Source of the DNA: Chlorophyllum brunneum
Lineage: Eukaryota; Basidiomycota; Agaricomycetes; Agaricales; Agaricaceae
Direction: 5' to 3'
Length of the DNA stretch: 64,000 nucleotides
NCBI GenBank assembly: GCA_963576785.1
Contig: OY756145.1
Location: 124,001-188,000, forward strand
Shown here: positions 1-64,000 of the stretch, in pieces
How the letters are laid out: each line of letters begins with the position of its first letter
Numbering within the stretch: the stretch's first letter is position 1
The notes under the pieces: model-generated
What the model saw: only the letters and a program-made list of their open reading frames with translations
What the model was told of the DNA's origin: nothing
Databases searched by the model: none
Position numbers and translations under genes: made by a program

Positions 1-213
1 CTAGCCCTCTTTGTACGCGCACCTACGACACCCCACTCGTCCGATGAAGGGAGACAAGGCCGAGGACTCGACGGCCGACATGTTTTGAATGCCAACAAGA
101 CAGGCATCAACTCTGGCAGATCAAAAAGGGCAAAGGTCTTCGGGCCCAACTGCCTCGTTCTCCACCCCGACATCGCTCTCCACTCGCCGCGCCGCTCAGT
201 GCCCTCTCTATAA
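1..213 (+). CDS. Possible 3' end of a gene running in from the left edge
   Basis: Reading frame 1 is open from the first base to a TAA at 211-213 (70 codons), with no start codon needed inside the window. The peptide is basic and polar and ends in LHSPRRSVPSL. I recognise no domain. It could be the last exon of an upstream plus-strand gene or a chance open frame; only sequence to the left can decide. From 214 to 752 I see no gene, only the 3' flank of membrane gene A on the other strand. Confidence 0.3.
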   Translation, partial: LALFVRAPTTPHSSDEGRQGRGLDGRHVLNANKTGINSGRSKRAKVFGPNCLVLHPDIALHSPRRSVPSL

Positions 214-752
214 CCCGATTATATTCAAGTCCCTGAACATGTAAGAACGGTTGCTACCAAAGGTATGAAAATTTTCGATCCCTTATGTACCTTTTCATTC
301 ATTCTATACAATCTCTCCATAATCCCTACTTCGGACCATTTCGGACTCAACTTTTCTATTAAAAAGACTTCTACACTGCGTACGGACTATGCACGAAGTT
401 TCGGTAGGATAGATTTTGATTTTCGTATAGATACGAATGTACTTCGTCTACGAAATTCAGTGAAAAATACCCAGTTAATTCCTACTCTTTTCTCAGTCTC
501 CCAGAGGCTCGTAAAATGTTTTGCTTCGACAAACCGCCCTCTGCCCTGCCTTCTTGTGTCTCCATACACCTCTCTTTTACCTCTGTTCATCTTGGGTTGA
601 AGCCCCATCGTCGGACAGATGCTGACGTGCTCGCAAACTTAACGAGATATCATCTCTTCTGTGCCAACACTGGGTCGAATGAAAGCGGAATAGTACTGAA
701 ATATGAGAGGCGTCGGTAGTATTCAGAGGAGGGCGAGAGGGTGTATCTGATG

Positions 753-3057
753 CTAGTAAGCATCCGATCTCCGCATCGCTGCCGCGTTCCGGTCTTTGAA
801 GCCACTAATCGACAGAATTGGGCTCCTTGAACCAGGCCGATTGGCCTCGCTATATAGTTGTTCATCTTGGGCTTGAGGTATATCCTCTGCCTCGTCTGGA
901 GGTACAGATCCATTCGGGGCGTTGGAAGACTGAGCATTTTCCTTGTCATCATCCAAGATCGGTGGTCGATCTCTATGCCTACGGTGTGAGCGTGTACGCC
1001 TTCTCCCTCGGTTTTCCTCGATATCTGGTTCACGAACTGCTAATGGAAGGGCCGCTTCGCCCGGGGTGGGAGGGAGATGCTGGGCGGATGGTGTTCCGAG
1101 TGCATTTGATGGGCTATGTACAATGTTCCCGCCCCTATCCGATTCTCCACTGAAAGATGCTCGAGGGGGAGAGGCACTACGAGTGGGAGAATGAGAATGA
1201 GAACCAAAATGAGAATGGGAATGGGAACGGGAACGGGAATGGAGATGAAGACCGGGGGGATATGTCTGTGACGGTATTGGCCTCCGGGTTGGAGGTGCAA
1301 CAGATATACGCTCTGGAGCTCTTTCTGTATCCGGCAATTCCAGAGCAGCAGCAACGAGGGGGGTATGGTCGCTTTCTGGCGACCTTGAACGGGCATGGAT
1401 TGGGGTCACAGGAGAGCGATACCGAGATGGAGACGGAGTATAGGTGGGATCAGACCTCATATTCGCGATGAAGGTCTCGACACGGTCTTTCCACGCATCA
1501 TCCATACGCGTACCGTAGTGACGGAATGTCTTGATTATGAGAATACCATAGATGATGCCCGTTCCAAGGACGGCGCAGATAAATATACGGAAACCAAACT
1601 CGGTCTTGGGAGATACCATGAAGACGTGATCGGGTGGGAGTTTAGGACTTGATCGCCACATGAAGGACATTATGCAAGCGATGAATGTGAGAATTGACCT
1701 AAAAAATTGCTCAACCTAGGACACGCCACATGCTGAGCCGGAGGAAGACGGACCAAGACATCCATACAAAAGGCATCGCTAACATCACCCAGACATTCCA
1801 GAAGATGGTCTGCGTTTTGTCTGCTTCCTGGAAATGACAGGTCAATTCAGCTATTATCGAAGCTGCGGAAGTCTGAACTTGACTTACGAGAGCCCACTCT
1901 GCGGCTTTGGACGCCTTACGCATGCTCGCAAAGCGAATGGTGAACAAACAACCATACAATATACTCATCAAGGCACATATGAGGGACCAGAAGGCAGTAT
2001 AGCGTGTTATGGGATCGTCGGCTGCCCCTTGAATTTGGAACATTGTCATTATTACCCTACGAAAATTAAATTTGGATGTCTCTGCAAAAGACCAGAAAAC
2101 TTACGACAGGAGCAATACAGATACAATATTAAGCGTCTTCCACTCTCTCATTAGGTTGTCGACAAAGAATTCCCATGAGGTTTGGAGCCGCTGGTATGCG
2201 GGAAATGTGTTCGTACCTCCCGAGTGAAGGTATTCCCAGCTCTGCATGAAGGACTCAAAAGTCCTACTATCTTGGGCAGACGTCCGCACTGTCATGTCCT
2301 TGATCTCCGCTACAGTCAAGTCAGCTTCCTCAAAAATTCGCGTGACTCGCGTGTAGTATAGCGATGGAAGGCGAAGGAGGAAGTGTAGATACATCTGTTG
2401 AGGCATTGTGTCCATGACGAATACTCCAATGAAATCTCTCAACTTCACTGGTTCGTCTGTCTGCCATGTCGAAGTATAACCTTCTGTCTTTTCCTTGGCA
2501 TCCGACGCAACTGAGGCAGCGGGACTCTTGGGAGGTGATATGGGTTCATGATGCTCGGAGGAATGAGAATGAGCAGAGGGTATGGAATAAGGGGCTGGAG
2601 TATACCGTGATAAACCCTCACTAGCACCCGAAGACACTGGAGCCAAAACCGGCGCCATTTCAAGGTCCTCGGTTCCGTCATCATTCTCGCCATGTCTTGG
2701 GCCCAAACGAACAGGTATGGACAGAGCTACTGAATTGGCGCGCGAACCTGAACCTCTTGGTTCCAGTGCCGACCGTCCTTGAGGAGGATCATATATGATA
2801 TGGGGCCGAACTTCGGCACGTCGTGTAGTACGGTCTGTCATGAAAGCGTGGCGGTGTCTCGGTTGTGGTCGACGGTTTACGTTTCGACGAGGGGGCAGGG
2901 GCACATCATCCATTTTTTGAGGACCGGGAGTAACCCTGCGGTTGTGAATAATCCGTGCTATGGATGGAGTAAACGGATCGTTCGCCCGGAATCCTAGCCT
3001 CACCCGAGAGTGTGGATTCAGGGACCTCGAAAATCCAGTCTCTTGGCCGTGTTCCAT
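753..3057 (-). CDS. Four-TM membrane protein, tandem copy A
   Basis: This gene has four exons (3057-2105, 2056-1888, 1827-1760, 1698-753) that join in frame to give 711 aa. The N-terminal ~200 residues are proline/arginine-rich and disordered. A conserved helical block follows (about 206-256, LRDFIGVFVMDTMPQQMYLH...). Four hydrophobic segments lie near 306-325, 340-362, 382-410 and 432-452, and then a serine/arginine/histidine-rich cytosolic-type tail. The start MEHGQET is shared by all three copies. No catalytic motif is visible. It looks like an agaricomycete-specific 'hypothetical protein' family, and I know no function for it. The third intron begins GTCTTG, an unusual donor chosen because it is the only one restoring frame in both intact copies. 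Intron 1 uses the acceptor TCGTAG; an earlier AG would lead to a stop codon. Confidence 0.8.
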
Positions 3058-4203
3058 GGCAGCAGATACAGCACAAAGGACGGGGTAGGTTATCGATGGG
3101 GAAGCGAAGAGTAGCTTTCACTGGTGAGAACGCCCAGCGTCAAATCCATGTTGCATCAAATCAACATATAACGTGACACAAACAACAGACGTCCACACCA
3201 TTTCTTCGGCTGGAGAGTTCAGTCGTTAGAGGGCAACATATCGATGTCAAGTGGGGAGATAAAATTTCAAGATACTGGCCCTCGCGATCAGTTCTTGATA
3301 ACATACATCACCAATACAGAGCACTCCTCTCCAAAATGCTGCTCTTGACTCTCGTCCTGCGTAGCCCCAGCTAGTAGTACACGTAGGGACAGGAGGATAA
3401 AAAGAGAGGAAGGATGGGCGGACGCGGAGACTGAGATCAGGCGTCACTCATATACTACGGCGAGTGCCGGCGCCTACTGATTTGGTAATTGGGTTATTTA
3501 TCATAATCTAGACAAGAGTGGAAGGACACCTCTTTCATTTTCACATACCACAAGGAACCGTGTACGAACCCAAGCCATAGGATGTACTGTTCCACCTCGA
3601 TCGTTGAAATGATTCAGGATCGGTCAATGTCAAGCCCCTACGTTTTGACCAACTTCGACAGGCGAAACGAAATCTTATGTAGGGTGGGACTAGCTTATTT
3701 CATAGCGAACCGATATAACCTTGGATCGGAGCCCGAGGTTAACAATTTAACCCGTGTTGACCATCTTTCCTTCATCCCCTGTCTCTCGATTTCTGCGCTG
3801 CGTTTTTTTCAGGCTCGATCTGGCTGCAGTGTCTTCCTATTGAACTCCGCGAGAATGAACCTTGACCGCTAGGCAGATACAGCGGTAGATGTAGGGCTAT
3901 TTTTGAAGCGATTTCTTTGGCCTTGCCTTTTCAAATTCACACTCAACGAGCACAGCAAAATCCAGGAGCAGCCCTGTGAACCAGTCCCAGTGATATCGAG
4001 TACGAGTGACCAGGATCCACTTCGTCTGAGGTAAACTTTACCTCCTTCCATCTGGAACTCTAGTATATCGGCAACCAAACCCCTTTGCTTGTAAATCCGG
4101 GGAGCATTCCGTCGGTCCGTAAGCGAATCCATGTGTACTAATAAGTCTCAGTATCTCGGAACCTCTTGCCGAAAGTCAAACAAGTGAACCTGTAGATGTC
4201 CAT
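3058..4203 (+). pseudogene. Relic of the C2H2 factor promoter (copy A)
   Basis: There is no intact gene here. The stretch from about 3541 to 3870 matches, in order, the region just upstream of the intact C2H2 factor (about 11327-11690). Shared blocks include CACATACCACAAG, TTCCACCTCGATCGTT, GGACTAGCTTA, CCGATATAAC and a run reading AATGAACCTTG where the real gene has AATGGACCTTG at its start codon. Similarity fades near 3870. It is read as the broken end of the first duplication unit, keeping promoter sequence but almost no coding sequence. The remainder of the gap shows nothing recognisable. Confidence 0.6.
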
Positions 4204-6729
4204 TCATTCATAATGCGCATAAGGATAACAATAACCAATTCCGCCTTGCGTCACTGCCTCGTCCCGGACTTTCGAGCTACGATCAGACGGAATCGGTCTC
4301 TGAGAACCAGAACGATTGGTACCGCCATATCGTTCTTCATCTCCGGCTTGAGGTATGTCATCTGTCACATGCGGAGGTCGCGTGGCTACAATAGTTCTCT
4401 TCAAGATGAGAGGCTGAGAATTTTCCTTATCGCCATCCAAGGACAGTGATCGATCTCTGTGCCTATGCCTATGCCCGGAGTGTGTATGTCTCCTTCCTCG
4501 TTTTTTATCGGGGTCACATTCATGAATTGGTAAACGAGTTGGAGAGATGTCTCTACGTCTGTGAGAACGGACACGGTAAGTGGATGGTATGTCGAACGCA
4601 TGCGGCGCGCAGTGATATGCAACGTTTTCGCCTGGTATTGAAGCACCACTGACGGGTGTTCGAGATCGAGATCGAGAGCGGGAAAGAGATGGAGAAGGAG
4701 GCTGAGCAACAGTTCCACGCCGTTGTGGCTGTGATGGGGGGTAAAACGGGACCAGCTTCCGGATACCCGCTGAGATCCCGTGGTTGCACAGCAGCAGCGA
4801 TGAAAGGAGTTTGATCGCTTTCGGATGAGCCTGGAGTGCTCTGCGTAGGTGGGGTCACAACACGGGGATACCGAGGTGGGGGCGGTGGATAGGTGGAGTC
4901 AGATCTCATTTCCATGATGAAGTTCTCAACACGATCTTTCCAGGCATCATCCATCCGCTTACCATAGCGACGGAATGTGTTGAATATGAAAATCCCATAA
5001 ATGACGCCCGTTCCAAGGACTACGCAGATAAATATGCGGAAACCAAGCTCGGTCGTGGGAGATACAGCGAAGACGTAGTCGGGCGGGAGTTTAGCACTTG
5101 ACCGCCACATGAATGACATTATGCAAGCTACGAATGTGAGAATTGACCTAAGAAATATTCAATCAGATACGTACTCCGTCATGGGGAGAGGAAATCGAAC
5201 CATGACATCCATACAACAGGCATCGCTAACATGACCCAGACATTCCACAAGATGGTTTGCGATTCCTGTGCTTCCTGGGAATGACATATCAATTATTGTC
5301 GAAGCAGCGAGAGTCTGAATTTGACCCACAAGTGCCCACTCTGCGGCTTTGGATGCTTTGCGCATGCTCGCAAAGCGAATGGTGAACAAACAGCCATACA
5401 GTATACTCAGCAAGGCACATATGAGGGACCAGAAGGCAGTATGGCGTGTTATGGGATCGTCGGCTGCCCCTTGAATTTGGAACATCTTCATTATTGCTCG
5501 AAGAAAATTAGACTCGAATGTCTCCGCAAATGATTGGAAAACTTACGACAGGAGCAATACAGATACAATATTGAGAGTGTTTGTAGCTCCCGGGAGATGG
5601 TCGCCCCAATCCCACATGACGGGCTGAAAATCCCTATTATCTTCAGCAGACGTCCGCAGCGTCATTTCCTTGATCTCCCCTATGGTCAAGTCTGCTTCTT
5701 CGAATATTCGGGTCACTCGCATGAAGTATAGGGATGGGAGGCGAAGGAGGAAATGTAGATAAATCTGTCGAGGCAGTGTATCCATGACGAATGCTTCCAC
5801 GTAGTCTCTCAACTTCGCAGGTTGCTCTGTCTGCCACGTCGACGGATGCATGTTGACGGTATTTGCTTGGGTACGGATTCGATGAAGTCGATTTGAGTTT
5901 ACTTGTTCTGTACTCTCCTTGGCGTCCGAGGATGCAGGACTTTGAGGAAGTGGTATAGGTCCATGGTGCTTAGAGGAATGAGAATGAGCAGAGGGGATGG
6001 AATAAGGGGCTGGGGTATGCCGTGGTCCAATGCTAGACGCATTCTCATAGTAAGAGACTATAGAGGATGAACCGGGGGGGCTAGGGGATAGACGTTTAGC
6101 CGGGAGCCCCTCGCTAGGACCCAAAGGATCGATAAGTAAAGGTGGTACAACTGGAAGATCCTCAATTCCGTGACCATCCTCCCCAAGCTTTGGCCTCACA
6201 GGAGTAGAGCCAGGCATTACGGGGGAGAAACGTCGAGGGTATGGGGGTTGAAATCGAGATCTAGACAGGTAGGGGGACCGAGACTCGCGACACTGCGACC
6301 CCCGACTGGGTTCACGGCTTCTTCTGCTCGAGGATAGAGAATACGAACGATCAGATGGAGGCATAGCTACTGGGCTCGGTGACCTGCTTTGTGACCTTGA
6401 ACTTCTGATTCCAGCGCATGAGTCGGTGGGAGACCGGAAGGCTGCCGCCCGAGCATAGCAACAGGAGCGGACCATGCTGGAACAGATCGAGGTCGAAAAA
6501 CATATTCGCGCGGAGGAGGTAGGACAATATGATGTTGTGATAGATGGGTTACGTTGCGACGAGGGGGGAGGCGCACCTCGTCCATGGTTTGAGGACCAGG
6601 AGTAACCCTGTGGTTATGGATGCTCTGCGCTATGGAAGGAGTGAAAGGATCATTTGACCGGAAACCTGGCCTCATCCGAGTGCCTGGATTCATAGACCTC
6701 AAGAACTGTGTTTCTTGGCCGTGTTCCAT
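4204..6729 (-). pseudogene. Four-TM membrane protein, tandem copy B, decayed
   Basis: This is the same gene as copies A and C: start MEHGQET at 6729, conserved helical block at about 5840-5690, TM exon 5491-5300, MSFMWR exon from about 5119, and a tail ending at 4204. It carries three lesions. First, the frame shifts in the N-terminal low-complexity part between about 6475 and 6370. Second, intron 1 (donor just below 5547) has lost the TCGTAG acceptor used in A and C; the remaining TTCGAG joins out of frame. Third, a run of six C at about 4738 shifts the frame, and removing one C would rejoin a tail aligning with A and C. One lesion could be a sequencing error, but three suggest a pseudogene. 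Confidence 0.7.
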
Positions 6730-7812
6730 TATCAGCACAATGCGCGAGATACCTTATCGATGGGAGAGGAGAGCACTGTTCGCAAGGCTCAGCGCTCAAA
6801 TTCATGTTACATCACATATCGTTTTGTAAAACCGAATTGTCTGCGTTTGACAGTTTTCTCGCCGAAAAATCCAGTCGTTGGAAGACCAGAGTGAGCGAGC
6901 TCAGGCGTTGAGGAGGATTAAACTCTCAAGATATTGACACGGTGACACCTCGACAAAATCTAATGTTCAGCCTCGGTGCTTGATAACAATCACCAAGTCA
7001 GGTTGGTACAATACAGAACCGCCGTGCATCCTTGCTGTCAGACCGACCCGAACAATCCAAAGCCTCGTGTCTCTCTCGCGCTGCGTGATCCGGGCCTGGG
7101 AAAGCATTGAAAAACACATGAGAGAAGTCGCAGGAGGAAAGAAAAGTGAATGGGTAATGGGTTGCTGTGGACAACGCCATGTACTTGACTTTCGCGCCAC
7201 CTTCTTGCCCTCCTGTTTCTGCTGACTTAGGATAGCTATCAGCATGTACAGCACTTACTGTGATGAATAATCCCCTGTAGAAGGGGAAGGAATCACGATT
7301 AATCTTCATCCGTGCAGCACAATTCGTCGGCAATAGCAGGTCAGCGGCAAGCCTCCTCCATAGTATTATTGTTATTTACTACAGGGACACGCTTTATTCC
7401 GACTTGTTGACTATCTTTCTCCGTCTACTACGGCCTTGCGATCCTTGCGCTGCATTTTTGTCTTGATTTTTTCAAGCTACATTACCCTTGATCTCATCAC
7501 ATTCGACTATGGCGGTAATGGACTTTGCAGTGTTGGCATTTCACAAACAAACGGCAGATGTGGATCGGGCTCGAGACGTTTTGGATACCACCGCTTTCCA
7601 GCTCAAGATCTAGCACCTTCAATAACAAGCACAAGAAAATTCGGGACTCGTAGACTATGACCACTCTTAATCTCATCTCCAATGGTGCCATCAAGCGCGA
7701 GCGACCAGCATATCCTTTCAACTTCGTTGGAGGTAAATCTTACCACCGTTTGCTCATCTTTAAAATTCGCTATATCACAATGTACATAGGGTTAATATCG
7801 ACCATTTTGGCC
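6730..7812 (+). pseudogene. Truncated 5' copy of the C2H2 factor gene (copy B)
   Basis: The useful part is 7430-7695. An ATG at 7518 begins a 32-codon frame (MDFAVL...) that matches the start of the intact factor at 11674 (MDLAVL...). The segment RARDVLDTTAF corresponds to GRRDVLDTTSF. A stop at the codon after LKI and an indel break the frame, and similarity ends near 7695 at a duplication breakpoint. No zinc fingers are present. From 6730 to 7430 I see only the promoter-side flank of membrane copy B. Confidence 0.7.
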
Positions 7813-10501
7813 TTATCTCCCTGCGACGCCCCAAACTTTCGAGTTACGATTAGACGGGATTGTACTCCTTGAATGAGGACGATTGGTGCTTCCATCCGGC
7901 CCCTCTTCTCCAGTTTGACGTATAACCTCCGTCCGACGCGAAGGCCCTGTGACTACACCGGTTCTGTCTGAGACGAAAGGCTGAGGATTTTTCTTGTCAC
8001 CATCCGATGACAGTGGTCGATCTCCGTGCCTATGCCGGGAGCGTGTACGCCTTCTTCCTCGCCTTTCATCGAGGTCCTGTTGATGAATTGACAAATGGGT
8101 TGGAGAGACGTCACGATGTCGATGAGAAGAAACATGGTGAGTAGACGGTGTTCCGAATGCACCTGACGAATTATGTACAATCTTGCCGCCTCGACTTGAA
8201 TCATCCCTGGCAGGGGTTGGAGAACGCCGGCGAGAAGGCGAACGATGGTGAGAAGGGGGACGAGTATTAGAAGAAGCTCTATGATGCTGTGGGTGTGGTA
8301 GGGGTATAGTGGAATTGGCCTCTGGATCTTCGCCTAGATCCCGTGCTCCCAAACTCGCAGTGACGAAAGGAGTTTGATCACTTTCGGATGAGAGTCTAGA
8401 GCCCGCCTTTGGATCATGGATAATAACAGTAGGATAATTAGAACCAGGTCCCCCTTCCATAATAAAATTATCGACGCGACGTTGCCAAGCCAGATCCATC
8501 TGGCTGCCGTATCGACGAAATGTGTTGATGATCAAAATACCATAGGTAACACCCGTGCCAAGGACGACGCAGACAAATATGCGGAAACCCAGTTCAGTCG
8601 AGCGAGTTGTGAGAAACACGTAATCAGATGGGAGGTTGACACTTGCTCGCCACATGAAGGACATTATGCAAGCGATGAATGTGAGAATCGACCTAAAAGT
8701 TTGTTCAGTCTGAGACGTGCTAGACGCCGAGGAAGAAGACGGACCAAGACATCCATACAACAGGCATCGCTAACATGACCCAGACATTCCACAAGATGGT
8801 CTGTGATTTTTGTGCTTCCTGGGAATCACTGATCAGTTATTGTCAGGGCAGAGCGTCTGACTTTGACTCACGACAGCCCATTCTGCGGCTTTGGATGCTT
8901 TACGCATGCTCGCAAAGCGGATGATGAACAGACAGCCATACAATATACTCAACAAGGCACATATGAGAGACCAGAAGGCAGTATAGCGCGTTACAGGATC
9001 TTCGGCCGCGCCTTGGATTTGGAACATCGTCATGATTGCTCTACGAAACTTAAGGCTCAATTGTCTCTGCAAATGGCTCAAAAAACACTTACGACAGTAG
9101 CAAAACGGATACAATATTGAGAGTCTTCCACTCCCTCATCAAGTTATCGATAAAGGTCTCCCATGCCAATTTGAGCCTCCGGTATGCTGGGGATATGTTT
9201 GTAGCTTCTGGATAATGGTAGCCCATGTCCAACATGTTGTGATAAAAAGCTTTATTGTCTTCAGCAGATGCTTGCAACGCCATTTCCTTGATCTCTTCCA
9301 GCGTCAGGTCCGCCTCTTCGAATATGCGAGTGACCCGAGTGAAATATAGGGATGGAAGACGAAGGAGGAAGTGTAGATACACTTGTCGAGGTAAGGTATC
9401 CAGGACGAATGCCCCCACGTAATCTCTTAGCCTCGCGGGCTTCTCATCCGTCCGCGCCATAGATGGATAACCGTTAATGGTACTCGAATCGCCGAGTGGG
9501 TGAATATATTTCGAGGATACATGTTCTGTCTTTTCACTGGCATGCGACGCAACTGATATCACAGGACTTTGGGGAGGCAGTATAGGTCCGTGATGTTCAG
9601 AGGAGTGGAAATTGACAGAGGGTATGGAATGAGGGGCTGGAGTATACTGTGATTCAATGGAGGAGACTGTAGAAAGTGATGAATCAGAATGAGGGGTATC
9701 GAGCCGCGACGCAACCAGAAAATCTTCGACAGAATCCAATGACTGTATAGGTAAAGGTGACAGGGCATGATCATCATCCCCACCTTCTGGACTCGGTATA
9801 CCATTGTCGCTGATTGTGGGGGATAAATGTGGAGAGTAGTGGCGACGGGATGGAGAACGCGACTCGTAGGAGGGAGACCGAAACCGAGGCCGATGGTATG
9901 GAGACCGAGACTGGGGGGACTGAGATACATGCCTGGATTCATGGACTCTTCTCGAGGACGGTTGATGTGAACGATAGGCTGGGGGATGCATGGATATAAG
10001 ATGTGGTGAACTCCTTCGCGACCTTGAACTTCGTCGTTCTCGTTCCACCCGTTCTCGGGCTCGTTCCGCTCGTTCTTGTTCTCGTTCCATCCCGGCAATC
10101 GGATTGAATATCCGAGTCGGCGCAACTTGAGGAGGTTGCTGAATGGGAACGATAACAGACGAACCATGTGGTTGAACGACGATAGGTGCAGTTTGTGAAG
10201 GGTAATAATGTGGGGCAAACGAGGTGCCATAGTAAGGTTGGGTAGCTGGTGCATAAATCGGCCTGGGACCAGGGTCTGTCGCGAAAGGTGGGCCTTGGTA
10301 TCTCGAATGTGGCTGTTGAATTGTGTTGCGGCGGGGAGGTAGTCGTACATCATCCATATTTTGAAGACCAGGAGTAACCCTCTGGTTATGGATGCTCTGC
10401 GCTATGGATGGAGTGAAAGGATCATTCGACTGGAATCCTGGCCTCATCCGAGTACGTGGGTTAGAGAACCGCAAAAACCCTGTTTCTTGTCCGTGTTCCA
10501 T
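7813..10501 (-). CDS. Four-TM membrane protein, tandem copy C
   Basis: This is the longest intact copy: exons 10501-9093, 9040-8872, 8818-8751 and 8692-7813 give 841 aa. It has the same order as copy A: a long disordered N-terminus with R/E-rich (REQERAERARERVERERR) and S/R-rich stretches, the conserved block LRDYVGAFVLDTLPRQVYLHF, four TM segments, and a basic disordered tail. Exons 2 and 3 have exactly the same lengths as in copy A (169 and 68 nt), which supports the splice model. The start at MEHGQET is preferred over an in-frame upstream ATG at 10588 because only this start is shared. It lies head-to-head with the C2H2 factor, 1.17 kb away. Function is unknown. Confidence 0.8.
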
Positions 10502-11673
10502 GACGATAGTAGATACAGCACAAAGCGCGAGATGCTTTATCGATATGAGAGTGGAGAACAGCTTTCGCCGGTGGGAACACCCAAACATACGATGTTACGT
10601 AAATCACAAGCGCCCATGCTGATTTTTTGTTAGAGGGTCGCAAATTAATGCTTAGTGGGAGAAATGAAATCTCAAGATACTGACTTTGACAAAGTGAACC
10701 GCTGGTTTTTTCGTAACGATCATCATGATCATCAAGTCACATTGGTCGAAACGAACGCACCCCAGCCTGTAGAAACAGCAACCTAACTACACTTGATCAG
10801 CATAATGTCAGACACTGTTCTACTCGCCTCAGCCACTCGTCAACAACGCGAGTATTTACATGCAATCAACGTATTTAAGTATACTGGAAATAAAGGAAAA
10901 CTTAACGGGCAACACGATAGCAAGGCATGTGCACAATGGGACTAGATACCCAGGGCACTGCAGTAAGGGTTGTCGGTCTTGTGCAAGCACGATTATGTAG
11001 TTGTGGACAATACGCATCCCGACGCGTGGACTTTGCCATTCCAACACAGCCGGTGCCACACGAGAGGCTCTAGTAGCGGGTGGAACAAAGCGAATGAGCA
11101 TAAGTTGACGTCGACATTTCGACTCATTCACCGCCTTATCGCTAATCTGAACAACTCGAAATTAACGGATAACGCTTATTAATACATATGTCTTTGGCGC
11201 TTTACCAATTTGGTAAAAACCAAGTAATCCTTGGCCACGATCCAGAACGAGACTTTTCGCTTGGCTCTCATTCCCCCATCCTTGACAACACTACACTACT
11301 TCTCCCATCCCCACCTTACCACATACCACAAGCAAAATATATGTACAAAAAAAAAACTCAACTTATAAGATGTTACAGTTCCACCTCGATCGTTAAGACC
11401 TCCAGGATTGACTCAACGATCGGTCAGCATCAAAAGTTTTTTTCACTCCCACATTATTCTTGGTATTTTTACTCCAAGGACGGATTAAAACCCTATATAC
11501 GAGAAGGACTAGCTTACCTCATGACTACATCCGATATAACTAAACCTTGGCTCGAAGTCTGAGGTTGACAATTCAAACTATCCACCTCCCTCTACCTCTC
11601 TCGCCGTCTCGTGCATTATCGCGAGCTCTCTGTCTATCTAGTTTCTATTTCGTCGTATTCGAACACGGTGATA
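10502..11673. promoter_or_regulatory. Divergent promoter between membrane gene C and the C2H2 factor
   Basis: This 1.17-kb spacer separates two divergent start codons. It contains an A-run at 11347-11356 and a pyrimidine-rich stretch at about 11580-11610 just before the factor's ATG. Partial copies of its right half survive at 3541-3870 and upstream of 7518, so it was part of the duplicated unit. No gene is apparent inside it. Confidence 0.5.
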
Positions 11674-13914
11674 ATGGACCTTGCGGTGTTGGGAGTTGGT
11701 GGTGGTACTTCAACAGCGGATGCGGATGGGAGGCGAGACGTTTTGGATACCACCTCGTTCTCTCCAGCTCAAATCCAACAACTTCAACACCAAGCACAAC
11801 TCGTAGATTATGACCTCCCTTCATCCCCAATGCCAGTCGATCCTAGTCAAAGTGGTAGTGGTACAGGTAACAACGGTAGCTGTGCGATGGACTTGGACGA
11901 TTTCAGTGGACTTTTTGGTCTTGGACTTGGACTTGATGTTGGTTCTGGTCAGCCACCACTTCTCCAAGGATCGTCGACTGTGATGCCTGGTCAATTGGTT
12001 CCGGTGGTATCGAGTACGAGTGATCAAGATATACTTTCAAGTTCGTTCGAGGCGAGTGGATTACTTCCAGGACAAGGTGCTCAACCTATGGATTTTTTGG
12101 AACACTACTTGTCGCCGTCGTTATCGAAACCGTTTGGTTCGCTTTCGGATTTCCAAGCTCTTGCGTTGGAAAGTGATTATCCATTGGGTGGACGTAGTAT
12201 GGGACATAGAACTGCGTCCGATATGGACGTTGCGTTGGCGCAACATCTTGTCAGCCATCAACATGATTCTTTTGATCATCCTACCACGAATTCCCTCGCC
12301 AATTATCGATCACCGAATGCGGTTGGGTACCCGAATACCAGTGATTCAAGTTTTGGTGCAAGTAGAGGACCCTCGTTTAGTGGAACGTCGTCGGCTTCGT
12401 ACCCACCCAGCTCTGCGGAACTTGTTCAGTCGTCGCTTTCGCCTATGGTGCTGCATTATGATAGTCGAGGGAGGATATTACAGGATGCGAGTGGAAGCGC
12501 TGCCGAAGAAAATTCGACCGGCGATGGATTGTCGTTTGTGTTATCTGGGTTGGCGAATTCGAGTGGTGGAAGTGGGTCTCCTCTTAGTGGAGGGTATCAT
12601 CCACGACAGGCACCAGCGAGGTCGGGTGTTGGTATTGAGCCTACGATGGTGATGAGAAGGACGGGAGGTTCCACGAGGACGCCAAGCAGACTAGGGCAAG
12701 GAGCTAGGAAAGGGACCGGAAGAGGAGTACAATTCCCGAATGTGCCGATACCTTTACCGATACCTACCAGGAGCAAAAAACCGGCGTTAATGGGTTGGCA
12801 GGGAGAAGGTCGAGACCAGGCGGCTACATCAATCTCTGCTACGCAAGTCGTTCCCCCATTCCCCCAGATTCCTCGACCAGAAAGTAGGAAGAGGAAGAGA
12901 AGTCCTGAGGTGGATTCTGATGATGATTGGAACGAAGAACGAAAGGTGAATAGTGGTTTGAGGAGAGAAATGTTGGGTTTGCGGAAGATTAGTGGGGAGA
13001 GTGCGGCGAAGGAGGAGGAGATGTCAGGAGATGAAAGGGAAAGGAAGAGGAGAAGGGTTGGATCGTTGTCGATTCCTCAAAATAAGGGAAAGGAAAGGGA
13101 GACCAAGGTGGAGTGGAGTGATGACGAGTCTGACGATTCTGACGACTCCGATGCCTATTATCCATCTCGATCATCTTCGTCGGCGGATGGTAACCCAGGC
13201 CCATCGTCTCGTTCTACAAAGTCGGTTAGTAGACTGGGAAGCCTCAGTAGCTCGTACAGCAGGAGCAGCCACCGAAGAAGTGAAAGCACTCAGACGCTTA
13301 CGACTACCAGCGCTAGTATGTCTCCGAACCATTATCACGATGGCGGTGACGGGAGGCATTCCGGACAGCGGAGGCGAAATAAAGGAAAGGCGAGAGGAAG
13401 CGCAGCGTTTGCACTCGCCAAGATTACGATGTTGAGCGGTAAATCGCCGACGAGTCCCTGGGGAACATATGTGCCTTTCCCATATGACGAGGGACCAGAG
13501 GGAACTCAAACTGCTTCCGATGATGCTGCCGAGATTCGTGCGGGAAGGAGACGACGAAACGGACATATTCCACTTCCAGTGCCAGTACCGCACCTTATCA
13601 AGAAGAGTCGAGGAAGAAAGGTTCCTCACCTTGCGAGGGAGGTGAGGAAGAGGGATGAAGATGACGTGAAGCGGATGTTTGTGTGCGATGTGCCTGGGTG
13701 TGGTAAGTGTTTTGTGCGTGGCGAACATTTGAAGCGTCATGTTCGGAGTATCCACACCCACGACAAACGTACGTCTTTTGTCCAGTCTCTATCACTGCTT
13801 ATACTTATTTTCGCAGCGCACCCATGTCCGTATGAAGGCTGCGACAAGTCGTTCAGCAGACGGGACAACCTGGGCCAGCATGTGCGGATCCATCTGCCGA
13901 ACACAAGTGGATGA
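11674..13914 (+). CDS. C2H2 zinc-finger transcription factor, Msn2/4-like
   Basis: Two exons (11674-13768, 13817-13914) give 730 aa. The 48-nt intron is divisible by three, so the frame stays open through it, but GTACGT...CGCAG and the restored linker HDKRHPCPYEGC show that it is spliced. Two adjacent C2H2 fingers sit at the extreme C-terminus: CDVPGC...HVRSIH and CPYEGC...HVRIH. Their recognition helices read RGEHLKRH and RRDNLGQH, like the stress-response-element binders of the Msn2/Msn4/Com2 type. The rest is S/G/P-rich disordered sequence with basic patches (RKRKRS, RKRRRVG) that could be nuclear signals. The ATG at MDLAVLG is chosen over one 63 nt upstream because the truncated copy B begins at the equivalent codon. 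Confidence 0.85.
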   Translation: MDLAVLGVGGGTSTADADGRRDVLDTTSFSPAQIQQLQHQAQLVDYDLPSSPMPVDPSQSGSGTGNNGSCAMDLDDFSGLFGLGLGLDVGSGQPPLLQGSSTVMPGQLVPVVSSTSDQDILSSSFEASGLLPGQGAQPMDFLEHYLSPSLSKPFGSLSDFQALALESDYPLGGRSMGHRTASDMDVALAQHLVSHQHDSFDHPTTNSLANYRSPNAVGYPNTSDSSFGASRGPSFSGTSSASYPPSSAELVQSSLSPMVLHYDSRGRILQDASGSAAEENSTGDGLSFVLSGLANSSGGSGSPLSGGYHPRQAPARSGVGIEPTMVMRRTGGSTRTPSRLGQGARKGTGRGVQFPNVPIPLPIPTRSKKPALMGWQGEGRDQAATSISATQVVPPFPQIPRPESRKRKRSPEVDSDDDWNEERKVNSGLRREMLGLRKISGESAAKEEEMSGDERERKRRRVGSLSIPQNKGKERETKVEWSDDESDDSDDSDAYYPSRSSSSADGNPGPSSRSTKSVSRLGSLSSSYSRSSHRRSESTQTLTTTSASMSPNHYHDGGDGRHSGQRRRNKGKARGSAAFALAKITMLSGKSPTSPWGTYVPFPYDEGPEGTQTASDDAAEIRAGRRRRNGHIPLPVPVPHLIKKSRGRKVPHLAREVRKRDEDDVKRMFVCDVPGCGKCFVRGEHLKRHVRSIHTHDKRTSFVQSLSLLILIFAAHPCPYEGCDKSFSRRDNLGQHVRIHLPNTSG

Positions 13915-14042
13915 GGCTATTTTTGGATGTAATTAGAGTGGTCAGGTGTTGTTTGTTCATGTTGTGTTGCTCTGGATTTCACATGCAATGGCCATTTATT
14001 CATTTAACGCTTCACATCTCCAATCTCCTCCCCACCACCACC

Positions 14043-16746
14043 ATGCCCCCCGACAGCCCCCCCGCCGTCGACGCTCCCCACGACGATGAGAGCATTCGTG
14101 TAGGCATTGCTGTCCGCGCCCTCGGTGACATGCGCTCCCGTGCAGCCGTGGAAGGTAAGGCTACTGCATCAGCTGGTTTGCAAGTTCATTTTGTGACCTT
14201 ACAGCTCGAGCTTCATCGCGGAATGGAGAACAGGATGACCCTCAGCAGCAGACCGCACCAGGACTGGTGGCGAGAATGTCCTCTTTTCCCTTGGTTGGGA
14301 CAGCTCTTCGGGCTTATGAGCATGGAAAAGCTTCTTCTAAAGTTGTAAAGGTACGTTTATCCTGTTGATCGAGACACTCCTGGGCTGAAAATCAGATGTA
14401 GTATAGCGCAGAGATGGTTGAATCCAGCGTAAAAACGATATCGAAACCCGTCATTAATCGTTTGCCTGTCAACCAAATCGACGAATTTGCATGTCGCCAG
14501 CTTGATAGAGTGAGTTCGTGGCGGATACGGTTGTTCCCCATCTGGCCCTTAATTTCGCTATATTGTCGTTAATCGTCGGTGCCACCTCACATGTGTCCCT
14601 TCGACGATGTGTGATTCGCCCACTGCATCATCTGATGTATCTCTCCTCAGCTTTCACCTGGTTATTGTCCATCTCTCTTTATTTCTGTCTTGGTCCCTTG
14701 TACACGTGTTGCACTAAACGCTGACACGCCTCCCCCTTCCAGTTTGATAGGTATCGACGCCCTTCTAGCGGGCCAGAGCCCACCTCTCCCCCATCACCTG
14801 TTTCTCCTTCCCTCGAGCCATCGCCTTCCCCACGCCGCAGATCAGATATCAACGATGTCGGTTCATCATCGCCACGAGTGGATCAAGAATCCGACAGAGG
14901 TAGACCTAAATTACGAACAAAAACTTTGGACGGGTCCATCGCACCAGAACACGAGGAACGAGAGAGGGACAGGTACAGAGATGATGAAGACGTCAGTATG
15001 GACAAGCGGCCATACGTCGGCAGCGATAGGAGTGTGCCCGAGTGGATTCAAGGTGCGTCTCATCATTGTCCTATTTTTGTACGAACGTGACATTGGTCTT
15101 GGTCTTGTTTTAGCCACACATTCTTACACGCGTGCCTCTGGTTCTGGTGCAACTTCGCCAACACAAGACTCTAGAATTGGCTCACCCTTGCCTTCTGATG
15201 CACAACGAACCCTCTCCCCCGTTCGACACTCGCCTGATCGGCAAACCTCACACCTCCGTCACGGTCGTTCTAGTAATGGTCAAGAACCAAGGGACCCCCA
15301 AAGTGGGAATCAAAACTCTGAGCGTCAAGTGGCACAGCGAAGCCGCTGGCAAGCCATGCTGCTGGAAGCTGGTGGTTTGGGTATGGCTTTGAGCGATGAG
15401 AACATGAGGCGACTGAAGTATTGCCTCCACTGGTTACAAGTGTGTATTTGTCCGTAGATTTTCCCTCAGTCGCTCATCTATATTTATTACAGTATGCGAC
15501 CGCCCACATAGACGCCCAAATCCTCATTTTGCGTGACTTCATAGAAGGCATTCAGCCGCTCCCGCAACGCGATGCGCATCCACATCGTCGACCACCCATC
15601 TCGGAGGAGCAGCTTCGAAAGCTTACCGAGGTTCGGAAGGACATTGTTTCTACCATCCGACAAATGGTGGATGTGGTCAGCAAGTATGCTGGAGGAGCGC
15701 TACCTGAACCTGCTCGTGGTAAGGTCCGGGGATTCATACTAAAATTGCCCCACCGGTGGGCTACTAGAACCGCTGCGGCCGGAGTTGCAGCTGGAGGCGC
15801 CTTACCCGGGCCGAGTGGCGCTACACCCGTAGGCGGTGAACGCGAACGCGAGACAATAGCTGCCGCGGGAAGTAGTACTGGTGTACTCAGAAGAGGCCAA
15901 GGGAGGGAGAAACGTGCTGCACAACGTGAACGGGGCACTAGCTCCCGTGCTCCCTCCCCTTCACCTCCGGACTCACATCCTGCTCACTCGGGGTCCGGCG
16001 CCGTCGTTGGTAACCAGCAGATATCTCATTCAAATGCCGCCGCGGCAGCACAGCGTATCCTCTCATTGGCGACAGAGAGTTTGGATATGATGCGCAACGT
16101 GACGGGTGTGGTAAAGGACAGTTTGGATCGCGCTGACGCGTGCGTGTTTTATTCGTGGTCAATCTATCCAAAGCTGACTATATATAGATGGGTGAACCGC
16201 CTCCGTATGGTTGGAGTTCAACGTGGCGGCCAAGATAACCCGGAAGAAGGATCTCTAAATGAGGAGTTCGGACCTCCACGGGTTGGATCACAGTATGAGA
16301 CCGGGCAGACAAGTAAGGACGACTACAGGTCCCTCTTTCAAACCCATCGGCGGAACGGAAGTACCTCATCGGCGCCTGGCGAGGACGAAACGTCTTTCTC
16401 GGGCTCTACTCCAGCGTCTCCATTCACGACCACCACTACCCTTAGCTACCTATCAAATTCTTCATACACCGCACCCTCCAGTATGCCGTCAACACCCACC
16501 GGTGCTTCCTTTACTTCTCCCCCGATATCCGGCTCTGCCTCAATGCGGGATTTGTATGGTGGTATCGCCAACGCACCTAGCCCAGGTGCTATTCCCCTCG
16601 CCTCGATGCATATTACATCGAGATTCAATACACCCAAGTTGGGTGCTGCGGGACTCCCGTCCGAAGATGATACTCTTGACGACAAGGCTGGAGAACCTAT
16701 GCCACTACGAAAGTCAAGTCTGTCACGGATGGAGGTTGACTCGTAG
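14043..16746 (+). CDS. OPI1: Opi1-type transcriptional regulator
   Basis: Seven exons (14043-14154, 14205-14350, 14402-14509, 14743-15052, 15114-15439, 15493-16139, 16188-16746) join in frame to 735 aa. The family core is clear. An N-terminal block at about 60-122 reads SSFPLVGTALRAYEHGKAS...EFACRQLDRFD. A central block at about 305-350 reads WQAMLLEAGGLGMALSDENM then YCLHWLQYATAHIDAQILI. In yeast, Opi1 represses inositol/choline-responsive phospholipid genes and is held at the ER by phosphatidic acid; the related Neurospora protein is clock-controlled ccg-8. Long S/P/R-rich linkers separate the blocks, and the C-terminal 200 residues are disordered. Intron 3 is unusually long (233 nt). It begins 128 bp after the stop of the C2H2 factor. 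Confidence 0.85.
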
Positions 16747-17831
16747 CCGGCCGGTTTACTATCGTTCTTCTCTCAAGATATCGTTGGTGTGGTGGATCCC
16801 TCAGGGCTCTCAGTATCTTAGGCACCTTTTACTGGGCTTCATGAGTTTCTGTACGAATATTGTTGCCTTGTTCTTTGGTTTAACCTTCAGATTATTTTCA
16901 ACGTAGACTTTGGATGACCTTGCTATTTTCACCTAATCTCGTTCTCTGTGTTGATCTATCTACTTGTTACTTTTTGCTTTCAGTGTTACCCTCTTTTGCT
17001 TTATCCTTTTTTCTTGTCCCCTCCTCTCTTTTCCTTTTAATGTACTGATACACTTGCCCATCATTATCATACATATCTATTTTTCATTATCTTGCAGCAA
17101 GCAAGGAGCGGCAGTTTCCATGAGCGACAACTGACACTGCCGCAATTTCTCGATCAGATGAACAACTCGTTTACTCCATGTTTCAGGGCTATGTAGTATG
17201 ACAGAGAACTGCCGATCATGGTTAAGAGTCAAGTTATGCTCGCCGGTTCACTGCTTCGTAAATACCCTTCTACATAGCATCCATCCTGACTGTCTCTTTG
17301 TTCGGTCATTAAACGAGGTGGAGCTTACAGGGATGAACTTCCACAGTATTGAATGTACTTGGAGTGTAGCCGTATCTTATTGTTCGTAAGCCCCGTTTTC
17401 GTTAGAGGAGTAAAGACGTAAAGGTGTTGGTATGTGATGAAACTTGGCTTTGGAAGCCAACACGTGTGGTGGTGTACTCTAAGTGCTCGACAACCACCAG
17501 TGATTGCATCATGCATGTCAATACATTCTGGTTGACATTACCACGCAAAGGGCTGTGTTTGACCAAATTCAGGGCTTTGATGCAGCCGAGAACTCCACCA
17601 ATTCAGGCGTGCCGTGAGTCCTCTTTCCAAATTCAATCATTATCTTCGAATGATAGTGATGTGGGTATATAAAGAGATTGGACAGCAGGCGCTCAGTGGT
17701 ATAGTTTTTTCCCCTACTCTTCTCCGAGTTTTCATTTCACAACTTTCCTTCTCTCTCTCGCTCTCTCGCTCTCGCTGTCTTGGTAAACCCAGTTGCGTCA
17801 GGCAGGCTACTGATTTTGGATAACAATCAAG
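16747..17831 (+). promoter_or_regulatory. Intergenic region with TATA box and CT-rich promoter tract of calpain 1
   Basis: No gene is seen in this stretch. Near its right end are a TATATAAA box at 17666-17673 and a pyrimidine tract with CTCTCTCG repeats at about 17744-17780, ending some 50 nt before the calpain ATG at 17832. CT-rich tracts immediately upstream of start codons are common in well-expressed fungal genes. Confidence 0.6.
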
Positions 17832-20708
17832 ATGGCGACTACGACTACGACGTTGAAGACTATTTCTTTTGTACAGCAACAACCTAGTTTGTTGGTAACA
17901 TCCGAATTGGAGAAAGCGATAGATGATTGTAAGAAGAAAGTCGCTAGGATCGCAAGGGATTGTAAAGCAAAGAACCGAAAATTCAGGTAAGCCCCAAATC
18001 TCATTACCAACCCCAACCTCAATACATACTGCTTACGTTTCACATCTTGGACTATGGTAGAGATCTAGAATTTGACCTTGAAGGAGACAAGAATCGATGT
18101 TTATGGGGTGTTCTGACTAAGAAGAACGATAATTTCAATCCAGCAGATGTTCATCGCGTGACGCAAATCTTTGATAATCCTCAGTTTTTCGTTGGTGATG
18201 AACCGGATTCGAATGATATCGTGCAAGGAGCATTAGGGGATTGTTGGTTCCTATCGGCATTGGCAACGGTATCGAATGCAGCAGAACTAGTGAAAACATT
18301 CTGTGTTGATGTGAGTCTTCGCTGTTGTTGTTGTTTCGGGACCATGGTACCAACTGAATAACTTGCAACCTCGGTCTTCGGGCGTATTAGAGAGACGAAG
18401 AGGTTGGCGTTTATGGGTTTATCTTCTTTAGGGATAACCGCTGGGAGACCGTTGTAATTGATGAGTAAGTCCATAGAAACCTTTTTTGTTACCTTGAAAC
18501 GTGAGTTCTGACGATAATGTTGAACAGCCTCTTATTCACTCGCGTGCCCAAATGGGAAGAGTTGACGAGGGCGGAGCAAGAATTGTATCACTTTGATAAA
18601 AACCGCTATAACTCCTCCGCGCGGCATGGTGGTAAAACGTTGTATTTCGCGAGTTCAGGGTCTTTAGGAGAGACTTGGGTGCCTTTGATTGAGAAGGCGT
18701 ATGCGAAGCTACACGGGAACTATTCGCATCTAAATGGAGGGTTTACATGTGAGGCGATAGAAGATTTGACAGGGTGAGGGTCGATGTCATTTTTACTTTT
18801 GTTGCGTTATGCTTATTGACCTGACAGGGGCGTTTCGAGTTTCTTACAAACCAAGGTACGTGGACCCTGTGCGCGGTTTCAACTCAAGACATGCTAATGC
18901 GATATGTTCCCCTTCCAGGATATCCTCGACACAAATAAGTTTTGGACAGAAGAACTGCTGAGAGCGAATCAAGATCGACTCTTCGCGTGTTCTTTTAACG
19001 ACCTCAATAATTCGCGAAACAATCTTTCCAACATCAGGGTACAAGGTCTTGTTGGAGGCCACGCATACTCTGTCCTTAGGGCTGTAGAGTCTAAAGGCAG
19101 GCGCTTTGTAGTAATCCGAAATCCATGGGGCAAGACGGAGTGGACTGGACCCTGGTCTGATGGGTCAAAGGAATGGACCAAAGAGTGGCTTGAAGTCCTA
19201 GATGACCTCGGGCATGTATTTGGTGATGATGGACAGTTTGTCATGGAGTGTAAGTCGCGCGTTTGAACACTCGGTGCTGTACTGATGTTATTGTGAAGAC
19301 AAGGACTGGTTGGATTGTTTTTCTCATATCGACCGAACGGTGCTCTTTGATTCCAGTTGGATCATGTCTTCACAGTGGCTACGTGTGCCTTGTAGGCCAC
19401 TGCCCACAGCTTGGTCCTACGGGGATGTCTCATGTGAGTTTCTCGACTCCCGTCCGTTTTTAGCTTTGGCACTGACCGTGAAATTTTTTAAACGCTCAGT
19501 TACATTTACACTTCCAGCGCCTACACTTGCAGTGCTCGTTCTCTCCCGATTGGATGAACGCTATTTCCGTGACATCTCAGCCAGATCGTACTGGAATTTG
19601 AACTTTGTGTTAGTCAAGGACGGCGAAAAGGAGCCCCTAGCAGAATCGGTGCATGCGATGTACTGGGCAAGGAGTGTGAATTTGGAGATCGAACTCGAGG
19701 CGGGGAAATATTTCGTCTATGTAAGCCTAAATTCCCCTTTGACTCAAGGCAATGCTGAATGTGGATGGCATTCTAGGTTAGAATTGATCGCGAGCTTGAC
19801 CACACCGCCGAGTATGCGCCTGTGATTGAGGATTGGGTATTGCGCAAATTGTCATATACCCTGGCTGCGCGTGCTAAAAGTAGATCCATCGCATCAAGTA
19901 AGCTTCCGTTCCCGACCCTTTCACATTTTTGCATTTTGTTGACTGTCCCTGTCTAGACTTCAATCAAACGTAAGTTATGAGCATTTTTGTTAAGGGCCGA
20001 CATCTGAGCATCTTTAATAGTTCACACGCAAATTTCATCCCAACTCCCCTCGAGTCACTTGTCGACCGCGATTACAAGGAGTACCAGAAAGAACAAGAGA
20101 AAAAAGCCAAAGAGGAGCAAGAAAAGAAGGCGAAAGAGGCGAAGGACGACGGAACGGATGAAGATGACTCGAGCGAAGTCGTCGGAGTGGAATCTCAAGA
20201 TAGCGAAGATGGTGTGGAAACTATTACGACTACCACCACGACCACGGTTGTCCAAACTGTCAAGAAGCTCAAAAAGCCTAAAGACGACACATCTTCATCC
20301 ACCTCCAAGCCCGAAAGTGACAAGCCCAAAGGCAACGACTCGGCAAATCCTTTGGACCGTGCAGACCTTCTAAACTTACCCGACCCCAAATACCAGCAGG
20401 AATACGACTGGTCATACTCTGTGCCTACGACGACGGACCCCGTTGACCCTACGACGTATATCATCGTGAGAGACGACGAAGATGCGCTATACCTCGGGCT
20501 GCGAGTTTATACTAACAAGGATTCTCCCGCGGTGGTTGTGGGAAGGCTCAGAGCAGAAGCGGCCGAGTCAGAGAAGGAAGGAGACAAAACCGATAAAAAG
20601 GCCGTAAATGGGGGGAAACAAAGCTTGAGCTCTCTCGTCAATGATTTGGAAGACACCTGCGACTGCGATGAATGTCGGGGAAGAATGGCTCACCCAGGTT
20701 CAGAATAA
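17832..20708 (+). CDS. Calpain-like cysteine protease (family C2), copy 1
   Basis: Eleven exons (17832-17986, 18061-18310, 18391-18464, 18528-18773, 18828-18855, 18919-19249, 19299-19433, 19500-19720, 19777-19897, 19957-19969, 20021-20708) encode 753 aa. The catalytic triad is complete: Cys113 in GDCWFLSAL, His299 in GGHAYSVL and Asn319 in RNPWG. A calpain domain-III-like beta region follows (about 410-510, LAVLVLSRLDERYF...). The C-terminal 230 residues are lysine/glutamate-rich, then D/E- and T-rich, and end in a cysteine pair motif CDCDECRG. There is no signal peptide or EF-hand. Exon 10 is a 13-nt microexon. It is expected to be a cytosolic protease with limited substrate cleavage; the calcium requirement cannot be judged. 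Confidence 0.85.
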
Positions 20709-20844
20709 GTATGACACTCCGAGTTTTCAGTACAGTAAAGCTTTCATATGTTTACAAGGACTGAACTACATCTTTCTCGTATTTTAGTAAGGCCGTTGTA
20801 TGCACAGGCCATTATTTACTTTGTTTAATAGCTCCTATCACCAC

Positions 20845-21784
20845 TCACACGTTTGCTTCTTCCGTTGAGGGTAGGGTTAAGTGTTTCCCTTGCCCGGTAT
20901 TGGCTGCTGTTGCCCCAGCATCGACGGGAAGGACGATTCCTGTGATCCACCTTGCCTCATCGCTAGCCAGGAAGCGAATGGCAGCTCCGGTATCCCATCC
21001 GTTCCCTTCTGTCTTCAAAAGACTTCGATTTCGGCGCCCTTCTCGAATTTCATCCGTCATGGAACTAGTGTACACCATGGGGGTATACAGCATACCTGTC
21101 ATAAATCATCGGAAACTGAGGGTGTTGATGCAAGGGGAGCTTACCAGGGCACACACAATTAACCCTGATGCCTTCTGGTGCATGATGGGCTGCCATCGCA
21201 CGAGTCAGGTTAATGACAGCCCCTTTACTCGTCGGATACAATAAAACGGGGTTGCCACCAGTCATTCCTGCGACACTGCCAAGGTTCACTATTGCCCCAC
21301 GTCCACTAATCTCATCCCGTGGTTTTTGGCACATAGCCGGGATGGCAAACTTCGCCATCAGCATCATACTCGTCACATTTATTTCCAATCCCTTTGCCCA
21401 TTTGGCTGGGTCAACATCAATTGCGGTTCCTTCGGGTCCAGCAACTCCAACGTTGTTGACGAGGATGTCAAGACGACTGTAGGTAGAGAGAGCGATATCG
21501 ACTATGCGTTTACAATCCTCTTCCTTTGAGACGTCGGCTTGGATAGCGGTAGCCATCTTCTCTCCGAATTCACGGGCGATCATATCGACTGTCATTTGTG
21601 CCCATGAGAGGTTCATATCAGCACAAACAACACTAGCACCTGCTTCTGCGAGAAGAATGGATGCTGCCCGACCATTGCCTATTCCATTGGCTCGTGAGCC
21701 TGCGCCAGTGACTATTGCCACCCTCCCTGCAAGAGATCTAGAGGGTCGAGGGGGCCTTTCTGGATCGTAGGTTGGTGCGGACAT
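20845..21784 (-). CDS. Short-chain dehydrogenase/reductase (SDR), copy 1
   Basis: Two exons (21784-21145 and 21095-20845) give 296 aa, a usual size for classical SDRs. Residues 22-36 carry the nucleotide-binding TGAGSRANGIG loop, NNVG follows the fourth strand, and the active site has GSVAG and YPTSK (Tyr-x3-Lys). The C-terminal GNGWDTGAAIRFLASDEARW and GIVLPVDAG are typical of the family. The cofactor and substrate cannot be read from the sequence. The start MSAPTYD is chosen because it is the only ATG conserved with copy 2; in-frame ATGs up to 21835 are not. It lies tail-to-tail with calpain 1 and head-to-head with the broken calpain. Confidence 0.85.
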
Positions 21785-21899
21785 GCTGGGGAGGTTGTGG
21801 CTTGTCTTCATTGCCGAATCCCTGAGATATATCACAGGGGAGGTCAGTCTAAAAATGGAACAGCGGGGTAATTAATTTGATTCGCTAGCAGCCGAACCA

Positions 21900-22804
21900 A
21901 TCACAACTGAAGCTCAACTTGTCATGATCGACGTTCAACATTTCGGAAAGCATTTCCAATTTCAATTCCGAATTATCTGGACTGTTCGACTATATGGCTC
22001 CAGCGTTATTCTGCGCTCTCAATGCGCACTTTTTAATCACTATTCTCGGATTTCGGCGTTCCACACGCCCTGCTTCGTCATCGAGCACATCCACTATCCT
22101 ACGCAGCTGGACCACGCGGGACTTTTCCATGTTCATGGGTACCCTAAGGAAGCATCACCATATGAATACTGCCAAGGGTCAAGACCAAGCAGGTGGGGGC
22201 CACTCCCTCGGTCCCAGCTCCATCTAGGCCTAAGGTCGGTTTTCTCGCAACAGATGAACATCAGAAAAATCCTTAACCACTTCTGTACAACAGATGAAGG
22301 CGGTGAGGGGCCATTCTTTTGCCGATAAGATTTCAAGCGGACACTGAATTTAACCATGACAACGATACAGACTTGGGCTGGTAACTGAGGACAACTCCGA
22401 ACCAACTGGTACATCTCGCGCCCCTGACATCTTTCCAAAGTCCAAGTTTTTTGATTGATGGCGTCAACAGCTTCCCTTGTACCCGGTCTGATCGAAGAAT
22501 CCTGCGTCGCTGTGCGTATACCATAAAAATAGGCTTGCTTCGAAGCTGACGCAAGTCATTCGCCACGACGAAAAAAGTCAGTATACATATGGTTTCTTAT
22601 TCTCCTTGAAGAATGGATCGTGGATCATCGAGAACTATGCCTGTCCTTTCAGTCTGGGTAATCGTCTTACCCTTATACAGTCCGTCCTCCATCCAACGAG
22701 ACCGCGTTTGGAGCGAAGTTGATTTCGAGCTCTCTCGTCAACCCTCCTGGAGTGTGATGAGTGTTGGGGAACCCGAAAGAATGGCCCATCCCGATTCAGA
22801 CTAA
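21900..22804 (+). pseudogene. Collapsed calpain pseudogene between the two SDR copies
   Basis: Pieces of a calpain gene survive here in order. The upstream motif GCTCAACTTGTCATGATC is shared with calpain 2 (about 24910). The 5' coding part at 22140-22265 matches the calpain 2 start region (AAGGTCGG.TT...ACAGATGAAC). A block at 22430-22690 matches exons 2-3 (TTGATTGATGG, GTCTGATCGAA, CGTCGCTGTGCGTAT, CACGACGAA, AATGGATCGTGG). The end at 22725-22804 matches the last codons of calpain 1 (GAGCTCTCTCGTCAA, GAATGGC.CA.CC.GATTCAGA). Almost all of the catalytic and domain-III exons are missing and the frames are broken. Its two ends resemble different paralogues, so it may be a recombination product. 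Confidence 0.75.
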
Positions 22805-22896
22805 TTATGACACGCCGTCTGGACTTTAGTGCAATGAAACTATCATACGTTTATAGGGACTGAACTACATCTTTGATTCAAAGTTCCTATCGCTTC

Positions 22897-23833
22897 TCAA
22901 GCGTTTCCTGTTTCTCTTGAGGGTAGGGTTAAATGTTTCCCTTGCCAGGTATTGGCTGCTGTGGTCCCAGCGTCGACAGGTAGAATGACTCCTGTGATCC
23001 ACCTTGCCTCATCACTAGCCAGGAAGCGAACCGCAACTCCGGTATCCCATCCGTTCCCTTCAGTTTTCAGAAGACTTCGGTTTCGGCGTGCATCTCGAAA
23101 TTCCTCTGACATGGAATAAATGTACACTATGGGGGTAAACACATTACCTATGGTAAATGGTCAGAAACTGAGTGTGTTGAGTGTTAATGCAGAGGGCACT
23201 TACCAGGGCATACACAATTAACCCTGATGCCTTCTGGTGCGTGATGGGCTACCATCGCACGAGTCAGGTTAATGACAGCCCCTTTACTTGTTGGGTACAA
23301 TAACAGGGGCGTGCCACCAGTAATTCCTGCTACGCTGCCGAGATTCACTATTGCCCCACGTCCACTAATCTCATCCCGTGGTTTTTGGCACATAGCCGGG
23401 ATGGCAAACTTCGCCATCAGCATCATACTCGTCACATTTATTTCCAATCCCTTTGTCCATTTGGCTGGGTCAACATCAATTGCGGTTCCTTCGGGTCCAG
23501 CAACTCCAACGTTGTTGACGAGGATGTCAAGACGACTGTAGGTAGAGAGAGCGATATTGGCTATGCGTTTACAATCCTCTTCCTTCGAAACGTCGGCTTG
23601 GATGGCGATGGCCTGTTTCTCTCCGAATTCGCGGGTGATCATGTCAACTGTCATCTGTGCCCATGAGAGGTTCATACAACACTAGCACCTGCTTCTGCGA
23701 GAAGAATGGATGCTGCCCGACCGTTGCCTCTTCCATTGGCTTGTGAGCCGGCACCAGTGACTATTGCCACTCTCCCTGCGAGAGACCTGGATGGTCTAGG
23801 GGGCCTTTCTGGATCGTAGGTTGGTGCGGACAT
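22897..23833 (-). pseudogene. SDR copy 2, broken by a 10-bp deletion
   Basis: This is a close copy of the neighbouring SDR, with the same intron (about 23205-23150) and the motifs NNVGVAG, GSVAGITGG and YPTSK. Compared with copy 1, ten bases are missing at about 23675, in the strand after GASVV. That shifts the frame and gives a stop at once (GTA TGA). The conserved GxGxxG-type loop is thereby cut off from the catalytic half. A restart at Met (MNLSWAQ, 23675) would lack the cofactor loop. The rest is still open to the stop codon, so the break looks recent. A sequencing error is possible but less likely for a 10-bp gap. Confidence 0.8.
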
Positions 23834-25126
23834 GCTGAGGAGGTTGTGGCTTGTCTTAATTGTCTTACCCTAGATATACCATAGAGGAGATTGTTCTAGA
23901 TATGGAGCAGCAGGGAGCTCAGTACGAGCCTGACTCCTTCGTGATCCTTGCCATCCAAAAGTAATGAAGAGCGAGTCAACCGGTTGCTTTACTAGTCAGT
24001 TCCATGACTTGAGCAGGATGCGGACGCATCAAAGTTGTGACTGCGTGAGAATTGTCCCCCCAGCCGATGCATTGAATAGACATCCAGACATATTTATACG
24101 ATTTGATACACCAAAAACACAACCAGAAGTTGTAAAAATGACTTGTTCTGCCGTTGCAAACATACATTATCATTCCTCCATCTCTGGAGAACTGAAGATT
24201 GAACCATTTACAGGATGGTCATTTGGTAATTCATTACGTACGATAGCTAAGCCATTGGTCAATTCACCCCGACCACTAATCAGATGAGCCACCGGCCTTT
24301 CGCTGCGTAGACTCGGTTAACCACAATATGGTCAATCGACTTGTGAATCATTTGAACAGTGACTAAAGAGGTATTTCCGAAAATCTATTCGCTGCTGTGG
24401 GGATCGGAACACGGCTACGCAGAGCCGGCACCGAAACCATTGTCCTTAGAGGCAGCCGAATAATCGTCCTATTACTCATGTTTTCTTCCTCTCTTCATTG
24501 TCCTTGCTAGTCGTACCGCCGTTTCCTTAGATACCATTAGCGTCGTAGTTACCATTGTGGTATTCCGTAGATAAATAGGTTCGAAAAGTACTACGAAATC
24601 ATCGAATTGATCCTCCTCTCTACCCTCGACTCACGTCCCTCCGAACTCTCTCGCCTTCTTACACTACATTCAGTGGATTTATAGGTGATCGTGCACAGTA
24701 GTCATGTCGTTCCACTGGGGAAAAACTGTGAGAAACAACCTAACTCTGATGTGTGTTTTTGTATCCTGGTCAAGTCATGAATATGGCTCGGTTGGGATGA
24801 TCATCATACGAGGATATCCCATAGTCTGATGCTCCAATGAAGCTGTGGTGTAAGTCTCTGGGAAAGGGGTGATGATCACTCATGTTGAAATCGCTGAGCC
24901 GATCAGAGCCGAGGGCTCAACTTGTCATGATCACACAAAAAATGATTGGAGCCACATAGTGGAACAGAGCGGGTAATGATTAATGAGAGCTGGAGGCTGA
25001 TGATCAACGAGCACTTCTCAAGCACCATTTTGAGATTTCGGGGTTTCGTGCGACCCAATAAAAGACGATGTGTAATGTATGCTGGAAGGAAACACTTCAA
25101 CTTTCCCTTCTTTGCGCTCCAAGATT
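23834..25126. other. Spacer between SDR copy 2 and calpain 2
   Basis: About 1.3 kb without a recognisable gene. The last 250 bases share short blocks with the region upstream of the collapsed calpain (around 21900), so this is the calpain 2 promoter side of the duplicated unit. I see no CT tract or TATA box as clear as that of calpain 1. Confidence 0.5.
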
Positions 25127-27808
25127 ATGAGCAGGAAACATCACCGTAGGAATACCGCCAATGCAAAGCGAGCGAAAGCCGCTGCCGCAGTCCCACCTCA
25201 ATCCAAGCCAAAGGTCGGCTTGCTTGTAACAGACGAACTCCAGACAGCGTTTAACCAATGTCGTGCAACGGTTGAACGCATTGCCAAAGACTGTAGAACC
25301 AAGAATAGGAGATTCAGGTGAGCGCCGAGGTGCTTTCCTTGCATCTTGCTGATCGGAGCTCACAGGGATGTTGAATTTGACCTTGACAAGGATCCCGCCT
25401 TGTGCCTATTTGGTCTAGTGCCTGAATATGATTGCGAACCCACTGGTGTAGCTCGCGTCCCCGACATCTTTTCGAAACCCAGGTTTTTCATTGATGGTGC
25501 CGGATCTAACGATATTATGCAAGGGGGGTTAGGGGACTGCTGGTTTCTGTCTGCTTTGTCTACAGCCTCCCTTGCACTTAGTCTGATCGAAAAATTTTGC
25601 GTCGCTGTGCGTGTATCGTAGAAACAGATCGTGCCAAGAGCTGACACAGACCACTCAGCGCGACGAAGAAGTTGGGGTGTATGGTTTCGTATTCTTCAAA
25701 AATGGATCGTGGGTTAATGTGATCATCGACGAGTGCGTCTTGTCCTTTCAGTCTGGGTAATTCACTTACAGTTACCCACAGCCTGCTCTTCATCAACGTT
25801 CCCAAATTCGAAGAACTCAGCTCCGCAGAGCAAGCCCTCTTCCACAATGATAAACGCAAATACAACAGGATGGCCCGGAAGGGTGGAAAGAACCTTTACT
25901 TCGCTCGATCTGGGACAGAAAACGAGACTTGGGTTCCTCTCATCGAGAAAGCGTATGCGAAACTTCATGGAGATTACTCTTCGTTGTCGGCTGGTCTACC
26001 GGCGGAAGGGCTTGAGGATGTGACTGGGTATGCTTTAAACTTAGGCGCAGTGCTTGCTTTTGACCTCACCTACCTCTCCTTCAGTGGCGTTTCAAGCACG
26101 ATTCAGATCAAAGATATCCTCGATACAGGCAAATTCTGGGAAGAGGAGCTCCTCAAGGCCAATGTTGACCGTCTTTTCAGCGCTGCATATGACGAACTTG
26201 ATTCTACACGCAGCGGCAAACCCACTATTGAAGTTGAAGGACTTCATGGCGGACATGCATATTCTGTTCTCAAAGCCGTCGAAGTCGCCGGGAAACGCTT
26301 TGTCGTATTACGCAACCCATGGGGATATTCGGAGTGGAAGGGTCCTTGGTCAGATGGATCAAAAGAGTGGACTACAGAATGGCTCAGGAGGCTTCCAGAG
26401 ATTGGGCATGTGTTCGGCGAAGACGGACAGTTCATAATGGAGTGTAAGTTGTTCATCATTCTAGTGTTGATATGAATTCATCCGATGATCGTAGATTCGG
26501 ACTTCTTAGAGCAATTCGGAGATATTGATAAGACGATTTTGTTCGATGAATCGTGGAAGATGTCCATGGAGTGGCTACGCGTTCCGACTAGACCTCCTCC
26601 AGCCGCTTGGTCATTTGGCGATGTCTCCTGTACGCGATCCTCTGTCCCATTATATAAACTCCATTGATCCCCTCCATAGTCAATTTCTCCATCGTTGGAC
26701 CCACCAGGGCTGTGATTGTCTTATCCCGGCTTGATGATCGATACTTCAAAGGGATCGAAGGGTGTTACCTTTGGAATTTGCAATTCCTCGTGTATAGGGT
26801 TGGTGATGAAGATGTAACCCTTGTTGCAGAATCTCAGCAGTCAGTCGATGGATGTAGGAGTGTAAGCACAGAAGCCAACCTAGAGCCGGGAAACTACGCT
26901 GTTCATGTATGTGGCCCCCTTCTGCCACCTCCTACAACTGTGGGTTGACACCCCGTGCGAATTTTAGGTCCGGATGGATGGCGTATTCAAGGGAGAACAA
27001 GTATGTAAATTAATTGACGCCCAATATCTCTTAACTGACGCCCGATCGCAGCCTGATCCAAAAACCTTCGACAAACGCAAGCTTGCTCGTGTGCTAACGG
27101 AAAGGTCTCAAGCTCGAGTAGCTGCCTCAAGTATGGATAATTCTCATGACTACCCGGGGATCTACTCACCCTAGACTTTTCTTATAGACTATGACCCTCT
27201 GTAAACTGTTCAACTGGATCTTTACGCGATTTTATTACTGATACAGCTATCGTAGGACCGAGAAAGCCAACTTTCCGATACCCACTGATGTTCTCGTAGA
27301 GCGGGAGAAGCACATCGCCAGCAATCGCGCCGATCCCTCTGCCGTTGTTGTATCTTCAGAGCCGATCGTCGACGATGCTCCAAAGGACGCAAGCTCTGGT
27401 AATGAGAAGAAAGCCGAGAAAGTAAAACGGAAAGGGAAAGAAAGAAAAAAAGCTGTTGAACAAGCGGTAGAACCTGATGTGGAGAAGGAGGAGGAGCTAG
27501 TAACAGATTCTGAACGAAGCGATACCACCAGCTCCAGAAACAGCAGCAGTGAGAGCGAAAGTGGCGAAGATAATGAAGATAGTGATAAATCCCTGGTTGA
27601 TTCTGATGGTGAGATAGGCAACTCTCCTGGGGATCCTCTTAATGGACCAGAATCGACAGACGCCTTCATTGGCTTGCGCGTGTACACGCAGGGAGGGGAA
27701 CAAGCGACCATTCGCGGAACGATCAAAAACGAAGCGGACGAGTTCTTGACATCCGTTGTATATGGTGCTGTCGCCCCTGAAGACTCTGGTACCCAATCCA
27801 ATGTGTAG
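25127..27808 (+). CDS. Calpain-like cysteine protease (family C2), copy 2
   Basis: Eleven exons (25127-25317, 25366-25606, 25659-25732, 25782-26027, 26085-26443, 26495-26629, 26680-26906, 26968-27000, 27052-27130, 27188-27200, 27247-27808) encode 719 aa. The triad is intact: Cys122 (GDCWFLSAL), His308 (GGHAYSVL), Asn328 (RNPWG), with the same residue spacing as copy 1. Domain-III-like strands follow (VIVLSRLDDRYFKG...). The tail is K/E-rich and then acidic, but unrelated in detail to copy 1. Relative to copy 1 it lacks the intron before KDILDT and has an extra one after FKGEQ, while the 13-nt microexon is kept exactly. The N-terminus is basic and A/K-rich. It is probably a cytosolic processing protease. 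Confidence 0.85.
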
Positions 27809-28210
27809 GGGCCTCGTTACTCTTGCTCCGATGTTTGTTTAGCTTGGGGAGGTGAAGGTCGAGCTGTAATCCAGGATCCGCTACGAACTTTCTATCATTG
27901 GATATGCACTTGGCTTCTCTTTTATCAATATACCCAATGCTTTTTGGCACAGGATCAGCGATACACATCGGACGCGTCGCTTCGGATCGGTACAATTGAA
28001 GTGTGTTGTTGCTCGCCATCCATTCACTATCCAGGGTCCGAAAGGAAGAACCCACCAAACCGTGACAAGAATTCAGGGCACTGAAGGCTCGAGTGCACAA
28101 GATTAGTAATACCATTTGAGGAACTTTGGTCTACTGCGAGGGTGGGAGTCGGGTTAAAATGGGACTTGAGTGCTGGTTAGGTTCCGGCATCCCAGGCTCT
28201 CGAGTACACG
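27809..28210. other. Spacer between calpain 2 and methyltransferase 1
   Basis: About 400 bases hold the 3' flank of calpain 2 and the promoter of the first methyltransferase. I see no gene and no clear TATA box. Confidence 0.4.
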
Positions 28211-29186
28211 ATGTCTCCCACCGAGACAAGTCATCCGTACGCTCTGCAACCCACTGAAGATGAAAGGCAAAGGTGAGCGATGGTGAATTTGGGTCACTGT
28301 AATACAGTAGAACCGAAGTAGACCATCATCTAGGTTAGAGATTCAGAATGCCCTTATGTCCAGGACTCTCGGGAATGTCCAAATCCACGCGCCAGTGGAG
28401 CTAGGGGCCACCGGCGGAGCCGTCCTTGAAAACGGGACTGGGTCAGGTACATTTTAGTATGCCTATGTTGAACACAGATTTCTGAAATTCGTACAAGGCG
28501 TCTGGCTCTGCGATCTTGCCAAAACCGTTCCAAGCACAACAGAACTCATTGGAATCGATATAAACCCCGATCTATTCCCTTCGTCAGCAGCAATCCCAGC
28601 TAATCTGACCTTCAGGATTGCCTCGGTTGATTCGCTCCCAGTTGAGTGGACGGCCAAGTTCAGTCTCGTTCATCAACGCTTCCTGTTTTCTGCGCTTCGC
28701 CCAGCCCAATGGAGAGCGGCTTTCGGTGAGATGTATCGTGTCCTCAAGCCAGGCGGCTGGATACAACTTTTCGAGTTCGACGAATTGGCCAACATGGGAC
28801 CGGTCCTGAAAACTTACGATCGCCTCCTACAGAATCTGCTTAGGGAAATCGGAACAGATGGATTCTATCCAAATGGATACAAGAGGTGGAAAGGAATGCT
28901 TGAGGAGGTTGGTTTTGTAGATATCCGTGTCACCTGGCACAGTACACCAGTCGGGGGGTGGGCTGGGAGGGATGGAGTGGATATGAGGAAGGACTTGATG
29001 GCGCTCAACAATGCGACTCGGGAAATTACTTTGAAGCATGGTGGTCTGGGAGTGGTGGATGGTGGAGAAGAAGGGTTCAAAAAGTTCACAGAGGATCTTG
29101 AGAAGGAGATGGAAGAAGGAGTTACTGAGCCACAGGCTCGTTGGCTGATGATCTGTGCGGGCAAGCCAACACTGAGTATGAATTGA
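28211..29186 (+). CDS. SAM-dependent methyltransferase (class I), tandem copy 1
   Basis: Three exons (28211-28272, 28334-28446, 28498-29186) give 287 aa. The AdoMet-binding motif I is ENGTGSGVWLCDLA (about residues 54-67), split by intron 2 in the glycine loop. An acidic strand end ELIGIDINPDLFP follows, and the post-motif LKPGGWIQLFEFDE is typical of this group. The fold resembles the LaeA/TAM-like methyltransferases common in fungi, but the substrate is unknown. The first exon codes only 21 residues. The second copy about 2.3 kb downstream has the same exon pattern, so the pair arose by tandem duplication. There is no signal peptide, so it is cytosolic. Confidence 0.8.
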
Positions 29187-30544
29187 CGTAATGAGGAAAA
29201 GTTGAGAATAGGATCCGAATATAACTGGGGGTGATAGGCGGATAAACTGGGGGCCGTATGACATCCCTTCAGCCCACGCTGTAGTTGTTAAACGTTAATA
29301 GAAGTAATATTCGATTCAACGAAGCTACACTTTTGTCGCGTATCACGTCCACAGCTGTGGTGTGGTAGCAGTAGTCGAGCTGTGCAACCGATCTAACGTT
29401 ATCGGAAAATACCTTGAAGAGCGATGTATAGGTAGGAGGCTAAGGTACACGGTTGTATTTACGGTAATGGCTAAATACACTGCTAAGTTGTACATGATAT
29501 CCTTACCGAGAGACTTATCTCGTCCTGGAGACGCATCGTGGCGAACCATTTTTGATACGATCAATACTGGACTCACTTCTTTCTTTCTTTGATGAAGATG
29601 TCCGCGTAGATGCTATAGAACACGTTGTCGATTTGCGGCTACACAAGTATCCACATCCTGAAGTTCGGAAAGATGGTAGCGCGGACTCGGATGCACTTTC
29701 CCGGCGTACCCGTGTTCGCGTCAACGTAGTCTGATAAACTCCCCAAGTTCCGTGCCGTATTGAGCGATAGTACCTTGGGAAGGACAGCTAATCTTGGGGG
29801 TGGCGCTTGGTTTCGAACGGGTCCAAAGGCACCCTGGGGCACATCAGTTGAAGTACACCTCGGAAAATATAGTACGATAATCGTAAAGCAGCAAAGCGAA
29901 TAGTAGTCAAAAGGTGGGTCTTGGAACTGGTCCCTGAAGAGTATTTACTACAAACATGGTGTTACAGAAAGGCAGTCATGGACTCTGTATGAAGTAGTTT
30001 GCCATTGGAAGGAAACCAAAAGCGAGGTGCCGAGATCAGAGACTTAGAAGTCGAAGTAGCCAAACGGGCCGATCACCGCGGGACTGTCTTTTGGGGCCGG
30101 GCTTGGACTTGACTCGTGGGCTTAGGTTAGGGACTGGCAACTCTACTCCCTCAAAATTGCCCCCGGTCAATGAAATTTTCCATTTCAGAACGGTGCCATA
30201 CTATATGCGGGCATTCAGTACTCTAAAATGCCTTGTTGCCGGCTGCTGTGGTGTTCACCACCGGGTCATGTCTAACCCCCAGGATGGGGAATCTATCCCT
30301 TTCCATCAACTTCTCTGGCAGAACCCTCATGGATGCATTGGGAGTTCAGCTGCACGAGACTAACAAATTCAGGAATAGCTCTGTAGTGAGGTCTCCTGCA
30401 GATGAATAGGTGGGAGAAGTGGGTAAAAGAAGACGAGAGAGTATTGAGCTAGGATTGCCGATGGGAACTCTAAAATGTAGTTAAATACTCCAGGGTCGTG
30501 CTCACATCCAAATTATCGTGCTGTCCCCAGCTTCGAAGCCCATC
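29187..30544. other. Spacer between the methyltransferase copies
   Basis: About 1.36 kb with no gene I can support. Short open frames on both strands have no recognisable motif and lack conserved splice sites. The last ~100 bases are the promoter of the second copy. Confidence 0.4.
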
Positions 30545-31520
30545 ATGCCCTCTACAGACATCAATGAAGATTTCCATTACCCTCTTCCGTCAAACGAACC
30601 TGAAAGGGAAAGGTGAGCGAGGATGAGTTCGAGTGATAGAACGAAGCTGAAATATACCATCGTCTAGACTACAAATCCAGAACGACCTCTTGTTGAGGGC
30701 CTTTGGGAAGCTCCACGTACCGGTCGATCTAAATAAGGTCGGAGGTCCTGTACTCGAGTGCGGGACTGGATCAGGTACATTCAAGCACCCTCATCTTTGG
30801 GCCTAAAATTTCTGACGTTTATACAAAGGTGTCTGGCTCTGTGGTCTTGCTAAAGACGTTCCAACCACAACGGAACTCATCGGCGTGGATATAGTTCCGA
30901 ATCTGTTTCCCCCACAAACAACAATCCCACCCAACCTGACCTTTAAACTTGGCTCGGTCACCTCACTTCCAACTGAGTGGACGTCTAAGTTCACTCTCAT
31001 CCATCAGCGATTCCTGTTCATTGCGTTGAACGCAGCTGAATGGGCTGCGGCTTTCAATGAGATGTATCGTGCTCTCAAGCCAGGTGGCTGGATACAGCTC
31101 TTCGAGCTCGACGAGTGGGTCAATAGGGGGCCAGAACTGGAAGGTTACAACCGCCTCTTGCTGAATGTACTCAAGGAAAAGGGGATAGATGGATTCTTCC
31201 CAAATGGATACAAGAAATGGAAAGGAATGCTTGCGGAAATTGGCTTCGAAGATATTAGTATCACCTTGCGTGATTCACCGATGGGCAAATGGGCTGGAAG
31301 AGATGGAGTGGATATGAACAAGAATATGATGGGGCTGTGCGAAGGGTTTAAGGACCTCGCCATCAGTTGTGGCGGAATGGGAGCATTTGAGGGTGGAGAA
31401 CAGGGGTACCAAAAGTGGAAGGAGAACCTTAGGCTGGAGCTGGATGAGGGGGCTACTCATCCGCAATGTCGTTGGGCGATGATCTGTGCGAGAAAGCCCA
31501 TTGGCAGTATCAGAAACTGA
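30545..31520 (+). CDS. SAM-dependent methyltransferase (class I), tandem copy 2
   Basis: Three exons (30545-30612, 30668-30774, 30829-31520) give 288 aa. Motif I is ECGTGSGVWLCGLA, and here the usual Cys/acidic start is present where copy 1 has ENGTGSG. It then has ELIGVDIVPNLFP and LKPGGWIQLFELDE. Downstream blocks shared with copy 1 include FPNGYKKWKGMLAEIGF, WAGRDGVDM and RWAMICARKP. Intron positions and phases match copy 1 exactly. The divergence between copies is moderate and spread along the protein, which suggests both are functional. Substrate unknown. Confidence 0.8.
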
Positions 31521-32473
31521 TGTAACGATCAATGGTTTTGAATAAAAGAACGTGGATGAATGTGACCAGTCAACAGGATGGGCTCAGGGTGCTTCAGTAG
31601 GGATTTGTGCTTTAGTCGCGAAGATAGACTCACCTGATGATGAGGGGTACGGATACCAATAATAATTCCAGGGCTGGAAGAAGGAATATCCGATATTAGA
31701 CCGCACCACACGTTTCACCGTGTATCGTGGACTCTCCCGTGGGATTCTATGCAAGTGGCTTGACTCTGATTTCGCTCTGGGATGTGTAGCCTGTGATGGA
31801 TCCATCACGAGAACAACAACGGCGTCGTCGCTCAGTTCACGAGTACGTCTCTGTTCCACCAAACTTTTCGAGATTCTCAAGCTCAGACTGTCGCGTGTGA
31901 TACAGTTATCTTCCCATGCTGTGACACTGGCCGAGCAACCCAATTCTGCTTCTTCGATGAAGTAAATTTAGTTATCGATAACGTTTTCTGAAATTCCGAC
32001 ATGACATTTTGTTCTATCTTCGACTTGATTGCTTCGACCTATTTGCGGATCACTTGGTTCATCCACTTACTATCATTCTTCCCTGTCGTTTCCCTGTCTC
32101 GATCTCATTGGCCTCATTGTGGGAAACTACATTTTATATTGGTGGGGAACTTGAATAGTGAGAAGAGGAGCAGATAGAAGTCTCGTCGGCAAATAGGACC
32201 TGTGTGTCCGTGGGTAAATAACAGTGGGATGTGTGGTATAAATATAAAAGCTTATGCTCACGGGTGATCAATAATCGGGCCGCTGTCAAGCGGTGGCTTT
32301 TAAACTATTCTACCTTTCTAATTTAAATGATCCGTTCTGGACGCCTATTGTACCATTTCATCAATCGGGTCGGATGTACGGCGATCAGATCCATGGTTTG
32401 GCATAGTGAAAAAAGTCAGGAATTGACTGATCAAGTGAGGGCAAGTGTTGTGGCTTACCGTTGCTTCTCAGAG
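31521..32473. other. Spacer after the methyltransferases
   Basis: About 950 bases between the second methyltransferase and the convergent F-box gene. I see no supported gene, repeat or RNA here. Confidence 0.4.
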
Positions 32474-33677
32474 TCAAGCCCATGGTGAAATATTCCAGAC
32501 TTCAGTACCTTCAATTTCCACCGGTTCTACTGCATCATACTTCCAGGCCAAAAATTGCTTTTGGTTTGTGGGTGAGTTTCCAACCTGGAAATACGCGACC
32601 TGTAGATATCGCAACTCTCTGAACCATTCATTGACCAGCGGACCCCACTCCTTGATCCTTTCTTCCACAAGTTGAACAGGGTTGTCCCACCGAGTATTAT
32701 CTATACGTCGAGCGGAGTAAATAAAGACTCGGAGGTTGTAGAGTTTTGGTATTAGAGGAGGATTGTATCCGACGAATCGCTGGGACTGCAGATGGTCTAT
32801 ACTTGGTCATAAGGGAATAAATCGGTAAAGAACTCACGAAAATCGATATCTCTGACATGTGGAAGACTTGCAGACGTTTGAGGTGAGGGATCAAAGGCTC
32901 CATCACCCGACGACACTCGAGGGCCCTAATGCAAAGCGTGTGCAGGTTCGAGAGCCTGTCTACGATACTTGGCGAGAGCGTTAAGGTGTTCTCCATTATC
33001 GAAACCAAGACAAGTCGGGTAATTGGTAGAAAAGGAAAGATGGACTCGATCGTAGATATATCACCGGTCAACTGCTCGAGTTGCGAACAAAAAGCATAAG
33101 GAAACGGGGTTTGACTACACCAATGGATAGCCAGGTCCTTGATTTTGGGTTGCATTGAGAGAAATGCAGTTATGTCGCTGACATATGGTCGGGGATCTAG
33201 ACTGGACCAATAATGGAAGGTTTCCAATTGGAATGTGCATCTGTTGAAAAGTAGGTCGATACCGGCGACACTAAGTGACCCAGTGATAGACAATATCTTG
33301 AGATTTGTCATGAACAGAAGACTTGTCATGATTAAGCGCTTAATATGTTCCCGAGTTCCTGGATTGGGTCCTTCTTCTCTAAGGTCCATAATTAGCGTAT
33401 GGACATGTTTTGCGAGGGAAGGAGTGGTTGTGACGAGGGTGGTGAAGAGTCGGATTCCTTTCTCCATTCTGTACATTGGGTACCCAGGAGGTACAGACAA
33501 GCCAGAATCTGATAGTGCGAGATTTCGGTACAAGAGTCGACGAGAGTCGTGTAGAAAGCACCGGGAGACGAGGCATAGTGCTCGAAGAACATCAGTATTA
33601 TGTCGTAATTCGTAAACGATCAAACTGATGATTTCCTGGGCCATCTCGCTGAGCTGCTGGGGTTGTTCATGAGCCAT
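32474..33677 (-). CDS. F-box-like protein
   Basis: Two exons (33677-32838, 32785-32474) give 383 aa. Residues 8-50 form an F-box-like motif (EMAQEIISLIVYEL...ALCLVSRCF), the part that would bind Skp1 in an SCF ubiquitin ligase. The rest has irregular leucine-rich repeats (LKILSITGSL, IKDLAIHWC, LHTLCIRALECRR, LKRLQVFHMSE), as in many agaricomycete F-box proteins. The intron GTGAGT...CTGCAG was placed so that the second exon continues with LIPKLYNLRVFIYSARR and a WGPLVNEWFREL tail; reading through it would end the protein early. A broken copy of the gene lies about 2 kb away at 35736-35995. The substrate is unknown. Confidence 0.75.
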
Positions 33678-33981
33678 AATACGTGATGAAGAGCGTTTCG
33701 CGGATGCTGTGTTCTAATCGTGTCACATTCCCACAAGGAGCCAGGCTCCTAAACTAGCGCATCGGACCTTGCCGGGAGGGACAAACTGGTGGGCCAGGCG
33801 GATTTTGCCCTTGCGGGAGGGCTCATCAGAAGGCTTAGCCGCTGCCCCGATCCATTTCCCGAGACCATGAGATTACGCCACAAAACTTAGGGTGACTGAG
33901 GGGTATGAGGAGTATAAGCGCGGGGGGTGTGACCTTACCCAGTGATGCCGGGAACCCCGAACGGGTTGGTACTTATCTAGC
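33678..33981. other. Spacer between the F-box gene and the glucanase
   Basis: About 300 bases that hold the F-box gene promoter and the 3' flank of the glucanase. The run AATCGTGTCACATTCCCACAAGGA at about 33716 recurs beside the F-box pseudogene at about 35985. Confidence 0.4.
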
Positions 33982-35402
33982 CTACGCTACCACTACAGAA
34001 ACTAGTACTAGGGCCGCTCCTACAGCACTCAAACTGGCTACTGTAGTCGCCCGTCCACCGCTGTTCCCTGTCCCGGTAGACGAGTCTGAAGACGACCCAG
34101 AGCCACCGGTAGACCCAGAGTCACCAGTAGATCCAGAATCATCAGTAGACCCAGACCCAGACCCAGTGGAATTAGTGCTGAAGATCCTGACATATCCCAC
34201 ATCGAAATACGCATTGGCATACTGCGACGTCCCATTATTGATCACATAGTCCACGTAACAGTCTCCTGTGCATGTCTGCGGGAATATCTGCGGAGCCCCA
34301 GCAAAGTCTACATACACTTCAGTCGGACCAGATATCATAAATAAGGATCAGAAACTCACCTCCGCAGAACGTAATATCAAACACCAATGTCTGAGGTGAA
34401 AAGAATTTGGCAATCTCACACCCTCCCGACGGCCAGTTTCCCATTGGAGTTCCCAGTGTAGATGTATCAATCTTGCTAGCATTATTCTTGAACGTATCTG
34501 GCACTTTCTCGCGCTCAAAAAACCATATCCTATGAATCTACGATCAGTTCATTTCATTATCGAATGAATATTACTCACGAGACACCACTCTCCGCCAACT
34601 CTGTCACAAAGAGTCCTCCCTGTGCATTGGCAAATGGAGGACCATACGACGCCGGACTATCGTTCGTCACAATACACCCTGCTGCTCCTTCGCAATTTGT
34701 CCCATTGATGAGTTTCGATGTTTGTTGAGGTGAAACTTGTGTGCATCCAGCGGTAGTGTGTAATCCCATTTGAGAACTTGGAGAGAGATTGACACCCTCG
34801 AAGATATCTATCTCTCCTCCAGCAGGCCATTGAGCCCCAGGTGCAAATGTCCACAAGGCAGGCCAAACCGAACACTATCTCACATATCAACATCTACAAT
34901 AAAACACACAAATATCAAAGTGAAAACTCACCCCGTACGGTGCATGCCAAAGATCAACAGCCCAAACAGTTCCAACACCAAACATCTCCTTAGTCGAAAT
35001 CCTCACAGAATCCCTCTTCTGCTCCCGCGGCACAAAAGTCGTATTATCCACCTTTATAACGGCACGGTTGGTTGTGGAATCGACATACGCGAGGCGTTGT
35101 GTCGATGCATTCTGTGCCGAGACGAATCTACATAAATGTCAAACTTGTGTACTTGGACAATGGAAGGGAGGGAGGGAAAAAGTACATGGTATCACCGTTC
35201 ATAGTATCATCATCTACCCAGAAAGAAATTCAGTCATTGTACGATATACAAAAGGAAAAAAAAAACACATACAATGATCATAAAAATTCCACTCATCGAA
35301 AAACGACGGACCAGAGAAATCCTTCGCAAGTCCATACTCCGCCCCTCGAATCCCCCCAACCACTCCAAATAACACAAACGCGCGCACGAGCAAAGAAATC
35401 AT
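33982..35402 (-). CDS. GH16 endo-beta-glucanase, secreted, probably GPI-anchored
   Basis: Six exons (35402-35273, 35213-35186, 35127-34932, 34874-34579, 34530-34360, 34297-33982) give 378 aa. A signal peptide ends near residue 20 (LFGVVGGIRGA). The mature protein has the GH16 active-site strand GGEIDIFEGVN, with Glu139, Asp141 and Glu144 in the E-x-D-x-x-E arrangement, preceded by YGCSVWPALWTFAPGAQWP. Enzymes of this family cleave beta-1,3- or mixed beta-1,3/1,4-glucans, so roles in wall remodelling or glucan digestion are likely. The end is a long G/S/T/D-rich linker and a hydrophobic tail (VGAALVLVSVVVA), as expected for a GPI signal. Exon 2 is only 28 nt. Confidence 0.88.
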
Positions 35403-35735
35403 CTAGTCCAAATCCCAAACCAGAGTAACACGGTATCAATGTTTAAAAGTTTATATAGTAAACCAGAAACGGTCAATTTTGACCGTTGATACGAGAAAAA
35501 AAATAAATAGTGTTTCAACATGGGAACCTAAATAAAGCGGGTTCTTTGATTAGAACACCCGGAAAACCCATGAGGATATTGGAAAAAACAAATCGCCGTT
35601 GGCATCCCTCGACATAACTATTGGTCCGATCCCAAGGCACGCGGTATTTTGGTGCAGGCGGGTACACACGGTCATGTCAGCCGCAAACAAGCATCATAGT
35701 TCCTAGGATACACTGCGCTCATACCAACAACCGTG

Positions 35736-35995
35736 AACAACCAGGTCCTTAATTTTGGTTTGCATTGTGGTTATGGGTCCCACAATTATCGTATGAATTC
35801 TGCGAGAGAGGGATTCCTCTCTCTATTGGGTACAGACAAGCCAGAGTCTGATAATGCGATATCTCAGTACAAGAATCGACGACACTCGTCTAGAAAACGT
35901 CGGGAGGCGAGGCGTGGTGCTCGAAGAACTTCGGTGAAAAGTTAAGATGCTTCTGATTCAAATGCAGCCAAACAAACAAATCGTGTCGCGTTCCC
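35736..35995 (-). pseudogene. Fragment of an F-box gene
   Basis: Blocks of the neighbouring F-box gene recur here in the same order but with internal deletions: CCAGGTCCTTAATTTTGGTTTGCATTG, then GGTACAGACAAGCCAGAGTCTGATA, then GGTGCTCGAAGAACTTC, and finally the 5' flank run AATCGTGTCGCGTTCCCACAAGGA. They correspond to about 33130-33740. No open frame covers it. It is a relic of a duplication that probably included sequence on both sides of the glucanase. The flanking 35403-35735 and 35996-36202 show nothing else. Confidence 0.7.
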
Positions 35996-36202
35996 ACAAG
36001 GAATGTTTAAAGGGAGAAAGATGAAAATTGATCCTAACGATATGCACGAAGGACTTTAATAAAAAAGGTATCTAATCAGCGAAAGAGTTATGTCGCTCCA
36101 AGTTACGAACAAAAAAAAACATCCATTGCAAGAAAAATCAAAATTCCAAAAACATACTTAACTAAACAAAAAAAAGTGTATCAAACTATAAATCCACACC
36201 CA

Positions 36203-39200
36203 TTACGCCCCCGCACTCCCGGGATCCGTCAAACTAACACCTGAAAGCCGTCCACTCAACCCTTGTACATCTCCTCCTCCCGCTCCTCCCCTACCACCCT
36301 GATTATCCTTCCTAGGTAACACCCATGAAGGTGTCGACGCACTCACAGGAGGCGAATGTCCACTAACATACCCACCACCAGCACCACTAGCACCAAGATT
36401 CCCAATACCCAAATTCACATTCGATGCCGAACCGAGCGAAGTCGAAGATGTATTATTAGGTTGAGGCTGGGGATGATGTGGTTGCAAAGCCGCAGGAGCA
36501 CCAGAAGATGTCGCAGAATCGAAGAATAATGATGGTCCAGGAGACTGAATACCGAACACTCCTTGATCAAACCCGGTAGTGGTCTGTTGCGGTTGTTGCT
36601 GCGGCTGCTGTTGCGGTTGCTGCTGAGGTTGAGGTTGAGGTTGAACATCTCCTTGTACTACACCACTCCCTCCCGAATCCGCTCCTTGCGCTCCTTGCGC
36701 TCCCTGACTGGCCACAGGACCACCCGCTCCAGGAACAGGAGCAGCGGCACTCCCATCCGTCAACCCAGGTATACTCACAAAATACACACTACCAGCTAAA
36801 TCTCTACCACCCTGAGCATAATACTGCGCCCAAGCTTGTACATTCGGATCCGAATATGTCGCCGTCGGGTCAAAGACGTATGGCGGACCCGCTTGCGTTG
36901 ACGGTTGTTGTTGCTGTTGCTGTGCGGGTTGTTGCTGTTGCGCCTGAGGTTGCTGTTGGGTAATCTGTTGTTGCTGGGTTGGCTGTGGTTGCGCCTGAGC
37001 AGGTTCAGGCTGTTGTTGCTGCGGCTGGGGTTGAACGAACGAAGACTGAGGCGATAATTGAGCCTGTGAAGAACCGGGTTGTTGGACCTGCTGAGGTTGA
37101 GGCTGCTGCTGAACCGGCTGCAGTTGCGGCTGAGCTTGATACGCCGGTTGAGGACTGGTCTGAGGCTGAGCATACGAACTCTGTCCATACTGCGGTTGCT
37201 GCTGCTGAGGCTGAGGTTGAGGTTGTGGTTGGAACTGTTGCACTTGTGGCTGGGGACTAGTTGGTTGTGGTTGAGCAGCAGCAACGGGATAAGGCGTCGG
37301 TCCTTGAGCGGTATAAGGCGCATTCGCAAGTTGAGAATAACCAGGTTGCTGAGCTGGTTGTTGTTGAGGACCAGGTTGCGACTGGACCTGTGGCTGCTGC
37401 TGTGGCTGAACGTGAGGCTGGGCTTGAGCTTGAGCTCCAGGCTGAGGTTGAGGCTGCTGGGGCTGGGGCTGGGGCTGGAGCGTCGCAGCCTGAGGGTGAA
37501 CCTGAGGTTGAGGTTGAGGCTGCGACTGAGGCTGTATTTGTTGGGCCTGAATCTGGGGATGAGGTCCACTAGGATAACCATACGCTCCTGGGGCGGGCGC
37601 AGCAGCAGAAGGATACCCAACCGCCGGAGCAGGTTGAGGTTCTGGGAACGCCTGTGGTACACCAACAGGTCCATAAGCAGGATACCCAGGTGCACCACTG
37701 ACAGGACTAGCAACATATTCCCTTCCACCACGTCCAGTTCTTGAATCAGGTCGCATCGAAGGTCCGGAAGAAGGCTGATGTGCAAATGTGGGTCGAAAAG
37801 TGGGTTGATCATATATCCCGGTGTGACGCGCGAGTGATTCTTCCATCATACGATCGAAGATTGTGCGTGCGCGGACAAAGGTTTCGTTCATTGATACCAA
37901 GTCGGCTGCGAACAGTGTTAGGTTAGGATATGTAGATCCAAGTTGAGAGAACACATACCCCGTTTCTGACTATACTTATCAATCAACTTGACAATCTTGG
38001 GTCTCAACGCCATACTAGTCCTATATAGTTCCTATATACAATCCCCAGGGTTAACATCACCACAAGCATGACGAACATGGAATACACACCTGAATCTCCT
38101 CATTATCCGCCAAATTATCTTTCGCAGGATCGAAAGCCCTCAACAAATTCAACAGTTTTTCAACGTTCACAGCTTGCGCGAATACCGCTGCTTCTTGTTC
38201 CGCTTCGCGTGCGAGTTCAACTGCCGTCGGTTCCGGCATTGGTTCCTATAACGTATATGAGTATCAAAAGACAAGAGAACTAAAATGAACAGAGTTGTAC
38301 GTACGACATAATTCACAGGGAATATCCCAGTTCGACCTTTCAACTGACCCCTCCACCAATCCTTATACCCCCGATCTACGACTTTGATTATATCACCTTT
38401 TTCAAACGCGAGTTCTCCTGGTTCGGTAGGTTCGAATGTGTGTAATGCTCTGACACGTGTAACGATTGCACCCGCTGCTGGCGTTGTCGGAGTAACAGTG
38501 GCTGCGGATGCGGTAGTAACAGTGGTGCTAGCAGTAGTTGACGGGATAGAATTGGCAGATGCGTTCGATGCGTTAGAGTGGGTATATGCGGTATTTTGTG
38601 GTTGTGAATGGCTTTGAGTTTGCTGTTGTGGTTGCTGTTGCTGAGTAGGTTGACGTTGTGGTGAGGGTGTACGAGCGGGAACGTATCCGCCTTGATACTT
38701 TGGTGCACTATACCCTGCTGCTGCATTACCACTTGCTCCTCCGGCACTACTACCACTTGCACCAGGTCGAGAAGACGATCCGGTGCCAGATGCCCCTCCA
38801 CCACTGGATGAAGCTAAACTGTATTGAGCCCATTGATCTCGTCCTCCACGATCTTGCATGGACATTTCGAGAACGCGTTGAAGTTCTTCCTCTTCCTTCC
38901 GTCGGATCTCATCGTCTACGGTCGGTGGTGGTGGTTCTTGGGGTGTGTCGAATTTATATCCTGGCAAAAAAGTAGTATCAATTGCACATTAGGAAACAGA
39001 TGAGAGCTGTACCTTTGGCTTTCAGATTGTTATAACAGTCTTCCATTACACCTAATGATGTATCGTTCTCGAACTCCGAAGCCCATTCTGCTATAAGCCC
39101 TAGAGCCCGTTTACGAACTTTATCATGCGCCGTCTGAACGAAAAAAAGAAGAGTCAGTCTTATCATCACACACACAGATAGGGGAACGTACACGATCGGT

Positions 39201-39599
39201 AACGAGTTTCTCTAAACCCTGGGTAAAAGCACGGGAAGCAAGCTCCTTGTTCACAGCCCCACCGCAGTTTTTCGAAAGCGAATCTGCGAGGGAAAGAGCG
39301 TAGAGTTGGACATTGGGATTACGGTGAGCAAGACGCTTCAGCAGCGATGCTATCACATTGTGAGCGCTACATAAATGGTTGTTACCGAGTATTAGATATG
39401 AATAGGCAAGCTACGCACCCTTCGTCACTCTCATCGGCGACTTTATCGCAGAGATTCAGGATCAATTCCCAGTTCTCTGTGGTCAGATTCTCGTCTGTCG
39501 TCTTTGCTGTATGTTTGGTCAGATATTGCGCATGTTGTGTGCTGTGTGATACTCACTGACGATGTCATCGTAGGGATTGCTTGCACCTCCGCCAAACAT
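36203..39599 (-). CDS. HSE1: ESCRT-0 subunit Hse1 (STAM homologue)
   Basis: Eight exons (39599-39557, 39506-39419, 39366-39192, 39133-39013, 38960-38305, 38245-38090, 38031-37959, 37905-36203) join in frame to 1004 aa. Domains in order are: a VHS domain at about 10-140 (NWELILNLCDKV, NVIASLLKRLAHRNPNVQLY); a ubiquitin-interacting motif at about 155-178 (EEEELQRVLEMSMQD); an SH3 domain at about 308-361 (ALHTFEPTEPGELAFEKGDI...WWRGQLKGRTGIFPVNYV); a GAT-like coiled region at about 385-460; and a ~500-residue Q/P-rich tail. With Vps27 it sorts ubiquitinated cargo on endosomes. The tail is much longer than in yeast Hse1 (452 aa in total). It starts 133 bp from divergent MMS2. Confidence 0.9.
36500..37640. 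repeat. Q/P-rich low-complexity repeat in the HSE1 tail
   Basis: On the minus strand the sequence is a degenerate array of CAG/CAA and CCG/CCT codons giving repeats such as QPQPQPQ, QQQPQYGQ and QAQAQPH. Codon use varies (CAG, CAA, CCA, CCT, CCC), so the tract is selected or drifting at protein level and is not a pure recently expanded microsatellite. Antisense open frames through it are shadows. Confidence 0.8.
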
Positions 39600-39732
39600 G
39601 GTGTGGATGAGAAATGACTGCGCTGTTGGCCAACTAACAAACTGTGGCTGTGCCCATGCGACAATCAACGTCACGTGCACCTTCACCTCGCCACTGCTGC
39701 TCTTGCCTTTCTTTGTCACAGCATCGTAATCC
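39600..39732. promoter_or_regulatory. Shared bidirectional promoter of HSE1 and MMS2
   Basis: Only 133 bases separate the HSE1 start codon (minus strand) from the MMS2 start codon (plus strand). No TATA box is obvious. Both gene products act in ubiquitin pathways, so co-expression is plausible but not shown. Confidence 0.7.
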
Positions 39733-40309
39733 ATGGCCAAAGGTACGCCTAGAGACATGCTAATCGTGGTCAAGATACTAAACCAGTCACTCCAGTTCCA
39801 CGAAACTTTAAACTGCTCGAAGAACTCGAAAAGGGCGAAAAGGGAATCGGCGATGGCTCGTGCTCGTATGGCCTAGAAGATAGCGACGATATCATGATGT
39901 CCAACTGGAATGGCACCATCATCGGTCCAGGACACGTACGATTTATCTATCCTTCTCATCCCTCACTTTCACAAACCGTTCGTACAGACCGTACATGAAA
40001 ATCGGATCTACAGCCTCAAGATCACTTGTGGCGAACAATACCCCGAGGCTCCACCCGAAGTCCAATTCATCTCTCGCGTAAACCTTCCTTTCGTCAATCA
40101 ATTAAATGGAAAAGTCGATCCTACAAAGTTACAAATACTGGCTTCATGGACGAGGAATCATTCCATCGAAAATGTTCTTGTCGAAATTCGAAGGTGTGCA
40201 TCATGCGGATTTATTTCAAATTGTCTTGAGCACTCATGGTTTTATTAGAGAAATGGCATCGTTTAATAATCGTAAACTTCCTCAACCCCCTGAAGGCTCT
40301 ACGTTCTAA
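39733..40309 (+). CDS. MMS2: Ubiquitin-conjugating enzyme variant Mms2/Uev1
   Basis: Four exons (39733-39742, 39796-39935, 39988-40193, 40249-40309) give 138 aa, the standard UEV length. The first exon codes only MAK plus one base. The UBC fold is clear ([52 protein letters not shown]). The tail [21 protein letters not shown] is the family signature. The catalytic cysteine and HPN motif of active E2s are absent, as expected. Mms2 pairs with Ubc13 to make K63-linked ubiquitin chains, used in error-free DNA damage tolerance through PCNA. The last intron was placed to restore RR|EMAS; without it the protein ends in an unrelated sequence. Confidence 0.92.
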
Positions 40310-40794
40310 TAACCCACCCAATCCATGTACCACTAACCATCTGTAATTCCCAATCCTCATACCAGTAGATGGAGTTTTCCGATGTGAATCATATTCACTG
40401 TTGTGATTTCGACTACCTGTCTGTCCACAGTACAAATCACCAGGGCTCCAGGCTTACACCATCCCTCCCCAAGTCCTTGTCTTTACAGGACCCGACTGCT
40501 TTGAGCCCGCGGAGTTTTTGTCGACGATGTAAAACCTCCTATTCAATATGACTACCCACCACTGAGTATACTTCGATCACGACAAGAAATAGGACCGACT
40601 CTAGGGCCACTCGGATGAACCCTCCTAAGTCGGTATTCCCGTCCCATACCAAAGAGCCGTCCTACGTTTAACGAGATACCATTACCACATCTGCGATACT
40701 TGCGCCACACTAGTAGCCACTAACACAAGCCCAGAGACACGATAGCTAAATTAATCAAATCAACGACGTTCTACCAATCTAATCCATGTGATTC
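40310..40794. other. Spacer between MMS2 and the second F-box gene
   Basis: About 480 bases between two convergent genes. I see no gene, repeat or RNA. Confidence 0.4.
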
Positions 40795-42228
40795 CTATAC
40801 ACCTTCGAAAAACCCACCCCAATACACCATCACCCTAAACCCACTATCATCCCACCGAGCAAAAGTCTCCTCCAAAAACGGACTCGGTTCAAAATGCACA
40901 GCACCCATCGCCTCCAACCTAAACTCTTTCACATGTCTTCCCCTCCCCTCCAACGCCTTCACAAGCAACATATCAGGCTGTCGACCAGAATTATCCCCCA
41001 AATAACAATGCACCAAACTGATATGCTTGAGATACGGATATAGCATCAACGCTTCCAACGACATAACCTTTAAAACATCAAAAACGAACTTTTCATTACA
41101 AAACCCTAATTCCAAACGTTCAATCCTGATATTGCGTTGAGAGAAAAGCAATAGAGTTGTTTCCGATTCAAAAGGAAATCCACGCCGTACTCCATCGATT
41201 ACGAGTGTGTTTATGGTTAATGGCAGCCGATCGATAAATGCCACAAGTTCGTTTTCGTATGACCAACTTTTATCGGAGTCTTCGAAACGTTCGAGGTTTG
41301 GGACGTTGATGTATCTTAAGATATCGTGACACCAAGCTGATGATTCGGAATTGGGTTCGTTTGGTACCATTGGCCATCGGAGACGTTTCAAGTGGTGAAG
41401 GATGACAGGTTTGGTTGGTATACCACGATTATCTTGTCGACGAGTGAGGGGATCGGTAGGTCCGTTACAAAGGAATGTTTCGAGATTTGGGCAACTGAAG
41501 AGGAGCATTACGCAAGTGTCGATAGCCACCTCATTCAAATCTACACAAGTGACCGTCGTCCACTTCAAAGTCCCATTCATCGGAAGATCGCCAAGGGACA
41601 GCACGGTATGAGAAAGCGCGAGATGGTTGACGTTTGTCTTGTTAGGGAAAGACAGAGCATACGACCTCGACGGGGGTGACTTTATCTCAAGCGAAGCGAG
41701 ACAACCCAATTGCGCGATAAACTCGTACCATCGCGTCGGAGGATGATCCAAAGTAAGACTTTGAATCCGATCCTTATTTTCCAACAACAAACCATCAACA
41801 TCCCGACAGACAAGTTCATGATTCCGGCTTATAATCCCCAAGAACAAAATCGTAAGTCGCAGCGGCCGACCACCAGACCTCCAGAGACAAAGTCGCAAAT
41901 ACTCAGCCCTCTTCTCCACAGTTTGCGTCGTAACATGCCCCAATTTGATAAAAGTCCAAAACTCGGGTGTGGATTCTATCACCCGACGCCATCTAGAGCA
42001 TACGGTGGATAAAACCCTATGATACCTGGTCTTGTCGTTCTCTTCACTGGACCAGACGTAAAGGAATATATCCGACAAGATCTCTGGGGGTAGATTTCGT
42101 GTTGCTGATTCGAGTGCGTTCAACTCCTGTAGGAAATCCGCGTCCTGTTCTTCAGGCGGGAGTTCGAGATTTATCTGGGATGAGGGAGTGGCTGTCGGGT
42201 TGTCGGTTTCTTCCTGTAGGGAGGCCAT
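40795..42228 (-). CDS. F-box-like protein, single exon
   Basis: An uninterrupted frame of 477 aa starts at MASLQEE. An in-frame ATG at 42315 would add 29 residues with no support. An N-terminal coiled stretch (DADFLQELNALESA) leads into the basidiomycete F-box-like motif at about 63-105 (LPPEILSDIFLYVW...VLSTVCSRWRRVIESTPEFW). Degenerate leucine-rich repeats follow (LASLEIKSP, LTINTLVIDG, RIERLELGF, LKHISLVHCY). This layout is one of the largest gene families in Agaricomycetes and is presumed to act as SCF adaptors. There is no close relation to the F-box gene at 32474-33677. The lack of introns is common in this family. Confidence 0.8.
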   Translation of the reverse strand: MASLQEETDNPTATPSSQINLELPPEEQDADFLQELNALESATRNLPPEILSDIFLYVWSSEENDKTRYHRVLSTVCSRWRRVIESTPEFWTFIKLGHVTTQTVEKRAEYLRLCLWRSGGRPLRLTILFLGIISRNHELVCRDVDGLLLENKDRIQSLTLDHPPTRWYEFIAQLGCLASLEIKSPPSRSYALSFPNKTNVNHLALSHTVLSLGDLPMNGTLKWTTVTCVDLNEVAIDTCVMLLFSCPNLETFLCNGPTDPLTRRQDNRGIPTKPVILHHLKRLRWPMVPNEPNSESSAWCHDILRYINVPNLERFEDSDKSWSYENELVAFIDRLPLTINTLVIDGVRRGFPFESETTLLLFSQRNIRIERLELGFCNEKFVFDVLKVMSLEALMLYPYLKHISLVHCYLGDNSGRQPDMLLVKALEGRGRHVKEFRLEAMGAVHFEPSPFLEETFARWDDSGFRVMVYWGGFFEGV

Positions 42229-43582
42229 AGTATTGGGGGCGGGGAAGAGAAGGATTCCTTTAGACCCGCGAACCCCAATTGAGGGTTTTATACGCTTGTC
42301 GTGCCACGAGTCCAAGGGTTGTTGTTATCCATGCAACCCGAAAACCCACAGACGCGTTAAATTACGGACCGATGTCCGACTAGACTCATAGTATCGCTTG
42401 GACCTACTCGACCCTTTTTTTATAATCTCTTTCCGTTCTCGAGGTCCAGTCTAGACTATTGTTCTCGTATGGTCTGAGGGCACAATAGACATGTTTCTAA
42501 TAGTATGCGTGGCTTTCAGTGACAGGGTTGAGATCTGAGAAGTGGATACTCCCTAAGTATGGCATGCGACAGCAGCAGCAGATTAAATTTTACGTGTTTT
42601 CTGTTCTTCCGCATGTATCAAGACCACATGTCTTTTGGGTATTAAATTAATACTATCACGGTGACTCAATGAGTCACTCGGCTTATTGACTTGGTATTGT
42701 TATGAGCGTAATTTAAAAAGCCAGTTGGAATATTTAGGAACCAAAGTTCGGCCGGGTTCGAGATTCGAGATTGTGTTCGGCTATGAACAGTTCCCAGATC
42801 TTTCCTCGTTCATGCACGACACAAAATACTCTTTCGATGTAAAACCTCCCCTGTTTCCAGCCAACGCAGCTGTTGTTACTTAACATAACATAACATCAAT
42901 TCAGTCGACAACGCTACAAATAGCTCAGGTGACGCGTGAGATACCTACACCTGGTCGACTACGGACTACAATAACAGCAGGAACGGGCAGACAAAATAAT
43001 GTTACAAGAGTTTACAGGATCTCGATAGTGGTGTTAGAGGAAGGGGTAGGGATAAGATGCGAACAGCAATGAGGGAGAACAATAGTTTTCGGGGTGGAGC
43101 GAGATTGGAAGGGGGAGAATGTTCGGCAAACCGAGCCCCAGATACGCCCAGCCAAGTAAATGGAAGCGAGATGGCATTCCTGTGCCACTCGAGTAATGAC
43201 CCGACGTCGTTGAAGAGGCGAAAAGTGGCGGATCCGGTTGTGATCAAACAGCTCATCAAGAGGCGGGAAAAGTGCAATGTAAAAGAAAGAACGCCCGCAG
43301 GGCCAGGTGGTCGAGTCGACAAACATGGAATGAAGTAGGGCTGTCAAACGAGGGTGGTCAAGGAGATGCATGTTGGCAGACTCGAGGGTGGTGTCGGCGC
43401 GACATAAGAGGGCTTTGAAGGCATCCGCACGCCAGGATGCAAATTGGAGAACACTCGAATGACGTCATCACCATCCCTCCCCAGTTATTTATATATCTTG
43501 GTCGACCTTTCTATCCACCTATCACTTAAGCTCACGTATTTCCGTCCCCACATCATCCTCATCATCACATTATTAACTCAAA
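42229..43582 (-). other. Intergenic region with a doubtful 119-codon frame
   Basis: The only candidate is an open frame at 43371-43012 on the minus strand (MHLLDHPRLTALLHSMF...). In-frame sequence continues upstream without a stop to about 43470 but without a better start. It has no domain I know and no matching splice sites, so I do not call it a gene. A TATA-like TATTTATATA at 43487-43496 belongs to the plus-strand gene starting at 43583. Confidence 0.3.
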
Positions 43583-43990
43583 ATGAAATTCGGCGGCGGA
43601 TTTATCGTGGGTGGGATGATGTTCTGCAAAGATCACGGCAGCGAATTCTGCAACGAATGTTACAGCGATCACAGGCCCATGAACAACATTCTCATCGGCC
43701 TGGACGATGAAATCACGTTGAGATTCATAGGTCTTTGTGGAAGCATCGACGTGAGTCCTACCTATACGAACAACAACAAAAAAAACTAAGTAAAGCCTAA
43801 TAAATTCGGTGTGTGATGGTAGAAACGACCACCCCTGAATGCGTATAGCCTTGGTGCGACATTAGCAGACAGGGAAGCAGAGACATATAAGTGTGATAGA
43901 CATGACGCTGTGGACTGTAGAGAATGTTTCAACTGGCCCCGCTGGATTTCCAAGTCTGCAGACTTTGTAGAACAGAGGCAGGTGCAGTGA
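43583..43990 (+). CDS. Small protein with two C-x2-H-x4-C-x2-C modules
   Basis: Two exons (43583-43750 and 43823-43990, both exactly 168 nt) give 111 aa. Exon 1 carries CKDHGSEFCNEC (residues 15-26) and exon 2 carries CDRHDAVDCRECFNW. Both have identical C-x2-H-x4-C-x2-C spacing, one module per exon. Each module could bind one zinc, or the two could form a cross-braced pair as in MYND or B-box folds. The glycine-rich start MKFGGGFIVGG is not a signal peptide. There is a TATA-like box about 90 nt upstream. I recognise no named family. Function unknown, perhaps protein-protein binding. Confidence 0.65.
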
Positions 43991-44619
43991 ATCATGCAGC
44001 CCATGCGATGTGATCAGCGTCTACAAATCACAAGTACCAGTGTTGACGGTGTTGAAAGAAGACATGTTTGTTCGTAACATACTTGTGTCCTTGGAGTTAA
44101 TTGGTTCACGAAAATATATTCGATTCACAACGTGCGATAGGAGGGTGAGGCAATCATACTAGTGGATTACAACTGGGTGTATAGTCCATCTACCAGGTTA
44201 CAAACGGACAAGAATGTGGACGGCGGAGACATGCACTCCCTTGTTGACTCAGTTTATCTTCATCCACCCTTTTTACAGCCCAGTTTTTGACCGCCGATGC
44301 GGCCATCGTCTCTAAGCTAGTCCGCGCTGGCACCTATATCTGATAATCTCCTAAACCCGGATATCCAGCCGGGGCTGTCCACTCACTCTAGAGGGATGAT
44401 CACGGTTTCGCACTGAAAATGTATGACATGACATCAAGTTAGCCAACTACGCTACAAAAGGGCTCAGGTGACATCAAAAACAGTCGATGACGTATAAAAA
44501 TAAAGTAATAATTCACTGAAGCGTCGTCGCGAGACATAAAGGAGTATTGAAACAAAGACGAAAAACACGACATCGGGATACGTTACAACTTACATGAGAA
44601 GTAAGACAATCCTTGTGTT
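43991..44619. other. Spacer, nothing recognised
   Basis: About 630 bases. The stretch 44430-44470 (CTACGCTACAAAAGGGCTCAGGTGAC) weakly repeats 42905-42935 (CAACGCTACAAATAGCTCAGGTGAC), a small local repeat. No gene is seen. Confidence 0.4.
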
Positions 44620-45189
44620 TCAGTTGTTCAAAGCCTGGCACATAGCTTTAACCTGCTCGACGATCTGGCGAACTCGTGCGCCACCTTCAGGCTCGAGAAT
44701 ATCATAGTTCCATCTTTCCTTCGGTGCTCTGTCGTTTAGACAGATAGGGTCTGCAGGGATCGTAGGCGGGATGACGGAGTTGGTGGCGACGTCGTAATCA
44801 TAAAACGAAATGCGCGTGCCGAATGCGCTTAACGCTGGAAGATGTGGGGTGACGATGCTATTGCGAAGGTCACGGAAGCGATCACGCATCTGGTCGTCCG
44901 CTTGTTTGCGTTTGGACTCGACTAGAAACGACGCAATCGACTTCACTTCGATGAACAACACGGGGCGCTTATTGAATTCGACCGTAAACATCGCGACGGC
45001 ATCGACTGCCTCGCGCGAAGTGAAGAAAACGTCATATTGAGGTGTGATTTCATAGGGCCCACCGACACCGAAGAGATGGTATAGGAGCCTGGTGTAGGGT
45101 CCGTAGAAGGCGCTTTCATCGTTGGCGAACCGAGGTTGGTTGGCGGATAGAAAAGAGTTTATCAAGAATTCGGGCCATGGAGACGCCAT
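44620..45189 (-). CDS. Putative PD-(D/E)XK-like nuclease-fold protein
   Basis: A single exon of 189 aa. The central part has DAVAMFTVEFNKRPVLFIEVKS (about 60-82), matching the D...ExK core of restriction-like nuclease folds. It then has QMRDRFRDLR, a beta-rich FGTRISFYDYD and a closing WNYDILEPEGG segment. I have seen this order in agaricomycete proteins that are usually unannotated. Such proteins are often mobile-element or conflict related, but no partner lies next to it here. It could instead be inactive. The TATA or CT signals are unclear. Confidence 0.6.
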   Translation of the reverse strand: MASPWPEFLINSFLSANQPRFANDESAFYGPYTRLLYHLFGVGGPYEITPQYDVFFTSREAVDAVAMFTVEFNKRPVLFIEVKSIASFLVESKRKQADDQMRDRFRDLRNSIVTPHLPALSAFGTRISFYDYDVATNSVIPPTIPADPICLNDRAPKERWNYDILEPEGGARVRQIVEQVKAMCQALNN

Positions 45190-47124
45190 TGTTCCGAGTC
45201 AAGGACCGTGATGTGGCTTTTTCAGAGTCAAATGTCAGGTGACCTCCAAACCATCTAGGTCGAAGGGAAGACAAAGTGGTTGTTATTCGGACCATTGGGC
45301 GCTGTGGACTCTATCATCGATCGCGCTTTTGGTTGGGCAGTCTGGAGTTGGGCAATTGATAGTTGGGCATTTGGTTGAGGAGCACGAAGCTGAGTAAGAG
45401 TAAGTGGGACTATGTTACTCTGAGCACTTCCACATGTGGCGATCATCTATGATGCAATTGTTCCGCACACCCGCCGGCTTGAACGGGAAGAAGTCAATGT
45501 CGTGTGTGTTTACTCAACACGATCTCCCAACATCGAAATCCGTAATTGTCAAGTTACTTGAATGGTTCCATGTCAGAGAGACGGATGGCGTGATGCCATA
45601 TGGAATCTTCTCCTTCCAAGGCTCGTCAAAGAGCTGGGTGTTGGCCACATGTGACGAAAAGAGCAGCGGCCGCCCCCCAGTAAGAATGATCGAGTAATAC
45701 TATTTTTAGTCTCTATCATGCCAGAGCAGGGCGCCGTTTCTGTAGCAGAGCAATGAGAAGACGGTATACCTCAACATTGATGTACGCGATCTTCGGGGGA
45801 TTGGAATGAGGGTAAGGCTTCAGTCGTCATCGGTGACAGCCCTGGCGCTTCACAGGGCATCTCACGGAGTAGAGTAGTAGAGTATTCAGTCGGAACCTGC
45901 TTTTCCCCCCCTGGCAATGGCAAGCTTGACTCAGCCCACCCCATCACTTACCCCAAGTATATTGACTGGGAGCTCCATGACCGTCGGCTACGTGTGTGCG
46001 ACTTTAACCATTGTCATCCACGACTACAAAGCATCAAAGGACGACTACGGGTTGGTCACGTAACCTCTAGTTTAGCCAGTAATTGTGCCGGAAGTAGACT
46101 TGTCTTCGGGTAGTTCATCTGGAATTGAGGTGATTAGCGAGCTTTCCGGTTAGCTGATTATATATGTAGGCCAATAAACCGAGGCCTCGAAGCAGCTGCT
46201 AAGAATAGATCCGTGGTCCTCCGAATGGAATCAACAATGCCGGTCTCTGCCGATTATAAGCATTTCCGTTCTCAACCGATTGCACATGCTCGACCAAAAT
46301 CGCTCTCTCTGGAAAACTCGAAGTTCATAGATCTTCAGTATGCCTTGGCTGCGTATCTATAACATCTTAATCGTCTCGGTTCATAAGAGGCCCTTCAAGA
46401 TACTGACGGAGGGCCTAATCAGGCTGTATCTATGATGCTCACGGCAAGCAGCTCAGCACCGAGTTCCCAGACAAAAGGACCCCGGACTACGCGAATATTA
46501 ATAACCGTGAGGAATACAGAATATGAGTTTGATCAGAATCTTGTTGTCCAATCCTGAGAATCTGGTCAACTTCGTATTCGACATCGATCAGTAAGACCGG
46601 AGGTTGTAGCAAGTGCATAAACATTAAGGGGCTTTAAATCGTCCCTGTCGTGCGGCGTCATGAAGCTCAAAACCGTACTTGACGTCATACCATCCGCTTT
46701 ATTGCAGCGGACCCGTCAGTACCGGCTATCTAATTGAACACAAGCTGTTGAAATGTTGTATATCTACACTCTCATGCAAGTTTCGCAACAATAGGTTCTA
46801 GGAGCAGAACCACCAAAATCATGACAGGTCAACAAACTTTTCACAGAGACCCGGGAGAGACATCAATCAAGAATATGAGTAAATTGGGATGTATTCACTG
46901 AAGGGGTATTCCGGGGTACTCTTACACAACATTCACCTCGTTCCTTCGGTTGTTCGGACGCATTATTCCCGCGATATCGTCCCGTTCATATAAAAGGCTG
47001 ACAAGTCCAGACCAAGATTATCCCGCGAGCCCTTTCTCACCTAAGCTCCACGTTTCCTACTCACTCGACATCGTGTGCACCTCCCACCCCTAGTGGTGCC
47101 CTGTGAAAGTTAGTATTCGACGAA
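45190..47124. promoter_or_regulatory. Gene-poor region ending in the promoter of the MARVEL-like gene
   Basis: About 1.9 kb. A 97-codon plus-strand frame at 45404-45697 has no motif or splice support and is not called. The right end has a TATAAAAG box at 46989-46996, about 130 nt before the start codon at 47125. Otherwise I see nothing. Confidence 0.45.
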
Positions 47125-47906
47125 ATGGCTAAACAAGGTGAGCCTGGCCTGATAGAAACGTCTTTCCTCATTACTTACTAACCCGGGTTGGCGCCAGACA
47201 AGGAGACAGTTGAGGAGCCTCGCGCGTTCGCGATATCCGTTCGCTCGATGCTCTATCTTACCGCCTTCTTCTTCATCTTTTCCCTGAGTACGTGAACGGC
47301 TCAAGCTTTTAAACCTAAACCCTCATTCCCTCCCTTTAGCTGTCGCGGAACTGGGCTTGGTCTCGGAACAATTGCACAAGTATGGCAACAGCTACATAAA
47401 CTACGCGTCAATGCAGTATAAGCATGCCTTGGGCTTGCTACTGTTCTCAGTCATCGCTTCTCTGTTGCTGATGCTTTCTCATCCTTGGCTCGGCGTTGGA
47501 TGTACGTTTCCTCCCTTCGCCCGTGCTTTGAAATACAGTTCTAATCACATCGGTTGAAACTCCGTAGTCATATCGTTCTCGAGCTTCGTCATGGCTGTCT
47601 TCTTTGGCACAGGTGCTGGTATCATCCAACGATCCGCGCCTTTCACAGGCCACGGGTGTTCCCGTAAGCCACTACAGGACTACCCTCCGGCATGGCAACC
47701 ATACGTCGGGGAATGTTCGAGGGTCGTCGCTATTCAGGGTATTGCATGGTCTCTCTGTAAGTTACGTCACTAGTCTCGGCAATCTCAGGTTCCTGAACGC
47801 CTCTACAGGGGGCCTGTACATCTTCCTCTTGGTTGGCACCATCATCCACAAGTTCCAATTCACTGCTCGGGCTACTCCTGAGGCTTTCTACCGCTCTAAA
47901 GTCTAA
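47125..47906 (+). CDS. Four-TM MARVEL-like membrane protein
   Basis: Five exons (47125-47137, 47198-47287, 47340-47501, 47568-47756, 47809-47906) give 183 aa. Hydrophobic segments lie at about 16-36 (MLYLTAFFFIFSLTVAELGL), 60-82 (HALGLLLFSVIASLLLML), 86-105 (GVGFISFSSFVMAVFFGTGAG) and 145-165 (GLYIFLLVGTIIHKF). A cysteine-bearing extracellular-type loop lies between the last two. Size, spacing and the short charged N-terminus (MAKQDKETVEE) fit MARVEL-domain proteins, which sit in membrane-apposition or vesicle membranes. The first exon codes four residues. The last acceptor was chosen as CTACAG|GGGG because it gives W-G-L-Y in frame. The family call is by topology only. Confidence 0.65.
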
Positions 47907-49560
47907 AAGTCGGCTTCACGTTCATCCTTCTTCACGTTCTTCTCGACGATTGATTTTCATGTATATCATATACGCCTTGTTAAATGTTGTTCATCAGAGT
48001 TCGTACAATTTTCCAAGCTGTTGTACGCCATCTGCTGTTTCCAATAATACGAAGTACTTCATACCCCTCATCCGGACTAGCAACACTGTGTCGCGATTGT
48101 GACACCCCTCCGATGTAGAACAGCAGTCTAACTCTGCTTGCTCATATGCACATACGAAGCTTCTCGATACCTGTTATGTATTGTCTGATCAAGCTCATCT
48201 ACGCGTCACACATCGTGGGTATCATTGAGGCATTTTAGCTAGCGGCATCGTTTCATTGCCACAACCCGAGGCTGTTGAATTGATGTCGACAAGCGAGGGA
48301 ACTATATGGTGACGTTGAGAACCGAGTATAAAATTAGCTCTACCAGTCCCAAAGCAGAGACCTGAGAAAAAAGCGGTTGTTCTAGCGCGCGCAACATCAG
48401 GATCAGGCGCTTCCAACATCCTGGGTCCCCGGCTGTGATAGCCCAATCCCAGAGTCGTATCAATGCTAAGCTTGAGGACGAAAACACTGCATTGTTAGCG
48501 CGCTGATATGAAATAATGAACGGTAACAGAGTGATATCCGAACGCTGGAGTTCGTAAGTGAGAACTGGATTAAGAGGAACCAAAATAGATTGTGACATGC
48601 AGCAAGTTCAAAGATGAATGACAATGCATCATCGAATATGGTGGAATTACGTTTCTGAGGAGTTCCTGTGGTTGTAAGTCCTTGATGTCGTACGATATTT
48701 CTTTTTACCAAAGACTGGACGGGTATGGTGGTGATGATTCTGTTACAGGGGTAACTGATCATGATTTTGAACGATATGGCAGGTTTGGGTACCCTAGCAA
48801 TGTTCTCCAAACTTCTTTTTGACGCTCGTATTTTCCCTGGTGATTGACCCCCGATGGCACGCACCCCGGCGTTGCCCAGAAAATTTCTTGTATTTCCTCA
48901 GTTGCATCGAACAGGAAGACTGGGTTTCATTATTGGTTTTGGATCTCATGATCCGAATCATTCAGTTCGCTAGTTGATGGGCTCTTGACATAGTTTTCCC
49001 CATGTCAGGGTGAATTGTTGCATTAAGTCTCCCTCTTAGCTGATATGTCAGTGATGTATGTGAATTTAATTGTTCATGGGAGTTGTGTGATAAACACATT
49101 CTATACAGAATACCGGGGCTTTACGATCGAACACAATAAGGAATTGGACATTCACGCGACGTGAACCCTCCAGAAGTTCCCCTGTAAGCTCCTGCAGGTA
49201 CTGACAATGAGCGCAAGTCGCCCCGCCTGGAAGACATTCCAATGTTTCGGTAGACGTACCTTCCAGATGAAAAGTAGTTATGACCGTTCGCGGGAGTGTG
49301 CCCATCTCAAGCGGGACCACATTTACCTAGATTCAATCCATTCATGAAATACATGGATAATGGTGAAGACTAACTAAACGACAAATCTACTATAGTCCTG
49401 GTATCGAGTAATAATTGCGTGATAGTGATACGTATGGCGATATTTCTGATGCCAATGGTGCAAGGATTGAATAAGGAACACGGTCTCTAGAACAAGCACA
49501 CACAGAGAAATATGATAGGTGACATGGGGTATATGTGACGGACTGCCGTTCAACGGCTTA
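47907..49560. other. Gene-poor region
   Basis: About 1.65 kb. Frames on the minus strand at 48302-48598 (98 codons) and 49066-49320 (84 codons, with CLPGGATCAHCQYL) are open but show no known domain and no consistent splice joins. The second could be a small Cys-containing protein. I leave both uncalled. Confidence 0.35.
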
Positions 49561-50305
49561 TCATGCGTTGGAACGGAGAAGGTGGAATCCAGAAAGGAGA
49601 ATAACGAGGAAAGAAACGATAAACCCAGCAAAGGCGGGATGAACGGCAGCCGACAACACACTACCATTGGGACACTCAGCACATGGCCAGCCTATAAGAG
49701 TTCAAAAAAAATAGCATGTGCATGGTTTGCCAGTACTTACCGCTTGCGAAAGGAATATAGGCTTGTGCGGTATAGAGTCCAAATCGTAATCCGCCGAAGG
49801 GTTGCATCAAACCTGGCTTCGGAAAAGCACTCGGACCCCTATTATCCCACATCGTCAAAGTGTACGTTCCTTGTGCTAGGGGCTGCTGCGGATTACTTGT
49901 TTGCCAGGCGTGCAAATCCCACACGACCTTTGTCGCGGTTCCAGGTAAAACGCCGTCAGTAGGTCCCACTGGGTATGTGTTGCCATTTTCGCCTATAGCG
50001 GATACGGTGAGGCGTTCCGAATCCTGGAGGATAGAAGTAAAGTTCCAGCCAAATGTAATAGTCTGGCTAGGCGCGATCTTGTAAAACGATACTACGTTTC
50101 GGGGCGGTTGGGTCATGACAATTCCACCGGCGGGCGCGCCTGGGGAAATCAGGGAAGCTGAATCGGTCGTCGTTGATATGGGAGAGCTTGGGACAAGGGA
50201 AACTGATTGGGTCGTCGTTGATATGGGAGAGCTTGGGACATTAGGGCTGCTGCTAGTTGGTGTAGGCGTTGGGTTGGAGGTTGGCCGAGGTTGATTCTGT
50301 GACAT
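49561..50305 (-). CDS. DUF7137-like cell-surface protein
   Basis: Two exons (50305-49741, 49691-49561) give 231 aa. After a P/S/T-rich stretch comes one beta domain at about 75-185. Its strands, VVSFYKIAPSQTITFGWNFT, LTVSAIGENGNTYPVGPTDG, GTATKVVWDLHAW and LAQGTYTLTMWDNRGP, match the fungal DUF7137 pattern. Exon 2 adds WPCAECPNG and a C-terminal TM helix (PAFAGFIVSFLVILLSGFHLL). Family members usually have an N-terminal signal peptide. None follows the called start, so an upstream exon may be missing, for example around 50456, where a hydrophobic MVALFWFIQFMF occurs; joining it gave a stop. Expected to be wall- or membrane-attached; role unknown. Confidence 0.7.
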
Positions 50306-50569
50306 GGTGGTGGAAAATGGTTGAAAAATGTCCCCGGTAGCGGTCCCAGACGAAATTGGCCTCACAAAGCCCAGTAATTACGACCATTATGCAACCAGGA
50401 CATATGGCGATGTCACAGGAGAACATAAATTGAATAAACCAGAAGAGGGCAACCATTGGGCTCTGACGTCACTGTTTGTAAGAGGGGCCTCTACCAAACA
50501 GTATGGCAGGATCACCTTCATCAAGCGGCCAAAATAGAGTCTGTAACTGCCTGAATATGCCGCAACAAC

Positions 50570-52759
50570 ATGAGAATACTAACATGGAATATTGTAGGCT
50601 CGTTATTGTTGTGTCTTTCCTTCATTTAACTTGCCTCAACAGAACGGCATCCGTACAATCCCGCAATACCACCCGTGAGTGTGTCCCTGTTTCCTGGAAA
50701 ATATCTCTGATCAGTATGCAAAGGTGGAACACATTCCAGAACCATGACGAGATATTGAACAAGTTGGAAGCGGATATCATCTGTTTTCAAGGTGAACTTT
50801 TTCTCTGCTCTCCAACGCGTTTTTCTGCTAATAGAATGCCAGAAGTGAAATTGTCTCGTTCTGCCCTGCGGAAGGCAGTCGCCATACCCCCTTCCTATGA
50901 TTCATTCTTCTCCTTTCCGGTAAAAAAGTCTGGGTACTCAGGTGTCGCAACCTACACCCGGATTGCCACCGTCACCCCACTGAAAGCGGAGGAGGGTTTG
51001 ACGGGGCTTATCCAACCAAAGCCACCATTCACATCGGAGGAGCGCGTTTCGCATTTCGAAAACTATCCTCCACAAGTATTGGACGATGAAGAAATAGACT
51101 TCAAGCACCTAGATAGTGAAGGACGCGCTGTGACGGTTGATTTCGGACTTTTTGTCCTCATCAACACGTACTGCCCTAATGATGGCATTGGCACTGAGGA
51201 ACGAGACAAGTTCAAGATGGATTACCATCGGCTTCTCGAAGCACGTGTAAAAGGGCTAATTGAAGAGCGAAGGGAAGTCATTGTTCTGGGAGATATAAAT
51301 TCGTGTGCTGCTGTTATCGACCATTGCGAAGGAAATATCATGGTGGCGAGAGGGAAGGCGGCAGGTTTGGAGGGTGAGGATGGTTTCTGGGAAAGAGAGT
51401 ACAGAAGGTGGCTACGGGACTGGTTACAGAAAGACGATGGCACTGGAGGTCCACTAGTGGATGTGCTCAGGCGCTTCTGGCCCGATAGGAAGGGAATGTA
51501 TACCTGTGAGACACTTTTCTTACTTTATCTACCAGGCGCTGAAAATCCGTTGTCAGGTTGGAATACTAAGATTTCTGCTCGTGAAAGCAATTATGGAACA
51601 CGTATTGACTATATCCTTATTACCCCCGGCCTCCTTCCATGGATTAAAGCCGCTGATGTCCAACAAGATGTCAAGGGCAGCGACCATTGTCCTGTTTTTG
51701 TTGATTTCCACCATGAGATTACCAATAATGATGGTGTAACGATCAAACTTGACGACGTTCTCGGTAGTCGGCCCAGAGCAGATGGTACGAAAGAGCCACC
51801 GAGGTTGGCTGCGAAGTTCTGGGAGGAGTTTTCAGGGAAGCAAATGCTCCTGGACAAGTTCTTTGGAAAGAATAAGACGAACCCTCCGGTTGTGTCCATA
51901 TCCCCTACGCCCCGACCATCCAGTCCCTTGAACACCTCCGACCAACCTGAACATACACTCGAAGAACAATCACCCCCAGATACACCCGCTGTAACCGCCT
52001 CACCTCTCGAGTCAACACCATCCCTCTTGGACATCACCAAACCCACAATGACTTCAGATACGTCCATTTCTCCCACAACGACACAGTCCACTACTACCTC
52101 GCAAACGCTGAAACGTAAAACTACAATTGAAACCCACTCGACATCCAAGAAGCCAAAGCCATCGGAGAAGAGACCGGATAAGAAGACCAAGGAATCGGGG
52201 CAAGCCAAGCTATCATCCTTCTTCAATAAACCTAACGGGTCCCAACCCTCGACGTCGTTGACCTCCGACAAGAAGAGCAAGAATCCAGAGGCTCATACAG
52301 ACGTCATTGACCTACAGGATGGTGATGCTTTTATCTCGTCCCAGGATTTCGTCGCTTCCTCTCAAGGTTCGTCTGGCAGAGGAAACGGAGAAGAAACCAA
52401 GCAAGTCTGGAACAACCTTTTAGCGCCCGTACAACCCCCAAAGTGCGTCGTACACGGTGAACTAGCGAAAGAATATACAGTGAACAAACCCGGTCCGAAC
52501 AAGGGAAAGAAATTTTGGATATGTTCTCGGTGAGTCTTTTCCCGGTGACCCCCACGGTAATATTAAGCGCCTTACAATGATTCATTCTAGACCGGTAGGG
52601 CCTGGGTACGATAAGGGCAGGACTGAACGGTTACGAGAGGAAGTTGATCCGACATATCGATGTGATTTTTTCAAATGGTCAAGTGACTGGCGGAAACAAG
52701 CTAAGAAGATGGAGAAAACGGCATCGACGTCAACGCATACTTTGCAGCGTGGTACTTAA
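50570..52759 (+). CDS. APN2: AP endonuclease 2
   Basis: Six exons (50570-50593, 50643-50674, 50724-50791, 50843-51505, 51557-52529, 52591-52759) give 642 aa. The exonuclease-endonuclease-phosphatase domain covers residues 1-330: MRILTWNINGIRT, CFQEVKLSR, INTYCPND, VLGDINSCAAVIDHCE, YGTRIDYIL and GSDHCPVF, with all metal and catalytic residues in place. Two PIP boxes of the form QxxLxxFF follow at about 358 (QMLLDKFF) and 478 (QAKLSSFF), which would bind PCNA. The C-terminus has a GRF zinc finger (about 557-625, KCVVHGEL...FWICSR...CDFFKW). It repairs abasic sites and 3'-blocked ends in the nucleus. The start was chosen to give the RILTWNINGIR signature. Confidence 0.92.
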
Positions 52760-53157
52760 CTGAGTTTCCATGGATGTCATGGATTGTTTTTAGATGCCTC
52801 GTCGCCGACGTTCGCCGCTCATGCCAGTGCCACTTTGGGAAGGTTACGATATTGATCTACATCCATGTGTTGATTCGGCGAAGGCTCGCAGAGGAGATAA
52901 GGTGGTACCAATGTTGTATTGCGTACGACATCTCAGTACAGGGGTTTGACCCCCCTAACTCTGGCCAGACCTTCGGGGTTGCAGTGCCTTATTCAAGCTC
53001 GTGTCCTGTTTCACTTCGCTTTGCTTTCACCCCCGCTATTTTGCCAATTGTAAATAGTTTTCATTACTCGACTTGGCATGACTCAAGTACCGACTACTTT
53101 TGCACACTGACTTTAACAAGTAATTCCATCCAAGGCAACATGTGTATAGATGGCCAT
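52760..53157. other. Spacer between APN2 and the peptide cluster
   Basis: About 400 bases. An open plus-strand frame (52774-53214) is rich in Cys and hydrophobic residues but runs antisense to the last exons of peptide C and has no start context or motif. Nothing else is seen. Confidence 0.4.
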
Positions 53158-53577
53158 TTAACATGCGGCATCGGGGGGGTCTACGGTGGTGCAACTAGGG
53201 TATGTCAGTGTTAAGACCATTGGCGTTTTGAAATGGAGTACACACAAGTTCGACGCAAACCCATGGCAGCAACGCGGGCCTTTCGGATCTAGAAAACGGG
53301 ATCTAATTAGTCCCTTTGTCACACCTAAACGGCTATCACATACTTTGCGCACAGTCCTGAGCGGAAATTCGAGCATAAGAAAGATATACTACCACACTAC
53401 TGTATCTTCATACCTTGTCAGCCTGACCTAAACGGGTCCCTACCGGTTAATAAGACTCAGAAAAAAGAGGTATGGCTACTGACATTCGTCTGGGAAAGCA
53501 TCAGGCTTAGTATCTTGGGCGCTGATGGCCTGTATGAAAAACAAGCACAGGAAGAGGGCGAGGAACTTGGACTGCAT
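53158..53577 (-). CDS. Candidate secreted cysteine-rich peptide C (exons partly unresolved)
   Basis: Exon 1 from 53577 codes a clear signal peptide (MQSKFLALFLCLFFIQAISA) and an acidic propeptide-like stretch ending PDE. A donor then allows a 14-nt second exon coding C-Q-A-D-K, the same length as exon 2 of peptides A1 and A2. The last two exons code RCCHGFASNF and CTTVDPPDAAC followed by TAA at 53158, joined by an intron GTGTGT...CCCTAG of 51 nt with a CTGAC branch site. This gives C...CC-x7-C-x9-C, like peptides A and B. The acceptor of the CC exon that would supply the second cysteine is not resolved. It may be a decayed member. Confidence 0.5.
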
Positions 53578-54333
53578 CGTGGTGAAAGATGAAGAAATGC
53601 TGCGGTCACCTTTCTGGCTTTTAAGTCCTTGAGGCGGGTTGATGAAACGTCAACGTCTGAAAGGAGACTCGAACGCGCCAGAAACGTTAGCGTCAGAAAA
53701 CGGGCGGTAAGATTGGAAGGTTTTAGTACGTGTTGTCCGGAGATGTGATTCCCCCAACGGAAGTCGTACTTTCACAATCAGCGGCAACATCAGCCAAGGC
53801 TCTAGGGTCTTCATTTCACCGCATACCACTGGCAGAGTCGCGGCTCACTACCCGTGTATACACATCTCCTTCAAGGAAACTTGGGATCGGGGTTTGGACA
53901 CACGCATATATCCATTCGAAGAGATTCGGTGTGAACTCGTGAACTGGGGTATACGGACGCCGGATGGCGGCGCTTGAGCTTGACGATGTTGTCGATGTCA
54001 CTCACTGAGTGTTGAACGCTGAACGTCTTGAACATCGTCGAACAGATTGAAGACCGGGTTCTCCACTGATGATATACTACCTCATAGTACCGATGGGTAT
54101 ATTATAATGGCTCATGAACACTGTACTGGAACACCGTGCAGGAGAAATTCGTCGGGCATGGACCCAAGAACTTCCCAGAACGCTTTCGAAGGCAAGTCCA
54201 AGTGTGAATCTCTTACTCTTCAGCAATTCGGATGAAGTGAAACTTGAGTCTTACGCCGTGGCAGGTCTTAACTACCAGATAATCATTGGACAGTTTCCAT
54301 TGTTATACACTAGGCAAGAACAACCCCTAATAA
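53578..54333. other. Left flank of the peptide repeat units
   Basis: From 53889 rightwards this is repeat unit 1 (see 53889-56456). A 61-codon minus-strand frame at 54001-53816 (start MTSTTSSSSS) has a broken counterpart in unit 2, so it is probably not a gene. The 53578-53640 part is the promoter side of peptide C. Confidence 0.4.
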
Positions 54334-54710
54334 CTAACAGGCAGTATTAAGTGGCAAGCACCTTTGTAGAGTGCAAAATGTTAGCCACAGTGAGCAGTGC
54401 CTGTAAGTGAAGGCTATGGGTTTAGCCCACTCACAGTTGGAATTCAGCAATGAAACCACAACAGTGGACTCCATCCTCCTCCCTACACTATTCATATTCC
54501 ATTAGCATCTTCCATTAACATTCAAACGCGAGTCCATACATTCTCCGGAGTACCTGTAGGAATATGTTAGTCGTCTCCCACAAGTTGTTCTAACGGTATG
54601 CATGGCTCACAGGTTGGGGGGGATGAATCAGCTGCTGGGAGTGCCAACGCCGAGTGAGCGATGATAGGGATCAGAGTAAGTAGGAGAGTAAAACGCATGG
54701 AGAACAGCAT
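54334..54710 (-). CDS. Secreted six-cysteine peptide A1
   Basis: Four exons (54710-54611, 54553-54540, 54487-54435, 54361-54334) give 64 aa. Exon 1 codes the signal peptide (MLFSMRFTLLLTLIPIIAHS, cleaved after about ALA) and a short linker. The 14-nt exon 2 codes C-T-P-E-N. Exon 3 starts CREEDGVHCCG and exon 4 codes CLPLNTAC. The mature framework is C-x4-C-x7-CC-x8-C-x6-C, ending on the last cysteine. Intron 3 has the branch site CTAAT and intron 4 CTAAC. The acceptor of intron 4 (TACAAAG) is supported by copy A2, where only this join avoids a stop. Probable extracellular disulfide-rich peptide; role unknown. Confidence 0.7.
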
Positions 54711-54747
54711 TTTGGTTGGTAGAATATTGTTGCTACAACAGGGCTTT

Positions 54748-55308
54748 TATATGGTGCACCGGACTTGGTCACCACTTCTGTACAATGAAATTCACGTGCC
54801 CAATTTTTCCCCATTTTCTTATTCCTCTTGTGAAAAGACTCCCGTTGGCAAGCCAAACAAAACTGCAAGGGGGAATTTTATTTCCTTCCAAACTGACTGG
54901 GTCAAGAATTTCGGTCTGAGCCAATTTGGATGCCTTATATGATTATTCCCAAACATAGAAGGTATGACATTTATGGATATTTCTTCGACTTGGCCTTGAT
55001 TTGAGCATCACGAGCTGAAAGTCCATTTCGGTAGGCATCCATCCAGCGGTACATTCTCTTGCAAGCCCTACCTTCTCGAGCTCTCGCAGCTTAGGGTTGT
55101 TGTGCCCCGCTTTTATACAGCATTGTATGCAGGGAGCATGGAAATAAGTCCCCTTCAAAATATGTTTTTATTACCAATAGGCATAGGAAATGCCTTGATT
55201 ATTCAATGGTCATTTTTGAGTCTAACATGTGTATTATTCTGCCCATTTGGGCTGCTTTCAGGCCAAAATTCCGACATCAAGTTCTCAAAAAATTTTCAGT
55301 GGCCATAG
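54748..55308 (-). mobile_element. Insert with transposase-like remnant in unit 1
   Basis: Absent from unit 2 at the matching site (about 57281). On the minus strand at about 55040-54970 a frame reads MYRWMDAYRNGLSARDAQIK ending SKKYP and a stop. This resembles the M-D-A-Y-x-x-G-L ... K-K-Y region of transposase-like proteins common in mushroom genomes. A TA dinucleotide flanks both sides and the ends share TGG..CAC only weakly. It is a dead fragment, not a complete element, and the family is uncertain. Confidence 0.45.
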
Positions 55309-55701
55309 TGGAGAGGTTGCATTACTATGCCTTGACGCTGTCAAAAAAATCTTTGCTATGAGGGGTTACATCGGGCGTATTCCAAGGCAGGCTTGGCAAT
55401 GGCAAAAATTCCCCGTAACCGCTAGAGGTTCGTTCCATAGCCCCGGTGTAAAAAGGGGTATTACGAGTGTCTTCTCCATAAGGAGATCAATCAGCAGGTG
55501 TTCGGAGGGACGGCAGCAACTTGAAATCCGAGTGTCTCAACGAATCATGTATGGATCATTTGGTTAGTTGCTTCGTCGGATTCCATATCATTTAACGTAA
55601 GATGAACATGATCCATATGCATAATTACGGCACTCTTTCTCCGTATTAACTCCAAGAATAGCTTGCATATTCTGCTTTCCGATCAAAGCTGATTTAAGTA
55701 C

Positions 55702-55983
55702 CTAACACACAGCGCCTTCAGGGAGAGTAGCACAACTTCAAAATACTATTGTTAGTGGAAGCCTTCACGGTGAGGGGGTACGACTTACATAGGGCCATCA
55801 ACCCCTTTGCAGCATTGCTGAGGAGGGAGGCAATACAAGTAGTCACCACCTTAAACAAGAATTGTCAGTCTGGAAAACGAGGCAGTAAGAACATATATTC
55901 TTACAAGGAATTCCTTTGGGGGTAGCGGAAACGTTCACGGCAAAGAGAGCGATAGCAGTGGCAAAAATCTTGAGAGCGTACAT
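55702..55983 (-). CDS. Secreted six-cysteine peptide B1
   Basis: Three exons (55983-55905, 55849-55789, 55735-55702) give 57 aa. Exon 1 codes a signal peptide (MYALKIFATAIALFAVNVSA) and TPKGIP. Exons 2 and 3 code the mature part: C-GDYLY-C-LPPQQ-CC-KGVDGP-I-C-ATLPEGAV-C and a stop. The framework is C-x5-C-x5-CC-x7-C-x8-C, with the last residue a cysteine. Introns are GTAAGA...TTAAG and GTAAGT...GAAG with normal branch sites. A TATA-like CTATAAAA lies about 40 nt upstream of the ATG (56020-56027). The spacing fits the inhibitor-cystine-knot pattern. An effector, antimicrobial or signalling role is possible but not shown. Confidence 0.78.
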
Positions 55984-56866
55984 GTTTCTGGATGGAAGAT
56001 ATCGTCAAACTATAGGAGGTTTTATAGATTTCCACCACCGGCGTCAAGTTGGCTTGGCAGGATAATTGCGTTAAGCCAAGGATCATCGGCGTTGACGGTC
56101 ACAGACTCGGATGGCTAAACCGTGCGGGGAAGGTGCCGATTCGTTTCACCACTAATGCGGAACGTAGAAAGGCGAGCACTAGGGTACGGTGGTGTTTCAT
56201 TGCCGAGTACACCGTTGTTACAAACGATAAGCTTCCATTACTTTAGTCCAAATGGTTTAATCGGATATATGTCACTGATTCGGACAGGGAAGGGGTTTGT
56301 CCACGTCGCAGGCTAAGAGTTTCACGCATCGGGGGAGAGACTTAAGTTATCTAGCAACTTGACCGAGAACCCAGCTTATTTGCATAACATCGTGACTCTT
56401 TTGGGTTGTTCTTTAATTAACATTATCCTTTCTTGTGTACGGGTAGTAGTGCTACGCTTCCGTGGGGTTTGGACACATGCATATGTTCATTCGAACAGCT
56501 TCGGTGTGAACTCGAGAACTTAAGTATACGGACGCTGGGCGCAGGCACTTGAGTTTGAGGACGTTGTCGATGTCATTCACTGAACGCTGAGCGCTGAACG
56601 TCTTGAACGTCGTTGAGCAGATCGAAGGCTGGGTTCTCCACTGATGATATATTACCCCATAGTACCGATGGGTATATTGTAGCAACTCATGAACACTGTA
56701 TGGGAACACCGTGGAGGAGAATTTCGTCGAGCACTGGACCCAGACACCTCACAGGATGTCTTCGAGGATACGTACGACCATGAGTCTCTTACTCTTCATC
56801 AAGTGAAATTTAGGTCTTATTTACGCACTCCATTGTTATACGCTAGGTAAGAACAACAACGAATGA
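55984..56866. other. Junction between the two peptide units
   Basis: This holds the promoter of peptide B1, the near-identical unit end (56190-56456) and the start of unit 2 (56463). No additional gene is seen. A plus-strand frame at 56122-56316 is just the repeat and is not a gene. Confidence 0.5.
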
Positions 56867-57246
56867 CTAACAGAAAGTACCAAGCGGCAAGCAGCTTTGT
56901 AGAGTGCAAAATGTTAGCCTCAGTGAGCAGCGCCTGTAAGTGAAGGCTATGGCTTTAGCCCACTCACTATTGGAGTTGAGCAGTGAGACCACAACAGTGG
57001 AATCCATCCTCCTCCCTACACTATTCATAGTCAATCCATTAGCATCATCCATTAACATTCAAGCACGAGTCCATACATTCTCCGGAGTGCCTGTGGGAAT
57101 ATGTTAGTCGCGTCCCATGAGTTGTTCAACGGTATGCACGGCTCACAGATTGGCGGGAACGAATCAGCTGTTGGGAGTGCCAACGCCGAGTGAGTGATGA
57201 TAGGGATCAGAGTCAGTAGGAGAGTAAAACGCATGGAGAACAGCAT
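56867..57246 (-). CDS. Secreted six-cysteine peptide A2
   Basis: Four exons (57246-57147, 57090-57077, 57020-56968, 56894-56867) give 64 aa, with exon lengths 100, 14, 53 and 28 nt, identical to A1. The signal peptide is MLFSMRFTLLLTLIPIITHS, then the cysteines in C-TPEN-C-REEDGFH-CC-GLTAQLQY-C-LPLGTF-C. The last join uses TACAAAG as acceptor and turns what would be a TAG into TAC (Tyr), which validates the same join in A1. All six cysteines are kept, while seven other mature positions differ from A1. Extracellular peptide; function unknown. Confidence 0.72.
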
Positions 57247-57681
57247 TTTGGTTGATAGAGTATCACGGTTGCGGCAGGCTTTTATGGCGGGGAGATCGCG
57301 TTATTGTGCCTTGATGCTGTCAAAAAATCCTTGCTATGGAGGGGTTACATCGGCGCACTCCAAGGTAAGCTTGGCAATGGCAAACATCTCTCTCGTAACT
57401 GCTAGAAGTTCGTTCAATAGCCCTGGTGTATCAAGGGGTATTCCGAGCATCTTCTTCATGAGTAGATCAATCAGCAGGTGTCCAGAGGAACGGCAGCAAC
57501 TTGAAATCCGAGTGTCTCAGTGAGTCATGTATGGACCACTTGGTTAATTGGTTTGTCGGATTCCATATCATTTGACGTAAGATGAACATGATCCATATGC
57601 GTAATTACAGCACTCCTTCTCCGTGTTAACTCCAACAGCAGCTTGCATATTCTGCTTTCCTATGAAAGCCGATTTAAGTAC
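57247..57681. other. Spacer within unit 2
   Basis: About 430 bases between A2 and B2, matching the same spacer in unit 1 apart from its insert. No gene is seen. Confidence 0.5.
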
Positions 57682-57958
57682 CTAACATGCAGTGCCCTCA
57701 GGGAGAGAAATACAGCTGCAAGAAAATCTTTGGTTACTAGTAACCTCCATGATGGGGGTACGACTTACAGAGGGCCGTTAACCCCTCTGCAGCATTGCTG
57801 AGGAGGGAGGCAATAGTTGTCACCACCTTGAACGAGACTTGTCAGTCTGGAAAACGAAGTCGGAACGTATTATTCTTACAAGGAATTCCTTTGGGGGTAG
57901 CGGAAACGTTCACGGCAAAGAGAGCGATAGCAGTGGCAAAAATCTTGAGAGCGTACAT
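57682..57958 (-). CDS. Secreted six-cysteine peptide B2
   Basis: Three exons (57958-57880, 57826-57769, 57715-57682) give 56 aa. Exon 1 is identical base for base to that of B1 over all 79 nt. The mature part is C-GDNY-C-LPPQQ-CC-RGVNGP-L-C-ISLPEGTA-C, one residue shorter than B1 in the first loop. Every substitution in exon 2 changes an amino acid, yet the cysteines and the LPPQQ and LPEG segments are kept. The TATA-like box is weaker than in B1 (CTATAAGA at about 58002-58009). It is the best-supported member together with B1 because the splice joins agree between copies. Confidence 0.78.
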
Positions 57959-59260
57959 GTTTCGATGAATGGGATGGAGAATACCGTGAAACTATAGGAG
58001 GTCTTATAGATTTCCATCACCAGCGTTAAGTTGGCTTGGCGGAATAGTTGCGGTAGGCCAAGGATCATTGACATTGACGGTCACAGACTCGGATTGCTAA
58101 ACCGTGCGGGGAAAGCCCGAATCGTTTCACCACCAATGCAGAATGTAGAAAGGCGAGCACCAGGGTACGGTGGTGTTTCATTGCCGAGTACACCGTTGTT
58201 ACAAACGATAAGCTTCCATTACTTTAGTCCAAATGGTTTAATCGGATATATGTCACTGATTCGGACAGGGAAGGGGTTTGTCCACGTCGCAGGCTAAGAG
58301 TTTTACGCATCGGGGAAGAGACTTGAGTTATCTAGCAACTTGACCGAGAACCCAGCTTATTTGCATAACATCGTGACTCTTTTGGGTTGTTCTTTAATTA
58401 ACATTATCCTTTCTTGTGAACGGGTATCAGTGCTACACTTCCGCCATCATCGCGCACAACAAGGTTGGGGCATGAGGTCTGCGGGTCCGATTTCAGGGGC
58501 AATATTCAAAAGGAGCTGGGGATCCTGCAAGACGACCGGTGAAGGCGGGTAACATTAGAATCATGCATGGGTCGCATCCCCGTCTTGGGGACTAGCAGCT
58601 CCGTCTGAGAGCGGGGTCTTAGGAGTCCCTTCTTTACGAAATTAACGGAAAGCCAAGCCCACATATATTTTGTTACCTCGGATAACACGCGATGCGTCAG
58701 CAAGGTCGGTTTTCTCGATTTTCCGGATCATGGTTTGCTGGCGTTTATTGGGCTTTGTATCAGAGTCAAAGGGTTCCGTCCACGGCAATGGATTGGCTCA
58801 TGTGTCGCCTGAGATTGGGATATCGATAGCCCCATCGATGTGCCATGATGGTTTGGGATCGGCGCTAAATGTGAGGACAGTATTCAGGGAATCAAGGGTT
58901 TTTCAGGTGTTCTGAACTCATCTGAAGGGGTGAATAGAGTGTTATGATGGAAGGCTGTTGGCAGTGATGGTACCATGTCCTCGCTGTTCACACTTTTTCT
59001 GTAGGGGAATAAACCAACCAGCAGTCAGCGGCCGAAATACGCAAGACAGAGCTCCCCCATCTCATAGTCAACTGTTTTCTGATGAATAGACTCGACATTG
59101 AAGTACACGTGTGATACAAACACCAGCAATGACATGATCTCATATCAGATTATTCTTGACACACGACCACGACCATCATCCCACTGTCCCTGAGCGCCCA
59201 ATACGAGCGTTCAGAGCATGTGCACGACCTGTTCTATATTCTAGATCTATTCACAGAGCC
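57959..59260. other. End of unit 2 and spacer to the VPS9 gene
   Basis: 57959-58436 is the end of repeat unit 2. From 58437 to 59260 I see no gene, only short open frames without motifs. The VPS9 gene promoter should lie in the last few hundred bases; there is no clear TATA box. Confidence 0.4.
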
Positions 59261-62200
59261 ATGGCAGACCGGGACAAGGACAGCCAGTTCCCAGCAACTT
59301 CCATTGGCCGAACGGCCGGTGCTCGACTACAGCATTCGAGCGTACATGAATCGCATCCTCTTGGAATGAACCTAGCCACTAGCGATATACCCTCTATCAC
59401 AGGCAGCAATACGCTCCCAGCGCACAAATACAAACCATATACGCCTAGAACACGCGTCGTACCAGCCACGACAACCAATACACTCGTACATCCACCGTCT
59501 CCACAACCTCTTTCCCCGGCTGGTGGAGGCGACGCTACGTCCAAGCTACAGCTGACCAAGGCGAAATCTGAGGCTCAGAACATCGGATTGGATACATCAA
59601 GTGTTGGATGGGGAATTTTGGAAAAAGTAGTCGTGGAGAGCGAGACAGGGGAATTGTGGGCGGAGATTTGGTCCTTGGCTACGAGTGGCAAGGTATATTG
59701 TTGGATTCTTTGTCCTGGGTATTTGAAACTGATGGTGGTTAGGCAACACTGTTACTGCCAGCCGAGCATTTGGCCGCGCAAGAAAGGCTTACACCAGAAT
59801 TTTTGAAAGATCATATCGTGTTTTGTGATCCCATATACAAGGGCACTGTGCCTCTCGTTACACTCTCAGGTCTTCGTGGTACACTAAGCGGGTACGTGTT
59901 CGATTCAGATACGAGTTCTTTCGCTTACGCAACAGCAAGGACAGAACCAACATAACATTCTCCTCATCACTCCATCCTTCTTCTCCAGCTTTCCGCTCAC
60001 TCCAAGATCCGACCACACGCTCATCAGCTCTTCGAAACCTACCTCCTTTACCATCTATCTCACATCCAGGATACCCACAACTCAAAGTTCTCAATGGATC
60101 TACAACATTACCACTACCCCCACGCGCTCCTGTACCTCCCAAACCACCATTACCTCCTCGTCCAGGTGCACGACATACTACAACTACATCCCACGCGTCT
60201 AGCGTATCATCATCTTCGTCACGTATCCCAAATCCCTTCGCATCACTCTTTGGTGGAGGACAACGTTCTTCCACCCCCACAACACCAGCACCAGCATTAC
60301 CACAATTACCTGTACCTGCAGCACATTCCCCATCAACATCAATACAAAGTCTTGAATCGATGGCGGGAGATACCGCTCATACAGTCGTTGAAGTAACTGT
60401 TATCGTGATTGATAAGAAAGTGGATCGGAAGGATATAGCAAAGACGATGAATAAGGTTTTATCGAAGGAGATTAAGGGTATGTTGAGCAGTACGAGCGGC
60501 GGCGGGGGGGATGAGGTACCTAAATGGGTTACGCAGAGGGTGATAGAATTCTGTGAACCTTGGTTCCCATTCGTTCGCGCACCGAAAGTTATGTCTTCTA
60601 TGCACACGCAATCGGGGTTGGGGGATTGGAATGTGAATTCGGATGGGGTCAATGATGAGGGGATGATTGACGATAAAGTGGATTTTATGCAAGAGTTTTA
60701 TCTCCAGCTTGAAGAAGGCCTACGTGTCGAGTTGGGGGGAGGGTCGAATGGGAAGAATGAGAAGGAGAAGGAGACGTATGGTGTTGAGGGTGAGAATGAA
60801 AATGATGGGGGGAAGGTGAAGGAGAAGGTGAAGAAAGAATCTGAGATGAAAATCAGATATATTATGGAACTTGTCGAGCGGACTATATGCTCGTTATTCT
60901 ATGACCGGTGAGTCGAGACACACTCATTTTCACGCCACCGCCTACAGGGCTAAAATAATTACAGGTTATACACGCAACCCGAAACAGACGACATGCAACA
61001 CGATACAGCATTATCGAACCGTGTAGCAGCACTCAATTTACTCGACTTGACTCTCGAACATTTAGATATCGAAGTTGGTCAAGCTAGTGCGACGAAAGTC
61101 GACTCTGTAGTCAAATTGTGTGGACAAAGTCAGTTTATTTTCGGCTACTCCGTTCCGTTCTTATTATATTTTCTCTGGTGCTGATATCATCGATATATAT
61201 AGGATTATGTGAATTGGGTACAGTCCGTGCACCGAGGGATAAAGCTAGGATTCTAGTTGAGGCGCATCAGGTTGTCGTCGGTACGTCTCTTTGAACTTTT
61301 TCTCTTTGATGAATGTGTGTTTGATGTGGAATAGATGGTTTATCAAAACTTCCGCCGATTAGGTTGATGTCGGCTGAGGAATCTAAAGCTCTTCGAGAAC
61401 AACAACAACAGCAAGCCGCTGAGAAGAAAACGAAGGAGAACCTGGACACACCTTCGGTTGCTGAACGAGGTCAAATCTCGTTGATAATTCCTCCTGCTGC
61501 GACTACGACTACCACCACGGAACCCGCATTACTTGCACCTGACGGCCCTTCTGCTCCAACAACTTCAACTTCATTGGTTACGGCAGAAATTGGCGCCGGG
61601 CAACAAGCAGAACTTTCCCCACTCTCCTTCAACACAACAGAAACATTATCCTCCGTGTCACCATTACCTTCTCGTCCATCTTCTCCTCTCCCTGAACCAA
61701 CGCCAGTCTCATCAGACGTACTCCTCCCTATGATCATCTTCTCCGTTGTCAAATCAAATCCACCTCATCTCGTTTCGAATCTTTTGTATACTCAGAGATT
61801 TCGAAATCAGAATGCGTATATGCATGAAGGGAATGGTGAAGAGAGTTTTTGTTTGATTAATATGTTGGCTGTTGCTGAGTTTTTGGAGAATGTTGATTTG
61901 GAAGCGTTGGGATTGGGATCGTCTACTGGTGTTAGGTATGTGATTTCGTTCTTTTACTCAAACGTGTGGAGGCTCAAAGTCATGTGAATCGTTTTCAGTG
62001 CGGCAGAATTATCACCGATAATTACGAGGAGTCCTACAACCCCAATTGCATCCTTACCTATCTCTGCATCACTCACGCCGAAAACTTCTGGGCAACCATT
62101 ACTCGCCGCAATAGATCTCCGTGGAAAAGTCGAACAACAAGTCGACGCCATAGCCGGATCAGCGAATAAAGTCATTTCAGGCGTCGTCGATTCTTCATTT

Positions 62201-63417
62201 GGAATTTTACGATCTTTCTTACCACATCCGACTGATGGTATTAATCATAACAATACCAATAATTCAGTTGGTCAAGATGTAGTGGAGACGCCTACAACGG
62301 CGAAACCGGGAAGTCAAGGGTTTGGATTGTTGAGAAGGGATTCGGTTGGTGTTGGGTTTTCGATTGCGAGTATTATTTCGTCTTCGAGAGCAAAGGCGCA
62401 AGGGGAGGAAGGACAGCAATTGATGGCTGTTAGCTCTAGACCTGGGAGCGTCAAGTCGTCTCGGTCTGGAAAGTCGATGAGAGCTGGGGAAAAAGATGCG
62501 GAGGATGACGAGGAGGATGATGAGGGAAGTGGAAGAGAGGATGAGGATGAGGAAGATGGTGAGGAGGGAAGTGAGGAGGAGGAGGAAGAAGAGGGAAGTG
62601 ATGTTGGTATGAGTGAAGGAGAGGATAGTGAAGATGATGAAGGGAAGGGAATGGATATTCCAGGTATTCAGGTTGGCGAATCCCCGTATATCACCGCAGG
62701 TGATGGTGCGAATGCGAGTGCGAGTGCGAGTTCATTTGGAACGGATGCGAGGAGTATAAGGAGTTTTGAGAGTATGTTGAGTGATAGTAAGAGACGGCAG
62801 AAGGTGAGGCAGAAGGTGAAGAAAGCGAATGCGAAGGAGGGAGTTAAAGTGAAGAAGGCGGAAGAGAAGAAGGGGAGGGGTGGTGTAGGGGTTCAGAGGT
62901 CGTCTTCTACGGGTGCACCGAGGAAGAGCCTTTCGGATCGGTTGGCTAGTGTTAGTGCGTTGGCTGGTGGGTTAAAGGTACGCCTTTCGTTTCGAAAGCT
63001 GCGGCTTTTGGTGTTGAATTACTTTTGGTTTTACAGGGTTCACCACCCGACTCGCGTCGCTCGTCACTACTACAACCGCCTATCATAGCACCCATACCTG
63101 TACCCGCACGCGCAATCAGTGGAAGTGTGTTCCATACAAGACACGGCGCTTCACCTTCTTCATCCCGGATAGCATCTCCCATATTATCAAGATCTCCATC
63201 ACCTCTACTTACAGCACGAGCAACAATGTCGTCACCTCTACCTCTTCTTCCAGCTTTACCAGTTGATAGCACGAGGAGATTACCATTACCACCGCCGAAT
63301 CAAAGATTTATGGGGTGTGCTAGTGCGGATGAGTTGAGGATTTCGGAGGTGAGAGAGTTGTTGGATGAGTATAGGAGGTTGGTTGAGGGTGTTAAAGCGT
63401 TTGGTGGATATGAGTAG
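59261..63417 (+). CDS. VPS9-domain protein, probable Rab5-type GEF
   Basis: Eight exons (59261-59692, 59743-59891, 59936-60907, 60965-61128, 61203-61280, 61335-61935, 61999-62977, 63037-63417) join in frame to 1251 aa. The N-terminal 300 residues are P/S/T-rich with a proline tract (VPPKPPLPPRPG). A helical region at about 420-600 leads into the VPS9 core at about 710-775: DVLLPMIIFSVVKSNPPHLV, LLYTQRFRN, GEESFCLINMLAVAEFLEN. This core activates Rab5/Ypt51-class GTPases on early endosomes. The tail has a long D/E run (about 885-930) and basic and serine-rich patches. It is larger than yeast Vps9 (451 aa) and lacks a CUE domain that I can see. Confidence 0.85.
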
Positions 63418-64000
63418 TGTTATGGGGTTTTTGGTTTCGTTTTGCGTTTTTTTTGCCTTTGGCAGAGTTGGATTAGGTTTGTTTTTGGGATACCCTGTAA
63501 ATGTTTAAATCGCTTTTTTGCATTGGGAAGGCGAGCCTGAATAGAGTAAACGTGAGTGCCAGAGGAATATCATGATGTAGGCAGTATATTTAATGACCGA
63601 CCTACAGAGGATACGAGCTTAGGCATCCAAGTGCAAATGTGCACCAGATGAGCCAGGTGAAGGGTAATGAGAGCACATTTCAGACACCTTTTGTTTTTCC
63701 TGTGTCTTATGAGATTGATTGCGGACGATATATGCACCACAGCTCATTCGGGGAAATTCTACATACTTTGCGAATAGTTCCGGACAAGGTGTCCAGCAAG
63801 TACGCATAAATCAAATTCATCAGTGCGTAAACCAAGGACCAAAAGACTAAATATCGTAGGTTAATATGTCGCTGAGGGTTAAAAACCTGAATTCCTGCGG
63901 TTGAAGCAAGAGACAGTACTCACGAAAAGAAATGGGACAGAACGCTGAATGTATTGTAGTAACGATAGTCAATACGACTAAGCAGTCCCGTTTGATCTGT
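63418..64000 (-). CDS. Partial multi-TM protein entering from the right edge (DUF6534-like?)
   Basis: On the minus strand, bases 64000 to about 63923 read CLVVLTIVTTIHSAFC, a hydrophobic segment like the third TM helix of agaricomycete DUF6534-type proteins. A GTGAGT donor follows, and after an acceptor near 63845 the frame continues with a second hydrophobic stretch (WSLVYALMNLIYAYLL) to a stop near 63710. The usual downstream helices are missing, so this is either a truncated gene or a pseudogene. The 5' end lies outside the window. From 63418 to about 63700 there is only the VPS9 gene's 3' flank. Confidence 0.35.

Follow-up and report, generated by a model that had tools for sequence, protein, structure and literature searches.

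Five genes within a 64,000-nucleotide stretch of Chlorophyllum brunneum DNA (the window) belong, as judged from their sequences, to a genuine family of small, cysteine-rich secreted peptides with at least ten intact members in the genome. The best explanation, to which we assign a probability of about one half, is a family of disulfide-locked secreted peptides that would most likely serve in biotic antagonism or defence. Ten is a lower bound for the family size. The five members outside the window are located at C5:653.2-657.0 kb (four genes) and C7:266.4 kb (one gene), and one decayed B copy (B3) is also present in the genome. The window genes themselves lie at C7:177-182 kb.

Gene models and their shared plan

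Genes A1, B1, A2 and B2 and a fifth gene, C (also termed C1), were confirmed on the minus strand at the places given in the earlier note (Table 1), the span 53158-57958 being bounded by the C stop codon and the A2 start codon. C had been called partial and is in fact complete, a stop codon following the sixth and last core cysteine; its exons (94, 14, 13, 43 and 37 nt) are the same length as those of its paralogue C2 on contig C5 or differ by whole codons. The description of the peptides as 56-64 aa long, encoded by three to four exons of no less than 14 nt and with a set range of cysteine spacings, holds for the A and B genes, but not for C, which encodes 66 aa in five exons, one of 13 nt, and has a Cys2-CC loop of 8 residues where 4-7 had been given. 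That the genes are hidden from plain ORF calling was borne out.

Table 1 Features of the cysteine-rich peptide locus in the window (spliced models; loops are Cys1-Cys2, Cys2-CC, CC-Cys5 and Cys5-Cys6)
Feature	Position	Strand	Exons	Protein	Intron phases	Loops	Remarks
Gene A2	57682..57958	-	57958-57880, 57826-57769, 57715-57682	56 aa	1,2	4,5,7,8	two GT-AG introns, each 53 nt
Gene B2	56867..57246	-	57246-57147, 57090-57077 (14 nt), 57020-56968, 56894-56867	64 aa	1,0,2	4,7,8,6	
Gene A1	55702..55983	-	55983-55905, 55849-55789, 55735-55702	57 aa	1,2	5,5,7,8	paralogue A3 on contig C5
Gene B1	54334..54710	-	54710-54611, 54553-54540 (14 nt), 54487-54435, 54361-54334	64 aa	1,0,2	4,7,8,6	
Gene C (C1), complete	53158..53577	-	53577-53484, 53427-53414, 53356-53344, 53288-53246, 53194-53158	66 aa	1,0,1,2	5,8,7,9	
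Tandem repeat unit around A1	55310..56462						copy of 57289-58443; 88.4% over 1,166 columns
Tandem repeat unit around B1	53889..54727						copy of 56464-57263; 81.5% over 844 columns
93-base tract, A1 exon 1 and edges	55896..55988	-					100% identical in A2 at 57871-57963

The ten spliced models share one plan. Exon 1 encodes the leader and a short spacer, the Cys1 codon is split by a phase-1 intron (10/10), the CC exon carries Cys3 and Cys4, and a phase-2 intron lies immediately before Cys5 (10/10), so that the last exon carries Cys5 and Cys6. Between Cys1 and the CC exon there are two micro-exons in C, D and E and one in B; A is without both middle introns and B without one of them. Every mature peptide has six cysteines with the CC pair in the middle, and all ten end at Cys6 or at most two residues past it, D being the one that stops two residues later. 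Coding stretches measure 4-100 nt and the proteins 56-71 residues, the shortest internal exons being 13, 7 and 4 nt. Micro-exons of 14 and 13 nt are kept between C1 and C2, and a 4-nt exon, GATT, is kept in E1 and E2, where its 14-base context gave exactly two matches in the 38.9 Mb genome, both of them the E1/E2 exons (control, 0). The sequence TATAAAAG was found 39-51 nt before the ATG with up to two mismatches in all ten genes and with up to one mismatch in seven of the ten; the background rates, taken over 9,647 ATGs of the same DNA, are 10.2% and 0.9%, respectively.

A finder for this plan gave 10 matches in 252,000 bases, which were the ten family genes and nothing else. All ten genes were already known when the finder was devised, and its 10/10 is not independent evidence; its informative parts are the absence of other matches in the 252 kb covered (of 38.9 Mb) and the simulated rate. 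Order-3 Markov DNA (49.75 Mb) contained 31 matches to the 3' half and one that included the leader exon, for a chance expectation of 0.005 per 252 kb. If the models were chance assemblies of splice signals, the AAG at the end of 8 of the 32 introns and the absence of a CTRAY branch motif from 10 of the 32 would be accounted for, but the conserved intron phases and micro-exons, the outside relative P0001 (below), the low dN of the older gene pairs and the 0.005 matches expected make this extremely improbable. The genes are almost certainly real.

All internal micro-exons (4, 7, 13, 14 and 17 nt) are out of frame singly, so skipping any one of them would abolish the peptide. Exons 2 and 3 combined amount to 27 nt in C, 24 nt in D and 18 nt in E, and skipping both would therefore keep the frame and remove the Cys1-Cys2 loop.

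Duplication and sequence constraint

Repeat comparison within the window indicated that A1/A2 and B1/B2 arose by one tandem duplication. Identity of the 93-base tract suggested that A1 and A2 had undergone gene conversion in exon 1, a reading made less compelling by near-identity in the A1/A2 repeat not being confined to exon 1: of 19 sixty-column steps, 13 were at 0.67-0.90 and the step at the exon-1 tract was at 1.0, and the five steps furthest upstream of the gene (56137-56436) were at 0.92-1.0, in line with a repeat match of 97% at 56136-56435. Judged by substitution rates, the older pairs show constraint, with dN below dS in C1/C2 (0.119 and 0.651, respectively), E1/E2 (0.238 and 0.714) and A1/A3 (0.347 and 0.741); dN was also below dS in A2/A3. 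In the mature part of the recent duplicates dN approximated dS (A1/A2, 0.183/0.204; B1/B2, 0.173/0.149), a high ratio that comes from about 11 nonsynonymous changes per pair and fits either relaxed constraint or positive selection. The exons of E1/E2 were no more alike than the introns (four exons at 0.68-0.79, introns at 0.69-0.79).

Relatives, known families and fold

With D alone as the query, a search of 5.77 billion sequences identified a metagenome protein, P0001, that matches the spliced D model at 27 of 44 residues (E=1.6e-7) across D's spliced junctions. P0001 was also the sole match of the profile of ten in the protein database (E 2.1), where A1 alone found no match; the silence of this database says little, as many-intron genes are probably missing from predicted proteins. 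A search of the fungus's own genome with P0001 found nothing and missed D itself, and was thus insensitive to tiny exons. Bacterial and viral contigs scanned with P0001 and the D+P0001 alignment contained no relative; one match, in a bacterial locus (L054), falls in a 109-aa frame that looks thioredoxin-like by eye and was rejected as chance. The existence of P0001 weakens the suggestion that the family is lineage-specific.

The earlier statement that no named family fits was upheld by searches of Pfam (no family over cut-off; below it WAP, late nodulin and, for D at 0.074, MF_alpha_N), NCBIfam (no match at E up to 1) and PDB sequences, where the best match of the profile of ten was to the leader region (E 1.4), that of D was unrelated (E 0.33) and the C core matched the nodule cysteine-rich peptide NCR13 (PDB 7th8) at E 0.12. 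Among the matches listed in a literature search, no paper was recognised as describing the A-E family; two "knottin" matches (PMC12295547 and PMC9958986) were rejected, the word in the excerpts available being "knotting". The A-E family is not described in the literature or databases searched.

As claimed before, the peptides are not hydrophobins, having no PF01185 match and six cysteines, not eight. The WAP profile (PF00095) is matched over its second half by E1 and E2 (E 0.0024 and 0.0057, respectively), which contain a C-x4-DC-x5-CC stretch like that of WAP, but they are the only two of ten members to match, their scores (18.5 and 17.4 bits) are under the gathering score of 20.8 bits, and the WAP domain has eight cysteines and four disulfides, compared with six cysteines in each of the ten mature peptides. 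These shortfalls, and the absence of a reactive-site loop common to the ten, make it quite unlikely that the peptides are secreted protease inhibitors whose scaffold offers one loop, as in WAP-domain and squash-type knottin inhibitors, a role to which the E1/E2 likeness and a Momordica seed peptide among the weak Foldseek matches (below) would point. Late nodulin and nodule cysteine-rich peptides (PF07127) likewise have a signal peptide and a cysteine-rich core, but are a plant family, which three of the ten members matched weakly (best E 0.0017) and, where scores were shown (C1, 16; E2, 15.9), below the gathering score of 30.4 bits. CS-alpha-beta defensins such as copsin and plectasin have C-x3-C and C-x-C pairs, whereas a loop of 3 or 1 occurs in none of the ten members. 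Schistosome micro-exon genes also produce secreted variable peptides from tiny exons; compared by description only, they differ from this family, whose micro-exons are not multiples of three. These genes are mentioned in PMC11121469.

The earlier proposal of knottin spacing stands as to cysteine order, C-C-CC-C-C being that required of a knottin or inhibitor cystine knot, but fits less well in the CC-Cys5 loop, which measures 7-10 residues across the ten members and is shorter in familiar cystine knots. In knottins the disulfides are I-IV, II-V and III-VI, with III-VI passing through the ring. The structure model of P0001, a single-sequence prediction with a mean pLDDT of 66.6, has three strands; Foldseek returned no significant match to it (best E 1.2), and several of the weak matches are to what we take to be knottin-class peptides. 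Tick Evasin-3, Momordica seed peptides and spider toxins, presumably all of the inhibitor cystine knot class, resemble the family as short secreted peptides with the same six-cysteine order, and several of the weak structural matches of the three-stranded P0001 model are of this kind; the family's longer CC-Cys5 loop and the absence of any significant sequence or fold match set it apart, and these examples come from animals and plants whereas the family is fungal. A cystine-knot fold is plausible, and we place true cystine-knot topology at a little under an even chance.

MLP124266/AvrP4 of rust fungi is likewise a secreted, fungal, six-cysteine peptide, with a solved cystine knot, which its authors in 2019 described as the first knottin-like structure from a fungus known to them (PMC6889267). 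It differs from the present peptides in its cysteines, which lie at positions 39, 44, 50, 55, 58 and 64 and include no adjacent CC, and in its flexible N-terminal half. It was absent from the PDB sequence matches of the profile of ten and of the C core.

Secretion and possible roles of the peptides

The claim of secreted-looking six-cysteine peptides is supported, the leader being judged by hydrophobicity only, and the products are very probably secreted. The signal peptide would be cleaved off in the ER and the six cysteines would pair, with good probability into three disulfides in each peptide, to give a compact, protease-resistant, neutral-to-acidic product of 36-51 residues, with 37 predicted for A1, 46 for C and 40 for E2. 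The computed charge of the mature peptide at pH 7 ranges from -7.1 to -0.1 in all ten, although the C2 core comes to +0.9 once the N-terminal spacer is left off. The suggestion that the peptides are antimicrobial is weakened by this: size, disulfide density and the charge of the C2 core would suit ordinary cationic antimicrobial peptides, but these are disfavoured by mature peptides that are neutral to acidic, and we consider them very unlikely.

In the preferred reading of antagonism or defence, the rigid scaffold would present variable loops to a target protein outside the fungus, such as an enzyme, receptor or channel of a competitor, grazer or host. An antagonistic role, which on sequence grounds can be put forward only tentatively, would explain the tandem duplication, the loss of copies (decayed B3) and the freer mature regions of the recent duplicates. 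The same divergence and turnover in copy number argue against peptides that act on the fungus itself, as developmental signals or wall/matrix peptides. Such a role would agree with acidic peptides that have no dibasic processing site before the core, with the low dN of C1/C2 and E1/E2, as for a conserved ligand, and with TATA-type promoters and gene clusters, which may suit stage-specific bursts; we regard it as rather unlikely. Delivery to a plant or animal host as effectors, also unlikely, would fit small, secreted, cysteine-rich products of fast-changing duplicates, and a knottin is known among rust candidate effectors (PMC6889267), but nothing host-specific was found in the sequence.

Short-exon genes of this kind are easily overlooked by annotation, and the split Cys1 codon (phase 1) together with the phase-2 intron before Cys5 provides a specific search key for other fungal genomes. 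The 4-nt exon kept in E1 and E2 offers a compact test of the lower limit of exon length in fungal splicing. If the cystine knot is confirmed, fungi would, on the evidence of the searches made, have a knottin family of many genes. It is improbable that this mushroom-type fungus has a true cystine-knot family whose output is gated by splicing; if so, the family could switch between making the folded peptide with six cysteines, a version lacking the loop, or nothing at all.

Ten spliced genes for six-cysteine peptides

The genome comprises 38.9 Mb in 14 contigs, with the window at contig C7 124001-188000. Its 22 hydrophobin matches, together with intron lengths of 50-78 nt in the gene models, would be in keeping with a basidiomycete. 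Inspection covered window positions 52.5-59 kb, plus the minus strand at every gene, and the genes were rebuilt exon by exon. Along the contig the transcript order is A2, B2, A1, B1, C. All five spliced readings begin with an ATG and a hydrophobic leader and stop directly after the sixth core cysteine (Cys1-Cys6, order C-C-CC-C-C). Gene C, described as partial in the earlier note, proved complete, with five exons. Protein searches of the organism's own genome and inspection of flanks gave five more intact members (A3, C2, D1, E1 and E2); relatives of A, B and C lie on contig C5 as well as in the window, and thus on two contigs.

Coordinates of the peptide genes and of other features (window positions unless a contig or stretch is named)
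Feature	Position	Strand	Remark
A2	57958-57682	minus	spliced model
B2	57246-56867	minus	spliced model
A1	55983-55702	minus	spliced model
B1	54710-54334	minus	spliced model
C (C1)	53577-53158	minus	spliced model
A3, C2, D1, E1	C5:653204-656984		searches and flanks
E2	C7:266415-266840		searches and flanks
Decayed B copy	L019 (C5) about 4560-4300	minus	between A3 and C2; CC lost
Secreted-looking cysteine-containing gene	L021 (C7) 351-about 873	plus	adjoins E2
Pieces of its counterpart	L019 (C5) 7873-7695	minus	
DUF7137 frame	49676-50377	minus	adjoins cluster
Exo_endo_phos (AP-endonuclease-like) frame	50482-52533	plus	adjoins cluster
VPS9-domain frame	61325-61987	plus	opposite side of cluster
Three large frames	2101-3117, 5543-6613, 9089-10594	minus	common C-terminus LNIVSVLLLS
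Two methyltransferase-like frames	28458-31520	plus	adjacent, similar

All ten genes have their first intron inside the Cys1 codon, after its T, and their last intron directly 5′ of the Cys5 codon. Intron phases are 1,0,1,2 in C1, C2, D1, E1 and E2, 1,0,2 in B1 and B2, and 1,2 in the A genes, a pattern that fits B as a version lacking one middle intron and A as one lacking both, the direction of change being unpolarised. A finder demanding CC, a phase-2 intron, Cys5, Cys6 and a stop, with an upstream leader exon carrying T before the donor, was run on 252,000 bases (the window and 19 fetched stretches) and matched the ten family genes and none other. On simulated order-3 Markov DNA (49.75 Mb) the same finder matched 31 times without the leader demand and once with it, an expectation of 0.005 per real set; because the finder was fitted once all ten genes were known, only the absence of further matches and the simulated rate are informative. 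In the promoter region, 39-51 nt upstream of the ATG, TATAAAAG occurs with at most two mismatches in 10/10 genes (against 10.2% of the 9,647 ATGs that these sequences contain), with at most one in 7/10 (0.9%) and exactly in 3/10 (0.05%).

Duplication, loss and constraint

The tandem repeat is 88.4% alike around A (1,166 columns) and 81.5% around B (844 columns). The B-A block is therefore a tandem duplication, and A1, A2, B1 and B2 are two genes copied once. Exon 1 of A sits in a 93-base tract identical in both copies; gene conversion of the exon is not claimed, since a further stretch of the same repeat, 56136-56435, is 97% alike. No leader exon was recognised in the decayed B copy on C5, which shows that the cluster loses as well as gains genes. 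Among the best 40 rows of the translated comparison of fetched C5 and C7 sequence, matches fall at the peptide genes, their near flanks and a single additional gene adjacent to E, and this similarity suggests that E was duplicated along with its cysteine-containing neighbour, located some 0.7-0.9 kb upstream.

By Nei-Gojobori counts, dN is below dS in the older pairs (dN/dS C1/C2 0.119/0.651, E1/E2 0.238/0.714, A1/A3 0.347/0.741, A2/A3 0.308/0.623). Whole-pair values for the young duplicates are 0.094/0.099 (A1/A2) and 0.114/0.131 (B1/B2); in the mature part dN approximates dS (Cys1-Cys6 only, 0.183/0.204 and 0.173/0.149; small counts, no significance test). Only in C1/C2 do exons (0.79-0.92) stand clearly above introns (0.68-0.75). 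As exons are not above introns in B1/B2 (0.79-0.93 versus 0.87-0.95) or in E1/E2 (four exons, 0.68-0.79 versus 0.69-0.79), the coding case rests on phases, cysteines and dN < dS.

Beside the cluster, the Exo_endo_phos frame has a GRF zinc finger slightly below cut-off. The LNIVSVLLLS frames form a locally repeated family, of which the member that was scanned, 9089-10594, had no Pfam match. The first methyltransferase-like frame, the only one of the two scanned, matches Methyltransf_25.

Peptide properties and possible function

With mature peptides defined by a judged leader cut, predicted lengths in the ten members are 36-51 residues and predicted net charges at pH 7 are -7.1 to -0.1 (C2 core by itself, +0.9). 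No dibasic site precedes the core in any of the ten, the one RR lying within the core of A3. Charge and the missing dibasic site disfavour cationic membrane-active peptides and Kex2-processed hormones. Where Pfam scores were given, none of the members came up to the cut-off; the closest sub-threshold models were WAP (E1, 18.5 versus 20.8 bits) and late nodulin, and NCBIfam gave no match. The peptides are read as a genuine family of small secreted cysteine-rich peptides, without description in the databases and literature searched. By analogy, antagonism of other organisms is the best single guess at function, with a developmental role, protease inhibition and host effects as rival readings.

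Micro-exons

Paired internal exons measure 14+13 nt in C, 17+7 nt in D and 14+4 nt in E; introns are 50-78 nt, and 8/32 ending in AAG and 10/32 without a CTRAY motif are weak points of the models. The 4-nt exon is GATT in E1 and E2 alike, and CAGGATTGTAAATG, the 14-base string around it, occurs twice genome-wide, exactly at these exons (reversed control, whole genome, 0 occurrences). A search of 5.77 billion proteins returned one protein, P0001 (61 aa, 16.3-kb metagenome contig; loops 7,5,9,8), presumably encoded in one uninterrupted frame, being a single predicted protein. D1 matches it with E 1.6e-7 (three candidates scored), 27/44 positions being identical across the whole cysteine core through the C-terminal CIF; the ten-member profile gave an E of just 2.1. 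This agreement does not depend on the splicing rules applied, and supports the spliced model of D together with its 7-nt exon.

One article states that functional microexons were previously undescribed in filamentous fungi (PMC11121469); another gives exons as small as 6 bp in white-rot fungus P450 genes (PMC1184071), and micro-exons as such are therefore not new to basidiomycetes. The family is ordinary in kind for fungi, and what is unusual is how finely its genes are cut; the conserved 4-nt exon offers a smaller, testable micro-exon case in a peptide family.
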